A stretch of DNA of 64,000 nucleotides from Dolomitihabitans soli (GTDB lineage Bacteria; Actinomycetota; Actinomycetes; Streptosporangiales; Streptosporangiaceae). Of the stretch, positions 1 through 64,000 are shown one piece after another. How positions within the stretch are numbered: position 1 is the first letter of the stretch; each line of letters starts with the position of its first letter. The notes beneath the pieces were generated by a model. The model searched no databases and was not told the origin of the DNA. It saw only the letters and a list, made by a program, of their open reading frames with translations. The stretch spans positions 1-64,000 of the forward strand of contig NZ_JAKNTW010000044.1 of the NCBI RefSeq assembly GCF_022213955.1, written 5' to 3'. The position numbers were made by a program, and so were the translations under genes.

Positions 1-1
1 C

Positions 2-235
2 ATCACCGCTACCGATGACCCGCAACTCCTGTGGTCGTGCGGCTGGTACCGGGTAACTCCTACCGACCGAAAAGCTAATGCATCATGCACTATGGGTGCG
101 GGCGACAACAGGTCCCGCGGAGTCTGGGACTGCGACTGGCAAACGGACATCTGGATGGACTGGCAGCATTCCAGCTGGTCGAAAAGTAATACGTGTGACA
201 CTTACCTAAATCACGTAACCACCATTCAAGAGTAG
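2..235 (+). CDS. 3' end of an unidentified Trp/Cys-rich protein, cut by the window edge
   Basis: The second forward frame is open from the first base to a TAG at 233-235, giving 77 residues with no start codon needed because the gene begins outside the window. The segment holds seven tryptophans and four cysteines, a composition typical of small secreted actinomycete proteins, but no family is recognisable. It is followed at once by a hairpin and then by the ABC operon. Product and even coding status are uncertain. Confidence 0.4.
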   Translation: MTATDDPQLLWSCGWYRVTPTDRKANASCTMGAGDNRSRGVWDCDWQTDIWMDWQHSSWSKSNTCDTYLNHVTTIQE

Positions 236-246
236 AAGTTGTTGCC

Positions 247-276
247 GTTCGGCTCTGCCTGCGGGTAGAGCCGAAC
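247..276 (+). terminator. Hairpin between the upstream partial gene and the ABC operon
   Basis: A 10-bp perfect stem (GTTCGGCTCT with AGAGCCGAAC) and a 10-base loop lie 11 bases after the stop of the preceding frame. There is no T-run, so it would be a GC-type actinomycete terminator rather than a classical intrinsic one. Confidence 0.5.
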
Positions 277-300
277 GCTACACCGTAAGGGAATAGTCAA

Positions 301-1056
301 TTGTCCAACGGATTCGCAGTCGAAGACCTGGCGCAGGGATATGGAGTCACCCCGTTCATCAATGGACTCACCTTCGACATAAGCCAAGGAATCGTTGGCC
401 TGCTAGGGCCGAATGGCGCAGGGAAGACAACACTGCTGCGTACCGTGGCGACTGTTCTTCCCCCCAGGGGGGGTACCGTCACCGTACTTGGTCGGAAACT
501 TGAACGCAAGAAAGATATTCTGACGGCCAGAAGAAGGCTGGGCTATCTCCCGCAAGATTTCGGATACTATCCTTCTTTCACCGTTTATGAATTTGTGCGT
601 TATTGTGCTTGGCTGCGCAGAATTCCGCGGAGGCGAGTGCGGGAGGCGACCATGACCGCGTTGGAGTCCGTTGATCTAGCCGACAAGGCCAGGGTGCGTA
701 TGAAAGCGCTGTCCGGCGGAATGCTGCGTCGGGCGGGGATCGCCCAGGCGGTCGTGGGTGACGTCGGTCTAGTACTCCTGGACGAGCCCACGGTGGGCCT
801 CGACCCCGAGCAACGCCTTGCCTTTCGGCAGCTGATCCGGACGCTGTCAGATCGGGCCACCATCGTGTTGAGCACGCACCTGGTCGAGGATGTCGCCGCG
901 GTGTGTGATCGGCTGGCAATCATGTCGGATGGGCGCATCGTCTACACCGGGACACCAGCAGAATTGGCGGCCAGTTCGGCGCCGAACGCGCAAGGGGATA
1001 CTGCGATCGAGAGAGGCTACATCTCGGTGTTGAGGGACGGGGCAGCAAACAGGTGA
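301..1056 (+). CDS. ABC transporter ATP-binding protein
   Basis: Nucleotide-binding subunit of an ABC exporter, 251 residues, expected at the inner face of the membrane. Walker A GPNGAGKT is at about residues 36-43, the Q-loop PQDFGY at 84-89, the signature LSGGM at 137-141 and Walker B LVLLDEPT at 157-164, followed by the H-loop STHLVEDV. The start is TTG at 301, preceded by AAGGGAA. The last four bases overlap the next gene, a membrane protein, so the two are translationally coupled and form one transporter. The substrate is not shown by the sequence. Confidence 0.93.
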   Translation: MSNGFAVEDLAQGYGVTPFINGLTFDISQGIVGLLGPNGAGKTTLLRTVATVLPPRGGTVTVLGRKLERKKDILTARRRLGYLPQDFGYYPSFTVYEFVRYCAWLRRIPRRRVREATMTALESVDLADKARVRMKALSGGMLRRAGIAQAVVGDVGLVLLDEPTVGLDPEQRLAFRQLIRTLSDRATIVLSTHLVEDVAAVCDRLAIMSDGRIVYTGTPAELAASSAPNAQGDTAIERGYISVLRDGAANR

Positions 1057-2300
1057 TCAGGGTCTTGGGCATTGAGCTACGCAGATCTCCGATGGCCTGG
1101 CTGGCTACTCCACTACTAGCGGGTGCCCTCATAGTCCTGATCCAGGACAAAACATTCTGGCAGTTCATCTGGCCGCAAGCGAGCGTGCGAGCAGCGTCCG
1201 TAGTCACCACGGTCTTCGGGATGGCCGCCGCCGCCGCGGCAGCCTGGTCCGCCCAGCGCGACCATCAAGGCCGAATGCACGAGCTGCTCGCCGGAGCGGC
1301 CCGCCCGCGATGGCAGGCACAGGCGGTGCATCTGGCGGGCACGCTCGTCTACGTGACTCTCCCCCTGGTCGTCGTCTCGCTGGTCGTCGCCGCCATCACC
1401 TCCCCCGGCGCCCCAGCGGGCTTCCTGTGGCCGGGCTATCTCCTGCTTGCCTTGAGCGCTCTGGTCGTCTGTACGGCGCTCGGCCATACCGTGGGAAACC
1501 TGATGCGCAGCAGGCTCGCCGCTCCTCTGGCGGCCACGATCGCCTTCGTTCTGTTGTTCCTGCTGCGAGCCATGGTTCCTAGCTTCGGGCCGGCACTCGT
1601 TGAGCCAAGTCCCTCCGCCGTGCTGAGCCGGATGTTGCTAGGCGTCGCCTGCGTGGCCGCCGCTCTTCTATCAGGCCATGACTCCACAGTTCGCGGCAGG
1701 CGCCTACTCCATCACCGTGGATTGACATGGGGGCTGCCGCTGGTCGCGGGTTTGATCGTCGTGATCGCCACCGGGCCGATGCAGCAACTCCGCCCGTCCC
1801 CTCCAGATCCGGTATGCGCGCCAGTGCCCGCTGGCCCGCGGGTGTGCGTCTGGCCGGAGAACGCGGCCTACCTCGGCGCGGTGCAGACCGCTGTGGCGCG
1901 CGTGGCGCAAGTAACGACGGGAATCATTCCTCAGCCCGATCTCGTCCTCGATGCTGGGCTTGCCATACCCCACGGCAAGCGCATCATCGTTATCGAGGTG
2001 GACGGTGGCCTGACAGAGGAATCGTTCATCCAGATGATGGCCTTCACCGTCTTCGACCGCAGCCGAGATTGCGTGGCGCGAAGTCGGCAAGAGTTCCAGC
2101 CCGTGGACGCAGCGCGGAACCAACTGGTCACCTGGATAAGAGCCGCAGCCTGGCAAGGGCTTGGTGATCCTCGATACGATGCCAGCACCATGACCACCGA
2201 CGACCGACGACAGGTGTCCGCCATACTTGGCAGGCCCCGTTCCGAACAGGTGGCCTGGGCCCGGGAAAGGTGGTCCGTGATTGATGGGTGCCGACGCTGA
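1053..2300 (+). CDS. ABC transporter permease-like membrane protein with a large C-terminal domain
   Basis: 415 residues starting at GTG 1053 and overlapping the ATPase gene by four bases. The first 235 residues contain about six hydrophobic segments arranged like an ABC-2 export permease. The last 170 residues, after a Pro-rich linker with cysteines (around PVCAPVPAGPRVCVW), are hydrophilic and probably outside the membrane. This tail resembles no family I can name. It is most likely the membrane half of the exporter whose ATPase lies upstream. Confidence 0.75.
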   Translation: MIRVLGIELRRSPMAWLATPLLAGALIVLIQDKTFWQFIWPQASVRAASVVTTVFGMAAAAAAAWSAQRDHQGRMHELLAGAARPRWQAQAVHLAGTLVYVTLPLVVVSLVVAAITSPGAPAGFLWPGYLLLALSALVVCTALGHTVGNLMRSRLAAPLAATIAFVLLFLLRAMVPSFGPALVEPSPSAVLSRMLLGVACVAAALLSGHDSTVRGRRLLHHRGLTWGLPLVAGLIVVIATGPMQQLRPSPPDPVCAPVPAGPRVCVWPENAAYLGAVQTAVARVAQVTTGIIPQPDLVLDAGLAIPHGKRIIVIEVDGGLTEESFIQMMAFTVFDRSRDCVARSRQEFQPVDAARNQLVTWIRAAAWQGLGDPRYDASTMTTDDRRQVSAILGRPRSEQVAWARERWSVIDGCRR

Positions 2301-3066
2301 TCTCGTACCTCCAAAAGACCCTCCGTTGGCTGTCCAGAAGGCGGAGCTGCACTTGCCGGGGCCTAGCGGTATGAACACCCGTCAGCGCGTTGAGGAGGAT
2401 TCGGTCGCACTCGCCGATGAGACACCGAGATGGGCCGATGTGCTCGGTGTCCTCCGTGCCCGCAGCTCGGGGGTCACGGTGATCGCTCTTGTGTGCTTGT
2501 GTGTTGCGACGTCGATCTGGGGCCGTTCGGAAGTCGAACTGCCGACGATGGCTTCAGGAATGGCCGAAACGCTCCCGCTGGCCGTGCTCATTCCCCTGCC
2601 GTACGCCTGTGTCGTGTCGTTAGCGCTCAGGAGCGCCATGGCGGACTTCGATCTCGTCGCGGCGCGTTCGATGCGCCTGATCGATTTCGCGTTCCTTTCA
2701 TGGACGCTGATCGCGGCGATATCTCTGTTGTCGCTCGGCGTCACCCTCGCCGATGCCACTGTCCTGCTGCCACTCGTGCTGCGGAACACCCTGTGGTGGA
2801 CTGGGATCGCCTGTGTATCTGTCTGGCTGTTCGGTAGATCACTGGGTTGGGTGCTGCCCGTGACGCTGCTGGTACCGCTCTACGAGTCGGCGAGAGGCGG
2901 AGATGAGTCAGCGGTGTCGTGGGGGGTGCCCAGGTTGCCTGTGGACTCGCTGTGGTCGTGGACCGCGACGGGTTTGGCAGTGATCGCTGGGACAGTGCTT
3001 GTGCTCTACTGCGAAGGCTGGCCGCGCAGGCAATTTGCTCGGCTACGCAGGCGACCGACTGGTTGA
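2284..3066 (+). CDS. Integral membrane protein, third gene of the ABC operon
   Basis: About 260 residues with five or six hydrophobic helices, ending in an Arg-rich cytoplasmic tail. The frame overlaps the end of the permease gene; ATG 2284 is taken as the start because it gives this coupling, but an internal ATG at 2371 is equally possible and would remove a non-conserved-looking leader. Its place suggests an accessory membrane subunit of the exporter. No named family is recognised. Confidence 0.65.
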   Translation: MGADADLVPPKDPPLAVQKAELHLPGPSGMNTRQRVEEDSVALADETPRWADVLGVLRARSSGVTVIALVCLCVATSIWGRSEVELPTMASGMAETLPLAVLIPLPYACVVSLALRSAMADFDLVAARSMRLIDFAFLSWTLIAAISLLSLGVTLADATVLLPLVLRNTLWWTGIACVSVWLFGRSLGWVLPVTLLVPLYESARGGDESAVSWGVPRLPVDSLWSWTATGLAVIAGTVLVLYCEGWPRRQFARLRRRPTG

Positions 3067-3340
3067 CTGTGGCGTTCCCCCGGGTGGGGTGTTCACGAGT
3101 AGGGCTGACCAGGAGGACAATAGGGGTCGAGAAGATCGCTTCCCGATGGGGCGATGATCGTTTCCCGTACTTGCCGCGCCGCCCTGCCACCGCCCGATCC
3201 TCGTCGACGGGGGAAAGACGAGTGGATAGGTGTTCATGGAGGGGCTGGCCTGGCGCGGCAGAGGCGGTGGCGCATCGCGTCTCAACTTCGCGAGTTCGAC
3301 CTGAGGCGAACCGGCCACGTTTTATGCAGTACGTCGCCTG

Positions 3341-3805
3341 CTATGGCGCGCCTGGCAGGTCCCCGCGGCGAATACGCTGGTCGAGCTCCCAAAGCGCCGT
3401 CTTGTCGTCGTCGTAACGCAGCGACTCGTATGCGGCCTGATACGGCAGCCACTGTGTGTCTCGATGCTCCGAGGAGAGCACTATCTGGGCCTTTTCTCGG
3501 GTTACGTCACAGGCGAAGAAGTGCTTGGGCACGATATAGAGGTTGTCGGGCCAGAGCTTGCTCGCCGCAAAGCAACTCTTCTCTACTCCGCTTACCATGT
3601 CGAGCTTGAACAGCGGTCCTCCCGCGGGCAGACCGGTCTCCTCGGCGAACTCGCGACGGGCCGCGCTCTCCAGATCCTCGCCTTCCTCGACGCCGCCGGC
3701 CACGCTCTGCCAATGAGAATCATCCGCTCTCTGGAAAAGAGCGTATTCCGGCATACCTGCAGTTATCCGAAAAGGAAAAACGAGCACGGTGTAGGGCTGG
3801 CGCAT
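3341..3805 (-). CDS. Nudix hydrolase
   Basis: 154 residues. The Nudix box spans about residues 38-60, with the conserved glycine, the REF-EE-G core (RREFAEETGL) and the upstream GGVEEGE. Enzymes of this family hydrolyse nucleoside diphosphates linked to another group; the N-terminal RQPYTVLVFPFR and the spacing to the box resemble the dATP pyrophosphohydrolase-like (NudB) branch, which is only a suggestion. The gene stands alone, facing the ABC operon. Confidence 0.85.
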   Translation of the reverse strand: MRQPYTVLVFPFRITAGMPEYALFQRADDSHWQSVAGGVEEGEDLESAARREFAEETGLPAGGPLFKLDMVSGVEKSCFAASKLWPDNLYIVPKHFFACDVTREKAQIVLSSEHRDTQWLPYQAAYESLRYDDDKTALWELDQRIRRGDLPGAP

Positions 3806-4345
3806 ATGGCGTGTCCGATCTAAGAGGCAATGTCCTTGGATGTTCCGAGCAGCGGGAGAGTGACAGCTCAGCGATTACTCCCTGACGATGGACGGTCTCT
3901 TCTCTCCCGGTCCACGGGCCGCCGGCACCTCCACCTTGCGTCGCTGGCAGCGGCTCATCCTCAACAAGCAGTTCGCGATCTTACTGGGGTCTGCCGGTGC
4001 AACACCGCTGTCGAGCCATCCGGCGGTCTGCAGTCGCGAAGGTGGAGCTGTGCTCGGCTGTGAGGGGTCAGTTGCAGATGTGTCTCTTCACGCGAGCTGC
4101 AAAGCCATCTACAGAAAACTCAGCCCCCGCTCGGCCATCACTCCTTGCAGAGCCGCAGCGATGGCCTGGACGACGGCGGCGGCCGGATGGCCGGACAGAT
4201 CCGCGTGGGGCCAGTTCTCCGGGTCGTCGGCCAACTCCCGGGGAGAGCGGGAACGCCCGCGGCCTCCAACCATGACAAACGACTCCTTTCGGTAGATGTC
4301 GTCGCCCTCCGTAACGGCAGGTTGTCCTGCCGCTATGGATGGGGT
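3806..4345. other. Non-coding or decayed stretch of 540 bp
   Basis: No open frame here has a convincing composition or a recognisable domain. It separates the Nudix gene from the broken integrase and probably includes the former upstream region of that integrase. Confidence 0.4.
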
Positions 4346-5300
4346 GTGACTCTCGACGCGGAAACCTCGCACGCGATCACCGGCTACCGGCCGCAACAGG
4401 CCCCGCCAGAATGGGAACAGATCGCCGGGCACGTGCGCATGCTGGTCGCCGCCAGCGCCGACCGCTCCCCCTACCGAGTGCAGCGGCTGCTCACCGCGAC
4501 CACCCGGCTGGCCGTGTGGTGTCACCGCTCCGGCCTGCCCGATGACCCGGAAGTGTGGCTGCGGCACGAGACGATCGACGCGTTCGTCCTGACCGGCTGC
4601 ACCGACCTGGCCCCAAGCTCGGCGCAGACCTACCGGTCCTGGCTGCGGCACATGCGCGCCACGCTCGCCTGGCTGGAACGCGGCGAACAGGCGCCGCCGC
4701 CGATGAAGGCCCCAAGAAGGTCAGCCCGCCGTACTCGCCGGCCCAGTTCGGCCGCCTTCGCGGCTGGGCCGAACGCCTGCCCGGCCAGGCCAGAGGCGAC
4801 GCGCTGGCGTTGATGGCGCTCGCCTGCGGCTGCGGTCTGACCTCTGGGGAAGTGGCCGCCGTCCGCACCAGGCATCTGCGCATCCTGGACTGCGGCGCGG
4901 TCGTGGTGACCGTCCCCGGCACAGACCGGTTGATCGTCTGCCGCGCAGCCTGGGAGGACATCCTGGCCTACGCCGCCGACCAGCCCGGCGACCGGTTCGT
5001 ATTCCGGCCCAGGCGCACCGCCCGGCACGCCAAGAACCTGTTCAGCTCCTGGACAGCCCGCCACACCCCGACCGGCGGCCTGCCCGCCCTGTCGGTGCGC
5101 CGGCTGCGCTCCTCCTGGATCGTCGAACTGCTGAGCGCCCGCATCGACCTGGGCGTGGTGGCCGCCGCGGCCGGGATGAGCACCTCCGCGCTGGCCCGCT
5201 ACCAAATTTCGTCCCCGCCTTGGACGAGCCCACCGCGGTCGCACTGCTGCGCGGCAGGCCCGGCCCACCCGGGCTGCCCATCGCCGCGCGCGGTGCTGAC
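4346..5300 (+). pseudogene. Tyrosine recombinase/integrase pseudogene with two frameshifts
   Basis: Start GTG 4346. The N-terminal SAM-like segment (TSHAITGYRPQQ, then SSAQTYRSWLRHMRA) is read in one frame to about 4709, where loss of one C in a C-run shifts to a second frame (KKVSPPYSPAQF, then LALMALACGCGLTSGE, the usual first catalytic-domain helix). A second loss, of one A near 5204, shifts to a third frame that supplies the C-terminal ARYQNFVPALDEPTA. With the two bases restored the whole reads as one integrase-like protein of about 310 residues. The tail runs straight into a foreign transposase fragment. Confidence 0.7.
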
Positions 5301-5862
5301 CTGCCTGCTGCTGTCCATCAACCACACCGGCAAGGCCACACTCGTCGAGGCCTGGCGGATCGCCGCGTTCTGCCTGACCGCCGCCGCACGCCACCGGCTC
5401 GGCCTGCCCGACATCAACCCCGAAGATATCCACCAGGTGCTCGCCTCCTCCCGCCGCTTCTACCGGGTCTTCGACCGGCTGACCACCGTGCTGGATCCAG
5501 CCCGCCACGATCGGCGCGCCCGCCTGCCCCAGCATCAGGCCGACGCGCTGGCCACCGCCTGGGAGGATGACGACCCAGCACACTCGCATAAGCGGGAACT
5601 GCTGCAGGACATCGTCACCGCGCTGGTGCTCACCCCAGTGCGCTGGGCCAAAGGCCGGGGCCACCTCCGCCACTTCCGCGGCGACGTCGGCATCGACACC
5701 ACCGCCACCCCGGTCTTCGCCCGCCCACCCCACGCCCGCCGCTCCACCGGCGAACTCATCGCCTCCACCGAGATCACCGCAGGCCGGCACCACTCGGCCG
5801 GCAACGGCCCACCCGAGTACGGCTACAGCGCCACCCTCACCGTCGCCGCCCGCACCCGCTGA
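5281..5862 (+). pseudogene. Transposase fragment, family uncertain
   Basis: A continuous frame of about 193 residues beginning near AVLTCLLLSINHTGKATL and ending at TGA 5860-5862. It resembles the N-terminal half of actinomycete transposases of the type with LDPARHDRR and FGYSATL motifs; the region that should follow the GYSATL motif is missing. It lacks a start of its own because its 5' end is fused to the integrase pseudogene, and its 3' end abuts an ISAs1 fragment. Confidence 0.55.
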
Positions 5863-6714
5863 CCGCCCGCCTGCAGGCGCAGGCCAACACCGCACCCACC
5901 TCCACCCCCCGACACCAGCGGCAACACCGACGGGCGATCGCGGTGGACGGCAAAGCACTGCGCGGCGCACGCCTGGCCCCGGGCGCCACCGTACATCTGC
6001 TCGCGGCCCTCGACCACACCTCCGGCCTGGTACTCGCCCAGACCGACGTGGACGGCAAAACCAACGAGATCACCCGATTCCAGCCCTTACTGGAGGGCAT
6101 CGACCTGGACGGATGCGTCATCACCGCCGACGCCCTGCACACCCAGCGCGATCACGCCACCTTCCGGGTGGAGCAGAAGAACGCCCACTACGTGCTGATC
6201 GTGAAGAAGAACCAGCCCACCCTGCACACCCAGCTCAAGCGACTGCTGTGCAAACACGTCCCCATCGGCGATCGCCGGCGTGACCGTGGACACGGCCGCG
6301 ACGAACGCCGCACCCGGAAGGTCCTCACCGTCAAAACCGGGCTGCTGTTCCCCCACACCATCCAAGCCATCCAGATCAAAACGCCAGGTCAGGAACATCA
6401 AGAGCGGCAAATGGCGGACCGTCACCGTCTACGCCATCACCAGCCTGCCCACCCTCCAGGCCGCCCCCGCCGACCTCGCAACCTGGATCCGTGGCCACCG
6501 GAGCATCGAAAACAGACTCCACCACGTCCGCGACGCCACCTACGGTGAAGACCACTCCCAAGCCCGCACCGGAAACGCACCCCGCAACATGGCCGCCCTG
6601 CGCAACCTCGCCATCGGCGCCCTGCGTCTGACCGGCGCAGCCAACCTTGCTCAGGCCATCCGCCGACTCTCCCGCGACGCCACCCGCACCCTGCCCATCC
6701 TCGGTCTCACGTGA
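5850..6714 (+). pseudogene. ISAs1-family transposase, 5'-truncated and frameshifted
   Basis: The catalytic part of an ISAs1 (IS4-like DDE) transposase: AVDGKALRGAR, HLLAALDHTSGLVLAQ, TADALHTQR and [12 protein letters not shown] in one frame, then after one extra A in the AAAA run at 6378-6381 the frame changes and continues with [30 protein letters not shown] and [17 protein letters not shown] to the natural end at 6714. The N-terminal quarter of the family is absent, replaced by the preceding transposase fragment. It cannot make a full protein. Confidence 0.88.
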
Positions 6715-6782
6715 TCAACAAGCGTTCAACCGACTTTGCCGGGGCCCTGGGACCAGGCCAAGTCCAAGGACTTCCACGTCGG

Positions 6783-7445
6783 TTAACCAAGTTCGCCAGC
6801 CAGTCCGGCGTTCTTGATCCAGCGGCCCCATCGGGCACTTCGCTCAAACTGCGCGGCTATCGTCTTGCCCGATGGCAGAGTGCCATCCGGATGGCGATGA
6901 ACCTGCGCCCACTGCCATGCTGCGCGATGAAGGTCGACGACTCCGAGGGCACGAGAACGGACGGAACCATCAACTGAGGCGAGATTCTGGATCGACTCCT
7001 CGACGTGGTGGCGTTCCGATCCTGCCAAATCCACGTTGACGGATACGGGTACCGCGACACGGCGGATCTGGGACATGAGGAGTTCGTAGCTGCCGATCAG
7101 CGCAGCCGAGGGCCAGGCGGCGATGATGCGGCCTACGATGCTGGGCTCGGCGACGGCGACGTTGGCACCGAGACTGGCAAGGCTGCCGATGATAAGTAGG
7201 CTCCAGGCCAGCAGCCCTCCCCGGGACCCGTACCGGTTGGCCAGAAGGATCGACATCGAAGCGACGACGATAGTGCCGTCCACAGCGAGCGGGATGAGCA
7301 CGGCCGCCAGCTGGTCCTCACCGTGACGGAGGCACAGCTCATGCATGTGCCGAAACGAGACGACTGCGGCGATCAACGCGAGAATCGCAACCGACGCTAC
7401 GGTGGTCCGCTGGATTCGACATACAGCCAAACGAGAAGGCTCCAT
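6783..7445 (-). CDS. DUF2637 membrane protein (mobile-element associated)
   Basis: 220 residues. The N-terminal 140 residues carry four membrane segments with the DUF2637 signatures FRHMHELCLRHGE, PLAVDGTIVVASM, ASLGANVA and AAWPSAALIGSYELLM. The remainder is a soluble tail ending in a short HTH-like segment (SGKTIAAQFERSARWGRWI). Proteins of this family are common in actinomycete integrative elements and plasmids, usually near replication or transfer genes. It overlaps the recombinase gene upstream by 49 bases on the same strand, so they probably share an mRNA. Confidence 0.88.
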   Translation of the reverse strand: MEPSRLAVCRIQRTTVASVAILALIAAVVSFRHMHELCLRHGEDQLAAVLIPLAVDGTIVVASMSILLANRYGSRGGLLAWSLLIIGSLASLGANVAVAEPSIVGRIIAAWPSAALIGSYELLMSQIRRVAVPVSVNVDLAGSERHHVEESIQNLASVDGSVRSRALGVVDLHRAAWQWAQVHRHPDGTLPSGKTIAAQFERSARWGRWIKNAGLAGELG

Positions 7446-9172
7446 GCATGCTCACCGCCCCTGACCAGGGAGAACGAGTCGGGTGGTCGCCGTGAACGGC
7501 ATGTACGTATCGTGGGTGTCCCCCCTCGGACACACACCGCACGCACATGTGGGGGTTCCGGTTCAACCCGGGCCTCCACATACTGCTTTTCGGGGTAATA
7601 CGTGAGCTTCAGGCCGAGCTTGGCGTAGAGGTCGGCCTTGTCGTCCGAGTCCGCCCCGCCGACCAGCCGCACCAGATCCCCGACCTCCTCGATCATCGAC
7701 CTGATCTCCTCAACGCTGATGCGTTGCGCGGCTGGCAGGGCCGCGGCTTCTCCTTCCAAGCGGGCGCGTTCGCTTTTGGTCTCATTGATCCAGGAGGCGA
7801 TCTCGATCGGGTCGCCTCCTGCGTCAAGCGCGGACCGGTACTGGTTGAGTTTCCGATCGCACTGGCCCAGGCGTTTCCGCAGGTCATGGAGTGCGGCTTC
7901 GTTGGGATCGACGACTTGCTCGGCCATGGCCGCGATCGTGCGTTCCAGCGAGTCCGGCCCGAACGCGGTCCCCAGCCAGCCGTCGACCTCGTCGAGAATC
8001 TCCGCCTCCCGCAAGTAGACGACCTTGGGATGGTCGAGGTCGTTCACGATGGCGTACTGCTCGGGGAAGCGGCACCGGTAGTACGCCTGCCGGTTGTTCC
8101 AGTTGCCCTGCATCCGGCGCTCGCAGTACCCGCAGAACAGAACCCCCCGGAAGGCATACGGACGCGGGGTCGGGTGCGGACGCTGGCTGTACTGGCCCCT
8201 GGCACGCGTGGCGAGGACCTCCTGCACGCGCTGAAACTCCTCGACGCTCACGATCACGTCATGGACGGGATGCTCCGACCAGATCCACGTGTCCTTCGTG
8301 TTCCACCGCTGCTTGGTCGTCGTCCCCAGCGCGACATTCTCGACGTCCAGCAGGACCTCGTCCTTGCGCTGCTTGTTCCAGACCTGGTGACCCGTGTAGC
8401 GCGGGTTGGTGAGAATGACCCGGACGGCGTACTTCGACCACGCCCGCTGATCGCGATGCTTGTTCCGCCCAGGATCACTGGCCGACGGCGACGCAACGCC
8501 CTGCCGCGTCAGATCCTCCGCGATGTCCAGATAGCCCCGCCCCTTGAGGAACTCCCTGAAGATCCACCGCACCACGCGCGAGGTGACCGGATCAGCCTCA
8601 AGCCGCCGCAACCTCCGCCCGTCGGCCGCCTTGCTGGGGTGCGGGTGCGGCCCGGCATCGGCGAGCACATACCCGTACGGCGGACGCCCACCCAGGAACC
8701 TGCCCTCCGTCGCCGTGATCGCCGCCATGGCGGCCCGCACCCGGATCTTGATCCGGTTCCGCTCCCCCTTCGACAACCCGCCGAAGACACCCATGATCAT
8801 GTCGTGGGCCTCATTCACCGGATCGATCGGCCCGCCAACCTCGGGCACCCACAACGGCACCCCAAAGTGCTCGAACAACGGGAAGGTGAGGCTGTACTGG
8901 TTCCCGTAGAACGCCCGCTGCGGCTCCCCGATCACCACCGCGTCGAAGCCCCGCAACGGATCCTTCAACTCCTCGATCAACGCCGCCGCGTACGGCCGAA
9001 GCTGCCAGGGGATTGAGCGGGACTTATCGACGTCGAAGAACTCCGCGACGACCTCCCCGCCCCGCGAGTCGATCAGCGCCCGCGCCCGATGCAACTGCCA
9101 GGCCCTTGATGCCTCCGGGTCCTGGTTGTCCTCGGTCGACACCCGGCCATAGAAGCCGAACCTGATCGTCAT
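7397..9172 (-). CDS. Large serine recombinase (site-specific integrase)
   Basis: 591 residues from ATG 9172, which follows AAGGAG at good spacing and overlaps the stop of a small upstream gene (ATGA). Resolvase domain at residues 1-150 with the catalytic serine in YGRVSTED (Ser12); recombinase domain with GGRPPYGYVLAD and NPRYTGHQVWNKQ; zinc ribbon with FCGYCERRM and YYRCRFP; then a coiled-coil stretch around residues 440-510. It would integrate and excise the element in which it lies. The last 40 residues after EPEPPHVR are low in conservation signals and run past the start of the DUF2637 gene, so the stop may be recent. Confidence 0.93.
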   Translation of the reverse strand: MTIRFGFYGRVSTEDNQDPEASRAWQLHRARALIDSRGGEVVAEFFDVDKSRSIPWQLRPYAAALIEELKDPLRGFDAVVIGEPQRAFYGNQYSLTFPLFEHFGVPLWVPEVGGPIDPVNEAHDMIMGVFGGLSKGERNRIKIRVRAAMAAITATEGRFLGGRPPYGYVLADAGPHPHPSKAADGRRLRRLEADPVTSRVVRWIFREFLKGRGYLDIAEDLTRQGVASPSASDPGRNKHRDQRAWSKYAVRVILTNPRYTGHQVWNKQRKDEVLLDVENVALGTTTKQRWNTKDTWIWSEHPVHDVIVSVEEFQRVQEVLATRARGQYSQRPHPTPRPYAFRGVLFCGYCERRMQGNWNNRQAYYRCRFPEQYAIVNDLDHPKVVYLREAEILDEVDGWLGTAFGPDSLERTIAAMAEQVVDPNEAALHDLRKRLGQCDRKLNQYRSALDAGGDPIEIASWINETKSERARLEGEAAALPAAQRISVEEIRSMIEEVGDLVRLVGGADSDDKADLYAKLGLKLTYYPEKQYVEARVEPEPPHVRAVCVRGGTPTIRTCRSRRPPDSFSLVRGGEHAWSLLVWLYVESSGPP

Positions 9173-9354
9173 TTCCCCTGCTCCTTCACGGTCTGTGGCT
9201 GCCTGACGCGGGAAGCGGCCTTGAGCAGGATCCGCAGCAACACGCCGGCCGCGCCGGGGGTGAGCCGCAACTCCTCCCCCGGCACAACCACACGCAGCCC
9301 ACGACCTGCCCCGCTCACGACCAGCCCCAACTCGGAACGAGTCCCCACGCCCAC
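9169..9354 (-). CDS. Small protein translationally coupled to the serine recombinase
   Basis: 61 residues from GTG 9354, ending in a TGA that overlaps the recombinase ATG as ATGA. It contains a conserved-looking core (GLRVVVPGEELRLTPGA) followed by a basic helix. The overlap suggests it is made together with the recombinase. No family is recognised; a directionality factor is one possibility but nothing in the sequence proves it. Confidence 0.5.
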   Translation of the reverse strand: MGVGTRSELGLVVSGAGRGLRVVVPGEELRLTPGAAGVLLRILLKAASRVRQPQTVKEQGK

Positions 9355-9547
9355 CAGCGACCGGTCCGGGCCCTACGGGCCCACCCACCCCCGGCGGTCC
9401 TACATGACCGCTCACCTCGATGATCAATGTCAACCACGGTCTGGACACGACCTCCCGCCCGTCCAGCCACACGCGGTTGTCCACAGCCTGTGGACAACGA
9501 AGAGAACCATCGCTCGTACGCCGTCGTGCTACCGGGGAACGTGACCC

Positions 9548-10405
9548 TCAACCCTCTTCACCCCGCTTGCGCAGAATGAGAAGGTCCTCGTGGGCCCCGG
9601 CACACCCCACGAGCCCCTTCTCCTGGTTCCTCCGGGCCTCCAGCATCTGGAAGAACGACGCCCGATTCACCAACCCGCCATCACGCAACCCGCACAGCAA
9701 CGCCACCAAGCGGTGCGCGAGCACCAGGCCGGCCGCCTCCGCGCTCTCGATGACCTGACCGGGAAGGTCCACAAGCCGCCCGCCGACCCGGATCGGCCGA
9801 ACCGTGATCGCGACGACTCCGCCCGGCCGCAGCAGATCGCCACATCCCGCGAGGATCCGCCCGAAGCCTTCCATCAGCTCAGGCAACCTCTGGTGAGCGA
9901 GGTTGCCCTTGTCCGTGGAGTAACGATGGTTCCACTTCTGAACCGGACCACCGCCACCGTCCCGAGTCCCCGAACGGATATGCCCATGGGTCTGAGCCCC
10001 GTAAGGCGGAGAGGTCAGCACCAGCGCGGCCTTGTCCCGGAAACTCGTAAACACGGCCGCGATGTTCCGCGCGTCCCCACAGGCCACCTGGGCAATCCCC
10101 GTCGCCCCTTGAGAGCGGGCGTGCTGGATGTTGGCGGCGGTGAGTCCGGCGAAGTCCGCCTCGTACTCCATCCCCACCGCATCCCGCCCCAGGTGCATCG
10201 CCTCCACCAAGGTGGTCCCGATCCCGCACATCGGATCCACCACCAATTCACCCGGCTCGGTGAACGCGGAAATGACCTCGAAGGCGATCGACGGAAGCAT
10301 CTTGCCCGGATGCCTCATCGATTCCGCCACATACCGGCCACGCCGCTGCACCCGCGACTGCAGCTGACCCGTCGCCAGCACCGACGACAGAACCTTCTCG
10401 TTCAT
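9548..10405 (-). CDS. DNA methyltransferase (adenine/cytosine-N type) of the integrative element
   Basis: 285 residues. Motif I is VVDPMCGIGTT (about residues 55-65) and catalytic motif IV is TSPPYG (about 131-136); the order motif I before IV and the HPGKMLP box just ahead match solitary DNA methylases carried by actinomycete mobile elements. The SPPY form is most often linked to N4-cytosine methylation, but this is not decided here. The gene is coupled by a four-base overlap to a related but degenerate gene upstream. Confidence 0.85.
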   Translation of the reverse strand: MNEKVLSSVLATGQLQSRVQRRGRYVAESMRHPGKMLPSIAFEVISAFTEPGELVVDPMCGIGTTLVEAMHLGRDAVGMEYEADFAGLTAANIQHARSQGATGIAQVACGDARNIAAVFTSFRDKAALVLTSPPYGAQTHGHIRSGTRDGGGGPVQKWNHRYSTDKGNLAHQRLPELMEGFGRILAGCGDLLRPGGVVAITVRPIRVGGRLVDLPGQVIESAEAAGLVLAHRLVALLCGLRDGGLVNRASFFQMLEARRNQEKGLVGCAGAHEDLLILRKRGEEG

Positions 10406-11325
10406 CGGGCGCCTCCGGCAGTACGCGCGAACAGGCAGACATCCGCGTGAACCGACACCACCGGCGGCAGCTCCCCAGACTGAGCACAGCGAAGCTGCGC
10501 CAGTTCCGCCGGACCAGACTGGACAACGAGTGCGTCCCCTTCGATCGGGACGCGCAGCGCGATGACGTGCTGGACGTAGGCGAGCCCGGCACGCGCCGCG
10601 CGATGGATGATCCCCGGCGCGAGGTCCACCAGCCTGCCCCGCTCATGCCGGGCTGTAGTGATCACCGCCAAGTGACCCCCCGGCGCGAGAACGCGCCGCG
10701 CATCATCCAGAAACCGGCCGACCTGTGGCACCCCGAGCGTCGGCGGCTCCGCCCTGCACGGAGGACAAGACACCCCGGCCGAGCCGACCGCTCGCCCGGC
10801 TTCCGGATACGGCGGAAGCGCCGCGATCAGCAACTCAACCCGGCCCTCCAAACCGCACAGCGCTTCCCGGAGCTCGTGCGGCCCATGCGGGCGCAGCCTC
10901 ACCGCCGCCCGCTGGTCCGCCGGAAGCTCCTGTCGCAGACGGCCGGCGAGGTGCTGCGCGACCGGGAAACGGGTAACGCACCCGATCCCCATCCGCCCCA
11001 TCTCGGCCGCCGCGACGAGCACCACCTCGCTCGTCGTGAAGACGTCCGCGACGATCCCACCCGAACGCGTGCAGGCCCCGATCAGATGCCGCGCAAGCTC
11101 CCGCCCCACGGCCTGGCGATGCCGCCCGCACACCACCTCGGCAGCGGGACGATCCTTGACGTTGGCCCCTACGGGCGTGATGTCGGAACACAACCACACC
11201 GAGAGCGGCAACAACCGCCTCTCAGCACCCCGCGAGCCCTTCGGCCGCGGCCCTTCGCTCTTGCTCAATCGACGGTGACCCGAGACGGCCACCCGCTCCC
11301 ATGCACTGAAACACCAGCTGATCAC
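10402..11325 (-). CDS. Degenerate methyltransferase-like partner of the element methylase
   Basis: About 307 residues; the true start may be internal because the first 60 residues look unconserved. The protein is laid out like its downstream neighbour, but the glycine-rich motif I is replaced by VADVFTTSEVVLV and motif IV by AALPPYPEAG. The C-terminal half (LVDLAPGIIHRAARAGL, LFARTAGG) still parallels the active methylase. It probably cannot bind S-adenosylmethionine in the usual way and may act as a structural or specificity partner. The ATGA overlap supports joint translation. Confidence 0.7.
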   Translation of the reverse strand: MISWCFSAWERVAVSGHRRLSKSEGPRPKGSRGAERRLLPLSVWLCSDITPVGANVKDRPAAEVVCGRHRQAVGRELARHLIGACTRSGGIVADVFTTSEVVLVAAAEMGRMGIGCVTRFPVAQHLAGRLRQELPADQRAAVRLRPHGPHELREALCGLEGRVELLIAALPPYPEAGRAVGSAGVSCPPCRAEPPTLGVPQVGRFLDDARRVLAPGGHLAVITTARHERGRLVDLAPGIIHRAARAGLAYVQHVIALRVPIEGDALVVQSGPAELAQLRCAQSGELPPVVSVHADVCLFARTAGGAR

Positions 11326-11370
11326 AGCAGGTTGGAATCTCCCCTTGTAGTCCTTCCTTCAGCCTCGGTC

Positions 11371-11697
11371 CTACCCTCCTTCTGCGCGACCCGCCGCTTG
11401 GTGTGGAGTCGTCTGCGGACCACCGTCCCGGGCCATGTGCTCGCCGTCGACGTCCCCTTTCGCGGTCGTGAACAGCCGTTGCATGCCATCGGGTGCCCTC
11501 TCCCCGGCGTATTCGGCCAGCGACCGGCCGGTCTTGCGTTCCAGCCCGGACGGTAGCCCCTGGAGACAGGCGTGGGCGCCGGCGAGTAACCGTACCTCCC
11601 GTCGCCGGAACCGGCCCTTCACCTGGGCGAACGCGTCATCCAATCCGGCCTGCAGACGAGGCGCGTCGAGGTGTTCTGCTCTGGCCAACGCGGCCAA
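11371..11697 (-). pseudogene. IS701-family transposase, N-terminal fragment (left copy)
   Basis: About 90 residues match the N-terminal part of IS701-type transposases: FAQVKGRFRRRE, GLPSGLERKTGRSLAEYAG and APDGMQRLFTTA, ending around GDVDGEHM. The catalytic domain is missing; after about 11430 the frame reads unrelated sequence. The 5' end faces the TnsA-like gene. The same N-terminus occurs inverted at the right end of that insert. Confidence 0.8.
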
Positions 11698-11865
11698 CGC
11701 ATGATCTTCAGTTCCATCACACCTGAATGATCACAGCGGTGGCCGTCTGCGCGTCACTCGAGTAGGCGTATGCCCCGGCATGCGTACCCATGCGGGGCCA
11801 TGGACAGGAATGAACCGGTAGAGCGGGTAGATCTACCCCACATCCCGATCTACGACTGGAGTACT
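11592..11865. repeat. Left arm of a 274-bp inverted repeat
   Basis: Positions 11592-11865 match 13641-13914 in inverse orientation with a single mismatch (a G/A difference in the segment that encodes KGRFRRR). Weaker similarity continues outward to about 11565. The arm holds the upstream region and first codons of an IS701-type transposase gene, with the IS start side facing inward. The two arms flank one gene of foreign character, so together they look like the ends of a small composite element. Confidence 0.9.
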
Positions 11866-11959
11866 GGTCGGACGACCAGCTCGTGGGTGCCGCGACTCAC
11901 ATTGGTCTTCGTCACTTGCTGATGAGGCGCTGATCAACAAAGCTCTATGGGACGACGGG

Positions 11960-13615
11960 ATGGAGCGCGCATTGTCTGACCTGACTGACGACAGCTCAGC
12001 CACAAGACCGGTCACGGTCACACCAACACGGCGGCACGGAGCCCGGTGGGAACGGCAGGAGATCAATGACCTCCTCATCGAGCTAAGAGCGGGGATACCT
12101 CTTGAGGAAATCGCACACCGGCACGAGCGCACGACTGGTGGCATCCAGTCACGCCTGTCCGCGTTGATTCCTCCTACAGAGGGTGTGGACGCCGCCGATG
12201 CCTACAACTGGCATCGAACACATCTCGATCGCATCCTGAGCATCTGGCAGACCATCACCGGTACCCGCTTAAACGCCGACTGGCACGCGAGGTTTCATGC
12301 CCGACCAGAGATCGCTGACTTGTTACGTTATCCGGACGACAAGCTTGAGCGGGCGGGCCAGGCATTGCTGGAAAACCTCGGCCGCTTGCCGTTGACGCAA
12401 TGGACAGTGGAATGCTCCTGGCCAGGACTGGGCCTGCTCGACCTGAGCTGGGATGCGCTCCAAGGCGCCGATGAGGACACCCTTATCCAAGTCCGCGAGC
12501 TGCCGGCAGCGGCGATCAGTGGTGTCATAGACTGGCGTCGTCGTGATGTCCTCGCGCGCAGGCTCGGCTTGTACGACTATCAACCACAGTCGTTGGAAAC
12601 CGTCGGGGCAGCGCTCGGGGTGAGCGCAACGCGAGCACGTCAACTCCAAGAAAAGGCCATGCTGCGCCTCCATGCCGAACACCGGCTGCCGTGGGCAATC
12701 GACCACGTCCGTGGCGCCATCAAACAGGTGCTGAAGCAGGCCGCCAACGCCGCAATCGGTACTTCCGAGTGCTTGCTCAATCTATCTGAGGCCGCGCTGC
12801 CGAACACGAATCCACGCCTGGCCGTGCGGTTCATGGCCATACTCACCAAGTACGGCCAGATAGAAAGCAGACATCTCGCGGCGGAGGTTACCAGCATCCT
12901 CGCCCGCCGACGTGAAGAAGAAGTGCAGCAAATCCGGCAGGAAAGTGTAGTAGGGCGGGCTACTGCCCGCTGCGCCGAGATTCTCGACGCGGTTGCGTGG
13001 GCGCCCGAATTGGGCGCTCCTCCAGACTTTTACCAGGTACGAGCGCAACGTGCAGTCAACGAACGGGAACACAGCGGCCTGTGGCACGCTCCTAAGCTGG
13101 GCCGGGAAGTGGCCTACGAGTCGATTCTAGAACTTCGGGTGATCAAGCTCTTCGATCTCGCCCACCAGATCGCCTGGTACTGTGAGCAACCTGTGGCTAT
13201 TCCCTATCGATTCAATGGTAAGGAACGCACCTACTATCCGGACCTCCTCGCCGTGACGAATGACCAGCGGTGCTTCCTGATCGAGGTCAAACCGCGATTT
13301 GAGATGGCCACGTCGATCAACCGCGTTAAGTTCAACGCAATGCGCCAATACTGCGCCGAGCGCGGATGGGGCCACGTCGTGACCGACGGCGTTCGCCATA
13401 TGCGGCAGTTGGAGAGCCGGATAGTAGATCCGACGACCATGAAGCGACTGACCAGCGCCCTGATAGAACGAGATCTATATTGGCCGGATATCCTGCGCTT
13501 GCGTAAGAACGGGCCGCTGACGAACAGCGACATCGCCGCTGCCGTCATTCAACAGGGCTGGGACTTCCAACTCGGCCCGTACTACTTGTCGATGGGCCCC
13601 TCTCGGGTGCTGTGA
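11960..13615 (+). CDS. HTH / TnsA-like nuclease fusion protein
   Basis: 551 residues between the two inverted repeats. Residues 20-70 form a helix-rich DNA-binding segment with ARWERQEINDLLIELRAG and IAHRHERTTGGIQSRL, a gcrA/Myb-like arrangement. Around residues 212-240 (LETVGAALGVSATRARQLQ) lies a sigma region 4-like HTH. The C-terminal third reads as a PD-(D/E)xK nuclease of the TnsA type: YESILELRVIKLFD at about 386-399, YYPDLLA at about 424-430, FLIEVKP at about 438-444, then NAMRQYCAERGWGHVVTD. The E, D and ExK positions fit a working active site. No TnsB, TnsC or other Tn7-like gene is nearby. The frame stays open upstream of ATG 11960 into the repeat arm but without a start codon. Confidence 0.7.
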   Translation: MERALSDLTDDSSATRPVTVTPTRRHGARWERQEINDLLIELRAGIPLEEIAHRHERTTGGIQSRLSALIPPTEGVDAADAYNWHRTHLDRILSIWQTITGTRLNADWHARFHARPEIADLLRYPDDKLERAGQALLENLGRLPLTQWTVECSWPGLGLLDLSWDALQGADEDTLIQVRELPAAAISGVIDWRRRDVLARRLGLYDYQPQSLETVGAALGVSATRARQLQEKAMLRLHAEHRLPWAIDHVRGAIKQVLKQAANAAIGTSECLLNLSEAALPNTNPRLAVRFMAILTKYGQIESRHLAAEVTSILARRREEEVQQIRQESVVGRATARCAEILDAVAWAPELGAPPDFYQVRAQRAVNEREHSGLWHAPKLGREVAYESILELRVIKLFDLAHQIAWYCEQPVAIPYRFNGKERTYYPDLLAVTNDQRCFLIEVKPRFEMATSINRVKFNAMRQYCAERGWGHVVTDGVRHMRQLESRIVDPTTMKRLTSALIERDLYWPDILRLRKNGPLTNSDIAAAVIQQGWDFQLGPYYLSMGPSRVL

Positions 13616-13640
13616 TGCACCATGGAACTGAACTACTGGT

Positions 13641-13914
13641 AGTACTCCAGTCGTAGATCGGGATGTGGGGTAGATCTACCCGCTCTACCGGTTCATTCCT
13701 GTCCATGGCCCCGCATGGGTACGCATGCCGGGGCATACGCCTACTCGAGTGACGCGCAGACGGCCACCGCTGTGATCATTCAGGTGTGATGGAACTGAAG
13801 ATCATGCGTTGGCCGCGTTGGCCAGAGCAGAACACCTCGACGCGCCTCGTCTGCAGGCCGGATTGGATGACGCGTTCGCCCAGGTGAAGGGTCGGTTCCG
13901 GCGACGGGAGGTAC
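13641..13914. repeat. Right arm of the 274-bp inverted repeat
   Basis: Inverse copy of 11592-11865, differing by one base. Similarity continues weakly to about 13944 (VRLRARACLEY then stop), where the left copy has a few extra bases. The inner boundary is sharp: both arms end at AGTACTCC/GGAGTACT, and the same CTGGAGTACT occurs again at the outer side of this arm near 13937. Confidence 0.9.
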
Positions 13915-13946
13915 GTTTGCGCGCCCGCGCCTGTCTGGAGTACTAG
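13797..13946 (+). pseudogene. IS701-family transposase, N-terminal fragment (right copy)
   Basis: About 50 codons of the same transposase N-terminus as at 11371-11697 (EHLDAPRLQAGLDDAFAQV, GRFRRREV), ending in TAG after CLEY. It reads away from the TnsA-like gene. It is shorter than the left copy and cannot be functional. Confidence 0.75.
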
Positions 13947-14186
13947 GAAAACTTTGACGGGCCGCTCGGTGGTGCGCTTATCCGCAGGTCAGCCATCTGT
14001 TGGCGAGCTTGGCGTGATCTTTTAGCGCGCCTTCGGGGGATGTCTCTCGCTACTGGTCAGGCGCTCGATGGAGCGTCTGCGGCAAATCTCTGGTGTCTGC
14101 ATTTCATCCTTTGCCATCCCAAGTTCTTCCCATTCGGTGGTCGAGACCTGGATCGACCACACCAGCACGACCCACGGGGAGACTCC

Positions 14187-14981
14187 ATGGCCCTCAGCCT
14201 GCAGGACAACGCAACCTCGAAGAGCTTCAACGACAACGCCCTAAGCGCGGCGGACAGGACGTTCCAGCTCCTGATCACCGGGCCGAGTCCGCTCTCGGTA
14301 GACGGCCGTCTCATCGGTCACGGAGCGCCGATGCGTTCGATCGATCTCGGTGAGTTGAAGGCTTTGCTACTCGCACCGCATGCCGACGACGAGCTGAAGG
14401 ATGCCGTCTGGGCGCACCTCGTGCGACGTTCTCGGTGCGACGGTCCAGCGTGGGTGATCGGGTGTGTGGGGGTGGCGATGCCGGGGCTGAAGAATTTGGC
14501 CTCGCGGACCACCCAGGGCTGCCCGGTGCACGTGGTCGACGACGTCGTCTCGGAGATGGTGACGAGCTTCGTCGCGCAGCTCGGCCGGATCGATCTCGAC
14601 CGGCCGAACATCCTGCCCCGGCTGTTGATGTGGGCGAGGAAAGGGGCGCTTCGGGCGAGAGCGCGTGAGATCGCTTCCGTCGAGTTGTGCGGCGAGACGC
14701 CGGAACAGGTGGCTGTGGTTCCGCAACAGGTGATCGCGGAGCCGTTCCTGGTGCTCGCCGAGGCTGTCCGGTGTCGGGTCGTCACCTGCGATGAGGCGAA
14801 GCTGATCAATGCGACGCGCCTGGAAGGCCAGGCATTGCGGGCGTACGCGGAGCGGTCGGGAGTCCCGGCGGATCGGCTGTACAAGCGGCGGCGGGTGGCC
14901 GAAGCGCGATTGGCGCGAGCGATCGAGGAGGGTCAAGTCTCGGTCAGCTGCGACGGGCTGGGCTCCAATTTCGGGAGCTGA
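14187..14981 (+). CDS. Unidentified protein of the transfer module
   Basis: 264 residues from ATG 14187, which follows GGGGAG at seven bases. Helical, with a C-terminal basic HTH-like segment (GQALRAYAERSGVPADRLYKRRRVAEARL) similar to sigma region 4 or replication-protein tails. It precedes the pilin-like and TrbL-like genes on the same strand, so it probably belongs to the conjugative part of the element. No catalytic motif is visible. Confidence 0.6.
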   Translation: MALSLQDNATSKSFNDNALSAADRTFQLLITGPSPLSVDGRLIGHGAPMRSIDLGELKALLLAPHADDELKDAVWAHLVRRSRCDGPAWVIGCVGVAMPGLKNLASRTTQGCPVHVVDDVVSEMVTSFVAQLGRIDLDRPNILPRLLMWARKGALRARAREIASVELCGETPEQVAVVPQQVIAEPFLVLAEAVRCRVVTCDEAKLINATRLEGQALRAYAERSGVPADRLYKRRRVAEARLARAIEEGQVSVSCDGLGSNFGS

Positions 14982-15164
14982 GTCGGTGGTTCATGCATAT
15001 CAGCCGTGATCACGGCTCGGGGTGGAGTTCCGGGGGCGATCGCCCGTTCCCATCAGGCCAATCGTCCCTCGTCCTTTGAAGGAGGACACCCATCCCGGAC
15101 CGCTCCGGGCCTGTGATCACGGCTGGCTGCCCGTTCAGGACCTCTCGTTCTTGGGAGCCATGTC

Positions 15165-15563
15165 ATGAAGCCGTCTCGGCCGTCTCGGCCTTGTCCGTTG
15201 TTCGTTGTCCGGGTTCCGGCAGGGGTGAGCTGGACTCGGCGTGGTGTCGCGTCGCTGATGTGGACGGGCGGATGCACGGTGGCCGCGCTGACCGTGCCGG
15301 GGATCGCCGAGGCGATGACCGCGCTGGCCGACGCCTCGCTCGACCAGGTCATCACCAACCTGCGGAACGTGGTGGTCGGGTTGCTCGTCGGACTGGCCAC
15401 GCTGTTCTTCACCATTGGGGGAGTCCGCTACATCCTGGCCGGCGGAGACCCCGGAGAGGTCGAGGCCGCCAAGAAGACGCTGCGGTACGGGGCGCTCGGG
15501 TACGGGGTGGCGGTGCTCGCGCCGGTCCTGGTGCAGATTCTGCAGCGGATCGTGGGGGCCTGA
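15165..15563 (+). CDS. TrbC/VirB2-like pilin or small conjugation membrane protein
   Basis: 132 residues with three hydrophobic stretches. After a signal-like first segment the pattern is VITNLRNVVVGLLVGLATLFF, then GGVRYILAGGDPGEVEAAKKTLRYGALGYGVAVLAPVLV. The GG(V/I)RY-ilaGgdPgEVe-aKkt-l box is typical of the actinobacterial TrbC/VirB2-like family, thought to form part of the transfer channel. It lies one base from the next gene, which fits a TrbL partner. Confidence 0.78.
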   Translation: MKPSRPSRPCPLFVVRVPAGVSWTRRGVASLMWTGGCTVAALTVPGIAEAMTALADASLDQVITNLRNVVVGLLVGLATLFFTIGGVRYILAGGDPGEVEAAKKTLRYGALGYGVAVLAPVLVQILQRIVGA

Positions 15564-15564
15564 C

Positions 15565-17370
15565 ATGGCCCGCACCCACCGAGGGGCGGTCGGGCTGCTC
15601 GTCTTCTTGGCGCTCGGCGCCGCGCTCGCCTCGGTACTGATCAGCGGACGCGCGCTCGCCTCATCCTCGGCACCAAGTACACCGCCTTCACCGGCTCCCA
15701 CCGCAACGCCTTCTCATGCTCCCAGCCCGACGCCGTCGCCTTCGGCCGTGGCGCCGGAGCAGGAGTGCGGGTTCATCGACGCGGCCTGTGAAGCACGCCA
15801 AGCGGTCAATGGGTGGTTCACGCATCTGGTGGAGTCGGCGTCCAAGCCGGTGTTCACGATGCTCGGGTCGACCGTACTGGCGACGCCGGAGTTGAACTCC
15901 CCGGGGATGGCACGAGCCCGGCAGCTGTGGGAGGTGTCGCGGACGATCGCGAACACCTGCTTCGTGCTGCTGGTGACGGCCGCGGGCGTGATGCTCATGG
16001 CCGGGCAGGCGCTACCCGGGGAGAGTTCGGCGCGGGAACTGCTGCCACGGCTGGTGTGGGCGTTCCTGGCCGCGAACCTGAGTCTGGTCGCGATCAGGTA
16101 CGCGATCACCTTGGCGAACGGGCTGAGCCAGGCGTTCCTGGCTGACGGGGCAAGCCGAATCGACCCGGAATCGGTGTTCAAGGTCATCAACGGGACGATC
16201 CTGGCGGGGATCGCCACTCACGGCGTGTTCTTCGACCTCGCGACTGGAACCATTCGCTCGATCGCCAGCCCGAGCTGGGACGTCGAAATCCTCGACGCCG
16301 CCGCAGGAGTCCGCCTCTGGTGTGTCAACGAGGCCGGCCGCTCCCGCCTGCACGCCGACCGTGGCGGTTCCCCGCTCCCTCTCCCCGATATCCCGCCCGG
16401 CGTCATCTCTGCCCTGTCCCTGTCACCGGACGCCTCCCTCGCGGTCATAATGATCAACTCTGCGGCGAGACCAGCAGAGCTAGCGGTCTTGGACTTGGCC
16501 CGCCAGGAGTTCCGATATCTCACCGACACCCGACCCCCCGCGCTGCACGTCATCGACCCCATCGCCCCCGAGCTGATCACCTACCCGGCCCGTGATGGAC
16601 GCGGCGTCCACGCCCTGCTCTACCGCCCGGACGGCCCAGGCCCTCACCCGGTCCTGCTCTCCATCCACGGCGGTCCGGAATCCCAGGAACGCCCCATCTA
16701 CGCCCGCTCTGGCCTGTACCAGCACCTCCTCCACCAGGGAATCGCCATCCTGGCCCCCAACTTCGCCGGATCCACCGGCTATGGCACCGCCCACCAGAAA
16801 CTCATCTACCGCGACTGGGGAGGCATCGACCTCGACGACCTGGACCACGGCATCAAATACTTGCACACCCTCGACTGGGCCGACCCGAACCGCCTTGCCG
16901 TCATGGGCGTTTCCTACGGTGGCTTCGCTGCGCTGTCCTGCCTGGCCCGCCTGCGATACCCATGGGCCGCGGGGGTCTCCATCTGCGGCCCGAGCAACCT
17001 CCTTACCTTGGCGAAGGCGTCACCACCCACCTGGAAGGCGTTCGTCGCAACCGTCCTCGGTGACCCCGACACCCGCGCTGAACACCTACTAGAGCGCAGC
17101 CCCGTCACTCACGCCGACGGCATCAACGCTCCCCTGTTCGTCATCCAGGGCGCCCACGACCCACGTGTCCCCCAGGCCGAATCCGACCAGATCGTCACCC
17201 GCCTGCGCGAACGCGGCGTCGAAGTCCGCTACGACATCTATCCCGACGAAGGCCACGGCTTCACCAACCGCGCCAACGAACTGACCGCGTACGAGGCAAT
17301 CAGCGCCTTCCTCCACACCCACCTGATCGCCACCACCGCCGACCACTCCGAACCGCTCCGCGTGGGCTGA
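15565..17370 (+). CDS. Chimera: TrbL-like transfer protein fused in frame to an S9 prolyl oligopeptidase domain
   Basis: 601 residues. The first 225 look like the N-terminus of a conjugative TrbL/VirB6-type membrane protein: signal peptide, Pro/Ser-rich linker, CGFIDAACEARQAVNGWF, and membrane helices (TCFVLLVTAAGVMLMAG, LLPRLVWAFLAANLSLVAI). At about 16225-16245 (HGVFFDLATGTIRSI) the sequence changes to an S9 family peptidase: part of a beta-propeller, then the alpha/beta-hydrolase domain with Ser in GVSYGG (about 449-454), Asp in GAHDPRVP (about 530) and His in DEGHGF (about 563). All three catalytic residues are present, but most of the propeller is missing. Such a fusion is best explained by a deletion joining two unrelated genes. 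Whether the product is stable is unknown. Confidence 0.8.
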   Translation: MARTHRGAVGLLVFLALGAALASVLISGRALASSSAPSTPPSPAPTATPSHAPSPTPSPSAVAPEQECGFIDAACEARQAVNGWFTHLVESASKPVFTMLGSTVLATPELNSPGMARARQLWEVSRTIANTCFVLLVTAAGVMLMAGQALPGESSARELLPRLVWAFLAANLSLVAIRYAITLANGLSQAFLADGASRIDPESVFKVINGTILAGIATHGVFFDLATGTIRSIASPSWDVEILDAAAGVRLWCVNEAGRSRLHADRGGSPLPLPDIPPGVISALSLSPDASLAVIMINSAARPAELAVLDLARQEFRYLTDTRPPALHVIDPIAPELITYPARDGRGVHALLYRPDGPGPHPVLLSIHGGPESQERPIYARSGLYQHLLHQGIAILAPNFAGSTGYGTAHQKLIYRDWGGIDLDDLDHGIKYLHTLDWADPNRLAVMGVSYGGFAALSCLARLRYPWAAGVSICGPSNLLTLAKASPPTWKAFVATVLGDPDTRAEHLLERSPVTHADGINAPLFVIQGAHDPRVPQAESDQIVTRLRERGVEVRYDIYPDEGHGFTNRANELTAYEAISAFLHTHLIATTADHSEPLRVG

Positions 17371-17435
17371 TGACCCCCAAAGCGAACGGTGCCCACCCGT
17401 AGACCGGATGGGCACCGTCGCACGCTACCTAGGGT

Positions 17436-17723
17436 TCAGACGTCACCGTTCGCCCGTGACGCACCGCCGTCCGGCCCTCCGACGGCGGACCGGAGGAGTA
17501 GCGGGCTGGGGCGGTGCTGGGCCCGCATCTCGCGCACGTTGTCGCCGAGGGCGTCGAGGGCGCAGTCGAGGCTGACGTCGAAGCTGCAGTCCTCGTCGCT
17601 GTCGACGTAGACGAAGGTCACGTCGCACATCAGCGCGAACAGCTTCGCCCGCACGTCATCGCCGTACCCCGGATAGAGCCCTTCGAGGACGGTCCCGAAG
17701 TCAACTGCGCTCATGTTCGCCAT
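17436..17723 (-). CDS. Small acidic protein of unknown function
   Basis: 95 residues with an acidic central part (YVDSDEDCSFDVSLDCALDALGDNVREMR). It lies 63 bases downstream of the ATP-binding protein gene on the same strand and may share its transcript. No family recognised. Confidence 0.55.
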   Translation of the reverse strand: MANMSAVDFGTVLEGLYPGYGDDVRAKLFALMCDVTFVYVDSDEDCSFDVSLDCALDALGDNVREMRAQHRPSPLLLRSAVGGPDGGASRANGDV

Positions 17724-17786
17724 TCCTCCGGTGGAGCGTTCTGCGTACGCCGGAGGGCAGCCTGATAGCAGCAGGCCGACCTCCCC

Positions 17787-18272
17787 TCATCCCGCTGCAC
17801 CGTCCGCACACTCGACGTTCCTGGCCTTGAGCTCGAGGTAGGCCCACACCGTGTGCCCGGTCTCTGGCCTACCGATCCGGGAGAGCTGTACGGCAAGCAC
17901 CTTGACGATCGGGAGCCCAAGCCCGCCCGCGCTCGGCCCCTGCTCGGCCTGTTGACGCTTGAACCGCGGGATCCCGGCTCCACCGAGGTCACAAACCCCG
18001 AGGTAGGCCGGGCCGTGGTCGGGGAGACGGACCTCCACTCCGAACCAGCCTTCGGGGTGGCCGGACCGGGTATGCCGCAAGGCATTAGTCGCGAGTTCGG
18101 ACACGATGAGCCCAGCGTCGTTCTCGCGACCCGTTCCGGCGAACAACGCCTCGACCATGCGCCGGGCGTGCCTGACCTGCTCGATTTCTCCAGGGAACAC
18201 GCACCGCCACGCCATCCGCTCGGGCGTGCGCATCCATTCGTGTCGTTCCGGCGGTTTCGTCGTTCCGATCAT
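17787..18272 (-). CDS. ATP-binding protein, RsbW/anti-sigma-type HATPase
   Basis: 161 residues from ATG 18272. It carries the GHKL fold motifs of single-domain anti-sigma-factor-type kinases: N-box IVSELATNALRHT, G1-like LGVCDLGG and G2 GGLGLPIVKVL. Many actinomycete genomes hold dozens of these, often next to an HTH regulator as here (18729, divergent). The longer open frame upstream to 18557 is rejected because it lacks any conserved sequence before MIGTTKP. Confidence 0.82.
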   Translation of the reverse strand: MIGTTKPPERHEWMRTPERMAWRCVFPGEIEQVRHARRMVEALFAGTGRENDAGLIVSELATNALRHTRSGHPEGWFGVEVRLPDHGPAYLGVCDLGGAGIPRFKRQQAEQGPSAGGLGLPIVKVLAVQLSRIGRPETGHTVWAYLELKARNVECADGAAG

Positions 18273-18728
18273 CCGCAGCGTTCCTTCTATGGTCGTCGGC
18301 CGTCGCAGCCGGGCGGATGCGACGGGCCCATGGGGACCCGACTCCGCGTCATGGGTCAAGCCGTCCAGTACATGTGGGACCTCCTGCCTGAGGTGGGCGG
18401 CGCGCCTGTCGCGTGTCAGCACAGCCTGCCCATGTCCTCTCTTCGCTCGGAGAACGGACTCGACCAGCCGGCGTGCGCTCGCTGGGATGTCCTCGGCCGC
18501 CATCATCCAGACGAGGTTGAGAAGGGCAATCTGCGCGACTGGGACAGCGAGCGCCAAGGTCCGCGACGCTGCGGTGTCCGAATCAGGTTCATAGTGCGGT
18601 GCCTCAAGCCGCCCGTTCGAATGCGGGTCTGGTCACCGAAAGTGAACACCTGCGAACGGAGGTTGTCAGGAAGAGAATGGAGGAGGTTGCAGGAGGACCC
18701 TCAGCTACCGGCGTATAGGTGAGCCCAG
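18273..18728. other. Divergent intergenic region, 456 bp
   Basis: Lies between the start of the anti-sigma-type gene and the HTH/TPR regulator. A GCAGGAGG-like sequence near 18690 and TATAGGT near 18714 precede the regulator start; the rest shows no gene. It probably holds two outward promoters. Confidence 0.4.
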
Positions 18729-20057
18729 ATGAGCGAAAATGGCGTCAGGCCCGGCTGGGCGGAGGATATTCGCGCGAAGCGGCTCCGCCGGTGCTGGACT
18801 CAGAACGAATTGGCACGACAACTCGAGCTCGCGGCTGATCCCAGGACACGCGCCGCCCTACCGAGCCGAAGCTCGATCATCCGGGAGGTCCGCTTTCATG
18901 AAGCAGGAACCCACCAGCCCGGCCCTGTGTACGCCGAGCTCTACCGACGTGTATGGACGCGGAACCCGCAACCGCCGCCAGAATCACAATCCGAGCTGCC
19001 CAGCGACCACCTTGCCCTGGCTTGGACAGTAGGAAGGCTCAACCAGCGCGTGGACCGCCGGACCCTCTTGCAACTGGCCGCGACCGCCACAGCGGCCACA
19101 ACACTCGACCCAGCACAACGCCTCATGCGAGCCCTGGCCGGCGACCACCGGCCGGACGATACGACGATCGCTCACCTCGAAGACCGAACACGGGGCTTCC
19201 ACCGCCTCGAAGAACACATTCCCGCAAAATCCCTCTACCCGGCACTGATCGCCCACTTGAACGAGGTAAGCGCGCTGTTGGAAAGCGGCCTTCCGGACGA
19301 CCACCGGCACCGGTTGGCGGTGGTGGCCGGGGAGAGCGCCGTCCTGGCTGCATGGTTCGCCTGGGAGCAGGGGGACGAGCAAATGACCGCCTCGCATACC
19401 CGGCTGGCCAACCTCGCCGCAAAGCACACGAACGATGCCGCCATCAGCGCCTGCATGGCGGGATACCGCTCGTATATGGCGGCTGGGAACCGCGCCCGCA
19501 GCACTCGGCTCATTTGGTGGGGGCTCGACCGGATCGGCGAGGGTGATCGCGCAACGCGGGCATGGTTGCTGGCCCGCCACGCCGAGGAGACGGCGCTCCT
19601 CGGTGACTACCGTGGCGCGTTGTGCTCGATCCGCGAAGCGATGGATATCTATGCTGGCGCAGACATCAACGCCCGTCCGTGGACGTGCTTCCTCGACCCG
19701 GGGCGCTTCGCGTCCATGAGCCTTACCGTCTACTCGCGACTCCGGCGCCAGGACGATTCCGTCGCCGCCATGGACGAGATCGCGCTACACCTCGGGCCGG
19801 CGACCGAGCTCAAGAAGTTGTGCGTCGTCAAGGCCGAGATGGCGCTCGCACAGTGCCGCCTCGGAGATGTCACCGAGGCGATCAACTCCGCACGGTCCGC
19901 CCTCGACGCCACGACCGCGATGGGGTTCCCGCTCGGCTGGGAGCGTCTCGACATCGTCGCCGCGGAACTCACGCCCTCACGAACCCAGGTCGCCAGGGAC
20001 TTCCGCACCGAATACGCCGCTACTCGCCCTTCGCGGAAACAGCCGTCTCTTCTGTGA
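18729..20057 (+). CDS. HTH regulator with TPR-like C-terminus
   Basis: 442 residues. The N-terminal 70 residues are an XRE-type HTH (DIRAKRLRRCWTQNELARQL, then RSSIIREVRFHEAG), followed by a linker and helical repeats resembling TPRs to the end (for example AEETALLGDYRGALCSIREAMDIY). It is a cytoplasmic regulator of the kind that often sits beside secondary-metabolite or RiPP genes; the lanthipeptide cluster starts 700 bases downstream. Its 3' end overlaps the convergent cutA gene by 38 bases. Confidence 0.82.
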   Translation: MSENGVRPGWAEDIRAKRLRRCWTQNELARQLELAADPRTRAALPSRSSIIREVRFHEAGTHQPGPVYAELYRRVWTRNPQPPPESQSELPSDHLALAWTVGRLNQRVDRRTLLQLAATATAATTLDPAQRLMRALAGDHRPDDTTIAHLEDRTRGFHRLEEHIPAKSLYPALIAHLNEVSALLESGLPDDHRHRLAVVAGESAVLAAWFAWEQGDEQMTASHTRLANLAAKHTNDAAISACMAGYRSYMAAGNRARSTRLIWWGLDRIGEGDRATRAWLLARHAEETALLGDYRGALCSIREAMDIYAGADINARPWTCFLDPGRFASMSLTVYSRLRRQDDSVAAMDEIALHLGPATELKKLCVVKAEMALAQCRLGDVTEAINSARSALDATTAMGFPLGWERLDIVAAELTPSRTQVARDFRTEYAATRPSRKQPSLL

Positions 20058-20355
20058 CCCAGTTCAGGTAGCCGGCAAGGCCGCCCTCGATCGGGACAGC
20101 CACGATCTCCGGCGTCTCATAGGAGTGGGCTTCCCTGACGACCACGATGAGGTCATCAAGCCGGGCCGCAGCGGTCTTCATGAGGATCAAGTACTCCTCG
20201 TTCCGCTGGATCTCGCCCTTCCACCAGTAGGTAGAGACGATCGGGCCGCTGATCTGGGCACCGGCCGCCGCGCGGCTCTCGACCGCCGCATTGACGATGC
20301 GCTCGGCCTCTTCGCGGGTTCCGGCGGTCACGTGAACTTCGACATGGCGGGTCAT
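20020..20355 (-). CDS. cutA: Divalent-cation tolerance protein CutA
   Basis: 111 residues with the CutA pattern: EAERIVNAAVESRAAAGAQI, the STYWWKGEIQ core and the EEYLILMKT strand, then the SYETPEIVAVP segment. CutA proteins form trimers and are associated with tolerance to copper and other divalent cations; their biochemical role is not settled. Length agrees with the family. Confidence 0.92.
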   Translation of the reverse strand: MTRHVEVHVTAGTREEAERIVNAAVESRAAAGAQISGPIVSTYWWKGEIQRNEEYLILMKTAAARLDDLIVVVREAHSYETPEIVAVPIEGGLAGYLNWVTEETAVSAKGE

Positions 20356-20746
20356 GGCTCCGAGCGTACGTCCCTGAAACGATCACCTCCTCTGACCTCC
20401 TCTATCCGGATCGGCCTCCTTCGCCTTGACTGGCGGCAGCAATCGCCATCCCAGTGCCGGAACGGAGCCTCAGCGTGACCCTGCTCGGAGTTCCTTGCCG
20501 CCGTCCAACCGCCTCCTCGAGGGCGACTCGGTGGGCACCACTTCGCCCTCTCGGACGGCACGGCACATGACTACCCGGCTTGGTGCCGACCCGCGCGCGC
20601 TGGAATTCCACGATGGGGCGCGTTGGAGAGGAAAGGATGGGACCACGCGCACCTCAGGGCCCTTGACGATGCGGGCCAGTATCCCGGAGGTGGATCCGCC
20701 AACGGATTCCTCTGGCGACAGCGGCTTCTACCAGAGAGAAGGCAGC
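20356..20746. other. Intergenic region upstream of the lanthipeptide cluster, 391 bp
   Basis: No credible start codon with a ribosome site appears before 20747, although the methyltransferase frame stays open far upstream. The stretch lies between the divergent cutA start and the first biosynthetic gene and should contain the promoter of the cluster. Confidence 0.4.
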
Positions 20747-21976
20747 ATGTTGGAAACGATGAGCGCCGACGAGCTTCGCAGTGCGCTGGTCGAGAAGATC
20801 GCAGCCCGGCACCAGGCGCTGGGCTTGGCCTTGCCGGCTGAGGTCGAGCGGGCACTACGGGCGGTGCCCCGTCATCTGTTCACGGGCGACGCCGACCTGC
20901 ACGCTGCCTACGAAGACACTGCGATCATCACCAAGCGCAACGAGCGGGGCATCTCCATGAGCTCGGTGTCGGCACCCTGGCTCCAGGCGATGATGCTGGG
21001 CCAGGCCGAAATCAAGCCCGGCGACCGGGTTTTGGAGGTGGGGTCCGGCGGCTACAACGCGGCATTGATCCGAGAGGTCGTCGGGCCGACGGGTTCGGTG
21101 ACCACGATCGACATCGACCCTGAGGTCACCGGCCGCGCCGGACAGTCTCTGGCAGATGCGGGATACACCGACGTGGAGGTGATCTGCGCTGACGCCGAGT
21201 TCGAGATCGAACCGGGCAGAAAGTTCGACGCAATCATCGTCACGGTCGGCTCGTGGGACATTCCCCCGGCCTGGCCATCGCAGCTCGCCGAAGGCGGGCG
21301 GCTCGTCGTCCCGCTGCGCACCAAGGGCCTGACCAGATCCTGGGTCCTTGAACATCAGGGCGGCACGCTGGTAAGCCGGGGACATCAAACGTGCGGGTTC
21401 GTGCCGATGCAGGGAGCAGGAGCCCACCATGGCACCGCGATCCCGCTGCTGGACAAAGACGACGATTACGCCGTCGGGCTGTGGCTCGACGAACAGGAGA
21501 ACATCGACCCGGCAGCGCTGTCCGGCATCCTGGGCCTGCCCCGCGTGGAGGTGTGGACCGGCATCACCGTGGACACCGGGATCCGGTTCAGCGATCAGGA
21601 CCTATGGCTCGCCACGACCCTGCCCAGCTTCAGCTTGATCACCGCGTCGCAGAAAGCGCTCGACGACGGCATCGTGGCGCTGCCATGGCGGTACGGCACA
21701 CCAGCGTTCGTGGACGGTCCGAACCTGGCCTACCGCGCCAAGCCCCGCGCTCTTGACGGCGCAGTCTTCGAGTTCGGTGCGTTCGCACACGGCCCGCAGG
21801 CGGAACAATCCGCCCAGCGGTTGGCCGGACAGATCGCCACATGGGATCAGGCCGGTCGGCCGGAACCCCGCCTGTCGGTCCACCCGGTGGCCACGCCGAA
21901 CGCCGAACTACCAGCCGGGCACGTGCTGGACAAGAAGCACGCCCGTCTCGTGATCGCCTGGCCAACGGCCAGGTAG
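20747..21976 (+). CDS. FxLD lanthipeptide-associated protein-aspartate O-methyltransferase
   Basis: 409 residues from ATG 20747, preceded by GAGAGAAGG. The N-terminal 220 residues are a protein-isoaspartate-type methyltransferase (RAVPRHLFTGD, VSAPWLQAMML, motif I VLEVGSGGYNAALI, then IDIDPEV). The C-terminal 190 residues are an extension typical of the enzymes found with FxLD precursors. Relatives (for example OlvSA) methylate an Asp in a modified lanthipeptide and lead to isoaspartate; that reaction is inferred here from context. The precursor gene follows 31 bases downstream. Confidence 0.85.
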   Translation: MLETMSADELRSALVEKIAARHQALGLALPAEVERALRAVPRHLFTGDADLHAAYEDTAIITKRNERGISMSSVSAPWLQAMMLGQAEIKPGDRVLEVGSGGYNAALIREVVGPTGSVTTIDIDPEVTGRAGQSLADAGYTDVEVICADAEFEIEPGRKFDAIIVTVGSWDIPPAWPSQLAEGGRLVVPLRTKGLTRSWVLEHQGGTLVSRGHQTCGFVPMQGAGAHHGTAIPLLDKDDDYAVGLWLDEQENIDPAALSGILGLPRVEVWTGITVDTGIRFSDQDLWLATTLPSFSLITASQKALDDGIVALPWRYGTPAFVDGPNLAYRAKPRALDGAVFEFGAFAHGPQAEQSAQRLAGQIATWDQAGRPEPRLSVHPVATPNAELPAGHVLDKKHARLVIAWPTAR

Positions 21977-22007
21977 CCCCACCCTTCCCCATCGAAAGGA
22001 TCCTGTG

Positions 22008-22142
22008 ATGGAGCCGAGCGAATTCACGCTCAACGTCCGCCTCGTGAATGCCGCGCCCATGATCATCGGCGCCGACAGCGAGGACTGCACCAGCGACAAC
22101 TGCGGTGACACCCCCGGCAGTGCCGGCATCGCCAACTGCTAA
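22008..22142 (+). CDS. FxLD-type lanthipeptide precursor, 44 residues
   Basis: ATG 22008 follows GAAAGGATCC and the frame ends at TAA 22140-22142. The leader starts MEPSEFTLNVRLV, where F-T-L-N stands in place of the FxLD box that names the family. The core contains Ser24, Thr28, Ser29, Thr35 and Ser38 as possible dehydration sites and Cys27, Cys32 and Cys44 as ring partners, with TSDNCG in the middle and a C-terminal Cys. Asp residues at 23, 26, 30 and 34 are possible targets of the methyltransferase. Its position between methyltransferase and lanB fits the family. Confidence 0.85.
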   Translation: MEPSEFTLNVRLVNAAPMIIGADSEDCTSDNCGDTPGSAGIANC

Positions 22143-22210
22143 CACCCATCAGGTGTTCCCGGCCATGCGGAACATGGCCGGGACCCCCTCCGGAACGGAG
22201 GACCGGCCAG

Positions 22211-25114
22211 ATGCATCCCTTGCGAGCTGTGGACGCCGCCGTCATCCGCGTCGCCGCCTACCCCGAGGGCCTGTCCCTGCCGCCGTGGCCCGACCTCACC
22301 GGCGACGACGTCAGCAGTGGGGCCGACTGGATCGGAGAGGTCTGGCCGTTGCCAGACGTACGCGAAGCCGTCACGATCGCGAGTCCCGATCTGGCCCGCG
22401 TCCTCACCGCGTTATGTGAGAACCCGGAGGCATTCCGGCCGCGTCAAATCCGTCGCGCGGCCGAGGCGCTGATGCGCTATCTCCTGCGGTGGACGAGCCG
22501 CGCCACACCGTTCGGTCTGTTCGCCGGAATCGCCCCTGTGACCATGGCCCCCACCTCCTCGATCGTGTTCGGTGAGCGGCATACCGCCGTCCACCGACCG
22601 GACTCCATGTGGCTCACCGACGCGATCAGAACTCTGGAAGATCAGCCGGCCCTGCTGCGGACGCTGCCGGTCATGACGAACAACCTGGGATTCGTGCGGG
22701 GCGCCGACTGGGTGCTGTCCCACCAGCCCTGCGCGGAGGGCCCGGTATCGGACGTGTCCGTGCGCCACACCGCAGCGGTCCGCATGGTCCTTCAACAGGC
22801 CGCCACACCGGTCGTTTTCGGTGATCTCCTGGCAAAGCTGGCCGCTGAGTCTCCCCAGACACCGGTCACGGTCATCGAGGAAATGCTCACCGAGTTGGTG
22901 CGCTTGCGGATCCTGCTCACCAGCCTGCGACCGCCGATGACCGTCACCGACCCTCTCACCCACATCACCGCCCAACTGCATGGACGGGAAGCCATCCCCA
23001 TCACCCTGGATCCGGGACCGCGTCTGGCGGTCGGTCTACGGTTGGACTGCTCGATCAGCCTCCCTCCCCGCGTGATCGCTGAAGTTGAGGCAGCCGCCGC
23101 TATCCTGCTCCGGCTGGCCCCGGGGCGGCCCACGTGGCGGGCCTACCACACCGCGTTCCTCGACCGTTATGGTCCAGGAGCTCTCGTGGGGATCAGGGAA
23201 CTCCTGGACCCTGATAGAGGGCTCGGCTACCCCGCCGGGTACCGGGGCTCGCCCTTCACCAACGACCCTGCGCCGACGCGCAGAGATGTCACGTTGGCCG
23301 CCATGGCCCACAAGGCCGCCCTGGATGGGTACGCGGAGCTGGTCCTCACCGAGGACATGGTGACCGAGTTGGAGACCGCCGGCGGCAGCGCAGCGCCGGT
23401 CCCGCACACGGAGTTGCGGGTCCGCCTCAACGCCCCCACCCCCACCGCGTTGGACACCGGGGCCTTCACCCTCACCGTGGCATGCGCGTCGCGGCACGCC
23501 GGGACGTCGGTCGGCCGGTTCCTACATCTTCTTCATGCCGCAGACCGGAACCGGATCATTGAGGCATACCGTCGCCTTCCGACCGGCACGGCCGGTGCGA
23601 TGGCTGTGCAGTTGTCGATCCCTCCACTGTTCGCCCGCACGGACGCCCTGGCCCGGACTCCGAAGGTCCTGCCGGTGCTGTCGCTGGGGGAGCATCGTCA
23701 CCCGCAGGACTCGTCGATCGATCTCGATGACCTGGCGGTCACCGCTGACGCCCGCCGCCTGGTCCTGGTGTCGCTGACGCGCGGATGTGCCGTGGAGCCG
23801 TTGCTGCTGAACGCGATCGACCTACGTCGCGGCGCCCACCCACTGGCCCGGTTCCTGTGCGAAGTCAGCACCGCGACCTCGACACCCTGCACCACCTTCG
23901 CGTGGGGCCGCGTCGCCGACCGGTTCGCGTTCCTCCCGCGCGTCCGCTACGGCCGCACGGTCCTCAGCCCGGCTTGGTGGAACCTCACCGCCACAGCCCT
24001 GCCCGCGAGGGACACCACCACCCGGGAATGGGTCAAGCAGTTCCAGGAGCACCGGCACGCCCGCCATATTCCGGACGTGGTGCGGTTCGGCGACGATGAC
24101 GTGCTGATCCGGCTGGACCTGACCCAGGGCGCGCACCTGGCGTTGCTGCGCCGCCACCTGGACCGGACCGGCAGGGCGAGGCTGACCGAGGACGGGACCG
24201 ACGACGGCTGGATCGGCGGGCGCCCCCACGAGATCGTCGTCCCTCTCGCATCCGGCGCTCCGCCCCGCCCATTGGCGCGACCGCTGCGGCCTGAACGGAT
24301 CCACCACGGTCCCGGCCACCTGCCGGGGGGATCACCGTGGCTGTACGCGAAGCTGTTCGCGCACCCGGGACGCCAGACCGAATTGCTCACCACCTTTCTG
24401 CCGGATCTGTTCGCCGACTGGGAGCATGGCGCGCCCGATGACTGGTGGTTCATCCGCTACGGCACCCCCGCACCGCACCTGCGGGTCCGATTTCAACTGC
24501 ATGACGGCGACCGGTACGGCCCCGCCGCCCGATCGCTCGGCCAGTGGGCAAGCACCATTGCCCGAGCTGGTTTGCTTCGTGATCTCTGCCTGGACACCTA
24601 CCGGCCCGAGACCGGCCGATTCGGCACCGGCCCCGCCCTGGCCGCCGCCGAGGGTGTGTTCGCCGCCGACTCCGCAGTCGCGGTCGCGCAGTTGCGCGCC
24701 ACGGAGAACGCCCAGGCCGCGACTGCGGTCAGCTTGGTCGACCTCGCGGCGGGCTTCCTGGGCATCGACGGCTTGGCCTGGCTCGTGGAGCACCTCGCCC
24801 ACGGCGGGCCTAAGGCGCTCGATCGGGCTGTTGTGGGGCAGGCCCTTCGTCCAGCGAACATTCCGCCCGAACTGCTCGAGCGACGCCGTACAGCCCTTGC
24901 CGCCTACCGGGCACTGCTCGACGCCACCGACGTGAACGCCGTTATGGGCGACCTGCTGCATCTTCACCACGCCCGCATGATCGGGATCGATACCGAGTCG
25001 GAGCGGACCTGTCTGCGGTTGGCCCGGTCCCTCGCCCAGAGCCGGATCACACGAGGAGAAGGGAGCGGCAAATCGACATCCACCAGCGGGCCCGTCACCG
25101 TGCCGACGGCATAG
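22211..25114 (+). CDS. Class I lanthipeptide dehydratase LanB
   Basis: 967 residues. The N-terminal part is the glutamylation domain (RYLLRWTSRATPFGLFAG, QPCAEGPVSDVSVRH, and ISLPPRVIAEVE), and the C-terminal 280 residues are the SpaB_C elimination domain (GSPWLYAKLFAHPGRQ, then DWWFIRYGTPAPHLRVRF). LanB uses glutamyl-tRNA to dehydrate Ser and Thr in the precursor. Length is normal for full LanB. The 3' end overlaps the beginning of the LanC frame, suggesting coupling. Confidence 0.92.
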   Translation: MHPLRAVDAAVIRVAAYPEGLSLPPWPDLTGDDVSSGADWIGEVWPLPDVREAVTIASPDLARVLTALCENPEAFRPRQIRRAAEALMRYLLRWTSRATPFGLFAGIAPVTMAPTSSIVFGERHTAVHRPDSMWLTDAIRTLEDQPALLRTLPVMTNNLGFVRGADWVLSHQPCAEGPVSDVSVRHTAAVRMVLQQAATPVVFGDLLAKLAAESPQTPVTVIEEMLTELVRLRILLTSLRPPMTVTDPLTHITAQLHGREAIPITLDPGPRLAVGLRLDCSISLPPRVIAEVEAAAAILLRLAPGRPTWRAYHTAFLDRYGPGALVGIRELLDPDRGLGYPAGYRGSPFTNDPAPTRRDVTLAAMAHKAALDGYAELVLTEDMVTELETAGGSAAPVPHTELRVRLNAPTPTALDTGAFTLTVACASRHAGTSVGRFLHLLHAADRNRIIEAYRRLPTGTAGAMAVQLSIPPLFARTDALARTPKVLPVLSLGEHRHPQDSSIDLDDLAVTADARRLVLVSLTRGCAVEPLLLNAIDLRRGAHPLARFLCEVSTATSTPCTTFAWGRVADRFAFLPRVRYGRTVLSPAWWNLTATALPARDTTTREWVKQFQEHRHARHIPDVVRFGDDDVLIRLDLTQGAHLALLRRHLDRTGRARLTEDGTDDGWIGGRPHEIVVPLASGAPPRPLARPLRPERIHHGPGHLPGGSPWLYAKLFAHPGRQTELLTTFLPDLFADWEHGAPDDWWFIRYGTPAPHLRVRFQLHDGDRYGPAARSLGQWASTIARAGLLRDLCLDTYRPETGRFGTGPALAAAEGVFAADSAVAVAQLRATENAQAATAVSLVDLAAGFLGIDGLAWLVEHLAHGGPKALDRAVVGQALRPANIPPELLERRRTALAAYRALLDATDVNAVMGDLLHLHHARMIGIDTESERTCLRLARSLAQSRITRGEGSGKSTSTSGPVTVPTA

Positions 25115-26259
25115 CCCGGCAACTCAAGACACCTCATCCGACCGGGCCGCCGGTCCAGTCACTCAGCGGCGGAGCCGTCGGGATCGCGCTCCTTCACATC
25201 GAACGTGCCATCACGGGCAACGCGGGGTGGCAGGAGGCGCACGACTGGCTGAGCGCAGCGACCCGAGATGAAGTCACCATGGGGGTGGGCGCCTGCCTCT
25301 ACCACGGGGCGCCCGCGCTCGCCTTCGCATTCCACCCCACCCCCCACCCGGGATACCGACCCGCGCAGGCGGCCCTCGACGAAGGCATCGCAGCCCTCAC
25401 CCGCGACCGGCTCGCCGCAGCGTCCCAGCGTCTGGCGCGGGGCGAGCGGCCCGCTCTGGCCGAGTTCGACCTGATCAGCGGTCTCACCGGTCTCAGCGCA
25501 CACCTGTGGAGACGTGACCCCGGCGGCGACCTGGTCAAGGACGTGTTGGCCTACCTCGTCCGCCTCACCGAACCGGTGGACGGCCTGCCGGGCTGGTGGA
25601 CGATGTCCTCATCCCGGCGCGCCACACAAGCCCCTCCTGGCGGGCACGGCAACAACGGGATGGCCCACGGCATCGCCGGGCCATTGGCGCTGCTGTCGCT
25701 CACCGCCAGAGCCGGCCTGATCGTGCCAGGCCAGATAGAGGCCATCGGCCGGATCTGCACCTGGCTGGACAACTGGCAGCACGATCACCTCGGCGCCCCT
25801 TGGTGGCCCGAAACGATCACCCTCGCCGAGCTCCAGCGGGGCCGGACCACCCAACCCGGGCCATTGCGCCCATCCTGGTGCTACGGCACCCCCGGCCTGG
25901 CCCGCGCCCAGCAACTGGCGGCCCTCGCAACCGACGACACCACCCGCCGGGTCACGGCCGAGTCCGCCCTGACCGGTTGCCTCAACGACCCGCGCCAGCT
26001 ACGGCGGATCGTCGACCATGGCCTGTGCCACGGCTCGGCGGGAGTGTTCATGACCGTGGCCGCCTTCGCGGCCGACGCGATTGCCCCGTACGCCCTGCCG
26101 ATGTCCCTCGTCACCGACCTGCTGCTGGACGGCCCTGCCGCGACCAACGCACCACCTGGGTTTCTGGCCGGAAACGCCGGCTATGGGCTGGCCCTCCAAG
26201 CCCTTGCCGACGGCGCGCCACCCACCACCACCTGGGACACCTGCCTCCTGCTCCGCTGA
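25072..26259 (+). CDS. Lanthionine synthetase C-like cyclase LanC
   Basis: About 395 residues. Zinc-ligand motifs of LanC are present: SWCYGTPGLARAQQ and LCHGSAGVF; LSGGAVGIALLHIERA near the N-terminus and GMAHGIAGPLALL also match the family. The start is unusual. The conserved N-terminal sequence lies upstream of the first ATG (25279), yet no ATG, GTG or TTG occurs in that frame. An ATC at 25072, placed after AGGAGAAGGGAG inside the end of lanB, is the best placed codon; an ATC at 25078 is possible. It adds Cys thiols to dehydrated residues to form the rings. Confidence 0.82.
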   Translation: MDIHQRARHRADGIARQLKTPHPTGPPVQSLSGGAVGIALLHIERAITGNAGWQEAHDWLSAATRDEVTMGVGACLYHGAPALAFAFHPTPHPGYRPAQAALDEGIAALTRDRLAAASQRLARGERPALAEFDLISGLTGLSAHLWRRDPGGDLVKDVLAYLVRLTEPVDGLPGWWTMSSSRRATQAPPGGHGNNGMAHGIAGPLALLSLTARAGLIVPGQIEAIGRICTWLDNWQHDHLGAPWWPETITLAELQRGRTTQPGPLRPSWCYGTPGLARAQQLAALATDDTTRRVTAESALTGCLNDPRQLRRIVDHGLCHGSAGVFMTVAAFAADAIAPYALPMSLVTDLLLDGPAATNAPPGFLAGNAGYGLALQALADGAPPTTTWDTCLLLR

Positions 26260-26276
26260 CTGGAATGGAGTAATCC

Positions 26277-27380
26277 GTGCAGCCTGATCTCTGGCGGCAA
26301 GCCAACGTCACTTTCGCCGACCGCTCTGCCGCCGAACACCTCGCCGCCTCAAGCATCGGCCCGGTCTTACAAAACGCCGAGGACCACGGGCTACTCTCCG
26401 CTTGGTTCTTTATCCGCAAAGCGCAGTGGCGGTTCCGATGGCTGCCCACCAGCCCCGCGGCCCACGAAACGGTCCTGCACACCTTGGCCCAGGCCGGCGA
26501 GTCGATGACATGGACCTCTACCGTCTGCGAGTTCGAGCCCGTCGCCTTCGGCGGAGAGGCTGGCATGGACGTCGCGTGCACGCTCTTCCATGCCGACAGT
26601 CGTCATCTGCTGCGCAGGCTGGAAGCCGACCAGCTACTTGGCCGACGGGAGACCTCGATCCTGCTGTGCAGCACGCTGCTGCGCGGCGCCGGTCTGGACT
26701 GGTTCGAGCAGGGCGACGTATGGGCCCGAGTCGCCGACCTGCGCCCACATGAGACCGCCATCCCCGCCGACCCCAATCACGCCCGACAGCTCCGCGACGC
26801 AATGCGCACGCTCATGACCACCAACACCCAGGCCTTGTGCGACCCCGTGGAAGAAGGGCCTCTGTCGGGCTGTCAAGCATGGATCACCGCCTTCACCGAA
26901 GCCGGCCAAGCCCTCGCGTACCTGAACCACCACGGCGAGTTGGAACGCGGTCTACGAGCCGTTCTCGCCCACCACCTCATCTTCCATTTCAACCGTGCGG
27001 GCCTCAACGGAGCGGACCAGGCCACCATGGCCGCTCTCGCGACGCAGGTCGTCTTCCACGAGGGCGTCGCACACGATCCGATTCCACCCGAGCACCTGGC
27101 TGTAGTGGAGGAGGCGGCCATACCCCTCCACGACCCGCACCCCGGTACCCGACCCACACCCGCGAAGACCATCCAATGCAGCACTCACACCATTGGAACC
27201 GCGCTTCCCCCTGATCGCGCGTGGCGAGCTTTGCCCGTAGGCGGCCTATGGCAGGGCTCCGATACGCCATCTCCCGCAGGTACGCCGAGAAGGCCGCCGC
27301 GGGTGTGGAGCGACCTCAAGCACGCAGACCGAGAGAACGGCGGGCGAGCTCTCTCGCGGCCGGAGGCAACTGCCGATTAA
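26277..27380 (+). CDS. Stand-alone SpaB_C / thiopeptide-type bacteriocin biosynthesis protein
   Basis: 367 residues from GTG 26277, 17 bases after lanC. Residues 1-290 fit the stand-alone elimination-domain family (LWRQANVTFADRSAAE, LLSAWFFIRKAQWRFRW, LLCSTLLRGAGLDWFEQGDVWARVADLR). LanB already has such a domain, so the cluster holds two. The C-terminal 60 residues are Pro/Arg-rich and overlap a convergent gene by 65 bases, which suggests that the tail is not under strong selection. Confidence 0.85.
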   Translation: MQPDLWRQANVTFADRSAAEHLAASSIGPVLQNAEDHGLLSAWFFIRKAQWRFRWLPTSPAAHETVLHTLAQAGESMTWTSTVCEFEPVAFGGEAGMDVACTLFHADSRHLLRRLEADQLLGRRETSILLCSTLLRGAGLDWFEQGDVWARVADLRPHETAIPADPNHARQLRDAMRTLMTTNTQALCDPVEEGPLSGCQAWITAFTEAGQALAYLNHHGELERGLRAVLAHHLIFHFNRAGLNGADQATMAALATQVVFHEGVAHDPIPPEHLAVVEEAAIPLHDPHPGTRPTPAKTIQCSTHTIGTALPPDRAWRALPVGGLWQGSDTPSPAGTPRRPPRVWSDLKHADRENGGRALSRPEATAD

Positions 27381-28146
27381 TCGCCAGGGCCTGTAGAGCG
27401 CTATTGCCGGCAACCGTGTCGACAGAGAGTAGTTCCTCCGCGGCTTGGACTCTATGGAGCGGTTGGGCGGCGCGGTCGTCGACGAGCTCCGCGAGAAAGC
27501 TCTTCCCCTGCTCTGGAACTCGTTCCGCGACAGCAACCGCTAGCCGGAGACGATCGGCACTCGCGACCTTGGCCGAGCGGATCAACTCGCCGATCCCTGA
27601 AGGGGTGACGGTTCCAGGCGCATGTTGAATGAACGCCGCCGCGACTGCAGCCCTAGTCTTCAACGGAGCGGTCGGATCTCCAATGAACTCCATGCTGATA
27701 AGGCCTGCCCAATCCTCCTTCTGTACATCGATCAGCCAGGACCAGCCGTTCTTCGGAAGAAGCCGACGCGCCTCGGCGTAGCCGGCTTCGAAGCATTGCT
27801 GGACGAGTTCCGCTGCAGCTCGATGACGCAGTTCGACGGGCAAGCCCTTGGTAGCCATCACGTAGCAGATTCCGACGAGGTACTCGGATCGAGTGGCTTG
27901 GCCTACCCACCCTGTACCGGACGTGACGCGCGCCAGTTCCTTGCTGAAGGAGCTGGGCTTGGTAATCAGCCACTCGGCGGCAGAGGCCGCGGCACCGCCA
28001 CGCATCCAGCAGACTTGAATCGCGATCAGGCGGACCGCATTCGGAAGGCTCTCGTCAGCCATCCTGACCAGGGACGAAGCGATCGATTCGTCAGGAACGC
28101 GGCGCTTCGCAGGTGCGTCGCAACCAGGAAGAAGCAGGTCAGTCAC
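27316..28146 (-). CDS. Unidentified helical-repeat protein at the edge of the defence island
   Basis: 276 residues from GTG 28146, which follows GAGGAGAATCAC. The sequence is a series of amphipathic helices resembling HEAT-type repeats (SLVRMADESLPNAVRLIAIQ, LRLAVAVAERVPEQGKSFL, PPAARELARRSLGL). No catalytic motif is seen. It overlaps the lanthipeptide operon's last gene tail to tail. Confidence 0.6.
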   Translation of the reverse strand: MTDLLLPGCDAPAKRRVPDESIASSLVRMADESLPNAVRLIAIQVCWMRGGAAASAAEWLITKPSSFSKELARVTSGTGWVGQATRSEYLVGICYVMATKGLPVELRHRAAAELVQQCFEAGYAEARRLLPKNGWSWLIDVQKEDWAGLISMEFIGDPTAPLKTRAAVAAAFIQHAPGTVTPSGIGELIRSAKVASADRLRLAVAVAERVPEQGKSFLAELVDDRAAQPLHRVQAAEELLSVDTVAGNSALQALAINRQLPPAARELARRSLGLRA

Positions 28147-28422
28147 GTGATTCTCCTCGACAAGAGGGGGATGATCTGGGGAGACATTGGCCGCTGCACC
28201 ATCATGCCTCACCAGGGCGTCTCAAAGATCAAATGGGCGGGCAGATCGGAACCTTCACAAGAGGTGCACCTATACGCAGCAGGACAACGGATCCTCTGCT
28301 GGCCCGGTAGCAACGATCAGCCCAACCGCGAGTTCCGAGAGCCGGGCACAAGTGCCGCTATGGGCCTTTCTGCCCGGCAACGTCGCCAAGCCCTTGTTGA
28401 TAAATCATGAGGTGCTTCGAGA

Positions 28423-28779
28423 CTACGAGGACAAGCGCGTCGCGAGTGCAGTGACCTCGCGGTGCAACGTCCGCAATTCGTCTCCGGTAGGGGCGAGTTC
28501 GTACGAGTGGTAATGGCAGGCCGCGCTGAGAGCTCCCCAGGCTCCCGCCGCAGTCCGTGCGGTCTCCCTGTCGGTATAGGACGTCAGGCACAACAGTTGC
28601 GCCCGCATAGTGCACATTTCGACTCCGGGGGCCACCCGTTTCCAGAAGGCAGCCAGGACTTCCTCTAGCGCGAGCCGGATGAGGAAGGCTGCCGCGCGGG
28701 GCCACAGCCCGGGAACGCCCGGTGAGGTGTCGGTGGAGCGCCCGCGAAGTAGTAGGGCGGCGTGGTTCAGCAGGTCCAT
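28423..28779 (-). CDS. Small helical partner of the Rad50-like ATPase
   Basis: 118 residues, all helical, beginning one base after the stop of the ATPase gene, so almost certainly translated with it. The sequence has RLALEEVLAAFWKRV in the first half and SAACHYHSYELAPTGDELRTL near the end, an arrangement that recalls HEPN-type partners, although the canonical RX4-6H motif is not evident. The tight linkage suggests a two-component module. Confidence 0.65.
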   Translation of the reverse strand: MDLLNHAALLLRGRSTDTSPGVPGLWPRAAAFLIRLALEEVLAAFWKRVAPGVEMCTMRAQLLCLTSYTDRETARTAAGAWGALSAACHYHSYELAPTGDELRTLHREVTALATRLSS

Positions 28780-28780
28780 G

Positions 28781-31144
28781 TCAGCGCTCCTCCTTAAGCT
28801 TGCGGGTCAACCGCCCGACCAGCTCGATCGGGTCGTTGCCGGTCCCGCGCAGCCCTTCACGCCCGGCTCCGTGGAGGCAGGCTGCGTAGACGGTGGCCGC
28901 CCATCCGCCGTAGGTCTGGCGCAGCCAGCCGATGACATCGCCAGCTCTGCGAATGTCGCCGAACAAGGCAAGCGCGGCGATCTGGTTGAGTTTCCTGGCC
29001 GAAGCCACCGCGCTTTCGATCTCGCCATAGCCGACGCCAGCGGCGACGAGCCTGCGCCTGGTCAGGCCTAGGAAGGCCGCCTCGATAGCGACTCGGCACA
29101 GTCCGGGCACCACAGTGTCGGCCACGCCAATCGGCAATCCGGGGGTGCGGGCCAGGTCGCGAGCGTCGCGCAGCGCCCGGTTGATCGGGTCGTTCGTCTC
29201 CACCACCGAAACGATCGAGCGTTCCTTCCGCATGACCTCCAAGATCGTGGCAGGCAGCGTGAGTCTCGTGACGGCGTCGGACAACCGCGTGTCATGGGTG
29301 AACACGATCACCTGACGAGTCTGCGCGACCATGGACAGCGTCTTGGCCAGGCCGTCCACCTTGCCGGGATCCATGGACTGCACTGGATCATCGATGACCA
29401 CGAAGCGGAACGGGCTCTCTGGCGTGGCCGTCCTCGGCAGGAACAACGACAGGGCCAATGCGTGCAGCTCGCCCTGACTCATCACGCCCAAGCCGGCTGC
29501 GGGGGCGTCATCGACCGTCACGTCGAGCTGCAAACGGCGCATGTTGCCGGTGCCGGTGAGCTGGATCGGCCCAAGGCTGACGTTGCTCTCCTGCCGCAGA
29601 GCCTGCCAGTAGAGTGCGCTCTGCTGGGCGTGCGGCGTCATTCGCTCGTTCCGGATCTCGTCGTGGACGCGACGCAGCCACGCCACGGCCTTCTTGGCCT
29701 CGGCGTGCCGAGGCTTGGCGGCGACGCCCACACGAGCCGCGCTTACCCAGGCGGCGAGGGCGACGGCGCCATGCCGCCACACCTCATCCAGCCCAGCCAG
29801 GCGCGACCGCGCCTCCTGCACGGCGTCGGTGCCTACCTCCCGCAGTCGTCTTGCCCCTTCCTCGAATCGCCGGGCGAGCTCGGTGTCGTCACCGAGCTCT
29901 TGACATGCCTGCAAAGCGGACCAAGCCTCCCCCACCGGCGCGGGCAGTCGTGCAGGTGCCACACCGACCAGTCCGAGCAGCGCCTCGCGTGCGGCACGTC
30001 GTTCGGCGTGAGCGCGGTCGGCCGCCGCGGCCTCGTCGCGAAGCCGCACGATCTCCCGCTCGGCCTGCTCGGCCCAGGCGGCATCGATCCGCTGTGGTGC
30101 GGCACAGACCGGGCACGAGTCGTCGAGCGGCCGACGAGTGTGGTGGGCCAGGGCGCGGTGGAAGAGGTCGACACGGTGTCTGGCGTCCTCGGCGTCGGAG
30201 CCGTTGAGCGCCACGACGGCTCTGGTTGCCGCAAGCAGTCGCTGTGCTGCCTCCTGTACGGCTGACGCCTGCGGGAAGGTGAACTCGGCCAGTTTGCGCA
30301 GCATCTCCGTGTCATCGGCAGGCTGCGCACCTCGGCCGCTCACCAGTGCCTCCAGCGGGGCTAGGTCAGGGGCAGGCTTTCGAAGGAGCGCGACTGCCTC
30401 GGCTGCGCGTGGATCGGGGATCTGCTCCAGTTCGGCCAAGAGGCCGGGCAGCATGGCGCCTGGCCGCTTCACTGCCATCTCCAGCTCCTTGACCTCCTGC
30501 TTGAGCTGGTCGATCGCCTGGGCGACGGGCCCCATGCCGAGGATCTTCGCAATGTTCTCGTACAGGCCGGTCGGTCGATCGAGGACCTTGCTCAGCTCCG
30601 AGTAGGGCAGGAAGGGACGGAACAGCGCCATCGGACCCGTCAGTCCGGACTTCTTGAACGACACCGTCGCATGACCGGGGCGAGTCAGCGTCGAGATCGC
30701 CTCGTCGACTTTGGAGCCAATCCACTGGTGCCCGACAATCGAAGGCTCCCGGTCGCCGTCGAACAGCAACTCCAGCTCGACTTCGGCGGCTCCCTCCTCA
30801 TGGACGTTCTGGAAGGTCTGCCACACCTGAGACTTTCCGGCCCAGCGGGAGTTCTCGCCGGTCAACGCGACTTCGATGGCCTCCGCGAAGCTCGACTTGC
30901 CCGAGCCGTTCCGCCCCGTAATCAGGGTGAGCCCGGGGCCTTCGGTGATCTCCAGTCGTGCCGTACGGCCGATACCGCGAAACCCACGCACGGTCACCGC
31001 CTTCAGGTAGGCGTGCGGGAGCTGCGGCTGCAGGTCGCCTGCATTAGGCGCGCCCATGGCCTTGATGACGAGTTCCTTGGCCGAGGAGCTCAGGGCCGAG
31101 CCCGCCAGCTGGGCCTGGATCGTTTCGTGGAGCGTGGAGGGCAC
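28781..31144 (-). CDS. Rad50/RloC-like ATPase with a zinc-hook-type CPVC motif
   Basis: 787 residues from GTG 31144, behind GAGGAG at five bases. Walker A GRNGSGKS is at residues 77-84, after VTVRGFRGIGRTARL (typical of SMC/RecF proteins). A coiled-coil region carries CPVC at about 342, the zinc-hook signature. The ABC signature GVMSQGELHALALSLFLP is at about 552, and Walker B FVVIDDPVQSMDP at about 583. The last 150 residues form a separate helical domain. Such ATPases sit in antiphage loci, and RloC in particular is found with type I restriction genes; the anticodon-nuclease residues of RloC were not identified here. Confidence 0.85.
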   Translation of the reverse strand: MPSTLHETIQAQLAGSALSSSAKELVIKAMGAPNAGDLQPQLPHAYLKAVTVRGFRGIGRTARLEITEGPGLTLITGRNGSGKSSFAEAIEVALTGENSRWAGKSQVWQTFQNVHEEGAAEVELELLFDGDREPSIVGHQWIGSKVDEAISTLTRPGHATVSFKKSGLTGPMALFRPFLPYSELSKVLDRPTGLYENIAKILGMGPVAQAIDQLKQEVKELEMAVKRPGAMLPGLLAELEQIPDPRAAEAVALLRKPAPDLAPLEALVSGRGAQPADDTEMLRKLAEFTFPQASAVQEAAQRLLAATRAVVALNGSDAEDARHRVDLFHRALAHHTRRPLDDSCPVCAAPQRIDAAWAEQAEREIVRLRDEAAAADRAHAERRAAREALLGLVGVAPARLPAPVGEAWSALQACQELGDDTELARRFEEGARRLREVGTDAVQEARSRLAGLDEVWRHGAVALAAWVSAARVGVAAKPRHAEAKKAVAWLRRVHDEIRNERMTPHAQQSALYWQALRQESNVSLGPIQLTGTGNMRRLQLDVTVDDAPAAGLGVMSQGELHALALSLFLPRTATPESPFRFVVIDDPVQSMDPGKVDGLAKTLSMVAQTRQVIVFTHDTRLSDAVTRLTLPATILEVMRKERSIVSVVETNDPINRALRDARDLARTPGLPIGVADTVVPGLCRVAIEAAFLGLTRRRLVAAGVGYGEIESAVASARKLNQIAALALFGDIRRAGDVIGWLRQTYGGWAATVYAACLHGAGREGLRGTGNDPIELVGRLTRKLKEER

Positions 31145-31290
31145 GAAGACTCCTCTCGAGGGTGGTTGTTCTCTCCTCGATCTATAGAAGCATCTGTTAG
31201 CTCTGCAAACAATGCAACAAGTGCTCCATAGACGCGAACAGTCATAATGGACTAGCTTGTAGCTAACGGACCTACACGGAGGTGACCCGA
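31145..31290. promoter_or_regulatory. Divergent promoter region of the defence island
   Basis: 146 bp, poorer in GC than its surroundings, between the ATPase gene and the restriction operon. CATAAT at 31243-31248 is a reasonable -10 element for the rightward operon. An inverted repeat GTTAGCT (31196-31202) and AGCTAAC (31261-31267) brackets it; the first rightward gene begins with an HTH domain and could bind here. This role is inference only. Confidence 0.4.
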
Positions 31291-33135
31291 GTGGGCGATC
31301 AGGTAATGGTGACCGCAGCCGAGATCGCACGGCTGGCCAAAGTGGAACGCGCCGCCGTCAGCAACTGGCGACGAAGGCATCCCGACTTCCCCGACCCCGT
31401 TGCGGGCACCCCTGCCAATCCGCTCTATGCGCTCCCTGAAGTCGAGCGCTGGCTGGCCGCTCGCGGCACCCCCGCCTCGATCGCTCCGGCGGATCGACTC
31501 TGGCAGGAATTACGGGTGCAATACGAAGACGTTCGACTGGCCGACGGCCTAGCCGACGTTGCCTCGTTCCTCTCTTGTCCCGGCCTCGGGGCCACCCTGA
31601 AGAAGCAGTCCGATGAGACCTTCGCGGAACGCATCCCCGTAGTGGTCGCGCAGAACTCCAAGCTCCCGGGCGGCCCGCCGTTCTCCCATGGCTTGCGTCC
31701 CTCGCAAGTGGCCTTCTGGCGTCGACTTGCACACGCCGCCGATGAGAACCCTGCCGAACTCTTCGAGGAGCTTCACAGCCGCTACATCGATTCAAGCTCG
31801 CGATCCACGCCGGCGACCCCACCTGAGCTCGCCGCGCTGATCTCCACCTTCGTCCACTCTGGCGACCGGGTTCTCGATCCTGCCTGCGGTACCGGCACCC
31901 TGCTCTGGACTCTGTCCGGTAAGGGAGCAAAGTCCCTCACCGGACAGGAGATCGATCCGGCGCTGGCCCGCATCGCCGCGTTCCGGCTGCGCCAGGCCGA
32001 CATCCTGGCGGGCGACTCGCTCCGCAACAGCAAGTTCCCCTACCCGTATGACCTAGTCGTCTGTGATCCGCCCACCGGCGTCAAGGAATGGGGGCACGAG
32101 GAGCTTGGCTACGACGCGCGCTGGGAGTTCGGCCTGCCGCCGCGAGCGGAATCGGAGTTGGCCTGGGTGCAGCACTGCTACGCACACGTATCCCCGGGCG
32201 GCATCGTGATCATCGTGATGCCGATCGCCGCCGCCTCCCGGCGGTCAGGTCGGCGAATCCGCAGCAACTTCCTACGCAGCGGCGCCCTCCGCCAAATCAT
32301 CGCTCTGCCACCCAGACTGGCGAGCAGTCACTCACTCGGGCTGCACCTGTGGGTCCTCACCCGCCCGGAGGAAGCGGGCATCCCCCAAGCTGTGAAGATG
32401 ATCGATGCCTCCGGCTTCGACCGGAAACAGCTTCGCGATGGCTTCCCGGTAGATGCTGGCGTGGCCGTCCCAGTCGTCGACCTGCTCGACGACGAGGTGG
32501 ACCTCACCCCGGCCAGGTATGTGACCCGTCCGGCTCATAGCCTCGCCGACGATCATGTGGCGGCCTTGGAGGAGCTCAGCCCGCTGCTGCGGCGCCTGCC
32601 CCGAGCGCTCCCCGGCCGGTATGAGCGGACCGAGGTTGCTATGTCGATGGTGCCGATCGCGGACCTGGTCAAGACCGGATCCATCCTGCTGCTGCTCAAC
32701 CGCGAAGCTCCCCGCTCCGACCTGCGCCCCCAGCCCGGCGACATCCTCGTGCCTGCCCTCGACCCGAGTGCAGCACCGACTGTGCTCGGAAAAGCGCTCG
32801 ACCATCCCCCACCCGACTGCCACCTACTCCGCTGCGAGCCCGCCGTCCTCGATCCGCACTTCGTCGCGGGCTTTCTGCGCAGTGAGGCCAATCTCCGCCA
32901 GGCAGTCACCGGAACCGGGACGTTCCGCTACGACGTACGGCGAGCGGTCATCCCACGAATGCCGCTGGCAGAGCAGCGGCGCTACGGCGCGGAGTTCCGG
33001 CGGCTGGCCGAGTTCGCCGACTTGCTGCACCGTGCGGCAGCTTTCGGTGAAGATGTCGTACGGCTTGCCCATGATGGTTTGACGAGCGGACTGTTCGATC
33101 TTGCTCCGGATGCTCTGGAAGGCGATTTGACGTGA
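31291..33135 (+). CDS. HTH-containing N6 DNA methylase-like protein with an altered catalytic motif
   Basis: 614 residues from GTG 31291, the codon with the best spacing after ACGGAGG. Residues 5-35 are an HTH (TAAEIARLAKVERAAVSNWR), followed by a HsdM-type methylase domain with motif I DPACGTGTLL near 196. The expected NPPF/NPPY catalytic motif near 258 reads CDPPTG, and the following WGHEELGYDARWEFGLPPRAESELAWVQH is otherwise typical. The C-terminal part carries an HsdS-like half domain (LRPQPGDILVPALDPS). It overlaps hsdM by four bases. It may regulate, recognise DNA or methylate weakly. Confidence 0.8.
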   Translation: MGDQVMVTAAEIARLAKVERAAVSNWRRRHPDFPDPVAGTPANPLYALPEVERWLAARGTPASIAPADRLWQELRVQYEDVRLADGLADVASFLSCPGLGATLKKQSDETFAERIPVVVAQNSKLPGGPPFSHGLRPSQVAFWRRLAHAADENPAELFEELHSRYIDSSSRSTPATPPELAALISTFVHSGDRVLDPACGTGTLLWTLSGKGAKSLTGQEIDPALARIAAFRLRQADILAGDSLRNSKFPYPYDLVVCDPPTGVKEWGHEELGYDARWEFGLPPRAESELAWVQHCYAHVSPGGIVIIVMPIAAASRRSGRRIRSNFLRSGALRQIIALPPRLASSHSLGLHLWVLTRPEEAGIPQAVKMIDASGFDRKQLRDGFPVDAGVAVPVVDLLDDEVDLTPARYVTRPAHSLADDHVAALEELSPLLRRLPRALPGRYERTEVAMSMVPIADLVKTGSILLLLNREAPRSDLRPQPGDILVPALDPSAAPTVLGKALDHPPPDCHLLRCEPAVLDPHFVAGFLRSEANLRQAVTGTGTFRYDVRRAVIPRMPLAEQRRYGAEFRRLAEFADLLHRAAAFGEDVVRLAHDGLTSGLFDLAPDALEGDLT

Positions 33136-35129
33136 AGACGAGCCATAGCCAATTGGCGAACCTCATCTGGAAGGTGGCCGATCTCCTTCGCGGCAACTAC
33201 AAGCAGTCCGAATACGGCCGGGTGATCCTGCCGTTCACCGTGTTGCGGCGGATGGACTACGTCATGGAGCCGACGCGCGAGCTGGTCTGGGAGAAGGACG
33301 CCGCCTACAACTTCCCTGACAAGGATGAGCTGATCTGCGACCAGATCGGCGTGCGCTTCTTCAACCGGTCGAAGCAGAGCTTCAAAACGATCGCCGCCGA
33401 CCCTGCGAACGCTCGCAAGAATCTTGAGGACTACGTCCGGGGCTTCTCCAAGGCCGCCCGCGAGATCGTGGAGAAGTACGAGTTCGAGCGTCAGATCGTC
33501 CGCCTGGACAACGCCGGAGTGCTCTACAAGGTCATCACGGCCTTCGCCGACTTCCCTCTCAGCCCCAAACAGGTCGACAACCATGACATGGGGGTGATCT
33601 TCGAGGAGTTGATTCGCAAGTTCGCCGACGCCTCGAATGAGACCGCCGGAGAGCACTTCACCCCCCGTGAGGTCATCGAACTCATGGTTAACCTGCTCCT
33701 CGCCCCCGACCTGGGAAGATTCAGTCCAGGCGACGTCATCAACATCCTGGATCCTGCCTGCGGCACCGGTGGCATGCTCAGCGCGGCCGAAGAGCACATC
33801 CGCAGCCAGGCCGTCCCGGGCCTCAACGTCGAGGTGTTCGGCCAGGAACTCAACGCCGAATCCTACGCGATCTGCCAGTCCGACATGATGATGAAGGGCC
33901 ACGACCCGGCCAACATCAAGCTCGGCAACTCCTTCAGCAATGACCGGCACCAGGGCAAGACCTTCGACTACATGCTGGCCAACCCTCCGTTCGGAGTCGA
34001 GTGGAAGAACGTCGAGGACGCGGTCAAAACCGAGACTGAGGCTCTCAAGCATTTCGGCCGATTCGGGGCCGGCCTGCCTCGCATCAACGACGCGTCATTC
34101 CTCTTCCTTCAGCACATGAACTCCAAGATGCGCCAGCCGTCGCAGGGCGGCACCAGACTCGCGATCGTCTTCAACGGCTCGCCGCTGTTCACCGGAGGGG
34201 CCAGCTCAGGCGAGTCGGAGATCCGGCGCTGGATCATTGAACGCGACCTTCTGGAGACGATCGTCGCCCTTCCCGATCAGCTGTTCTACAACACCGGTAT
34301 CTCTACTTACTTTTGGATCCTGTCCAACCGCAAGGATCCCGCGCAGAAGGGGAAGGTCGTCCTGATCGACGCCCGCGATTACTGGGCCAAGATGCGCAAA
34401 TCTCTAGGTGAAAAGCGCAAGGAGATCACCGAAGAGCAGATCTTCGAGATCACCAAGCTGTACGGCGAAGCGATCGACGCGGCTGAGGACCCATCGCACT
34501 GGGGCCATGGCAAGGTCAAGATCTTCGACAACGAAGACTTCGGCTACCAGCGGATCACTATCGACCGGCCGCTCCGGCAGCGGTTCGCGTTGACCGAGGA
34601 GACCGTGAAGGCCGTCGCCGAGACCAAGGCCTTCGCTGCCTACACCGAGGGCCAATTGCTGCTTGAGGCATTCAAGCCATTGATCGGTACAGCCTGGCCG
34701 ATCCGGGCCGAGGCACGCAAGGCCCTGCTGGCTGCTGCCGCCGAAGGCGGGGTCATCTGGCCGGGCGCAACGGTCGACAAGGCCATCTGGAACGCGGTCG
34801 CCGTGTCCGATCCCGAGGGCGAGATCCAGGCAAAGAAGGGCGCACCTCTCCCCGATCCTGACTTGCGCGACTACGAAAACGTGCCACTGAAGGAAGACAT
34901 CGACGAGTATTTCGATCGCGAAGTCCGTCCCCACGTCCCCGACGCTTGGATCGCCGAGATCAAGGATCCGAAGACCAAGGAGGTATCCCGAGCCAAGATC
35001 GGCTACGAGATCCCCTTCACCAAGCACTTCTACGTCTACACACCGCCACGGTCGTTGGCTGAGATCGATGCGGAACTCAAGGAGCTGGAAGCTCAGATCC
35101 AGTCACTCCTCGGTGAGGTGGTCAAATGA
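33132..35129 (+). CDS. hsdM: Type I restriction-modification methylase subunit HsdM
   Basis: 665 residues from GTG 33132. N-terminal helical HsdM domain (SQLANLIWKVADLLRG), then the methylase domain with motif I LDPACGTGGM (about 210) and catalytic NPPFG (about 283), and GEHFTPREVIELM just before. The C-terminal part (TIDRPLRQRFALTEE, YDFEIPFTKHFYVYTPP-like) is typical of this HsdM subclass, whose members are longer than classical EcoKI HsdM. It methylates adenine in the target set by HsdS. Start and stop overlap both neighbours. Confidence 0.95.
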   Translation: MKTSHSQLANLIWKVADLLRGNYKQSEYGRVILPFTVLRRMDYVMEPTRELVWEKDAAYNFPDKDELICDQIGVRFFNRSKQSFKTIAADPANARKNLEDYVRGFSKAAREIVEKYEFERQIVRLDNAGVLYKVITAFADFPLSPKQVDNHDMGVIFEELIRKFADASNETAGEHFTPREVIELMVNLLLAPDLGRFSPGDVINILDPACGTGGMLSAAEEHIRSQAVPGLNVEVFGQELNAESYAICQSDMMMKGHDPANIKLGNSFSNDRHQGKTFDYMLANPPFGVEWKNVEDAVKTETEALKHFGRFGAGLPRINDASFLFLQHMNSKMRQPSQGGTRLAIVFNGSPLFTGGASSGESEIRRWIIERDLLETIVALPDQLFYNTGISTYFWILSNRKDPAQKGKVVLIDARDYWAKMRKSLGEKRKEITEEQIFEITKLYGEAIDAAEDPSHWGHGKVKIFDNEDFGYQRITIDRPLRQRFALTEETVKAVAETKAFAAYTEGQLLLEAFKPLIGTAWPIRAEARKALLAAAAEGGVIWPGATVDKAIWNAVAVSDPEGEIQAKKGAPLPDPDLRDYENVPLKEDIDEYFDREVRPHVPDAWIAEIKDPKTKEVSRAKIGYEIPFTKHFYVYTPPRSLAEIDAELKELEAQIQSLLGEVVK

Positions 35130-36400
35130 CCAGCTCACAAGCGTGGCCGTGGCTACCGCCGTTGCCATCGGATCGCCCGCTGGTTCGCCTAGGATTCATT
35201 AGCAAACTTCAGACCGGGTTTACTGTCCACGGGGGACGCGACCTCGATGGCGATGTGGTGACGCGCCCGTATCTGAGAGTTGCCAACGTCCAAGCCGGTC
35301 AGGTGTCCCTGGATGACATCACCGAGATCTCCGTCCCTCGCGAGATGGCGAATCGCAGCACACTTCGCGCAGGCGATGTGCTGATGACAGAGGGAGGTGA
35401 TCTCGACAAACTGGGGCGCGGCACCGTCTGGCAAGACGAGATTCCAGGATGCCTTCACCAGAATCATGTTTTCGCTATCCGTCCGGACTCAAGCAAGCTG
35501 AACGCCAATTACCTTGCCTGGGTCACCCAATCGCTTCATGGTCGCTGCTATTTTGAGAGCACTGGGTCCAGAACAACGAATCTTGCCTCCACAAACAGTA
35601 GCAAGATCATGAGCTTTCCGATTCCGCTACCAGACCTCGATCTGCAAAAGCGGATCGCCGACTTCCTCGACTCCGAGTGCTATCGCCTTAATAGGCTAAC
35701 CGAGGCATTGCATAGGCAAATCGAACTGCTCGATTCTCGGGAAGATAGCGTACTTCACGAGCTTACCTCGCTGAGCAATACATCAGTCACGCGGATCAAG
35801 CACGTTGTTCGGAGACTTACTAGCGGACCGCGAGGCTGGGGGGAGCTGATCAGCGACTTTGGCGTCCCATTTATTCGGATAACGAATATCCCACGGCGAG
35901 GGATTGCACTCTCCCTTGACGACCTGGCCTATGCGAACTCTCCCGCAGGGCCCGAGCGGGAGAGGACGCGAACGCGAGCAGGTGATGTTCTGGTTAGCAT
36001 TACTGCCGATATCGGCTCAGTGGGCATCATTGATACTCACACCACCAATGGGAATGTAAGTCAGCACGTCTGCTTGCTTCGCGTAGATGAATCAATATGT
36101 CATCCAAGATGGTTAGCCTATGCGATCAAGGCCCCCGCCGTGAATCGTGCACTAAAAATGATCAGCTATGGCGGAACCAAGGTTGGGCTTGGCCTTTCTG
36201 AGATCGCGGAAGCTATCATCCCATTGCCGAGTCTGACCACTCAAGATCGACAGATCAAACTCATAGACGAGGCGCTTGCTTGGAATGAAAGCCTTCGCGA
36301 TCAACTGACCAAAAAGGCGACGCTCATCTCTGAGCGAAAGCAGGCTCTGATCACAGCAGCAGTGACCGGACAGGTCGACGTTACGACGGCGCGGGGGTGA
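35126..36400 (+). CDS. hsdS: Type I restriction-modification specificity subunit HsdS
   Basis: 424 residues, ATG 35126 overlapping the hsdM stop as ATGA. Two target-recognition domains each followed by a conserved helix are visible: the first ends with LPDLDLQKRIADFLDSECYRL and the second with PLPSLTTQDRQIKLIDEAL. Base use is less GC-rich than in hsdM and hsdR (about 35700-36300), as expected for a gene that exchanges recognition domains. The recognition sequence cannot be predicted. Confidence 0.93.
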   Translation: MTSSQAWPWLPPLPSDRPLVRLGFISKLQTGFTVHGGRDLDGDVVTRPYLRVANVQAGQVSLDDITEISVPREMANRSTLRAGDVLMTEGGDLDKLGRGTVWQDEIPGCLHQNHVFAIRPDSSKLNANYLAWVTQSLHGRCYFESTGSRTTNLASTNSSKIMSFPIPLPDLDLQKRIADFLDSECYRLNRLTEALHRQIELLDSREDSVLHELTSLSNTSVTRIKHVVRRLTSGPRGWGELISDFGVPFIRITNIPRRGIALSLDDLAYANSPAGPERERTRTRAGDVLVSITADIGSVGIIDTHTTNGNVSQHVCLLRVDESICHPRWLAYAIKAPAVNRALKMISYGGTKVGLGLSEIAEAIIPLPSLTTQDRQIKLIDEALAWNESLRDQLTKKATLISERKQALITAAVTGQVDVTTARG

Positions 36401-36576
36401 TGGGCAACATAGTGCCGTTTCTCCTGCGTGTTCGGGTGACCAACTATTCGTACAAGGAGACAGTGGACCTGGCGGCACTGGCGGCGGTCTTGGATCTGGC
36501 GCAGGCCCGCGAGGGTGCATCTTCTTTTGACAAGTTCTGCCGTGGTGTCGAACGACTTTTGAGAGGTGACTCATGA
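36400..36576 (+). CDS. 58-residue ORF coupled between hsdS and hsdR
   Basis: ATG 36400 shares its A with the hsdS stop (TGATG) and the stop TGA 36574-36576 overlaps the hsdR ATG (ATGA). The product starts MGNIVPFLLRVRVTNYSYKE and continues with a helix (TVDLAALAAVLDLAQARE). The double overlap and normal GC-rich codon use argue that it is translated. It is below common ORF length limits and would be missed by many annotations. No family recognised. Confidence 0.7.
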   Translation: MGNIVPFLLRVRVTNYSYKETVDLAALAAVLDLAQAREGASSFDKFCRGVERLLRGDS

Positions 36577-39500
36577 GCGGCGCACACACCGAGAGACCGT
36601 TCGAGGATGCAATCGAGACATTTCTGCTGAAGTCCGGCTGGAAGAAGGGCCTGTCCACCTTTTACAACCGTGAACTCGGGCTCGACACCTCGGAGATGTT
36701 CACCTTCATCGGGGCGACACAGCCTGACGAGTGGGAAGAGCTGCTGCGCAGGCGTGGCGCGCGTGAGCCGTACAACCCGAAACGAAATCCGCAGCCCGTG
36801 GAGACCGACATTGCGATGCGGGAGTTCGCCAAGCTGGTCGCTCGGGAGATCGATGACCGGGGAGCTCTGGATGTACTGCGCCGGGGGGTGAAGGACCAGG
36901 GCATGCGGATCATACTCGCCTATTTCCGGCCCAGCCACACACTGGCGGACGACGCGCTGAAGGGGTACGCCGAGAACCGGCTGACTGTCACGCGGCAGCT
37001 GCGCTTTTCGGCCACCGATGTAATGCAGGCCCCGGACTTGACGCTGTTTCTCAATGGCATCCCGATGGCCACCGCCGAGTTGAAGAACGGAGGCACGGCA
37101 AGCAACGTCGGACACGCCAAGGATCAGTACCGCAGGCGGAACCGCAAGGAACTGCTGTTCGCCCGCCGTACCCTCGTGCACTTCGCCGTTGACCAGGACC
37201 TGGTGTTCATCACCACGCGTTTAGCCGAGAACAAGACGCGGTTCCTGCCATTCAACACCGGCAGCCGAGGGGCAGGGAAGTACGGCGGGGCGGGCAATCC
37301 GCCGCTGGCCGAGGGGACCACCGGCTACCGAACGTCCTACCTGTGGGAGCAGGTGTGGCAGCCCGACGCCTGGCTTGACCTGCTCCAGAGGTTTCTACAC
37401 GTCGAGGACGAGGGATTGAAGAAGGGCCGGGCGCCGGCGGCCAAACGGGGAGACGCCCATCGCAAGCCGCTGATCTTTCCTCGGTTCCACCAATGGCATG
37501 CTGTACGAGAACTGGCCGATCATGCGGCGCGGCACGGGGCGGGCGACAACTACCTCGTCGAGCACTCCGCCGGATCCGGCAAGTCGAACTCGATCGCCTG
37601 GCTGGCGCACCAGTTGTCGTCGCTGCACACTCCAGCGGATCCCGCGCTGATCGCGCCGGAGGCCCGGGCCAAGGACATCAGGCCGAACGAACCGGTCTTC
37701 GACAAGGTCATTGTGATGACCGACCGACGAGTGCTCGACAAGCAACTCCAGGACACCATTCACCAGTTCGACCACGTGCTCGGCGTGGTCGATCGCATTG
37801 ATGAGGACTCCGACCAGCTCGCGAAGGCGCTGACCGGTCAGACGGCACGGATCGTCATCACTACCCTGCAGAAGTTCAAGTTCGTCAAGGAGAAAGTGTC
37901 GGGGCTCAACGACCGGCGCTACGCGATCATCGTAGATGAGGCGCACTCATCGCAGTCGGGCGAATCGGCCGACGGGGTGAAAGGGCTGCTCGGCAGCGGC
38001 AACGGTGACGAAGAAGGCGATCCGCTCACGGCTGCGGCCGCTCAGCGCGGGCGCCACCCCAACCTGTCGTACTTCGCTTTCACCGCCACCCCGAAGGACA
38101 AGACGCTCAATCTCTTCGGCACCAGGTCGCCGGAAGGGACGCTGGAACCGTTCCACACCTACTCGATGCGGCAGGCCATCGACGAGGGCTTCATCCTGGA
38201 CGTGCTCGGCAATTACAGCACCTACGATACCTACTTCCGGCTGCGTAACGCCGCCCTCGAGGCCGAACTGGAGGCGGACCTGACAGTCGACGCGCGGGAG
38301 GCTAGAGCTGCGCTGGTGCGCGCGGTCAAGCTCAACCCGGCCGCGCTTGATCAGCAGGCGCAGATCATCGTCGATCACTTTCGCGACCATGTCAGGTTTC
38401 GGCTCCGCGGACGTGCCAAAGCAATGGTCGTGACCGGCAATCGCAAGCACGCCGTCCGGCTGTACCAGGCCATCCGCGCTTACGTTGACCGGCGCGAATT
38501 CACCGACTGCGGTGCTCTTGTGGCCTTCTCCGGCACGCTCACCCTCGACGGGACCGACTACACCGAAGGCAAGCTGAACGGGTTCTCCGATCGGGATACG
38601 CCCACCCGGTTCGGCTACGTCAAGGCTGATGACACGCACGCGGCCACCCGGGATCAGGCTGAGTACCGCATCCTGGTGGTCGCGGACAAGTACCAGACCG
38701 GATTCGACCAGCCCCTGCTGACCGCGATGTACATCGACAAGAAGCTGGAAGGGGTGGCCGCCGTTCAGACCCTGTCCAGGCTGAACCGAACCCACCTGCT
38801 CAAACTGAAGGAAGACGTTTTCGTCCTCGACTTCGCCAACGACGCCGAGCGAATCCAGAAGTCGTTTCAGCGTTACTACGAGGAGGCCAACGCCCAGCCC
38901 GCGGACGTCAACGTGCTCTATCGGATCGAACAGGAACTGCGCGGCTACCAACTGCTCGACGACGTGGAGATCGAGGCGTTCGCCCGAGCTCAGGTGGAGT
39001 CCGAGGCACCGGGAGCGACCCGGGCGCAGATCGAGAAGGCACACGAACTGCTCAACCGGCTCACTGAGCCGGCCAGGGACCGCTATCGCAACGTGGAGAG
39101 CACGGACTCGGAGCGGGCCGAGGAGTTCCGCAAGGCTCTTGACCAGTTCGTCCGTGCCTACAGCTACCTCGCCCAGGTGGCGGGCTTCCCAGACCCGGAG
39201 CTGGAAAGTCTCTACCGATTCGCCCGCTATCTCGCGGCCCGGATCAGACCCGACGCCGGAGCTGGGATTGACCTCGGGCCAGTTGACCTGACCCACTTGC
39301 GGATCGCCCTAGCCGGCCAGCAGGACGTAGGTCTCGAACCTCAGGGGCCGCAACTCCTGCCCAGCTTCTCGGCCGATGGCGGCGGCGGTGGACGAGAGGA
39401 GGAAGAGGTTCCGCTCTCCCAGGTCATCGCTGAAATGAATGAGAAGTTCGGCTGGAATCTGGATACCGGCGATCAGATCTGGTTCGGTCAGCAGGTCATT

Positions 39501-39791
39501 GCGCTCGCGGAAAATGAGGCGATCCAGCAGGCAGGACTGGTTCTCGACGACCTCGATAAGTTCGGCCAGGTTTTCGACAAGCACCTACGCCGGGTGGTCG
39601 GCGAACGGGCCGAGGCCAACGACACGCTCGTTAAGCGGTTCTTCGGCGAAGATCCGGGATTCAAAGAGGTCTTTACTCAGGTGGCCCGCAAGCAGGCCTA
39701 TGACCTGATCCGCCGACCAGTGCGCAGAGAAGCAGAACGGAGGCTGCGCCGTACAGGCGAAATGTCAGCAGATGGTAGATCCGAGAGGTAA
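36573..39791 (+). CDS. hsdR: Type I restriction endonuclease subunit HsdR
   Basis: 1072 residues. The N-terminal nuclease domain includes DLTLFLNGIPMATAELKN, the D...ExK-type site. The helicase domain has Walker A HSAGSGKS at about 328-336, DEAH in VDEAHSSQSG at about 453, motif III TATPKDKT and motif VI-type YQTGFDQPLLTAMY. The C-terminal part is the helical domain that binds HsdM/HsdS. It cleaves unmodified DNA after translocation. Length and motif order are normal, and the gene has no disruption. Confidence 0.95.
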   Translation: MSGAHTERPFEDAIETFLLKSGWKKGLSTFYNRELGLDTSEMFTFIGATQPDEWEELLRRRGAREPYNPKRNPQPVETDIAMREFAKLVAREIDDRGALDVLRRGVKDQGMRIILAYFRPSHTLADDALKGYAENRLTVTRQLRFSATDVMQAPDLTLFLNGIPMATAELKNGGTASNVGHAKDQYRRRNRKELLFARRTLVHFAVDQDLVFITTRLAENKTRFLPFNTGSRGAGKYGGAGNPPLAEGTTGYRTSYLWEQVWQPDAWLDLLQRFLHVEDEGLKKGRAPAAKRGDAHRKPLIFPRFHQWHAVRELADHAARHGAGDNYLVEHSAGSGKSNSIAWLAHQLSSLHTPADPALIAPEARAKDIRPNEPVFDKVIVMTDRRVLDKQLQDTIHQFDHVLGVVDRIDEDSDQLAKALTGQTARIVITTLQKFKFVKEKVSGLNDRRYAIIVDEAHSSQSGESADGVKGLLGSGNGDEEGDPLTAAAAQRGRHPNLSYFAFTATPKDKTLNLFGTRSPEGTLEPFHTYSMRQAIDEGFILDVLGNYSTYDTYFRLRNAALEAELEADLTVDAREARAALVRAVKLNPAALDQQAQIIVDHFRDHVRFRLRGRAKAMVVTGNRKHAVRLYQAIRAYVDRREFTDCGALVAFSGTLTLDGTDYTEGKLNGFSDRDTPTRFGYVKADDTHAATRDQAEYRILVVADKYQTGFDQPLLTAMYIDKKLEGVAAVQTLSRLNRTHLLKLKEDVFVLDFANDAERIQKSFQRYYEEANAQPADVNVLYRIEQELRGYQLLDDVEIEAFARAQVESEAPGATRAQIEKAHELLNRLTEPARDRYRNVESTDSERAEEFRKALDQFVRAYSYLAQVAGFPDPELESLYRFARYLAARIRPDAGAGIDLGPVDLTHLRIALAGQQDVGLEPQGPQLLPSFSADGGGGGREEEEVPLSQVIAEMNEKFGWNLDTGDQIWFGQQVIALAENEAIQQAGLVLDDLDKFGQVFDKHLRRVVGERAEANDTLVKRFFGEDPGFKEVFTQVARKQAYDLIRRPVRREAERRLRRTGEMSADGRSER

Positions 39792-39836
39792 TCTCCTACT
39801 TGCTGGAAATTGATCGCTACTGTCAGGCTGGTAAGC

Positions 39837-41375
39837 ATGACCGATGCTCGCCATATCGCCCGCCGTTACCGGTTGCACGAGCCGATCGGCCAAGGTGGCA
39901 TGGGCGAGGTCTGGAAGGGTTACGACCCTGTGCTGGACCGACGGGTCGCGATCAAGTTGATGAAGGAACCGCATCCGCTCCTTGGGGATCCGGAAGTCGC
40001 ACGCAAGCGGTTCCTCCGCGAGGTCAAGGCCTCCGCGAGCTTAAGTTGCCTTGGCATCCCGGCCGTTCACGACGCTGGCGAGGACCCGGACTCGGGTCAA
40101 CTCTACGTAGTGATGGAACTGCTGAGCGGGGCCGAGGTTCACGACTTGGTCGGCGAGCAAGACTACCAGGATCACCCACCTGCGATCGCTTGGGCAGCGG
40201 CGATCGGAGCGCAAGTTGCGGCGACGCTCGCTGAAGTGCACCGGATCGGTGTGGTCCACCGGGATATCAAGCCGCGCAACTTGTTCGTCACCACGGGCGG
40301 CGTCGTTAAAGTGCTGGATTTCGGCATCGCGGCTCTACTCGATGGCGGCGACAGCGCACGGCTGACCATGGTGGGGCAGACCATCGGCACTCCTCCCTAT
40401 ATGTCCCCTGAGCAATGCTTGTCCAGTGGTCTCGGCCCCTCTACCGACGTTTATGGACTGGGCTGTGTACTGCACGAACTTCTGACGGGAAAGCTTGTTT
40501 TCGGGTCGAGCACCGATGTCAGGTATCACCATGTCCGCAGCGCACCGCCTGCGATCACCGGCTTGCGTGCCGACGTCCCGTCGGAGATCGAAGCATTGGT
40601 CTTGCGAATGCTCGCCAAAGACGCCGACGACCGTCCCGATGCGGAGGCCGTCTACGATGCTCTCCTGCCGTACGCGATCTCTGGCAAGAGTACGCCGCCA
40701 CGACCGGACCTCGATCCAACACGGCCATTTAGCCGGCCCATGTCGGCGACGCCACGTCGGCGACCAGCACCGGTGGTTGCCGCTGCGCGCGAGTCGCTCT
40801 CCCCTGCGGAGGCCGAGCAGATCAGGGAACAGGCTGCTCAGCTCGCAGATGCCGAACAGTTCGCCGAGGCAACCGATCTTCTCGTCGAGGCGATCGCCCG
40901 CAGTACAGGGGATCAGGAGCTGGCCGCAGACCTGCGGATCCGGTTGGCCGGTGTGTTGTTCACGGCGGGCTCGTACCGGCGTGCACTCGGTGAGTTCGAA
41001 GCCGCGAGGGCGGCGTTCACCCAGCTGTACGGGGAAAGCGATCCGGACGTCCTGGAATGCCGCTACTACGCGGCAACTTGCCGGTCGCTTCTGGGGGACG
41101 ACACGGTAGCCCTGGAAGCGTTCCAGAGCTTCCTGCCGGTCTGGGCACCGTTCGCAGCAGAAGATGACCCTCGAACCGAGGAGATCCGGCTCCAGATCGG
41201 CGTACTCCTCGCTCGAACCCGCGACTTCACAGACGCACGATTGGTGTTCCAGGAGATACGCGAGGAGCGAGCGGCAAAATTCGGCGCCAAGTCCCCAAAC
41301 GTTGCCGAGGTCGACGGGTACATCGCTCGCCTAAATCAATATGAGCAGGAGGAACCGCCTACAGAAGAGGGCTGA
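39837..41375 (+). CDS. Ser/Thr protein kinase with TPR-like C-terminus
   Basis: 512 residues from ATG 39837. Kinase domain at residues 1-275: glycine loop IGQGGMGEV, VAIKLM lysine, catalytic HRDIKPRNL (about 139), DFG in LDFGIAALL (about 160) and APE-like SPEQC. After a Pro-rich linker, the C-terminal 200 residues form helical repeats (ADAEQFAEATDLLVEAIARS, GSYRRALGEFEAARAAF). There is no transmembrane helix or PASTA domain. It follows hsdR by 45 bases, so it may be read with the restriction operon. Confidence 0.9.
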   Translation: MTDARHIARRYRLHEPIGQGGMGEVWKGYDPVLDRRVAIKLMKEPHPLLGDPEVARKRFLREVKASASLSCLGIPAVHDAGEDPDSGQLYVVMELLSGAEVHDLVGEQDYQDHPPAIAWAAAIGAQVAATLAEVHRIGVVHRDIKPRNLFVTTGGVVKVLDFGIAALLDGGDSARLTMVGQTIGTPPYMSPEQCLSSGLGPSTDVYGLGCVLHELLTGKLVFGSSTDVRYHHVRSAPPAITGLRADVPSEIEALVLRMLAKDADDRPDAEAVYDALLPYAISGKSTPPRPDLDPTRPFSRPMSATPRRRPAPVVAAARESLSPAEAEQIREQAAQLADAEQFAEATDLLVEAIARSTGDQELAADLRIRLAGVLFTAGSYRRALGEFEAARAAFTQLYGESDPDVLECRYYAATCRSLLGDDTVALEAFQSFLPVWAPFAAEDDPRTEEIRLQIGVLLARTRDFTDARLVFQEIREERAAKFGAKSPNVAEVDGYIARLNQYEQEEPPTEEG

Positions 41376-41617
41376 GGCACACGGTGCCGGGCCAGGGTCA
41401 GCGAAACTTCCGCAGCGAGGTGGGTCAGCGAGCAGACGGCAAACGCCAGCGGGCCAGATCCCAACCGCATCCGCACAAGTGGTCATCGAGGTGCTGCATC
41501 CGGCCGGTGGTATGCCCACGCGCGCGGCTGGGAGGACACTCGCACCTGGCGACGCGCCGCTGTCCCAGGCCTGAACTCTCCATACAGTAGCAACGGTCAC
41601 CCGCCGGGGCGTCAGTT

Positions 41618-43753
41618 CTAGTTCTCCTCGGTCTCCTTTTCGAGCAACTGGAGCGCCATGTCCCAGAGCGACAGACCGCTCTCCAGCTTCCAACGGCCTG
41701 GTCCCTGCACTGAAACCGGCGCGTCTTCGTACCCGGCCGATTCCCAGATTCGATGCACCAGGCCGCTGGCCGAGTACTGCTTCTCGTCGTACGACCACAA
41801 CAGGCACTTGACTCGGTCGTTCACCCAGGTCGCACGAGCTCGCCGTGAATCCGCAGTGAGCCAGTCGCCGACCGCGGCCTGCTCCGCATCACTCTGTGCG
41901 CGATAGGTCACCGGGGTGCCCTCCGCCAGTACACCGGCGTTGACCAGGGTGGGAACTGCGTTGGGGCGGCGTTGCCTGCGAGTCTGCCGGGCCGGAGGCT
42001 GGTAGTCAGCCCTTAGCTGAGGGGGATCCACCTTACGGCCGACGTTGTCCAGGACCAGCTTGGCCAGGCGCCGACAGCGGGTCTCGTCGTTGAAGGTACT
42101 GCTGAGGAAGGAGGTTCGGCTGAACTCGCCGTCCACATGGTAGATCAGCCACGGCAGGACCCGGGAGACCAGCTCGGGCACCTGATTCAGTATCGGCTGC
42201 CAATCGTACCGTGAGTCGTCGATCCCGTCCTGGTCGACGAGCTGAAAGACCAGGTGAGTGATGAGTAATTCGCCACGTCGCGCCATGTCGGCGGCGCGTC
42301 CGTGCAATCGCTTGCGTTCAATCTCCAGGGCCGCGCCCACCGCGCGCCGGACCTGCACCGACCGCCAGACCCCATGGGCACTGGGCATCTCACCGAACAA
42401 GCGCGGGTATGCGCCACGGCCACCGCGTTCCCAGAGAAGATCGACGCTCCTACCGGCGCGCACCGCGAGGTCTGGAATGTGATGGGCACAGGCCAGCGCG
42501 ACCGCGGCATGCTCCACTGAGCATCCTGCCTCTGGCGCCGGATCCGGCTCACCACGCTTGTAGGTGTAGCTCTTACCAAGTCCCGAGAGAAGGAAGTCCT
42601 CCCGGATGTCGGCCTGCACCGGATCCAGGGCGATGAAGTCCCGCTGCGACACGTCGTTCTGCGTATTGGTGGTCTCGGTGATCCGCGTCGCGTAATTCGT
42701 ACGTTCCGTTCCCAAGGAGAAGACACGGACGGTGACCTCGGCTTCTTCGGCCACGTCCGGGTCCAGTCCGAACGCCTCGTGGATCGCCGCGACGGTCTGC
42801 GCGCCGTTGACGACGCTGACACTCTGCAAGGTCAGCTCGACCGGCTCGTCTCCCCTACGGCGGCCGAGATAACGTTCTTCGATGCGGTCGCACAGCACCG
42901 TGATGCCGTTGTTGAAGTACCAAAAGTTCTCCGGCTCTTTGAGCAAGGTCTCCTTAATGCCGGAGTTGATGCGGGTCAGGCCGAGTGACTTGCGAACGTT
43001 CTGCTCGTACAGGGCATCCCCGTGCTCGTCATGCCATGCGGCGATGTCCTTAACTGCCACAGTGCCCTGCCAGGCCTCGAACGGCGTGTGCTTGAACAGC
43101 CAGTTCCGCATGACGGCCTTGACGTTCACCGGTTTGGGAGCAACGTCCTGACGCAGTCGCCGATGGAAGTCGGCGGCGCCCAGAACATCCTGGCGAAGCA
43201 TCGGCCCCTTGTTGTTGGCGTCCTCGCGAAGACGATCCAGGACAGCCGTCGTGGGCTCGGGGAGAACCGCGGGCCCCATGACGGCGACGACGAGGTTGAT
43301 CCTGAGCCGGGCGTCTCCCATGACGGCATCGAGCCTGGGCAGGAACGGGTCCATCCGTTCGTTGAACGGCTCAAAGTTCCTGCTTTCAATTAGGCGCACA
43401 CCGTCGGCAAACGCCAGCGCCTCCCCCTTCGGTAGCTTTGCCGTGCCAGCATCGCTCCACTTCGCCTGGACCAGCCAGACCTCGGCGGAACCGTCGCCCA
43501 CCCCAACGGCGTCGATGCCCTGATCCCTGTCCCCGTCGATGACTCCTTGGCCGGCGGCTTCGTAGTCGCAGCCGGTCGCGATGCGCAGGGCCTCAGCCGA
43601 CAATGCCCGGGAGAGGAACCGCTGCTCCCTACCTGCTGTGTCGTAGCCTCGCAGATCCTCTTCGTAGATCAGCCCAGCGTAGTTCCGCAGCAGTGCCGCC
43701 CGGACATGCTCTACCTGTACCGGAACTCTCGCCTCACCTTGCTTGGCGCTCAT
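41618..43753 (-). CDS. AIPR family abortive infection phage resistance protein
   Basis: 711 residues from ATG 43753, which follows GAGGTGAGG; a GTG at 43780 would add nine residues. The N-terminal part has a nuclease-like pattern (DQGIDAVGVGDGSAEVWLVQAKWS, here abbreviated as DQGID and VQAK). The centre holds the AIPR motifs FWYFNNGITVLCD and VVNGAQTVAAIHE, followed by TNTQNDVSQRDFIA. The C-terminal 110 residues (VLAEGTPVTYRAQS, then GLVHRIWESAG) resemble a DUF4357/RAMA-like modified-DNA reader, an inference. Such proteins are defence proteins. It faces the kinase gene. Confidence 0.88.
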   Translation of the reverse strand: MSAKQGEARVPVQVEHVRAALLRNYAGLIYEEDLRGYDTAGREQRFLSRALSAEALRIATGCDYEAAGQGVIDGDRDQGIDAVGVGDGSAEVWLVQAKWSDAGTAKLPKGEALAFADGVRLIESRNFEPFNERMDPFLPRLDAVMGDARLRINLVVAVMGPAVLPEPTTAVLDRLREDANNKGPMLRQDVLGAADFHRRLRQDVAPKPVNVKAVMRNWLFKHTPFEAWQGTVAVKDIAAWHDEHGDALYEQNVRKSLGLTRINSGIKETLLKEPENFWYFNNGITVLCDRIEERYLGRRRGDEPVELTLQSVSVVNGAQTVAAIHEAFGLDPDVAEEAEVTVRVFSLGTERTNYATRITETTNTQNDVSQRDFIALDPVQADIREDFLLSGLGKSYTYKRGEPDPAPEAGCSVEHAAVALACAHHIPDLAVRAGRSVDLLWERGGRGAYPRLFGEMPSAHGVWRSVQVRRAVGAALEIERKRLHGRAADMARRGELLITHLVFQLVDQDGIDDSRYDWQPILNQVPELVSRVLPWLIYHVDGEFSRTSFLSSTFNDETRCRRLAKLVLDNVGRKVDPPQLRADYQPPARQTRRQRRPNAVPTLVNAGVLAEGTPVTYRAQSDAEQAAVGDWLTADSRRARATWVNDRVKCLLWSYDEKQYSASGLVHRIWESAGYEDAPVSVQGPGRWKLESGLSLWDMALQLLEKETEEN

Positions 43754-44518
43754 CCTCACCTCGAGCCAATTCGTAGCCACCCCTTCCCCGGTCCGGCCTC
43801 ACCGTTAGTCCTAGACACGGAGTCCCCACCGGAAAGGCCTCATCAAGGCTCTCACAATTGGGAAGAAGCGATGCATGTAGGAGGAACAGCAGGAGTATAG
43901 GACCATCGACTGGACATGCTCGGGATGGCGTACGACTGAATGCGGGTGACCTCGGCGAACACGCAGATCCCGGCTGATAGCTCAGCCGGACGTGGGTAGT
44001 AGCTCGTCGAGCTACGTGAATGTGGTGTAGGAGGATGGGGACGGGGATAACGCTGAGACATGTGCGTCCAGCGAGACTCTATTCTCGGACACTTCGCACC
44101 AAGCGGCGGAAGGGGATGACTCCTCCGCTTTGCTGCGTCGGCGCTTGTAGTGACGTGGAGAGCCGGGTGGCGGCTTACCCCAGCCCTCCGGTTTCCAATG
44201 CCTGGCGCCCATCCGGCCGAGCGGTACAATTCCTTCGGCGGGTACAGCAGGCAGTATGCACAACCGGGTCAAGAGCGCGATCCAATCCGTCCGGAGGTTG
44301 AGGAACATCGGAAGGAAACCCGGAGCCAAGCGCCGTGCGGCCGGAATCCGAGTGGGAGCCGTCGGGTTGGTGGTGGCGGAGGGCGGGGACTTCGTCAATC
44401 GGTGCGCCGCTCACCCAGTGCCAGCGCGGACGCCGTCACGCGACGCGGATGCGGTGTATGGGGCTGGGGACGGTGACGGGCCATGTGCGTCCGGTGGCGC
44501 TCAGTCTCGGACACAGGA
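43754..44518. other. Gene-poor region between the AIPR gene and a recombinase remnant, 765 bp
   Basis: No convincing gene. Two similar segments occur in the same direction, one near 44025-44070 and one near 44453-44495, sharing GGGGACGG and CATGTGCGTCC and followed by TCTCGGACAC in both. They may be leftovers of a duplicated or attachment-type sequence next to the recombinase. Confidence 0.4.
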
Positions 44519-45895
44519 TTACCCCATGAAGAGCTCGCCCTGCGGGGCGGGCTCTTTTGCGTTCAGTGTGGTCACGACGCGGGTCTCGGCGTGGCAGACA
44601 ACGACGAGGCCATTGACCCGCAAGGCGGCAACGAGTTCTGCCGGTTCAAGCCCGCCCCGTTTCCCGTCGCCGACATGCGAGACGAGCTCGGCCAGCAGTC
44701 GGTCCTCGCGGAAATACAGGAACTTCGGGCTGGACGCTTCTCGAGGTCTGGCGCTGGTGTAGCCGTGCCGACATCGGTATCCGGGACCCCCGTTCACCCA
44801 GTGGGAATCCAGTCGACGCCCGCAGAATCCGCATCACAGTAGCCCTGCGAGCAGGTAGACGCGTCGGCTTCCGTTCTGGGTGGCACGAGCAGCCCGGATC
44901 GACTGCGCGGTGACGAAGTCGTCGTCACTGACCAGCGCTGGATGGCTCCGCTTCGTGGAGATCACCCACTCTTGCGGAGTGTTCCAGCCGCGTACGGCGA
45001 GATTGGCGGTGCCAGCGCTCTGCCGATTCCAGACCTGGCGGCCGGTGTAGCGGGGATTGCCGAGGATCGCCGCGACCGTGCGTAGCGTCCACATCTGTCC
45101 CGACCGGTGCGGGTTGCGCTCGCGATCTACGCTCGAGGGACACGGTGTGCCGCGTCCGTTAAGCATCCGGGCGATTCCCGCCACGCTCACGCCCGCCAGT
45201 CGCTGCGCGAACATCCACCGCACGTGCGGCGCCGTGGCCGGATCGGCGTCCAGCCGATGCAGACGGCGCCCCCAGCGGGCGTGCGCCCGGTTCGGATGTG
45301 GACCCGCATCGACCAAGCGATAGCCGTACGGCGGGCGGCCACCCAGAAACCGCCCCTGGTCGGCAGCCTGGGTCCGCATCGCGGCCAGCACGCGGTAGCG
45401 GGCCCGCAGCACCTCCCGTTGTGATTGCCCTCCCAGTAACAGCATCAGCGCCTGATGCACCGGGTTATCTGGATCCACCGGCCCACCGGCCTCCGGTAAC
45501 CAGAGCTGTACGTCGTTGGACTGGAGAAACGGCAGGAGTTGCGTGAGCTGATCGCCTGAGAACGCTCTTTCATACTCACCGACCACGATCGCGTCCCATC
45601 CCCGGTCCGGATCGGCCAGAGCCGTCAGCAGCGCGGCGGACTGCGGTCGATCGGTCCACGGCAACCGCCGCGAGTATCCGATATCAACGAACTCAGCCAC
45701 GATCACGCCCCAGCCCCCGACCAGAATCCGCGCTGCCTCGCGCTGCCACCCGCACGAGGAGACAGGATCCTGAAAATCCTCCGTGGACGTCCGCGCGTAG
45801 AGGGCGAACCGCAGCGGCCCGTCCTTCGAAAGATCATGAGGAGGCCGCGAACTGATGACCTTGTGCTGGACCCAGTCGTCGAGCAAAGAGGACAT
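44519..45895 (-). pseudogene. Large serine recombinase interrupted by an in-frame TGA
   Basis: From ATG 45895 the frame reads a serine recombinase: RFALYARTSTED (catalytic Ser), GEYERAFSGDQL, GGRPPYGYRLVDAGPH and NPRYTGRQVWNRQ. It stops at TGA 44834-44836 directly after YLLAGLL. The same frame then continues with CGFCGRRLDSHWV and GYRCRHGYTSA, the zinc ribbon that normally follows, and a further stretch to TAA 44519-44521. A related protein would have Arg (CGA) at the stop. The gene is therefore most likely inactivated by one C-to-T change; read-through is less likely. The product without the zinc ribbon should not bind its site. Confidence 0.87.
44529..44558 (+). terminator. Intrinsic terminator-like hairpin
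   Basis: A 12-bp stem with one wobble pair (AAGAGCTCGCCC with GGGCGGGCTCTT), loop TGCG and TTTT at 44555-44558, reading on the + strand. It lies inside the last codons of the read-through frame of the recombinase remnant, so that last part may be outside the original gene. Confidence 0.6.
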
Positions 45896-45982
45896 ACCTA
45901 GATGACGCAGGAATGCGCCGCCTATGACGCCACACCATGAGGCATCATGAAGGGGCTCAACGATCGGATCCAGGAGGTGAGC

Positions 45983-46684
45983 ATGGCCATCGATCGGTTC
46001 ACCACGCCGTTGTACGGCATCGCCGAAGCGGCTGGTTACCTCGCGATCCCCGCCTCCACCTTCACCAATTGGGCCTTCGGCTACCAACGCCGTCAGCGCG
46101 GCGGCCGTGCAGTTCACGCCAAGCCGGTCATCACCGCCACCAGGGCGGAGCGGCCGAACGAAGCGGCCGTGCCATTCATCGGCCTGGCCGAGGGCTATGC
46201 CCTGGCCGCGTTCCGGCAAGCAGGCGTGCCACTGCAGCGCATCCGGCCGGCGATCGACGCGTTGCAACGAGAACTCGGTCTGGAACACGCCCTGGCCAGC
46301 CGTCAGCTCTTCACCGACGGTGCCGAAGTCCTCTACGACTACGCCGAGCACGTCGGCGACGACTCGGCCCGCGAACTGGTCGTCGTCCGCAACAACCAAC
46401 GAGTCTTCACCGAGATCGTGGAGAACTACCTGCGCCGGGTGGGCTTCGCCCACGACGGATACGCCGAAGTGATCACGCTTCCGCAATACCGCGTCGCCGA
46501 GGTCACGGTAGATGCCCGCCACGCCTTCGGCCGGCCCCGATTCGCCCGTGGGGGCGCCAAGCTCGAGGACGCGATCGACCTGTTCCGGGCCGGAGAGCCC
46601 GTCGACGTCGTAGCAGAGGAGTACGGACTCACCCGCGACGAGATCGAGGACGTCCTGCGTGTCGCCACCCGAACAGCCGCGTAG
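45983..46684 (+). CDS. DUF433-type antitoxin
   Basis: 233 residues from ATG 45983, six bases after AGGAGG. An N-terminal HTH-like segment (LYGIAEAAGYLAIPASTFTNW) and the C-terminal DUF433 domain (HAFGRPRFARGGAKLEDAID, then VDVVAEEYGLTRDEIEDVL) are seen. DUF433 proteins act as antitoxins of VapC-like toxins. It overlaps the next gene by 26 bases. Confidence 0.82.
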   Translation: MAIDRFTTPLYGIAEAAGYLAIPASTFTNWAFGYQRRQRGGRAVHAKPVITATRAERPNEAAVPFIGLAEGYALAAFRQAGVPLQRIRPAIDALQRELGLEHALASRQLFTDGAEVLYDYAEHVGDDSARELVVVRNNQRVFTEIVENYLRRVGFAHDGYAEVITLPQYRVAEVTVDARHAFGRPRFARGGAKLEDAIDLFRAGEPVDVVAEEYGLTRDEIEDVLRVATRTAA

Positions 46685-47075
46685 GTTCTTCGTCGATCGC
46701 AGCCTCGGCCGGATCGCCGTACCCAAACTGCTGCGCGAAGCCGGGTGGGACCTGATCACCCTGGCCGAACACTACGGCGTCCCCCAAGACGAGACCGTCG
46801 AAGACACCCGCTGGATCGAAGACATAGCCAAGCTCGGCTGGGCCGTCCTCATGAAGGACAAACGCATCCGCTACCGGCAAGCCGAGATCGACGCCGTCAT
46901 CGGGCATCAGGCCCGCTGCTTCGTCATCACCCGCGGCGATCTCACTTCCGCCGCCTACGCCGAACGCTTCATCAGCAACCAACAGGCAATCTTCGCCGCA
47001 GCGGACACTCCCGGCCCCTTCATCCATGCCGTCCATACCGACCGTCTGGAGCGCCTGTATCCTCCACGCCCCTGA
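46659..47075 (+). CDS. PIN-like toxin (VapC45/Mut7-C type)
   Basis: 138 residues from GTG 46659. Pattern of the PIN-like toxins found with DUF433 proteins: FFVDRSLGRIAVPKLLREAG, EDTRWIEDIAKLGWAVLMKDKRIR and FVITRGDLTSAAYAERF, with acidic residues Asp12 and those around KDKRIR as probable metal ligands. It would cut RNA when free of the antitoxin. The overlap with the antitoxin gene is the usual arrangement. Confidence 0.8.
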   Translation: MSPPEQPRRFFVDRSLGRIAVPKLLREAGWDLITLAEHYGVPQDETVEDTRWIEDIAKLGWAVLMKDKRIRYRQAEIDAVIGHQARCFVITRGDLTSAAYAERFISNQQAIFAAADTPGPFIHAVHTDRLERLYPPRP

Positions 47076-47140
47076 CGTCTGATAAGCAACGCCTACCAGG
47101 TCGCACCAATCCGGAGGCCTGTCCAGTTGACGGCTCTGTC

Positions 47141-48163
47141 TCAGATCCGGCTCTGGCACGAATGCGGTGGTAACGGACCGTGAATGGCCGGGGAAACTCC
47201 GGACAGCTTGTCGGCTCTCGTCGTAGTGAAGATCAGCGGTCGTAGGGTGTGCGCGGCGATCTGCATGCCTTGCAGAGTCTGCTCGAGTGCGCCACTCCAT
47301 ACCGAGTCTTCGTGCTCGACAGCGACATCGCCGTCATAGTCGGCAGCGTAAAGCGCGTCGATAATCTGGTTCCAGTTGAGTTGTCCGCGGCCGGGAACGC
47401 GATAGCGCCACCAGCCGACGTCGGTGGGCGAGGTCCGTCCGGCCGTCTTGCCGAAGACCCCGTAGCGGGTACGTGCCCGATCGTCGATCTGGATGTCTTT
47501 GGCCTGAACGTGGCCGACGTAGCCGGCTTGCAAGGCATGTTCCAGCGCGTCGAGAGGGTCGATGCCGAGCCAAGGCAGGTGGGAGGGGTCGTAGGTGAGG
47601 CCGAAGCCGAGATCGGCCATCCAGTCCCATAGCTCCGGCGAGTAGGCGAGGTTGCCGGGATATCCGTCGGGATGCCAGCCTTCCATCGGGCAGTTCTCAG
47701 CGAGCAGCTTCACGCCGCGGTCATCTGCGTACCTGGTCAGTGGGGGCAGGTACTGTTCGGCCTGTTTGAGGTTGTCGGCCACCGTCGAAGTGACGTCGCG
47801 ACCGATGAAAGTGGTGACACGCCGGACGCCCAGGGCCGCTGCCGCATCGACGCATGCCCGTAGATGCCGGTGAATATGCTCCCGTTCCGTAGGATCGCAG
47901 TGCAAGTTGTTGCCACAGTAGGTCACCGTGGAGATGGTCAGGCCGTGCGTGTCCAGCAGCTCGCGCACACGGGCGCCTTCATCGGCGGTGAAGCCGGCCA
48001 CGTCGAGGTGGGCGGCTTGGTGCACGTGCTCGCTGCCGACCGGCCAGGCCGCCACCTCCAGCGCCTCATATCCGGCCTGTGGCGCCCAGGCGGCAATCTG
48101 TTCCAGGGACATCCGGCCAAGCGCAGCCGTGAGCAATCCAAGCCTCAATTTTCCTGACCTCAC
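47141..48163 (-). CDS. Sugar phosphate isomerase/epimerase-like protein
   Basis: About 340 residues, an AP endonuclease/xylose isomerase-type TIM barrel: LRLGLLTAALGRMSLEQIAAW, YEALEVAAWPVG, TVTYCGNNL, LAENCPMEGWH, LTYDPSHLPWLG and VAVEHEDSVWSG. The metal-binding Glu, Asp-His and Glu of the family are present. GTG 48163 is chosen; a TTG 12 bases further in (after AGGTCAGGAAAA) is also possible. The substrate is not shown. It stands alone between the toxin-antitoxin pair and the TPR gene. Confidence 0.82.
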   Translation of the reverse strand: MRSGKLRLGLLTAALGRMSLEQIAAWAPQAGYEALEVAAWPVGSEHVHQAAHLDVAGFTADEGARVRELLDTHGLTISTVTYCGNNLHCDPTEREHIHRHLRACVDAAAALGVRRVTTFIGRDVTSTVADNLKQAEQYLPPLTRYADDRGVKLLAENCPMEGWHPDGYPGNLAYSPELWDWMADLGFGLTYDPSHLPWLGIDPLDALEHALQAGYVGHVQAKDIQIDDRARTRYGVFGKTAGRTSPTDVGWWRYRVPGRGQLNWNQIIDALYAADYDGDVAVEHEDSVWSGALEQTLQGMQIAAHTLRPLIFTTTRADKLSGVSPAIHGPLPPHSCQSRI

Positions 48164-48217
48164 TCTCTGTACTACTTCTTCATGAGCCGGGTGTGTAAGC
48201 GTGCGGCGCCGCATTCG

Positions 48218-49558
48218 CTACCGCACACCTACACACCCAGACCTGTCCTTGTCTGTGGCATCAATGGCCGGGACCTGCCGCAGATCGGGAAGCGGCCCAC
48301 AGAAACGGATCGCCTGTTGGAGGCGGCGGAGCCGACCGAGCCATGCCTCTGTGTCACGACTCATGGGATGACCCGGGCCGTGCCGCTTAACCTGAAGGTG
48401 CAGGAACTCTTCGAGGTCGTGGATCACCCGGCCAACGACGCGGCCGTCGCGCGGATCAGCCAGGGCCTGGGCCAGGCCGAGGTATTTGCAGGTTTCCAGC
48501 GTGTCGGGGTGACGGTCTCCCTGCAGACGCACACGTTCTTCTGCCAGCTGCTGCAGGAGGACAAGCGCCTGTGCCTCTTGTCCGGCGACGACGAGGATCT
48601 TTCCCTTGGAGTGCCGGGCGTCGAGGGTGTCAGCGTGGCTTTCCTCCAGCTCATGGATCCGGTTGATGATGACGGCGTCGTAGTGGCTCACCGACTCCTC
48701 CACCCGCCCCAGTTTCCCCAGCAGCCAGGCGCGCCTGCACTCCAGATGCCGCAGCATCGGGGTATCGGGACCCTGCGACAGGAGCAGGTGGTCCTTCAAC
48801 GAGCGAAAGCCGTCCTCGGCCTCTCGCAACTGGCCTTGGCCGACCAGCGCCCAGAGCAGCAGCAGCGTGGTGCGAGCATTGGAAGACCCGAACATCCGCT
48901 GTTCGTCCTCGCTCAGCCGACGCAGCTTCGTCTCGGCGCGGTGGTACTGGCCGAGCTCGGACAGGGCCTCGGCCGAGGCACGCCGCACCTGCAACACAAC
49001 CGGATGGCAGCGGCCCAGGAACACCAGATGAGGAAAGGCGGTCCGGATCAGGTGCAAGGCGTGGTGCTCGTCCCGGTCGGCGATCAAGGTCTCTGCCAGC
49101 GTGGCCACCGTCGTCAGGACTCTCGCTGAGCCTTCCGCACCGAGTGCCCCAGCCGGGCAGATGCTCAGCAGCTTCCGCCAGTTCGCGATCACGGCTCGGG
49201 TTTCCGCACGGTCAGCCTCACGCATCGTCCGTAGATCGCCGCCGGGAACCGCCAGCGATCCCGCGATGTCCACAACGTTGTCCGCCGCACGACGGGCCTT
49301 CCAGCTCTTGGCAAGATGCGGGGGCCGCACCTTAGACGTGCCGCCGCTGCCTCGGCCACGCTCTCCGAACTGGCGGGCCAGCCGGTCAGGCAGCCCTTGG
49401 CGGATGTGCTGGGCAGCCCGGCTGCCCAGCGAAGACCGTTCTAGCATCTGCTCGAAGTCGACGTCGAACTCTGCCGCGATCGGCGGCGGAGGAGCGGCAG
49501 GTCGTATGCCCGGCGAACCCGCGGCTTCATGGCGTATTTCATTACTCATGGCAGTCAC
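48218..49558 (-). CDS. TPR protein paired with a sigma-like protein
   Basis: 446 residues. The middle and C-terminal parts are tetratricopeptide repeats (YHRAETKLRRLSEDEQRMFG, GQLREAEDGFRSLKDHLL, GRVEESVSHYDAVI, HADTLDARHSKGKIL). The N-terminal 90 residues are disordered and basic. Its start overlaps the stop of the sigma-like gene as ATGA, so the two are made together; it may control that protein. Confidence 0.75.
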   Translation of the reverse strand: MTAMSNEIRHEAAGSPGIRPAAPPPPIAAEFDVDFEQMLERSSLGSRAAQHIRQGLPDRLARQFGERGRGSGGTSKVRPPHLAKSWKARRAADNVVDIAGSLAVPGGDLRTMREADRAETRAVIANWRKLLSICPAGALGAEGSARVLTTVATLAETLIADRDEHHALHLIRTAFPHLVFLGRCHPVVLQVRRASAEALSELGQYHRAETKLRRLSEDEQRMFGSSNARTTLLLLWALVGQGQLREAEDGFRSLKDHLLLSQGPDTPMLRHLECRRAWLLGKLGRVEESVSHYDAVIINRIHELEESHADTLDARHSKGKILVVAGQEAQALVLLQQLAEERVRLQGDRHPDTLETCKYLGLAQALADPRDGRVVGRVIHDLEEFLHLQVKRHGPGHPMSRDTEAWLGRLRRLQQAIRFCGPLPDLRQVPAIDATDKDRSGCVGVR

Positions 49559-50520
49559 CTCTCCGCACCGTCAGGATCTGCTTGGGCTTGTGGAGCAGGG
49601 TTCTCCTTGCAAAGGTTCTTTCGGATGCGTCGCGAACGCCCTTCGGCAGCCTTCTCGGTCAATCCGTTGCGTGTGGCCGCCTCTGCCTGGGTGTAGCCCT
49701 GGCCGCGATCCCATACGACTTGACGCATCTGCGGGTCTTTGATCTTACCCATGGTGCGGCGAATCTCATCCCACACGACCACCTGTTCCTCAGGGCCGCG
49801 CATACGGGCCGGGCGTAGCGTCGGCAGACCATCAAGATCGTCGGCCAGTCCGACGCGCTGCACGCCCCCATCCGATACCTTGCTCTTGCACCAGCGCCGG
49901 TAGACCGCCTCAAATGCGATCAAGCACCCACCGACGTAGTAGGTCGTCAGCGCTGCCCCGCCATCGGGACTCCAGCGGCCTTCCTCCACCGTGCGGCGAA
50001 ACCGCTTGATGCCTTCCTCGGCGAGTTCGAAGGCCAACTGATCGATATCGTCTTGACTGTGACGCCGCCAGTCGGACATGGCCCGCTCGACGGGAGGAAG
50101 AGCGGGCAATCCGCGTCTCATCCTGGCCTGGTTGATTCGGGTACGGATCTCGTTGACCCGGGCGAAGATCTTCTCTGACTGCAGCCACCCGACCAAGATC
50201 GGCAGGCCGTAGCCCAGCAGCTGTCCTGCCGTCTTGTTGAAGCGATCAGAACAGCCCTTGGACAGGTCCTGTTGCAGCAGCAGCACTATTCTATGATCTT
50301 GCTCAAGGCGGACCTGGCGCGCGCCCTCGCCTTCCACCAGGCCAGGAGCCAGCTCTTGCTCGGCCTCAGCGACAGCTGCGGCGATCAAGCCCGAAGCTTC
50401 TTGCTCGGCTATCGGATCATCCTCGCCGTCGGCTTCCGCCTCGACGCCCGCCGACTCGACCGATTCGGTCTCGAGCCCACTCGCACGTGGGCCGGACCGT
50501 TCGAATCGCGCCATCGACAT
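49555..50520 (-). CDS. Sigma-70-like protein of an actinomycete type
   Basis: 321 residues from ATG 50520, eight bases after AAGGGAG. After an acidic N-terminus, a region 2-like segment (LTTYYVGGCLIAFEAVYRRW) and a region 4-like HTH (GYTQAEAATRNGLTEKAAEGR) are present. This combination occurs in ECF-like sigma factors of Streptosporangiales and Streptomyces. Role inferred only from these motifs. Confidence 0.65.
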   Translation of the reverse strand: MSMARFERSGPRASGLETESVESAGVEAEADGEDDPIAEQEASGLIAAAVAEAEQELAPGLVEGEGARQVRLEQDHRIVLLLQQDLSKGCSDRFNKTAGQLLGYGLPILVGWLQSEKIFARVNEIRTRINQARMRRGLPALPPVERAMSDWRRHSQDDIDQLAFELAEEGIKRFRRTVEEGRWSPDGGAALTTYYVGGCLIAFEAVYRRWCKSKVSDGGVQRVGLADDLDGLPTLRPARMRGPEEQVVVWDEIRRTMGKIKDPQMRQVVWDRGQGYTQAEAATRNGLTEKAAEGRSRRIRKNLCKENPAPQAQADPDGAER

Positions 50521-50744
50521 ACCAGCTCCCTTCGGGAGTTGGGGGCCGGGGAAGGCACGCGCGGCCCGGGACAGGTGGTGGTCTACTGCAAGCTCTATGC
50601 GGCCGCGTGGAATCTCCCCTCGGCTTCTCCCAAAATTCTTCTTACGCTTCGAGAGCGAGGGGAAGGCGGAGCCCGGCCCCTTAGACCTCCACGACCGTGC
50701 CCGCTCGCATGGAGCGGACCCAGGCATGTGGAAGGGGAATCATC

Positions 50745-51041
50745 GTGCAGGCCGACCATAACGCTGACCACCACCCCGGCTGCCCGCTGTACCGGCACCA
50801 GCCCGCGCCAGCGGTCTCGCCGCCACCCGCGAGCGCATCGGCGCAGGACAGCCCGCCCGCCGACTCAGTACAGCGCCTCACGCTTGCTCTGCTATCTGCA
50901 GGCCTGGCCGCGGTCGTGATGACCGCCTTGATGCTCGCGGACAAAGCCTCCTGGCCCGCCGCCCTAATCGTGGGCTTGGGCTCCGCCAGCGCTACCTTGA
51001 TCGGTGCGCTCACCCTGTTCGGTCGCGCGGGTCGTCCTTGA
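50745..51041 (+). CDS. Small membrane protein
   Basis: 98 residues from GTG 50745, after GGAAGGGG. A Pro-rich N-terminus is followed by two hydrophobic segments (LALLSAGLAAVVMTALML and ALIVGLGSASATLIGALTLF). It is divergent to the sigma-like gene. No family recognised. Confidence 0.5.
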   Translation: MQADHNADHHPGCPLYRHQPAPAVSPPPASASAQDSPPADSVQRLTLALLSAGLAAVVMTALMLADKASWPAALIVGLGSASATLIGALTLFGRAGRP

Positions 51042-51044
51042 CGC

Positions 51045-51182
51045 CAAGACTGAACGCAGTGTTCGCGCCGCGCACCACGAAGAATCTGTTCAGCACGCGC
51101 GCCGGGCCGGACAACGCGCGCACGAACGAGAATCCGACAGGCCGATCCCCGCCGATGAACAGGTAGCCCGCCCAGTCGATCG
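51045..51182 (-). pseudogene. GNAT acetyltransferase remnant
   Basis: About 45 codons on the minus strand (GYLFIGGDRPVGFSFVRAL and RVLNRFFVVRGA) resemble the central part of GNAT-type N-acetyltransferases. Both ends of the family are absent. Confidence 0.5.
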
Positions 51183-51688
51183 TTATCTGGGGTTGTCAAG
51201 CGAACTAGCTGATCAGCCGCTTGAAGGTCGTTTAGGCACGTCAGGTAAGTAGGCTGGGCCGCAGCTGACGAGCAGGCGGAGCGGCCTCGGCGCGGCGAGC
51301 GGCATGCTCCGGAGGGCGGCACGGTCACGCTCGGCGTCCTGGCGAGCCGGGCAGGGGCTGCGGGCACTGGGGTCGTGCGCGGAAGCCCTGGCTGTGTGCT
51401 CCGCCGGACGGCCAGGGCGTGGCTGGTGCGCCCGGTCTCCGGAGGTCGGCGTCGACCGGGCTGCGGTGAGTGGCTGGCCGGAGCCCTCGCCGAGCTGGGT
51501 CCCGCCGAGCGGCACAATCCGCTCCTCGTCATCATCGATGTACGGACTGGCGAGAACTCACCAGATGATTAGTAATGAGGCGTCGCAGGCGCTCTGATAG
51601 GCAATTCGCATCAGGTGGTGTCCGGAATGCGACCGTTTGATCGCTCCGTATCTCACGCGGGCATGATCACCTGATCAGGAGGCAACTT
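51183..51688. other. Non-coding region upstream of the STAND gene, 506 bp
   Basis: No gene can be supported. AGGAGG at 51677-51682 is the ribosome site for TTG 51689. Confidence 0.4.
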
Positions 51689-53389
51689 TTGGGACGTCGT
51701 GAGCAGCCACTGGATCCACTGGCAGGACCCGTCGCCCGCTTCGCCTCCGAGCTGCGCAAGCTCCGGCAGGAGGCGGGCGGCCTGACCTACCGGGCGATGG
51801 CCAGGCGCGCGAACTATTCACCCGCGGTGCTGGCGCAGGCAGCCGCCGGTGACCGGCTGCCGTCGCTGCCCGTGGCCCTGGCCTACGTCCAGGCGTGCGG
51901 CGGCGACGCCGAGGAGTGGCGGGCCCGCTGGCATGCCGCCGACCGAGAGGCTCTGGAGAGGGCGGCCGAGCAGGACGACGCGCCGGCGCCGTATCTCGGG
52001 CTGGCGCGGTTCGAGGCGGAGGATCGCGAACGCTTCTTCGGCCGTACGGAGCTTGTCGAGCGGCTGGCCGGGCTGAGCCGGGTCCATCGGCTGGTGCTGC
52101 TGGTCGGAGCGTCCGGGAGCGGCAAGTCGTCGCTGGTGCGCGCAGGGCTGGTGCCGTACCTGCGCGGGGAGTCGCGCTCGATCCGCGTGCTGACGCCCGG
52201 CGCCAGACCCCCGTGCGAGGTGCCGGCGGCGGAGCTGATCATCGTGGATCAGTTCGAGGAGGTGTTCGCGCTGTGCGCCGATCCGGCGGCGCGCGGCGCG
52301 TTCGTCGACGCCCTGCTGGAGCGTGCGCGGGACGATAGCGGATCGCGGGTCGTGCTCGCCGTACGGGCCGACTTCTTCGGGCACTGTGCCGGGCACGGGG
52401 CGCTGGCCGAGGCGGCGCGCGACGCCACCCTGCTGATGAGCCCCATGAGCGCCGCCGAGCTGCGGGAGGCGATCATCAGGCCCGCCGCCGGCGCCGGGCT
52501 AGTCGTGGAGCGGGAGCTCACCGCGCGGATCATCGCCGAGGCCGAGGGGGAGCCCGGCGGCCTGCCGCTCATGTCGCACGCCCTGCTGGAGACGTGGCGG
52601 CGCCGCCGGAGCAGGGCCCTGACCTTGGCCGCGTACGAGGCCGCCGGCGGTATCCACGGCTCGATCGCCCGCACCTCGGAAGACCTCTACGCCGGCCTCA
52701 CCCCCGCGCAGCAGGAGCGACTGCGCCACTTGCTGCTGCGCCTGGTCAACCCCGGCGACGACGCCCAGGACACCCGCCGCCCCGCCGACCGCGCGGAACT
52801 GGCCACCGAGGACGCGGAACTCCTGCTGGAACGGCTGGCCGAGGCCCGCCTGGTCACCCTCGGTGAAGAGCAGGTGGATCTGGCCCACGAGGCGCTGCTC
52901 ACGGCCTGGCCCCGGTTGCGCAGCTGGATCGAGGAGGACCGCGAGCAGATACGGCTGCAGCGCCGCCTGACCGAGGCGGCCACCGCCTGGCGAGATCACG
53001 ACCGCGACCCGGGCGGCCTGTATCGCGGGGTGCGCCTGTCGGCCGCCTGCGAGCAGTTCACTGCTCCAGATGAGCACCTGAATGGCCACCCGGAGATGCG
53101 CTCGGAGAAGCTTACTCCGCTGGAACGCGAGTTCCTCGCCGCCAGCGTCGCCGCCAGGGACCGGGAGCGGCGCTCCCGTACGCGACGGACGGCGGCGATC
53201 TCCGGGCTGCTCGTGCTGACGCTGGTGGCGGCCCTGCTCGCCTGGCAGCAGAACGCCACCAGCCAGACCCGCCAGCGCGAGGCCGAGGCCCGCCGCGCCA
53301 TCGGCGTCGCGGAGAGTCTGCGCGAGACGGACCTGGATCCGGACACGGCACGCCGAACACGTGGGCAGGCAGCGCCCGTCGCCCCTTGA
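51689..53389 (+). CDS. XRE-STAND ATPase lacking its C-terminal repeats
   Basis: 566 residues from TTG 51689 after AGGAGG. An N-terminal HTH (ELRKLRQEAGGLTYRAMARR) is followed by a nSTAND1-type NTPase with PYLGLARFEAEDRERFFGR, Walker A GASGSGKS at about 140-147 and Walker B-like ELIIVDQFEEVF. A transmembrane helix (AAISGLLVLTLVAALLAW) lies near residue 510. Normally such proteins continue with 600 or more residues of WD40 repeats; here the frame turns to unrelated sequence after ARRAIGVAESLRETD at about 53335 and stops. It is probably a truncated remnant or a shortened sensor. Confidence 0.8.
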   Translation: MGRREQPLDPLAGPVARFASELRKLRQEAGGLTYRAMARRANYSPAVLAQAAAGDRLPSLPVALAYVQACGGDAEEWRARWHAADREALERAAEQDDAPAPYLGLARFEAEDRERFFGRTELVERLAGLSRVHRLVLLVGASGSGKSSLVRAGLVPYLRGESRSIRVLTPGARPPCEVPAAELIIVDQFEEVFALCADPAARGAFVDALLERARDDSGSRVVLAVRADFFGHCAGHGALAEAARDATLLMSPMSAAELREAIIRPAAGAGLVVERELTARIIAEAEGEPGGLPLMSHALLETWRRRRSRALTLAAYEAAGGIHGSIARTSEDLYAGLTPAQQERLRHLLLRLVNPGDDAQDTRRPADRAELATEDAELLLERLAEARLVTLGEEQVDLAHEALLTAWPRLRSWIEEDREQIRLQRRLTEAATAWRDHDRDPGGLYRGVRLSAACEQFTAPDEHLNGHPEMRSEKLTPLEREFLAASVAARDRERRSRTRRTAAISGLLVLTLVAALLAWQQNATSQTRQREAEARRAIGVAESLRETDLDPDTARRTRGQAAPVAP

Positions 53390-53739
53390 ACTCCACTCGA
53401 TCAGAACCCAGGAGAACACGAAGGCCGATGGTGGCGGGGATGGTGATTCAAGGGCTCTCTCCCGGCCCGTCTCGGGTGCCACACTGGCGACAGCAGATCG
53501 GTGTGGGTTTCGGTCGGGACGATCGGGGATGAGTCCGGCGGTCGTGGCCGTGATAACGCCCTGCGGTGCGTTTGCCAAGATCAAGCCGCCCGAGGACTCC
53601 CGGTCACTCACAGCTACTTCGCGTCTGGTCGCACGGACCCGAGCGGAGGGCCTAAAACTCCTGTGACATTTCGCCGTAAAGCGAATCCATAACGGCCCCG
53701 ACCACACTGTCGGAAGATCGCCACCCTCTAAGGAGACCT
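53390..53739. other. Intergenic region, 350 bp
   Basis: No gene supported. AAGGAG at 53730-53735 serves the next start. The deletion that removed the WD40 part probably ends close to 53335-53390. Confidence 0.4.
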
Positions 53740-54093
53740 ATGCGTTCCGTCATCCTGTTCACCGTCGCTGCTTTCACGCTGGCCGGGCTGTCCGTCCCGG
53801 CCCAGGCGCGCAGTGCGGCCCCTTCCGATTGCCCGTCCGGCAATGTGTGCTTGTACGCGGGAACCGGCGGCACCGGTCGCCAGATCTGCAAGTCCAAGGT
53901 CAGCGGGGAGGTTGTGTGCCTGAACGCCCGATCGGCCTACAACCATGGAGTGAGCGACCCCGGCAAGAACGATGTGCGCCTGTACGATCTCGGCGGCGCC
54001 CTCGTCACGTGCGTCAAGCGCGGCCAGGTGAAGAATCTGCCCGGCCCGGGCGGCTACGCCAACGTCTTCAGCGTTAAGTGGGGCACCTGCTGA
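53740..54093 (+). CDS. Secreted peptidase inhibitor family I36-like protein
   Basis: 117 residues with a signal peptide (about residues 1-27, cleavage after AQA). The mature protein has the CPSGNVCLYAGTGGTG beginning typical of I36 inhibitors of the SMPI type, six cysteines and a beta-rich pattern. Such proteins inhibit metalloproteases; inhibition is not shown here. Its start follows AAGGAG at four bases. Confidence 0.82.
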   Translation: MRSVILFTVAAFTLAGLSVPAQARSAAPSDCPSGNVCLYAGTGGTGRQICKSKVSGEVVCLNARSAYNHGVSDPGKNDVRLYDLGGALVTCVKRGQVKNLPGPGGYANVFSVKWGTC

Positions 54094-54617
54094 CGGTCGC
54101 CGCCGACCCGCCGCCGGAATCGTGGATCGTGTGGCCAGAGATACCGGGGGCGGTACCTCCGAGCCGGTGGTCAAGGTGCGCGGCGTTGGCCGGGCGGACA
54201 GCTCCCCGAGGCCTGCCGCTACCGGCCGGTAACGTGCGGGAAGACGCCATCTGTTTAGGCTGGTAGCCGTGATTCCAGATTGTGCCGCACTTTCATCAGG
54301 GGCTGCTCGACCTGGCGTGTGGTGTCAACTGCCTGCGCCGCCCTCTGATCTCACGTTGAGTTATTCAGGCGACAGGAGAGCGGCGGGTTCTTCGGCCCAC
54401 CCTGGATACCGATGGTCGGCAGAGAACAGCTTTTGATGATGGCGTCGGTGATGAAGATCCTGCTTCTGCCCGTACTCGCTGTGTGCGGTTGTGTTCGTGT
54501 GGCGATCGAGCAGGTGGCTTTCCATCGGGGTGTTCGCGCTGGGGGTCGTCGCTCGTGTTGCGTTTCCGGGCAGGTCATATGACGCAGATCACTAGCTTGG
54601 GGTGCTCGTAGAGCAGG
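54094..54617. other. Region without a supported gene, 524 bp
   Basis: Several short open stretches occur on the minus strand but no family signature is found. The position next to the transposon debris suggests leftover transposase ends, without proof. Confidence 0.35.
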
Positions 54618-55160
54618 TTGTCGGTGGTGCCTGCGATCGTGTCCTGCGTGGGCGAGCTGGTCGAGCGAGTGGATGAACTGGACCGCGTGCTGGGAGTCGT
54701 GGATCGCGCAGAGGCGGAGCGTCGGCGATGGATGCATCGGATCGCGACAACGATCTGTCGCGATCCGATGCGGCGGATCCTCGTGCTGCGCCGAGCTGAG
54801 CAGCTCACTCGCTTTCCCGGCCACTATGACGTGATGGTCGGCGGTGCCGTGGACGTGGGCGAGTCGTATGAGGACGCGGCAGCCCGCGAGCTGTCCGAGG
54901 AGCTGAGCGCCGGCGTCCCGGTGCGTTTCATGTTCAAGTTCCTGTGCCGGGATGGGGCCAGCCCTGTCTGGTTCGGGGTGCACGAGGCCGTGATCACTGA
55001 GCCATTGGTTCCAGATCCGTCCGAGATCGCTTGGCATGCCTGGCTCACAGAGCTCGAACTGCGGAAGGTCGTTGATCGATGGCCTTTCGTTCCCGGTGGG
55101 CGAGAGGCGGTGCGCCGATATTTGGTATTCGGAAACGAGGGCCAGCCGTCGGCTGGCTGA
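54618..55160 (+). CDS. Nudix hydrolase (IPP isomerase-like group)
   Basis: About 180 residues. The Nudix box lies at about residues 75-97 with GGAVDVGESYEDAA and the ELSEEL core. The preceding ELVERVDELDRVLGVVDRAEAE and MHRIATTIC fit the YfcD/IPP isomerase-like branch. The start is not certain: TTG 54618 or one of the following GTG codons (54624, 54627 or 54648). Confidence 0.82.
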   Translation: MSVVPAIVSCVGELVERVDELDRVLGVVDRAEAERRRWMHRIATTICRDPMRRILVLRRAEQLTRFPGHYDVMVGGAVDVGESYEDAAARELSEELSAGVPVRFMFKFLCRDGASPVWFGVHEAVITEPLVPDPSEIAWHAWLTELELRKVVDRWPFVPGGREAVRRYLVFGNEGQPSAG

Positions 55161-55186
55161 TCGGCGGCATCATGTCGAGTGGTGGC

Positions 55187-55714
55187 TCAGCTGCATGGCC
55201 CGATTCCCTCAGCCCGGGCTGGCACCCGACGTACTCGGGTGTCGCGGTCGTGCTGGCGGCGGAGTTGGAGGATCTCTTCGTGTTGGGCAGCGAGGCGTGA
55301 GAGCGCTTCGTTGCGGAAGTCAGTGAGTTCCTCGATGGTCTGATCGCGGTGAGCGAGGCGTTGCTCGAGGGTGGCGATCTGCTCTTTGAGCCGGTGGATT
55401 TGGGCGTCGCGAGGGTCGGGGGTGTCTCCGGTCTGGAGGAGGACCGCGAGTCGGGATTCGAACTCTTCGCGAAGGTGGGCATAGGGGCGTGTGCCGTTGA
55501 TTGGAACCGCCCGATCCTCGGCGCTCAAATGGTCCGCCCGTCGCACCCGTTCGGCCGGCGCGATGCCACCATGGTGCTTCAGCACCGTGAAAACCGACCC
55601 CGGTGGCTTGCCCAGCGCCCGGGAGATCACGCTGATGGAATCACCGGCGCGCCACTGCCGCCAAAGATCCACCTTCATCGCGTCCGACATTCCAGGTCGA
55701 CCCATTCGTGCCAC
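55187..55714 (-). pseudogene. IS30-type transposase N-terminus fused to an unrelated coiled-coil sequence
   Basis: 175 codons from GTG 55714. The first 68 residues match the IS30 family N-terminal HTH (KVDLWRQWRAGDSISVISRA, KPPGSVFTVLKHHGG, ADHLSAEDR). Then, at about 55510, the catalytic domain is absent and the frame goes on with YAHLREEFESRLAVLLQTG and IHRLKEQIATLEQRLAHRD, a coiled coil of the type seen in small transposon or integrase partner proteins. The join suggests deletion between two elements. Confidence 0.65.
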
Positions 55715-55787
55715 AAGTCACCTATCTACCAGCACCGTTGCATTGATCACCTGAATCTAAGACGGCTTTCTTCGCGAAGGAGACCCG

Positions 55788-56660
55788 GTGAGGGTGCACC
55801 CCTTCATCGAGGCGGAAAAGCAGGGCGGCCGTAACGTCAAACGGGCGTGTGAGCTGCCGAAGGTCTCCCGGGCCGCCTTCTATGCCCGTCGCCGAAGCGC
55901 TCTTGGTCCTCGGGCGGTGCGTGATGGGCACCTGGCCGCGCGTATCGCCGAGGTCCATCAGCACTCGCGCGGCACCTACGGCGCTCCCCGGATCCATGCC
56001 CTCTTGCAACGGTAAGGAGCCGGCTGCGGTCGGCGCCGGGTAGCGCGGTTGATGAGAGCGGCCGGGTTGCAGGGCCGTCACCGGCGCCGCCGGCAGCAGA
56101 CCACAATCGTCGACCCGGCCGCGACTGTTCGGCCCGACCTCATCGGCCGTGATTTCCAGCCTGCCCCCGCGGCTGTCGACACGCGCTGGTGCGGGGATAT
56201 CACTTACCTGCCGACCCAGGAGGGCTGGCTGTACCTGGCGGTTGTCATCGACATCGCCTCACGCCGGGTGGTGGGCTGGGCCACCGCCGATCACCTGCGC
56301 ACCGAGCTGGTGGCCGAGGCTTTGAACGCGGCCTACCACCAGCGTCACCCCGTCCGGCCGGTGATCTTTCATTCGGATCGCGGCTGTCAATACACCAGTG
56401 GCTCCTTCGCTGAGCTGGCCGACCGTCTCGGGGTACGGCTGTCGGTCGGCCGAAAGGGGCAGTGCTGGGACAACGCCTTGGCCGAATCGTTCTTCGCCAC
56501 GTTGAAGGGCGAACTGCTCAGTGATCGTCCCTGGCCCAGCCGGACCGCTGCCCGCAGTGCGATTTTCGAATTCATCGAGGGCTGGTACAACCTGCACCGG
56601 CTCCACAGCAGCCTCGGCTACCGTAGTCCCGCCGCCTACGAGGCCGCGTATACGGCCTGA
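55788..56660 (+). pseudogene. IS3-family transposase (OrfB) with an in-frame stop, orfA missing
   Basis: The frame reads IS3 OrfB: VKRACELPKVSRAAFYARR, HQHSRGTYGAPRIHALLQ, then TAA at 56013-56015, then in the same frame CGRRRVARLMRAAGL, DTRWCGDITYLP, FHSDRGCQYTS, and NALAESFFATLKGEL. All three DDE residues are intact. The stop falls where a sibling copy (57890 region) has an Asp codon. An IS3-like right end follows near 56690 (AAAGGTGTCCGCCAAAGC). OrfA is absent. Confidence 0.88.
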
Positions 56661-57280
56661 CCACCACACCAAAGGTGTCCGCCAAAGCGGAGCAAGCCCA
56701 CCGCGCGAGCTCCTCTCAAGTGACCCCGGCCCGGCGGTTCGATTCTTCCCCGAGGCGTCCCAGGCCAGAGCAGGTTTGGCGGCTGGTGACACGTTGGTTA
56801 ACGGCACCCCATAACCCCCGGCCCTCTCGTTCCCACCCATTTCCAGCACCGAAAGACCAGCTTAAGAACCGCGAGAAAACAGGAAAGCACCCGCGATCCC
56901 CGACGAAGCCCCGGCCCTGCTGCCGCGCGGCAGCAGATCGCCCCGCTGATCGTTCAGATCCGCTCCGCTGGAGGCGACCCTGCGCGACTGGCGGGCCCGC
57001 CAGTCCGCCCGGGGCCCGCGGCATGCTCAAGGGCGCCGCCGACCTGGACGCGTACCTCTGCGCCCGCGAACCCTGAGGCCGAGCCACGTCCACCACGGGA
57101 ACCGGCGTGGCCACGGAAGGAAGCCAGGCCCGAGTGCCGGGGCATTTCGGCCAGATCTATAGCGCTTCGTCCGCCGCACACTGCGAGAAACCCCCGCAAA
57201 CGCCTCACCATTTGTCCGAACCACGCTGCGCATATAGGAGACGAGGCTAGAGTGGCCGAGTTCTCCAGGAAAGGATCATC
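56661..57280. other. Region with an IS3 end and no gene, 620 bp
   Basis: Contains the probable IS3 terminal inverted repeat just after the transposase stop. Beyond that no gene is supported; GGAAAGGATC before 57281 is the ribosome site of the next gene. Confidence 0.4.
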
Positions 57281-57637
57281 ATGCTCAGCATTGTCCGGCG
57301 TTCTGCCCTTGCAGGCGCGCTCGCGATGAGCCTCGCCGTGGCCACCGTCGGCTTCGCACCTCCCTCGGCCGCGGCGACACCGCCGTACGGACTCCTCAAG
57401 CTGGTCTTCAGGTGTGCCCACGTGGGGGGCGTGTCGGTCACGGTCGTGGGTCCGGGCGTCACGGGCAGCGCGCGCGACAAAAACGGCACGTACTACTTCC
57501 GGGGCCGGCCCGGCGCCTACCGGGTGAAGCGCCTCGCGAACGGACGGATCGCACCGAGATCCAGGCTCATCCAGATCCCGAAGTTCTCGACCCGCACCGT
57601 CAATGTCTGCTCCCTCAAGTGGCCCGGGCGCCCGTGA
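57281..57637 (+). CDS. Small secreted protein of unknown function
   Basis: 118 residues with a signal peptide (residues 1-32, cleavage near SAAA). The mature part is basic, has two cysteines (FRCAHVGG and VNVCSLKW) and a beta-rich pattern (VSVTVVGPGVTG, GTYYFRGRPGAYRVKRL). It is flanked by IS3 remnants. No family recognised. Confidence 0.6.
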   Translation: MLSIVRRSALAGALAMSLAVATVGFAPPSAAATPPYGLLKLVFRCAHVGGVSVTVVGPGVTGSARDKNGTYYFRGRPGAYRVKRLANGRIAPRSRLIQIPKFSTRTVNVCSLKWPGRP

Positions 57638-57706
57638 CCCTGGGCCGCCTTTCTTGATCTCGCCCTCGCCAGTGCCCCTCTCTCGGGCTCCCACGATCAC
57701 TCTCGG

Positions 57707-58440
57707 GTGCGGGTGGGCCGCACCGGTTCCGGCGACTCTCGGCCGCTGGTCACACTCGCCCCGTTTCTGGGCTTCGTCGATGCGCGCCCGATTGTCGACG
57801 ATCTCCATCAGGCGGGGCCGTTGTCGAGGGTCGACCGTGACGCCGAGCTGGCCGAGCACATCGCCGAGGTGCACGCTCGCTCGCGAGGCAGCTACGGCGC
57901 GCCGCGGGTGCACGCGCAACTACAGCGAGACGGTGAGCGGTGCGGCCGGCGGCGGGGTGGCCCGGCTGATGCGCGCGCTCGGCCTGGCCGGACGGTATCG
58001 GCGGCGCCGGCAGCGGACCACCATCCCCGACCCGGGCGCCGGCATCCGGCCGGATTTGATCGGCCGCGACTTCACGCCCGATGCGGCAGGGCTCGATACC
58101 CGCTGGTGTGGCGATATCACCTACATCGCCACCGAGGAGGGCTGGCTGTATCTGGCCACCGTCATCGACATCGCCTCACGCCGGGTGGTCGGCTGGGCAA
58201 CGGCGGATCATCTGCGCACCGACCTGGTCACCGCCGCGCTGCTCCAGACCTGGGCGCGCCGCCGCCCCACTCGGCCGGTGATCTTTCACTTGGACAAGGG
58301 CTGCCAGTACACCAGCGCCGACTACACCGCCCTGGCTGAACGGCTCGGAGTGCGACTGTCGGTCGGTCGTACCGGTCAGTGCTGGGACAACCAGCACCAT
58401 CAGGAGGTGGCTCCGGATGCTCCGCTGCAGGTCAGTATCG
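57707..58440 (+). pseudogene. IS3-family transposase fragment with frameshift
   Basis: Starts in the OrfB interior (ELAEHIAEVHARSRGSYGAP) in one frame, shifts near 57950 (after GERCGRRR) to GVARLMRALGLAGRYRRRRQ, then DTRWCGDITYIATEEGW, IFHLDKGCQYTS and GQCWDN. It breaks off before the catalytic Glu. A different sequence (minus-strand IS630) begins at about 58440. Confidence 0.82.
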
Positions 58441-58484
58441 GTCGCTGACGTGGAGTATCGCGCCCGGCGTGGGCTCGGCGTCGC

Positions 58485-58613
58485 CGAGCTGCTGGTCGGG
58501 GTCAGGCACAGCTCGACCTTGTTCTTCTTGGCCCAGGCGCGGATCGCGGGCGTCTTGTTGGCCGGCAGGTTGTCCATGATCACGTAGATTGGGGCGCCGT
58601 CCGGATGGGCCCA
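58485..58613 (-). pseudogene. IS630-family transposase fragment
   Basis: 43 codons on the minus strand: WAHPDGAPIYVIMDNLPANK, then TPAIRAWAKKNKVELCLTPT and SSS. This is the region of the second catalytic Asp of IS630 transposases. Both ends are missing; on the left it meets the IS3 fragment and on the right it joins an AraC-type gene at a shared GCCCAC. Confidence 0.75.
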
Positions 58614-58984
58614 CAGCGCCGTACCACCCCACACCCGGCGGCGTGCCCTGATGGCCCAGATCCACGCCTTCATCCTGCAGAACCTCGGCGATGCGCACCT
58701 CACCCCGGACGCGATCGCCGCAGCCCACCACATCTCCGTGCGCTACCTGCACAAACTGTTCCACCAGGAAGGGGCGCACCGTCGCCGCCTGGATCCGTGA
58801 GCGCCGCCTGCAGCAGTGCCGGCGCGACCTGGCCGCCCCCCGACTGGCCGCCCACCCGATCCACGCGATCGCGGCCAGGTGGGGATTCACCAGCCCTGCG
58901 CATTTCAGCCAGACCTTCCGCAGTGTCTACGGCCTCTCCCCGCGTCAGTTTCGCCAGCAGTGCGCGACAGTGCGCGCAGACTAA
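58609..58984 (+). pseudogene. AraC-type regulator, C-terminal fragment (right-reading copy)
   Basis: The C-terminal HTH part of an AraC regulator, equal to the copy at 61439-62380 in inverse orientation. The N-terminal ligand domain is missing because the IS630 fragment is joined to it. An extra G in the run at 58771-58774 (three G in the other copy) breaks the frame between KLFHQEG and RTVAAWIRERRLQQCRRDL. WGFTSPAHFSQTFRSVYGLSP follows to the stop. Confidence 0.85.
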
Positions 58985-59127
58985 AGATGTGTGCGCTCAT
59001 TCGTAACGACAGGTCCCGGCTGCGGCGTGCACCATCTCAGTTGAAGGATGAGCCTCAGCCTCCGCTGAGGCCCAGCTAAACCGTAAGAACCGCTTGTCGA
59101 GGCGGTTCCCTCCGGTGAAGGAGAACG

Positions 59128-59559
59128 ATGTTTCGATCCCGCTTAGCAGCGATGATGCTGGCCGTTCCCTTGCTTTTGCTGGGTAGCGCGTCGGCCGTGT
59201 CAGCAGATTCGGCGTCCCGGTCTACTGGCTGGACCTGTAGTGGTGAGGTCTGCCTGAGACATGTTGAGCGGGGCGCTGTCGCGCTGCTCGACGGTGGATC
59301 CGGCTGCAGCGTTGATACGTGTATCACGGTGTTCGGCAGTGCCGTTCGCTGGTCGGCAACCGGCGAAGCCGACGAAGATTGGTACGGTCACGTGGATCTC
59401 TGGGGACCCGGGCACCCCAGGCACAGCGGCCCAAATGGCCGCACGCCCACGGTAACCGGCACTGGCAAGGGCGTAGGCAGCGTGTGCGCCCAGGGGTGGG
59501 AATCCCTGGGCGGAGGCCGCTTCGCGTCGAAAGGCCTTCCCTGCGTCTGGGTTGACTGA
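59128..59559 (+). CDS. Secreted Cys-containing protein, copy 1
   Basis: 143 residues, start ATG 59128 after AAGGAG at four bases. Signal peptide of about 27 residues (MAVPLLLLGSASAVSA-type core, cleavage after VSA). The mature part has WTCSGEVCLRH, GGSGCSVDTCITV and a C-terminal CVWVD. Five to seven cysteines could form disulfides. It is preceded by the AraC fragment, as in the second copy, suggesting that the regulator gene and the secreted gene belong together. No family recognised. Confidence 0.72.
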   Translation: MFRSRLAAMMLAVPLLLLGSASAVSADSASRSTGWTCSGEVCLRHVERGAVALLDGGSGCSVDTCITVFGSAVRWSATGEADEDWYGHVDLWGPGHPRHSGPNGRTPTVTGTGKGVGSVCAQGWESLGGGRFASKGLPCVWVD

Positions 59560-59802
59560 ACGTCTCAAGCCGGGCGTCCAGGACCGACCTAACCGGCCCC
59601 GGACGCCTCGCCCAGAATGCGGGGCTTGATGGGCCACGCCAACGCGCTCAACCGCCACCGCCCCAGGAACTGACCCGCGATAGGCCGCTGACCAGGGCAA
59701 ACACATGTCAGCATGGTCATAATCCCGGTTATGACCAGAGATCGGCGCGTTTGCGCTGGTCAGAGCGCCGTCCGGCGTTCAGGGGGCTCGCGGGCAACAC
59801 GA

Positions 59803-59832
59803 AAGGGGCGGCCCTGGGCAGGGCCGCCCCTT
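59803..59832. terminator. 12-bp perfect hairpin, terminator-like
   Basis: AAGGGGCGGCCC (59803-59814), loop TGGGCA, GGGCCGCCCCTT (59821-59832). It lies 240 bases after the secreted gene and just after the stop of a minus-strand fragment, so it could end transcripts in both directions. Confidence 0.65.
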
Positions 59833-59855
59833 GAAGTCAGGCGGTGCTGGGATGG

Positions 59856-59990
59856 CTACGGCCGGACCGTGGTGACCGGACCGTAGGCGGTGAGCAGGTG
59901 CGGCGTGACGTACACCCCGGCCGCCGCGCCTTCGTGCTCGCCGGGGTCGTGGTCGCGCATCTTCCAGTGATCGGGTGACCGACGCTGCCA
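59856..59990 (-). pseudogene. C-terminal fragment of an unidentified protein
   Basis: A minus-strand frame of about 45 residues ending with GVYVTPHLLTAYGPVTTVRP and a stop at 59856-59858. It lacks a start and is out of phase with the SUKH fragment upstream. Confidence 0.3.
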
Positions 59991-60121
59991 GATGTGCCGT
60001 CCAGGTCGGAGACGACGGTGACGTCGTGGGGGATGTCAGTCGCCTGGGCCGAAGTGCGCCCCGTTCGGCAGCTCCTCGCGGCGGACGATGGCGACCAGGA
60101 CTCGGGAGGCGCGGAGGGGGG

Positions 60122-60380
60122 TCAGAGGAAGTCGCGCCAGAACGGCACCGTGGCTTGGGGGGTTCCAGCCTTCGGGGTGTTCGGGTCTGGGTTCTTCGAA
60201 CTCTTGGCTGATGTAGTCGATCAGGTCGGACCCGTAGTAGATGGTGTCCCAGCCGCGCATCGACAGAACCGGATGGCCGAAGGCGCCGCGTCCGGCTGGC
60301 AGGAATCGGTGTGCATAGACGGGGGCCATCTTGGGGACCTCGGCGAGTTGCAGGCGCGCTGTCTCCACGGCTGCCTCGGT
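60122..60380 (-). pseudogene. SMI1/KNR4 (SUKH)-type protein, C-terminal fragment with frameshift
   Basis: ARLQLAEVPKMAPVYAHRFL and GRGAFGHPVLSMRGWDTIYY, then DLIDYISQEFEE match the C-terminal part of SUKH-superfamily proteins (some are immunity proteins). A run of six C on the coding strand (60157-60162) shifts the frame; the expected end VPFWRDFL lies in another frame and stops at 60122-60124. The N-terminus is replaced by an integrase fragment. Confidence 0.72.
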
Positions 60381-60397
60381 CGTGCGGTCAGGACGGA

Positions 60398-60762
60398 GTT
60401 GACGTAGACGCGGCTGCGCCTGGCCGGGCCGTCGCGCAGCAGCCACATCCGGTAGTCGCGCACAGCCCAATCACGCGCCTGCGGGTCGGCGAGGGATCGG
60501 CGGTATAGGTGGCGGCGTGGTCGGCGAGCCAGGACAGGAACATGCGCACGCGGGAGCGGTAGGTGCGCCGGGTTTCGGCCGACAGCGGCGCGCGCTCCAG
60601 CGCCGCGGCGTACTCACCAAGGACGGTCTCGTAGCCGGGCAGCAGTCGGGTCGGCCGGGCGCCCGGACGGCGCTTCGTAATCTCGGAAGCGGATCCGGAC
60701 TCCTGAAGAGATTCGGATTGCGCAATCTCGGAAGCCACCGCCCTCCAAGATCTACAGGACAC
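60398..60762 (-). pseudogene. Tyrosine integrase N-terminal fragment with frameshift
   Basis: LLPGYETVLGEYAAALERAP, then LSAETRRTYRSRVRMFLSWL is the SAM-like N-domain. After loss of one C near 60493-60495 the frame changes to DPQARDWAVRDYRMWLLRD and RSRVYVNSVLTA. The catalytic domain is absent, replaced by the SUKH fragment. Confidence 0.72.
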
Positions 60763-60765
60763 GCC

Positions 60766-60795
60766 CTAGGCCCCCACAGCTGCGTGGGGGCCTAG
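60766..60795. terminator. 12-bp perfect hairpin upstream of the integrase fragment
   Basis: CTAGGCCCCCAC (60766-60777), loop AGCTGC, GTGGGGGCCTAG (60784-60795). No T-run. It lies between the integrase remnant and the convergent end of the duplicated segment. Confidence 0.5.
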
Positions 60796-60833
60796 TGATG
60801 GATGGTTAGGGGAAATGTCCGAGGCTGGTTTCC

Positions 60834-61814
60834 GTCAGTCCCGGACGCCCCGGCTTGAGGTGTTCAGTCAACCCACACGCAGAGAAGGCCTTTCGACGCG
60901 TACCCGCCTGCGTCTAGGTGCTCCCAGCCCTGGACGCAGACATTGCCTACTCCCTTACCGGTGCCGGTCACGGTGGGCGGGCGGCCAATTGGGCCGCTAC
61001 GCCTGGGGTGCCCTGGCCCCCAGAGATCCATGTGACCGTACCAATCGCCTTCCCCTTCGGCGATTGCGGACCAGCGAATGGCATTGCCGCCTACCGTGAT
61101 GCAGATATCACGGCTGCAGCCGGATCCACCGTCGAGCAGCGCGACAGCGCCCCGCTCAACATGCCTCAGGCAGACCTCACCACTACAGGTCCAGCCAGTA
61201 GACCGGGACGCCGAATCTGCTGACACGGCCGACGCGCTACCCAGCAAAAGCAAGGGAACGGCCAGCATCATCGCGGCTAAGCGGGATCGAAACATCGTTC
61301 TCCTTCACCGGAGGGAACCGCCTCGACAAGCGGTTCTTACGGTTTAGCTGGGCCTCAACGGAGGCTGAGGCTCAGCCCTCAACCGAGATGGTGCACGCCG
61401 CAGCCGGGGCCTGTCGTTACGGGTAAGCGCACACGTCTTTAGTCTGTGCGCACGATCGCGCGCTGCTGGCGAAACTGACTCGGTGACAGGCCGTAGACAC
61501 TGCGGAAGGTCTGGCTGAAATGCGCAGGGCTGGTGAATCCCCACCTGGCCGCGATCGCGTGGATCGGGTGGGCGGCCAGTCGGGGGGCGGCCAAATCACG
61601 TCGGCACTGCTGCAGGCGGCGCCGCCGGATCCAGCCAGCGACGGTGCGCCCTTCGTCGTGGAAGAGTTTGTGCAGATAGCGCAGCGAGATATGGTGGCTC
61701 GCGGCGATCGTGCCCGGGGTCAAGTGCGCATCACCTAGGTTCTCCAGAATGAAGACCTGGATTTCGGCTATCAACGCGCGCCGCCTGGTGTGCGGCGGCA
61801 CTGCGCTGTGGGCC
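60834..61814. repeat. Inverted duplication, right copy
   Basis: Inverse copy of 58609-59593. The two copies are separated by 1.24 kb of integrase, SUKH and other remnants. This copy keeps more of the AraC gene upstream. Confidence 0.88.
60864..61295 (-). CDS. Secreted Cys-containing protein, copy 2
   Basis: 143 residues, the same length as copy 1. The first 61 residues, including the signal peptide and GGSGC, are identical, while the rest differs at many positions (DICITVGGNAIRWSAIAEGE here, DTCITVFGSAVRWSATGEAD there) with all glycines and cysteines but one (the second in CSVDTC is still present as IC) conserved. Start ATG 61295 follows AAGGAG. Function unknown. Confidence 0.72.
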   Translation of the reverse strand: MFRSRLAAMMLAVPLLLLGSASAVSADSASRSTGWTCSGEVCLRHVERGAVALLDGGSGCSRDICITVGGNAIRWSAIAEGEGDWYGHMDLWGPGHPRRSGPIGRPPTVTGTGKGVGNVCVQGWEHLDAGGYASKGLLCVWVD

Positions 61815-62380
61815 TCCAGCGCACTGGCCAGCGCCGCAGTCAGCACGTCGAGCGTCAATGTGGACAGCCGGGCAATGTCGGTCGGCCCGAACTCATGCAT
61901 GCGCCGGGTCATCTGCAACAAGAACTGCGAGGACAGCGCGCCGATGCCCCGATCGCCAGGGATACGGACGGCAACCAGGTCCCGCAGATCCCGCTGCGAT
62001 AACGGCAGTAACGAACGCGGGACCTGCAGGCACAGCATCTGAGCCACTCGCTCGCCCGGCGCAAGCCGCGTCAGATAGGGATGTGAGCTGTCACGTATGG
62101 ACAGATCGCCGACATGTAGATCCGCCTGCCGGCCGTCCTGCTCCCCCCACACACGACCGCGCACAGCGCAGGTCACCATGAACGTCTCGGGATCAGACTG
62201 GCGGATCAGTTTTGGGCGTGCGATGAATCGCAAGCGGCGTGGCGGTCAGCAAGACCGTCTGCACGGGACCGAGACCGGTGAAGCCGGCCTGCGCCCGGAA
62301 TGCGCTCTCCATCCCCGGTTCACAGCGTGCATCGAGGGGCACCCACGCCGTTCCTCTCGATGGCGCCGCCGATCGCGCGC
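61439..62380 (-). pseudogene. AraC-type regulator, frameshifted and cut at its 5' end by the CRISPR array
   Basis: From TTG 62233 an open frame of 264 residues gives RPKLIRQSDPETFMV, a cupin-type ligand domain and the AraC HTH (RYLHKLFHDEGRTVAGW, WGFTSPAHFSQTFRSVYGLSP). Upstream, in another frame, VPLDARCEPG and GFTGLGPVQTVLLTATPL supply the preceding N-terminal part; the two frames meet at TTTT 62210-62213, where one base too many is present. The true start is missing because the sequence runs into the CRISPR units at 62381. A TTG-started shortened protein cannot be excluded. Confidence 0.8.
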
Positions 62381-63019
62381 CGCTCCCCACGCCCGTGGAG
62401 GTGAACCGCCGGCACGTCCCGCCCGGACGTCGCTTTGGGTCCGCTCCCCACGCCCGGGCGTGGGGAGCAGATGTTCAAGATCGGCGGCGTTGATCACGAA
62501 TTCGGTTCACCCCCACGGGCGTGGGGAGCAGGGCAACCCCGCGCCCGACTCTACGTAGGGCACCGGTTCACCCCCACGGGCGTGGGGAGCAGGCGCCCGC
62601 CTCACCGGCATCGCCCTTGTCACCCGGTTCACCCCCACGGGCGTGGGGAGCAGGGTTACAGCCTTTCCCGATTCAATTTCGTACACGGTTCACCCCCACG
62701 GGCGTGGGGAGCAGGAACCCCGCTGACGACGAAGCCTCTCCGGAGGCGGTTCACCCCCACGGGCGTGGGGAGCAGGGCGGATGTTCATCATGCAGGTCAT
62801 TAAATTGCGGTTCACCCCCACGGGCGTGGGGAGCAGGGGCCCCAGCGTGTCCCGATCTCGCTCAGGTCCGGTTCACCCCCACGGGCGTGGGGAGCAGGTC
62901 GCGGTTGACGGCGTAGTACTCGCGTCCATCGGTTCACCCCCACGGGCGTGGGGAGCAGGAGAAGCCGCCCTCGGGCCGGTAGGCCTCGGTCGGTTCACCC
63001 CCACGGGCGTGGGGAGCAG
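62381..63019 (-). CRISPR. Type I-E-like CRISPR array, 11 repeat units with inverted and palindromic units at its left end
   Basis: Nine direct 29-nt repeats start at 62503, 62564, 62625, 62686, 62747, 62808, 62869, 62930 and 62991, each beginning CGGTTCAC and ending GGGGAGCAG, with 32-nt unique spacers (61-nt period). In the same period the unit at 62442-62470 has a normal right half but a left half that is the reverse complement (CGCTCCCCACGCCC), and the unit at 62381-62409 is nearly a full reverse complement with one mismatch. By similarity to the E. coli I-E repeat, the array is transcribed leftwards from a leader right of 63019. No cas gene is in the window. Confidence 0.96.
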
Positions 63020-63317
63020 ACTTCGTGAGCTGCAACGATACGGGCGACCTGCGGAGACGTGAATGTCGTTGTTTGTCGGTGATCCACAAGAGTGGACCGA
63101 TTGCCAAACCATGTTCGCCCATTAGCCGGCTCACATCCAGGGCTCTATCGACGTCGCTCGTCTGCAGCGATCATTATGCTGTCCGGATCACCGTAGCTAC
63201 GTAGTGTGGCACTGCAACGATTATGGGCCTTCTCTCCGAGATCGCGGGTTCGGCTGCCGAACCTCCGAGCGCACCCGACTGCCGTTGCTTCACACCGATG
63301 CAGCAAAGCCCTCTAGC
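63020..63317 (-). promoter_or_regulatory. Probable CRISPR leader
   Basis: 298 bp without a gene between the array and the recombinase end. It is less GC-rich than the surroundings (for example TGTCGTTGTTTGTC near 63064 and CGATCATTATGC near 63170). The orientation of the repeat puts the leader here. Confidence 0.5.
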
Positions 63318-64000
63318 CTAACTCGCCACCAACTCCGGCTCGCTTGACGAGCCTGCCCCACCGGTGGGAGCGCTCGAACTGCTGGGCAATGGCAGCCCCG
63401 GTCGGAAGTCCCCCGTCGCCCTCGGACACGCATTACTACATGATCGCCCGACTTCGGTTCGGGCGATTACTGTTTTCTGGGCAGGCTCGTAGGTCAGGTG
63501 CAGACCAAGGCCGCCGTAAGCCTCAGCCTTGTCTCGCGGGTCGGCACTGCGAAGCAGTTTCCGCAGATCACCCAGCATCGTCATCATCGCTGTGATCTCC
63601 TCCTCGGTGAGTCGTCTCGGAATGCCGGTGACAGCCTTGTCCAGGCGCATCCGCTCGACCTTCCGCTTCGCTTCGGTCTCGGCGATCCATCCGGCGACCA
63701 CCGCCGGGTCACTACCCGCGTCGACGAGCGCCCGGTACGCCTTCAACTTGCGCTCACACTCGGCCACCGCCTCGCATACCGCCTCGACAGCGGCCAACCG
63801 GTGGTCGTCCACCAGTTGGGCCTCCTCCATGGCTCTGACCGTCTCAGGCAGCCGCTCAGGGTCGAAGACCGCCGCCAGCCAGGCGTCCAGCGGCTCAACG
63901 ATCAGTTCTTCCCTGACATAGACGGATCGGGGGTGATCAACGCTGTTGGCCTGCGCGTACGACCGGGGAAACACGCACCGGTAGTGCGCCTTGCCGATGA
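63318..64000 (-). CDS. Large serine recombinase, C-terminal part, gene continues past the window
   Basis: About 225 residues in a frame open to the window edge. It starts in the zinc-ribbon region (HYRCVFPRSYA), then VYVREELIVEPLDAWLAAVF, a coiled coil (AVECERKLKAYRALVDAGSD, AGWIAETEAKRKVERMRLDK) and the closing KAEAYGGLGLHLTYEPAQK. The same modules in the same order occur in the recombinase at 7397-9172. The Ser/Pro-rich last 40 residues resemble nothing. Confidence 0.88.
   Translation of the reverse strand, partial: IGKAHYRCVFPRSYAQANSVDHPRSVYVREELIVEPLDAWLAAVFDPERLPETVRAMEEAQLVDDHRLAAVEAVCEAVAECERKLKAYRALVDAGSDPAVVAGWIAETEAKRKVERMRLDKAVTGIPRRLTEEEITAMMTMLGDLRKLLRSADPRDKAEAYGGLGLHLTYEPAQKTVIARTEVGRSCSNACPRATGDFRPGLPLPSSSSAPTGGAGSSSEPELVAS

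Follow-up and report, generated by a model that had tools for sequence, protein, structure and literature searches.

A predicted sigma region 4/TnsA-like nuclease gene, probably mobile cargo, between decayed IS701 copies in an actinomycete integrative element

The 64,000-nt stretch of Dolomitihabitans soli DNA analysed here (the window) carries a gene for a 551-residue protein. The evidence tips, by a little, towards a stand-alone DNA nuclease gene that is mobile cargo, probably serves defence, sits in a slot of an integrative-conjugative element (ICE) and is flanked by decayed IS701 copies. This reading builds on features that are sequence-based, namely domain make-up, catalytic motifs, purifying selection, the variable slot, arm-free homologs on other mobile elements and the nature of the inverted arms that flank the gene. 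In the model that we propose, the region-4-like helix-turn-helix would read DNA and the TnsA-like PD-(D/E)xK core would cut it, most likely protecting the carrier element and its host from other mobile DNA. The actinomycete ICE would have received or captured the gene in its variable slot, and two copies of one IS701-family element would have come to flank the gene with their tips inward. These copies would then have decayed, the right one by internal deletion and the left one by truncation. The cutting of DNA, the defence role and the order of events are what we infer.

Results

Domain make-up of the 551-residue protein

The ORF is intact and holds the following features:

11960..13615, + strand: 551-aa sigma-70 region-4/TnsA-like nuclease gene (ORF list, Pfam; dN/dS 0.28 against the Nonomuraea homolog)
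12035..12172, + strand: possible N-terminal helix-turn-helix, residues 26-71 (kept in the plasmid homolog; weak PHROG matches)
12536..12670, + strand: sigma-70 region-4 helix-turn-helix, residues 193-237 (Pfam Sigma70_r4, PF04545, E 2.3e-8; lowest dN/dS of six segments)
13166..13381, + strand: TnsA-like nuclease core, residues 403-474 (Pfam Tn7_TnsA-like_N, PF08722, E 1.1e-14; profile match to solved TnsA)

An earlier note on this DNA described two DNA-binding segments joined to a TnsA-like core. Sigma region 4 and the core stand; the N-terminal segment (residues 26-71) has no Pfam match and is suggested by weak signs. These are PHROG matches (residues 22-71 at E 3.1e-6, to a family of unknown function; residues 27-69 at E 0.0083) and, in a model of otherwise low confidence, helices with a block pLDDT of 61-79. 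The motifs near the nuclease core (E387/E391, D428 and E442-K444) are invariant in a three-protein alignment of the window, Nonomuraea and plasmid proteins. When a profile of the nuclease region, made from three sequences, was compared with solved structures, its best matches were two TnsA-containing sequences (E 2.4e-6 and 4.4e-6), which align with it in the YES..E, PD and ExK motifs; those that follow, at E 0.29, are unrelated. The nuclease part also has PHROG matches, at E 1.4e-12 to a family named 'head closure' and at E 7e-7 to an endonuclease family. The profile searches support the predicted nuclease fold, and structure modelling lends it weak support. The full-length model, with a mean pLDDT of 42.6, was left out of the fold search; the AlphaFold model of the nuclease domain, made from a two-sequence alignment, reached a mean pLDDT of 44.5, and its best three Foldseek matches were TnsA chains (E 2e-3 to 2.2e-2, none at or below 0.001).

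Simple counting against the Nonomuraea homolog gave a dN/dS of 0.28 overall, with 0.38 for residues 1-100, 0.28 for 101-185, 0.10 for 186-250, 0.51 for 251-354 (the linker), 0.14 for 355-475 and 0.41 for 476-551; by this measure the gene is under purifying selection. The 551-aa ORF is the single Pfam TnsA-like_N match in its own genome, where a protein search also found, at C43:179295-179615, a more distant TnsA-like stretch that matches weakly (E 3.6e-5; 27% over residues 368-475). At E ≤ 0.1 the window protein matched 0 PADLOC families.

A variable cargo slot in the integrative element

Four backbone features frame the slot:

7397..9184, - strand: large serine recombinase (the listed ORF reaches 9484; Pfam; homologous DNA in L060, L061 and L063)
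9548-10405 and 10402-11325, - strand: two N6/N4 DNA methylase genes (Pfam; homologous DNA in L060 and L061, and in part in L062, L063 and L064)
14187..14981, + strand: gene of unknown function to the right of the slot (identity 77-81% in the five closest genomes)
15165..15563, + strand: type IV secretion pilin (Pfam)

The insert had been thought to split an integrative element. It does lie inside such an element, and rather than splitting it, fills what on sequence comparison is a variable cargo slot, since related elements carry differing DNA between the same backbone flanks. In BLAST alignments the left backbone homology ends at 11337 (L060), 11441 (L061), 11337 (L062), 10513 (L063) and 11343 (L064), and the right one starts at 14123, 14123, 14117, 14121 and 14053, respectively; weaker pairwise alignments push the right start to 13943-13984. 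The slot DNA differs in each of these five relatives, with transposases and unrelated ORFs (ORF lists, by eye). In a sixth stretch, L065, the match is confined to the right part and a short segment near 7.9-8.1 kb. The G+C content of the gene is 60.5%, against 67% in the flanking backbone. Linkage of the gene to the adjacent methylases was considered and rejected: homologous methylase DNA is retained in related elements whose cargo is different. The methylases belong to the backbone, and their place beside the slot implies no linkage.

Two further observations concern the surroundings. The ORF at 15415-17370 (+ strand) begins with a secretion-type N-terminal part and continues as a prolyl oligopeptidase (S9) domain. 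Within this ORF, at 16234-16240, the BLAST homology to L060-L064 ends, and there is thus probably a rearrangement at this point. At 4555-6714 (+ strand), overlapping ORFs in different frames resemble a decayed DDE transposase by eye, with no Pfam match for 4555-5862.

The inverted arms

The gene is flanked by the following IS-derived features:

11444..11863, - strand: left fragment of an IS701-family element; its 5' tip (11863) faces the gene, the transposase start reads left, and it ends at about 11444 (L046 alignment, tip scan)
11864..11867, no strand: CTGG beside the left inner tip (measured intact relatives have YTAR there)
13639..13642, no strand: GTAG beside the right inner tip (tip scan)
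13643..13942, + strand: right copy of the IS701-family element, reduced to 300 bp by an internal deletion; its 8-nt tips are TACTCCAG and CTGGAGTA (alignment, tip scan)
13943..13946, no strand: CTAG beside the right outer tip (weak backbone similarity starts again here)

As first noticed, near-identical inverted arms surround the one intact ORF: 11592-11865 and 13641-13914 are reverse complements over 274 nt with 1 mismatch, and they extend to 291 nt at 98% in an ungapped search. In positions 9000-17000 of the window, a repeat search (seed 12) found them as the sole inverted pair of at least 20 nt, far above chance expectation. Each arm holds an outward-reading start of an IS701-type transposase gene, an identification based on alignment to L046, which shares 88% identity with 185 nt of the arm and whose homologous ORF is DDE_5 (E 9e-50). 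The left fragment owes its IS701 name to this alignment; its own transposase ORF has no Pfam match. The arms are the 5' ends of an IS701-family element, their tips directed inward to the 551-aa gene.

The right 300-bp unit keeps both 8-nt tips, the inner at 13643 and the outer at 13942, and the GTAG and CTAG around it agree in 3 of 4 bases. Aligned to L046, the left fragment runs beyond the arm to about 11444, and ends inside the transposase gene at most 3 bp from the end of the L061 backbone homology (11441); the tip scan, covering 11000-14500, found no left outer tip. The earlier note had proposed a look for target duplications outside 11565 and 13944; the outer ends carry TGCT (11438-11441) on the left and CTAG (13943-13946) on the right, that is, no duplication. 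Among fetched loci scanned for tips, four related IS elements showing a facing tip pair measured 1,439-1,498 bp and had perfect 4-bp duplications (TTAG, TTAA, CTAG and TTAG); in L046 the 5' tip TACTCCAG directly follows CTAG. The arms are ordinary IS701 remnants, broken pieces of a common jumping gene. That one difference in 274 marks a recent arrangement, as had been argued, is unsafe: directly beyond the 274 nt the two copies differ by several mismatches and gaps totalling 6 nt, so that gene conversion between the arms may explain their near-identity as well as recency does.

Does the same arrangement occur elsewhere? The genome of origin holds no third near-identical arm copy, only one partial match at 74%. 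It has two long IS701-type transposase matches and two short ones; an intact parent IS copy was not found there, and a strict YTAR-tip pattern gave no match. Arm DNA matches 51 of 250 family genomes, the own genome included (E ≤ 0.001), mostly in the transposase start, and with at most three candidates scored per genome the full arm matches in the own genome only. No arms were seen at the homolog loci L043 (whole; BLAST and repeat search), L019 (4000-9500), L041 (1-3000) and L042 (whole; repeat search for these three), where the longest pairs measured 31, 25, 56 and 36 nt, at 74-77%, the 56-nt pair being made up of two tRNA genes. The search for the same gene with the same arms at other sites, which the earlier note had proposed, thus yielded no second site in the own genome and arm-free genes at the four homolog loci examined. 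As a refutation the note had named a gene that never has the arms and keeps to a single genomic setting: the arms are absent at the homolog loci examined, but the settings differ.

Relatives in actinomycetes

One locus from the genome collection, L043 of Nonomuraea sp. PA05, encodes a homolog with 66% identity. It lies in an island of about 5.4 kb (2517-7988) between a tRNA-Lys gene and a direct repeat of part of that gene, at least 49 nt long and running from 2546 (in the tRNA gene) and from 7940. There are two other island genes (ORFs of at least 120 aa, overlapping antisense ORFs excluded): one encodes a tyrosine integrase, the other an Mrr-type protein that PADLOC classes with type IV restriction (mREase_IV, E 3.1e-143); this restriction-gene neighbour is seen in one genome. 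In PADLOC the homolog itself matches only MzaA (E 1.2e-4), through its helix-turn-helix. DNA of the restriction gene and the homolog matched five plasmid records, all in the restriction gene, leaving the homolog uncovered.

Two f6 homologs (L044, 6253-7503; L045, 5530-6786) lie beside the same tRNA Gly-Cys-Val cluster. Their nuclease motifs are changed from PD to PT and from ExK to DxQ, and they may represent a non-cutting branch, part of the family having another role. A third f6 match (G849) has one internal stop.

The sigma-region-4/TnsA-like family looks rare. In a single-protein search 59 of 60 genomes matched, outside the own genome in single regions only, and none of the 59 others held a relative over most of the protein. 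Profiles matched 2 of 295 other genomes at E 1e-12 and 3 of 393 others at E 1e-15, in overlapping genome sets and with matches that took in either the half with region 4 and the nuclease or just the nuclease part. Searches of genome contigs (with the single sequence), viral contigs and phage records gave nothing informative.

Homologs on plasmids

A plasmid homolog with the same architecture is 29% identical over residues 26-533; RefSeq names it TnsA endonuclease N-terminal domain-containing protein, and PADLOC gives it only SspB (E 7.7e-4). At E ≤ 1e-5, 295 of 72,556 plasmid records match, TnsA-domain-only matches such as that of Nitrosophilus included, and one covers at least 80% of the query in one place. 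That many of these matches have low coverage comes from the alignment being local: L020, for example, encodes a full-length protein that hardly differs from that of L019. Among 5,426 E. coli genomes, 256 have a match, 207 of them over at least 80%; the 261 places are all on plasmids and 0 on chromosomes. The homolog is a gene of I-complex (IncB/O, IncK, IncZ) plasmids. Two plasmids inspected in full have the gene between excA and a Hok/Gef gene, and in a third record, which stops there, part of the gene follows excA. In a fourth record, an E. coli plasmid (L071, 2501-2713), most of the homolog is gone from this usual place.

This gene has been published as pCT_066: the knockout primer agrees exactly with L019 and L020 over part of its length, and the pCT record (NC_014477; PMC10286972) is matched at 47352-48452, inside the published primer span of 47320-48609. 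The gene was published as a 'putative sigma factor', and its loss left stability, conjugation, growth, biofilm and competition unchanged (PMC4083329); the available text of that paper mentions no phage test of the knockout. The main text of PMC10286972, as available, contains neither 'sigma factor' nor 'TnsA'.

Discussion

What is of interest in this locus is the gene and not the inverted repeats, which only looked novel. The 'putative sigma factor' of resistance plasmids such as pCT gains a testable reading, that of a nuclease with a sigma-fold DNA reader, and a plasmid gene is linked to an actinomycete island with a restriction-enzyme neighbour. The idea of a single-gene nuclease captured as cargo fits the variable slot, the plasmid homologs and the tRNA-Lys island, where the neighbour is a type IV restriction gene. 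A defence role of the sigma-region-4/TnsA-like protein is plausible; the pCT_066 knockout without a phenotype, the lack of a fitting PADLOC model and the altered motifs in L044 and L045 count against it. A more specific proposal, to which we give little credence, is a single-protein defence common to actinomycete islands and enterobacterial conjugative plasmids and hitherto taken for a sigma factor: the nuclease would find foreign DNA through its sigma region-4 fold, by a promoter -35-like sequence or by docking to RNA polymerase, and would cut there. We hold about as doubtful that the protein is a regulator, a sigma-like factor as proposed for pCT_066, whose nuclease domain is structural or inactive. 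The published name, the region-4 segment as the best conserved part and the altered motifs of the two f6 homologs would suit a regulator; Pfam, however, lists no sigma region 2 at E ≤ 1, the nuclease motifs do not vary among the window, Nonomuraea and plasmid proteins, and residues 355-475 have a dN/dS as low as 0.14.

How did the gene come to lie between two IS remnants? It could be the centre of a decayed composite transposon, in which the outer ends of two IS701 copies served to bring the gene into the slot, the left copy losing its outer part afterwards. This is the alternative that we take most seriously, and still an unlikely one: the same IS lies inverted on both sides with almost identical arms, and the right outer tip with its CTAG adjoins the point where backbone similarity restarts, but a left outer tip and an outer duplication are missing (TGCT against CTAG), no intact parent copy was found in the genome, and the homolog loci examined lack the arms. 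That the gene belongs to a small non-autonomous element which an IS701 transposase moves in trans through the arms, the other suggestion of the earlier note, is poorly supported and in our judgement very improbable. Long, nearly identical inverted repeats, a right 300-bp unit with both 8-nt tips and two long IS701-type transposase matches in the genome speak for it, yet the tips point inward, the left outer tip and a duplication are missing, the arms recur in the genome as one 74% partial match only, and homologs were found without such arms. A captured cargo nuclease is the better fit. We can hardly credit a relic of a Tn7-like transposon that lost TnsB and TnsC: a TnsA-like core is present, but neither partner appeared in the Pfam matches of ten neighbouring ORFs (4.5-20 kb), which bears out the observation already made at this locus, or in the annotation around the two inspected plasmid homologs.

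Comparison with known systems

Three identities were rejected. A sigma factor proper has to be set aside with region 4 present and region 2 missing among Pfam matches at E ≤ 1, and a non-autonomous IS701 element on tip orientation and the missing left tip and duplication. IbfA, a phage-interference gene of IncI1 plasmids, is different, being described as an ATPase-TOPRIM protein (PMC12111858, as far as its available text goes). Among the open-licence papers listed, the parts available yielded no description of a sigma-TnsA fusion as a nuclease; the available part of PMC3401170 treats Tn7-like transposons.

IS701-family insertion sequences share the tips TACTCCAG and the transposase start with the arms, and the relatives' duplications fit YTAR; in contrast to these two-tipped relatives, both window copies are incomplete. 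The pCT_066 homologs differ in setting, between excA and Hok/Gef, and the one plasmid stretch searched is without a long inverted repeat. The NCBIfam family NF033179 (Actinobacteria TnsA-like subunit) matches residues 364-480 of the window protein (E 2e-18), but at 66.6 bits, below the family cut-off of 110, and leaves the N-terminal half uncovered; several relatives' genomes carry short TnsA-like ORFs of this matching region alone. With TnsA of Tn7 and Tn7-like transposons the window protein has the PD-(D/E)xK core and the motif alignment in common, along with a weak fold match. It differs from TnsA in standing apart from TnsB and TnsC among its ten neighbouring ORFs and in being fused to a sigma region-4 helix-turn-helix.
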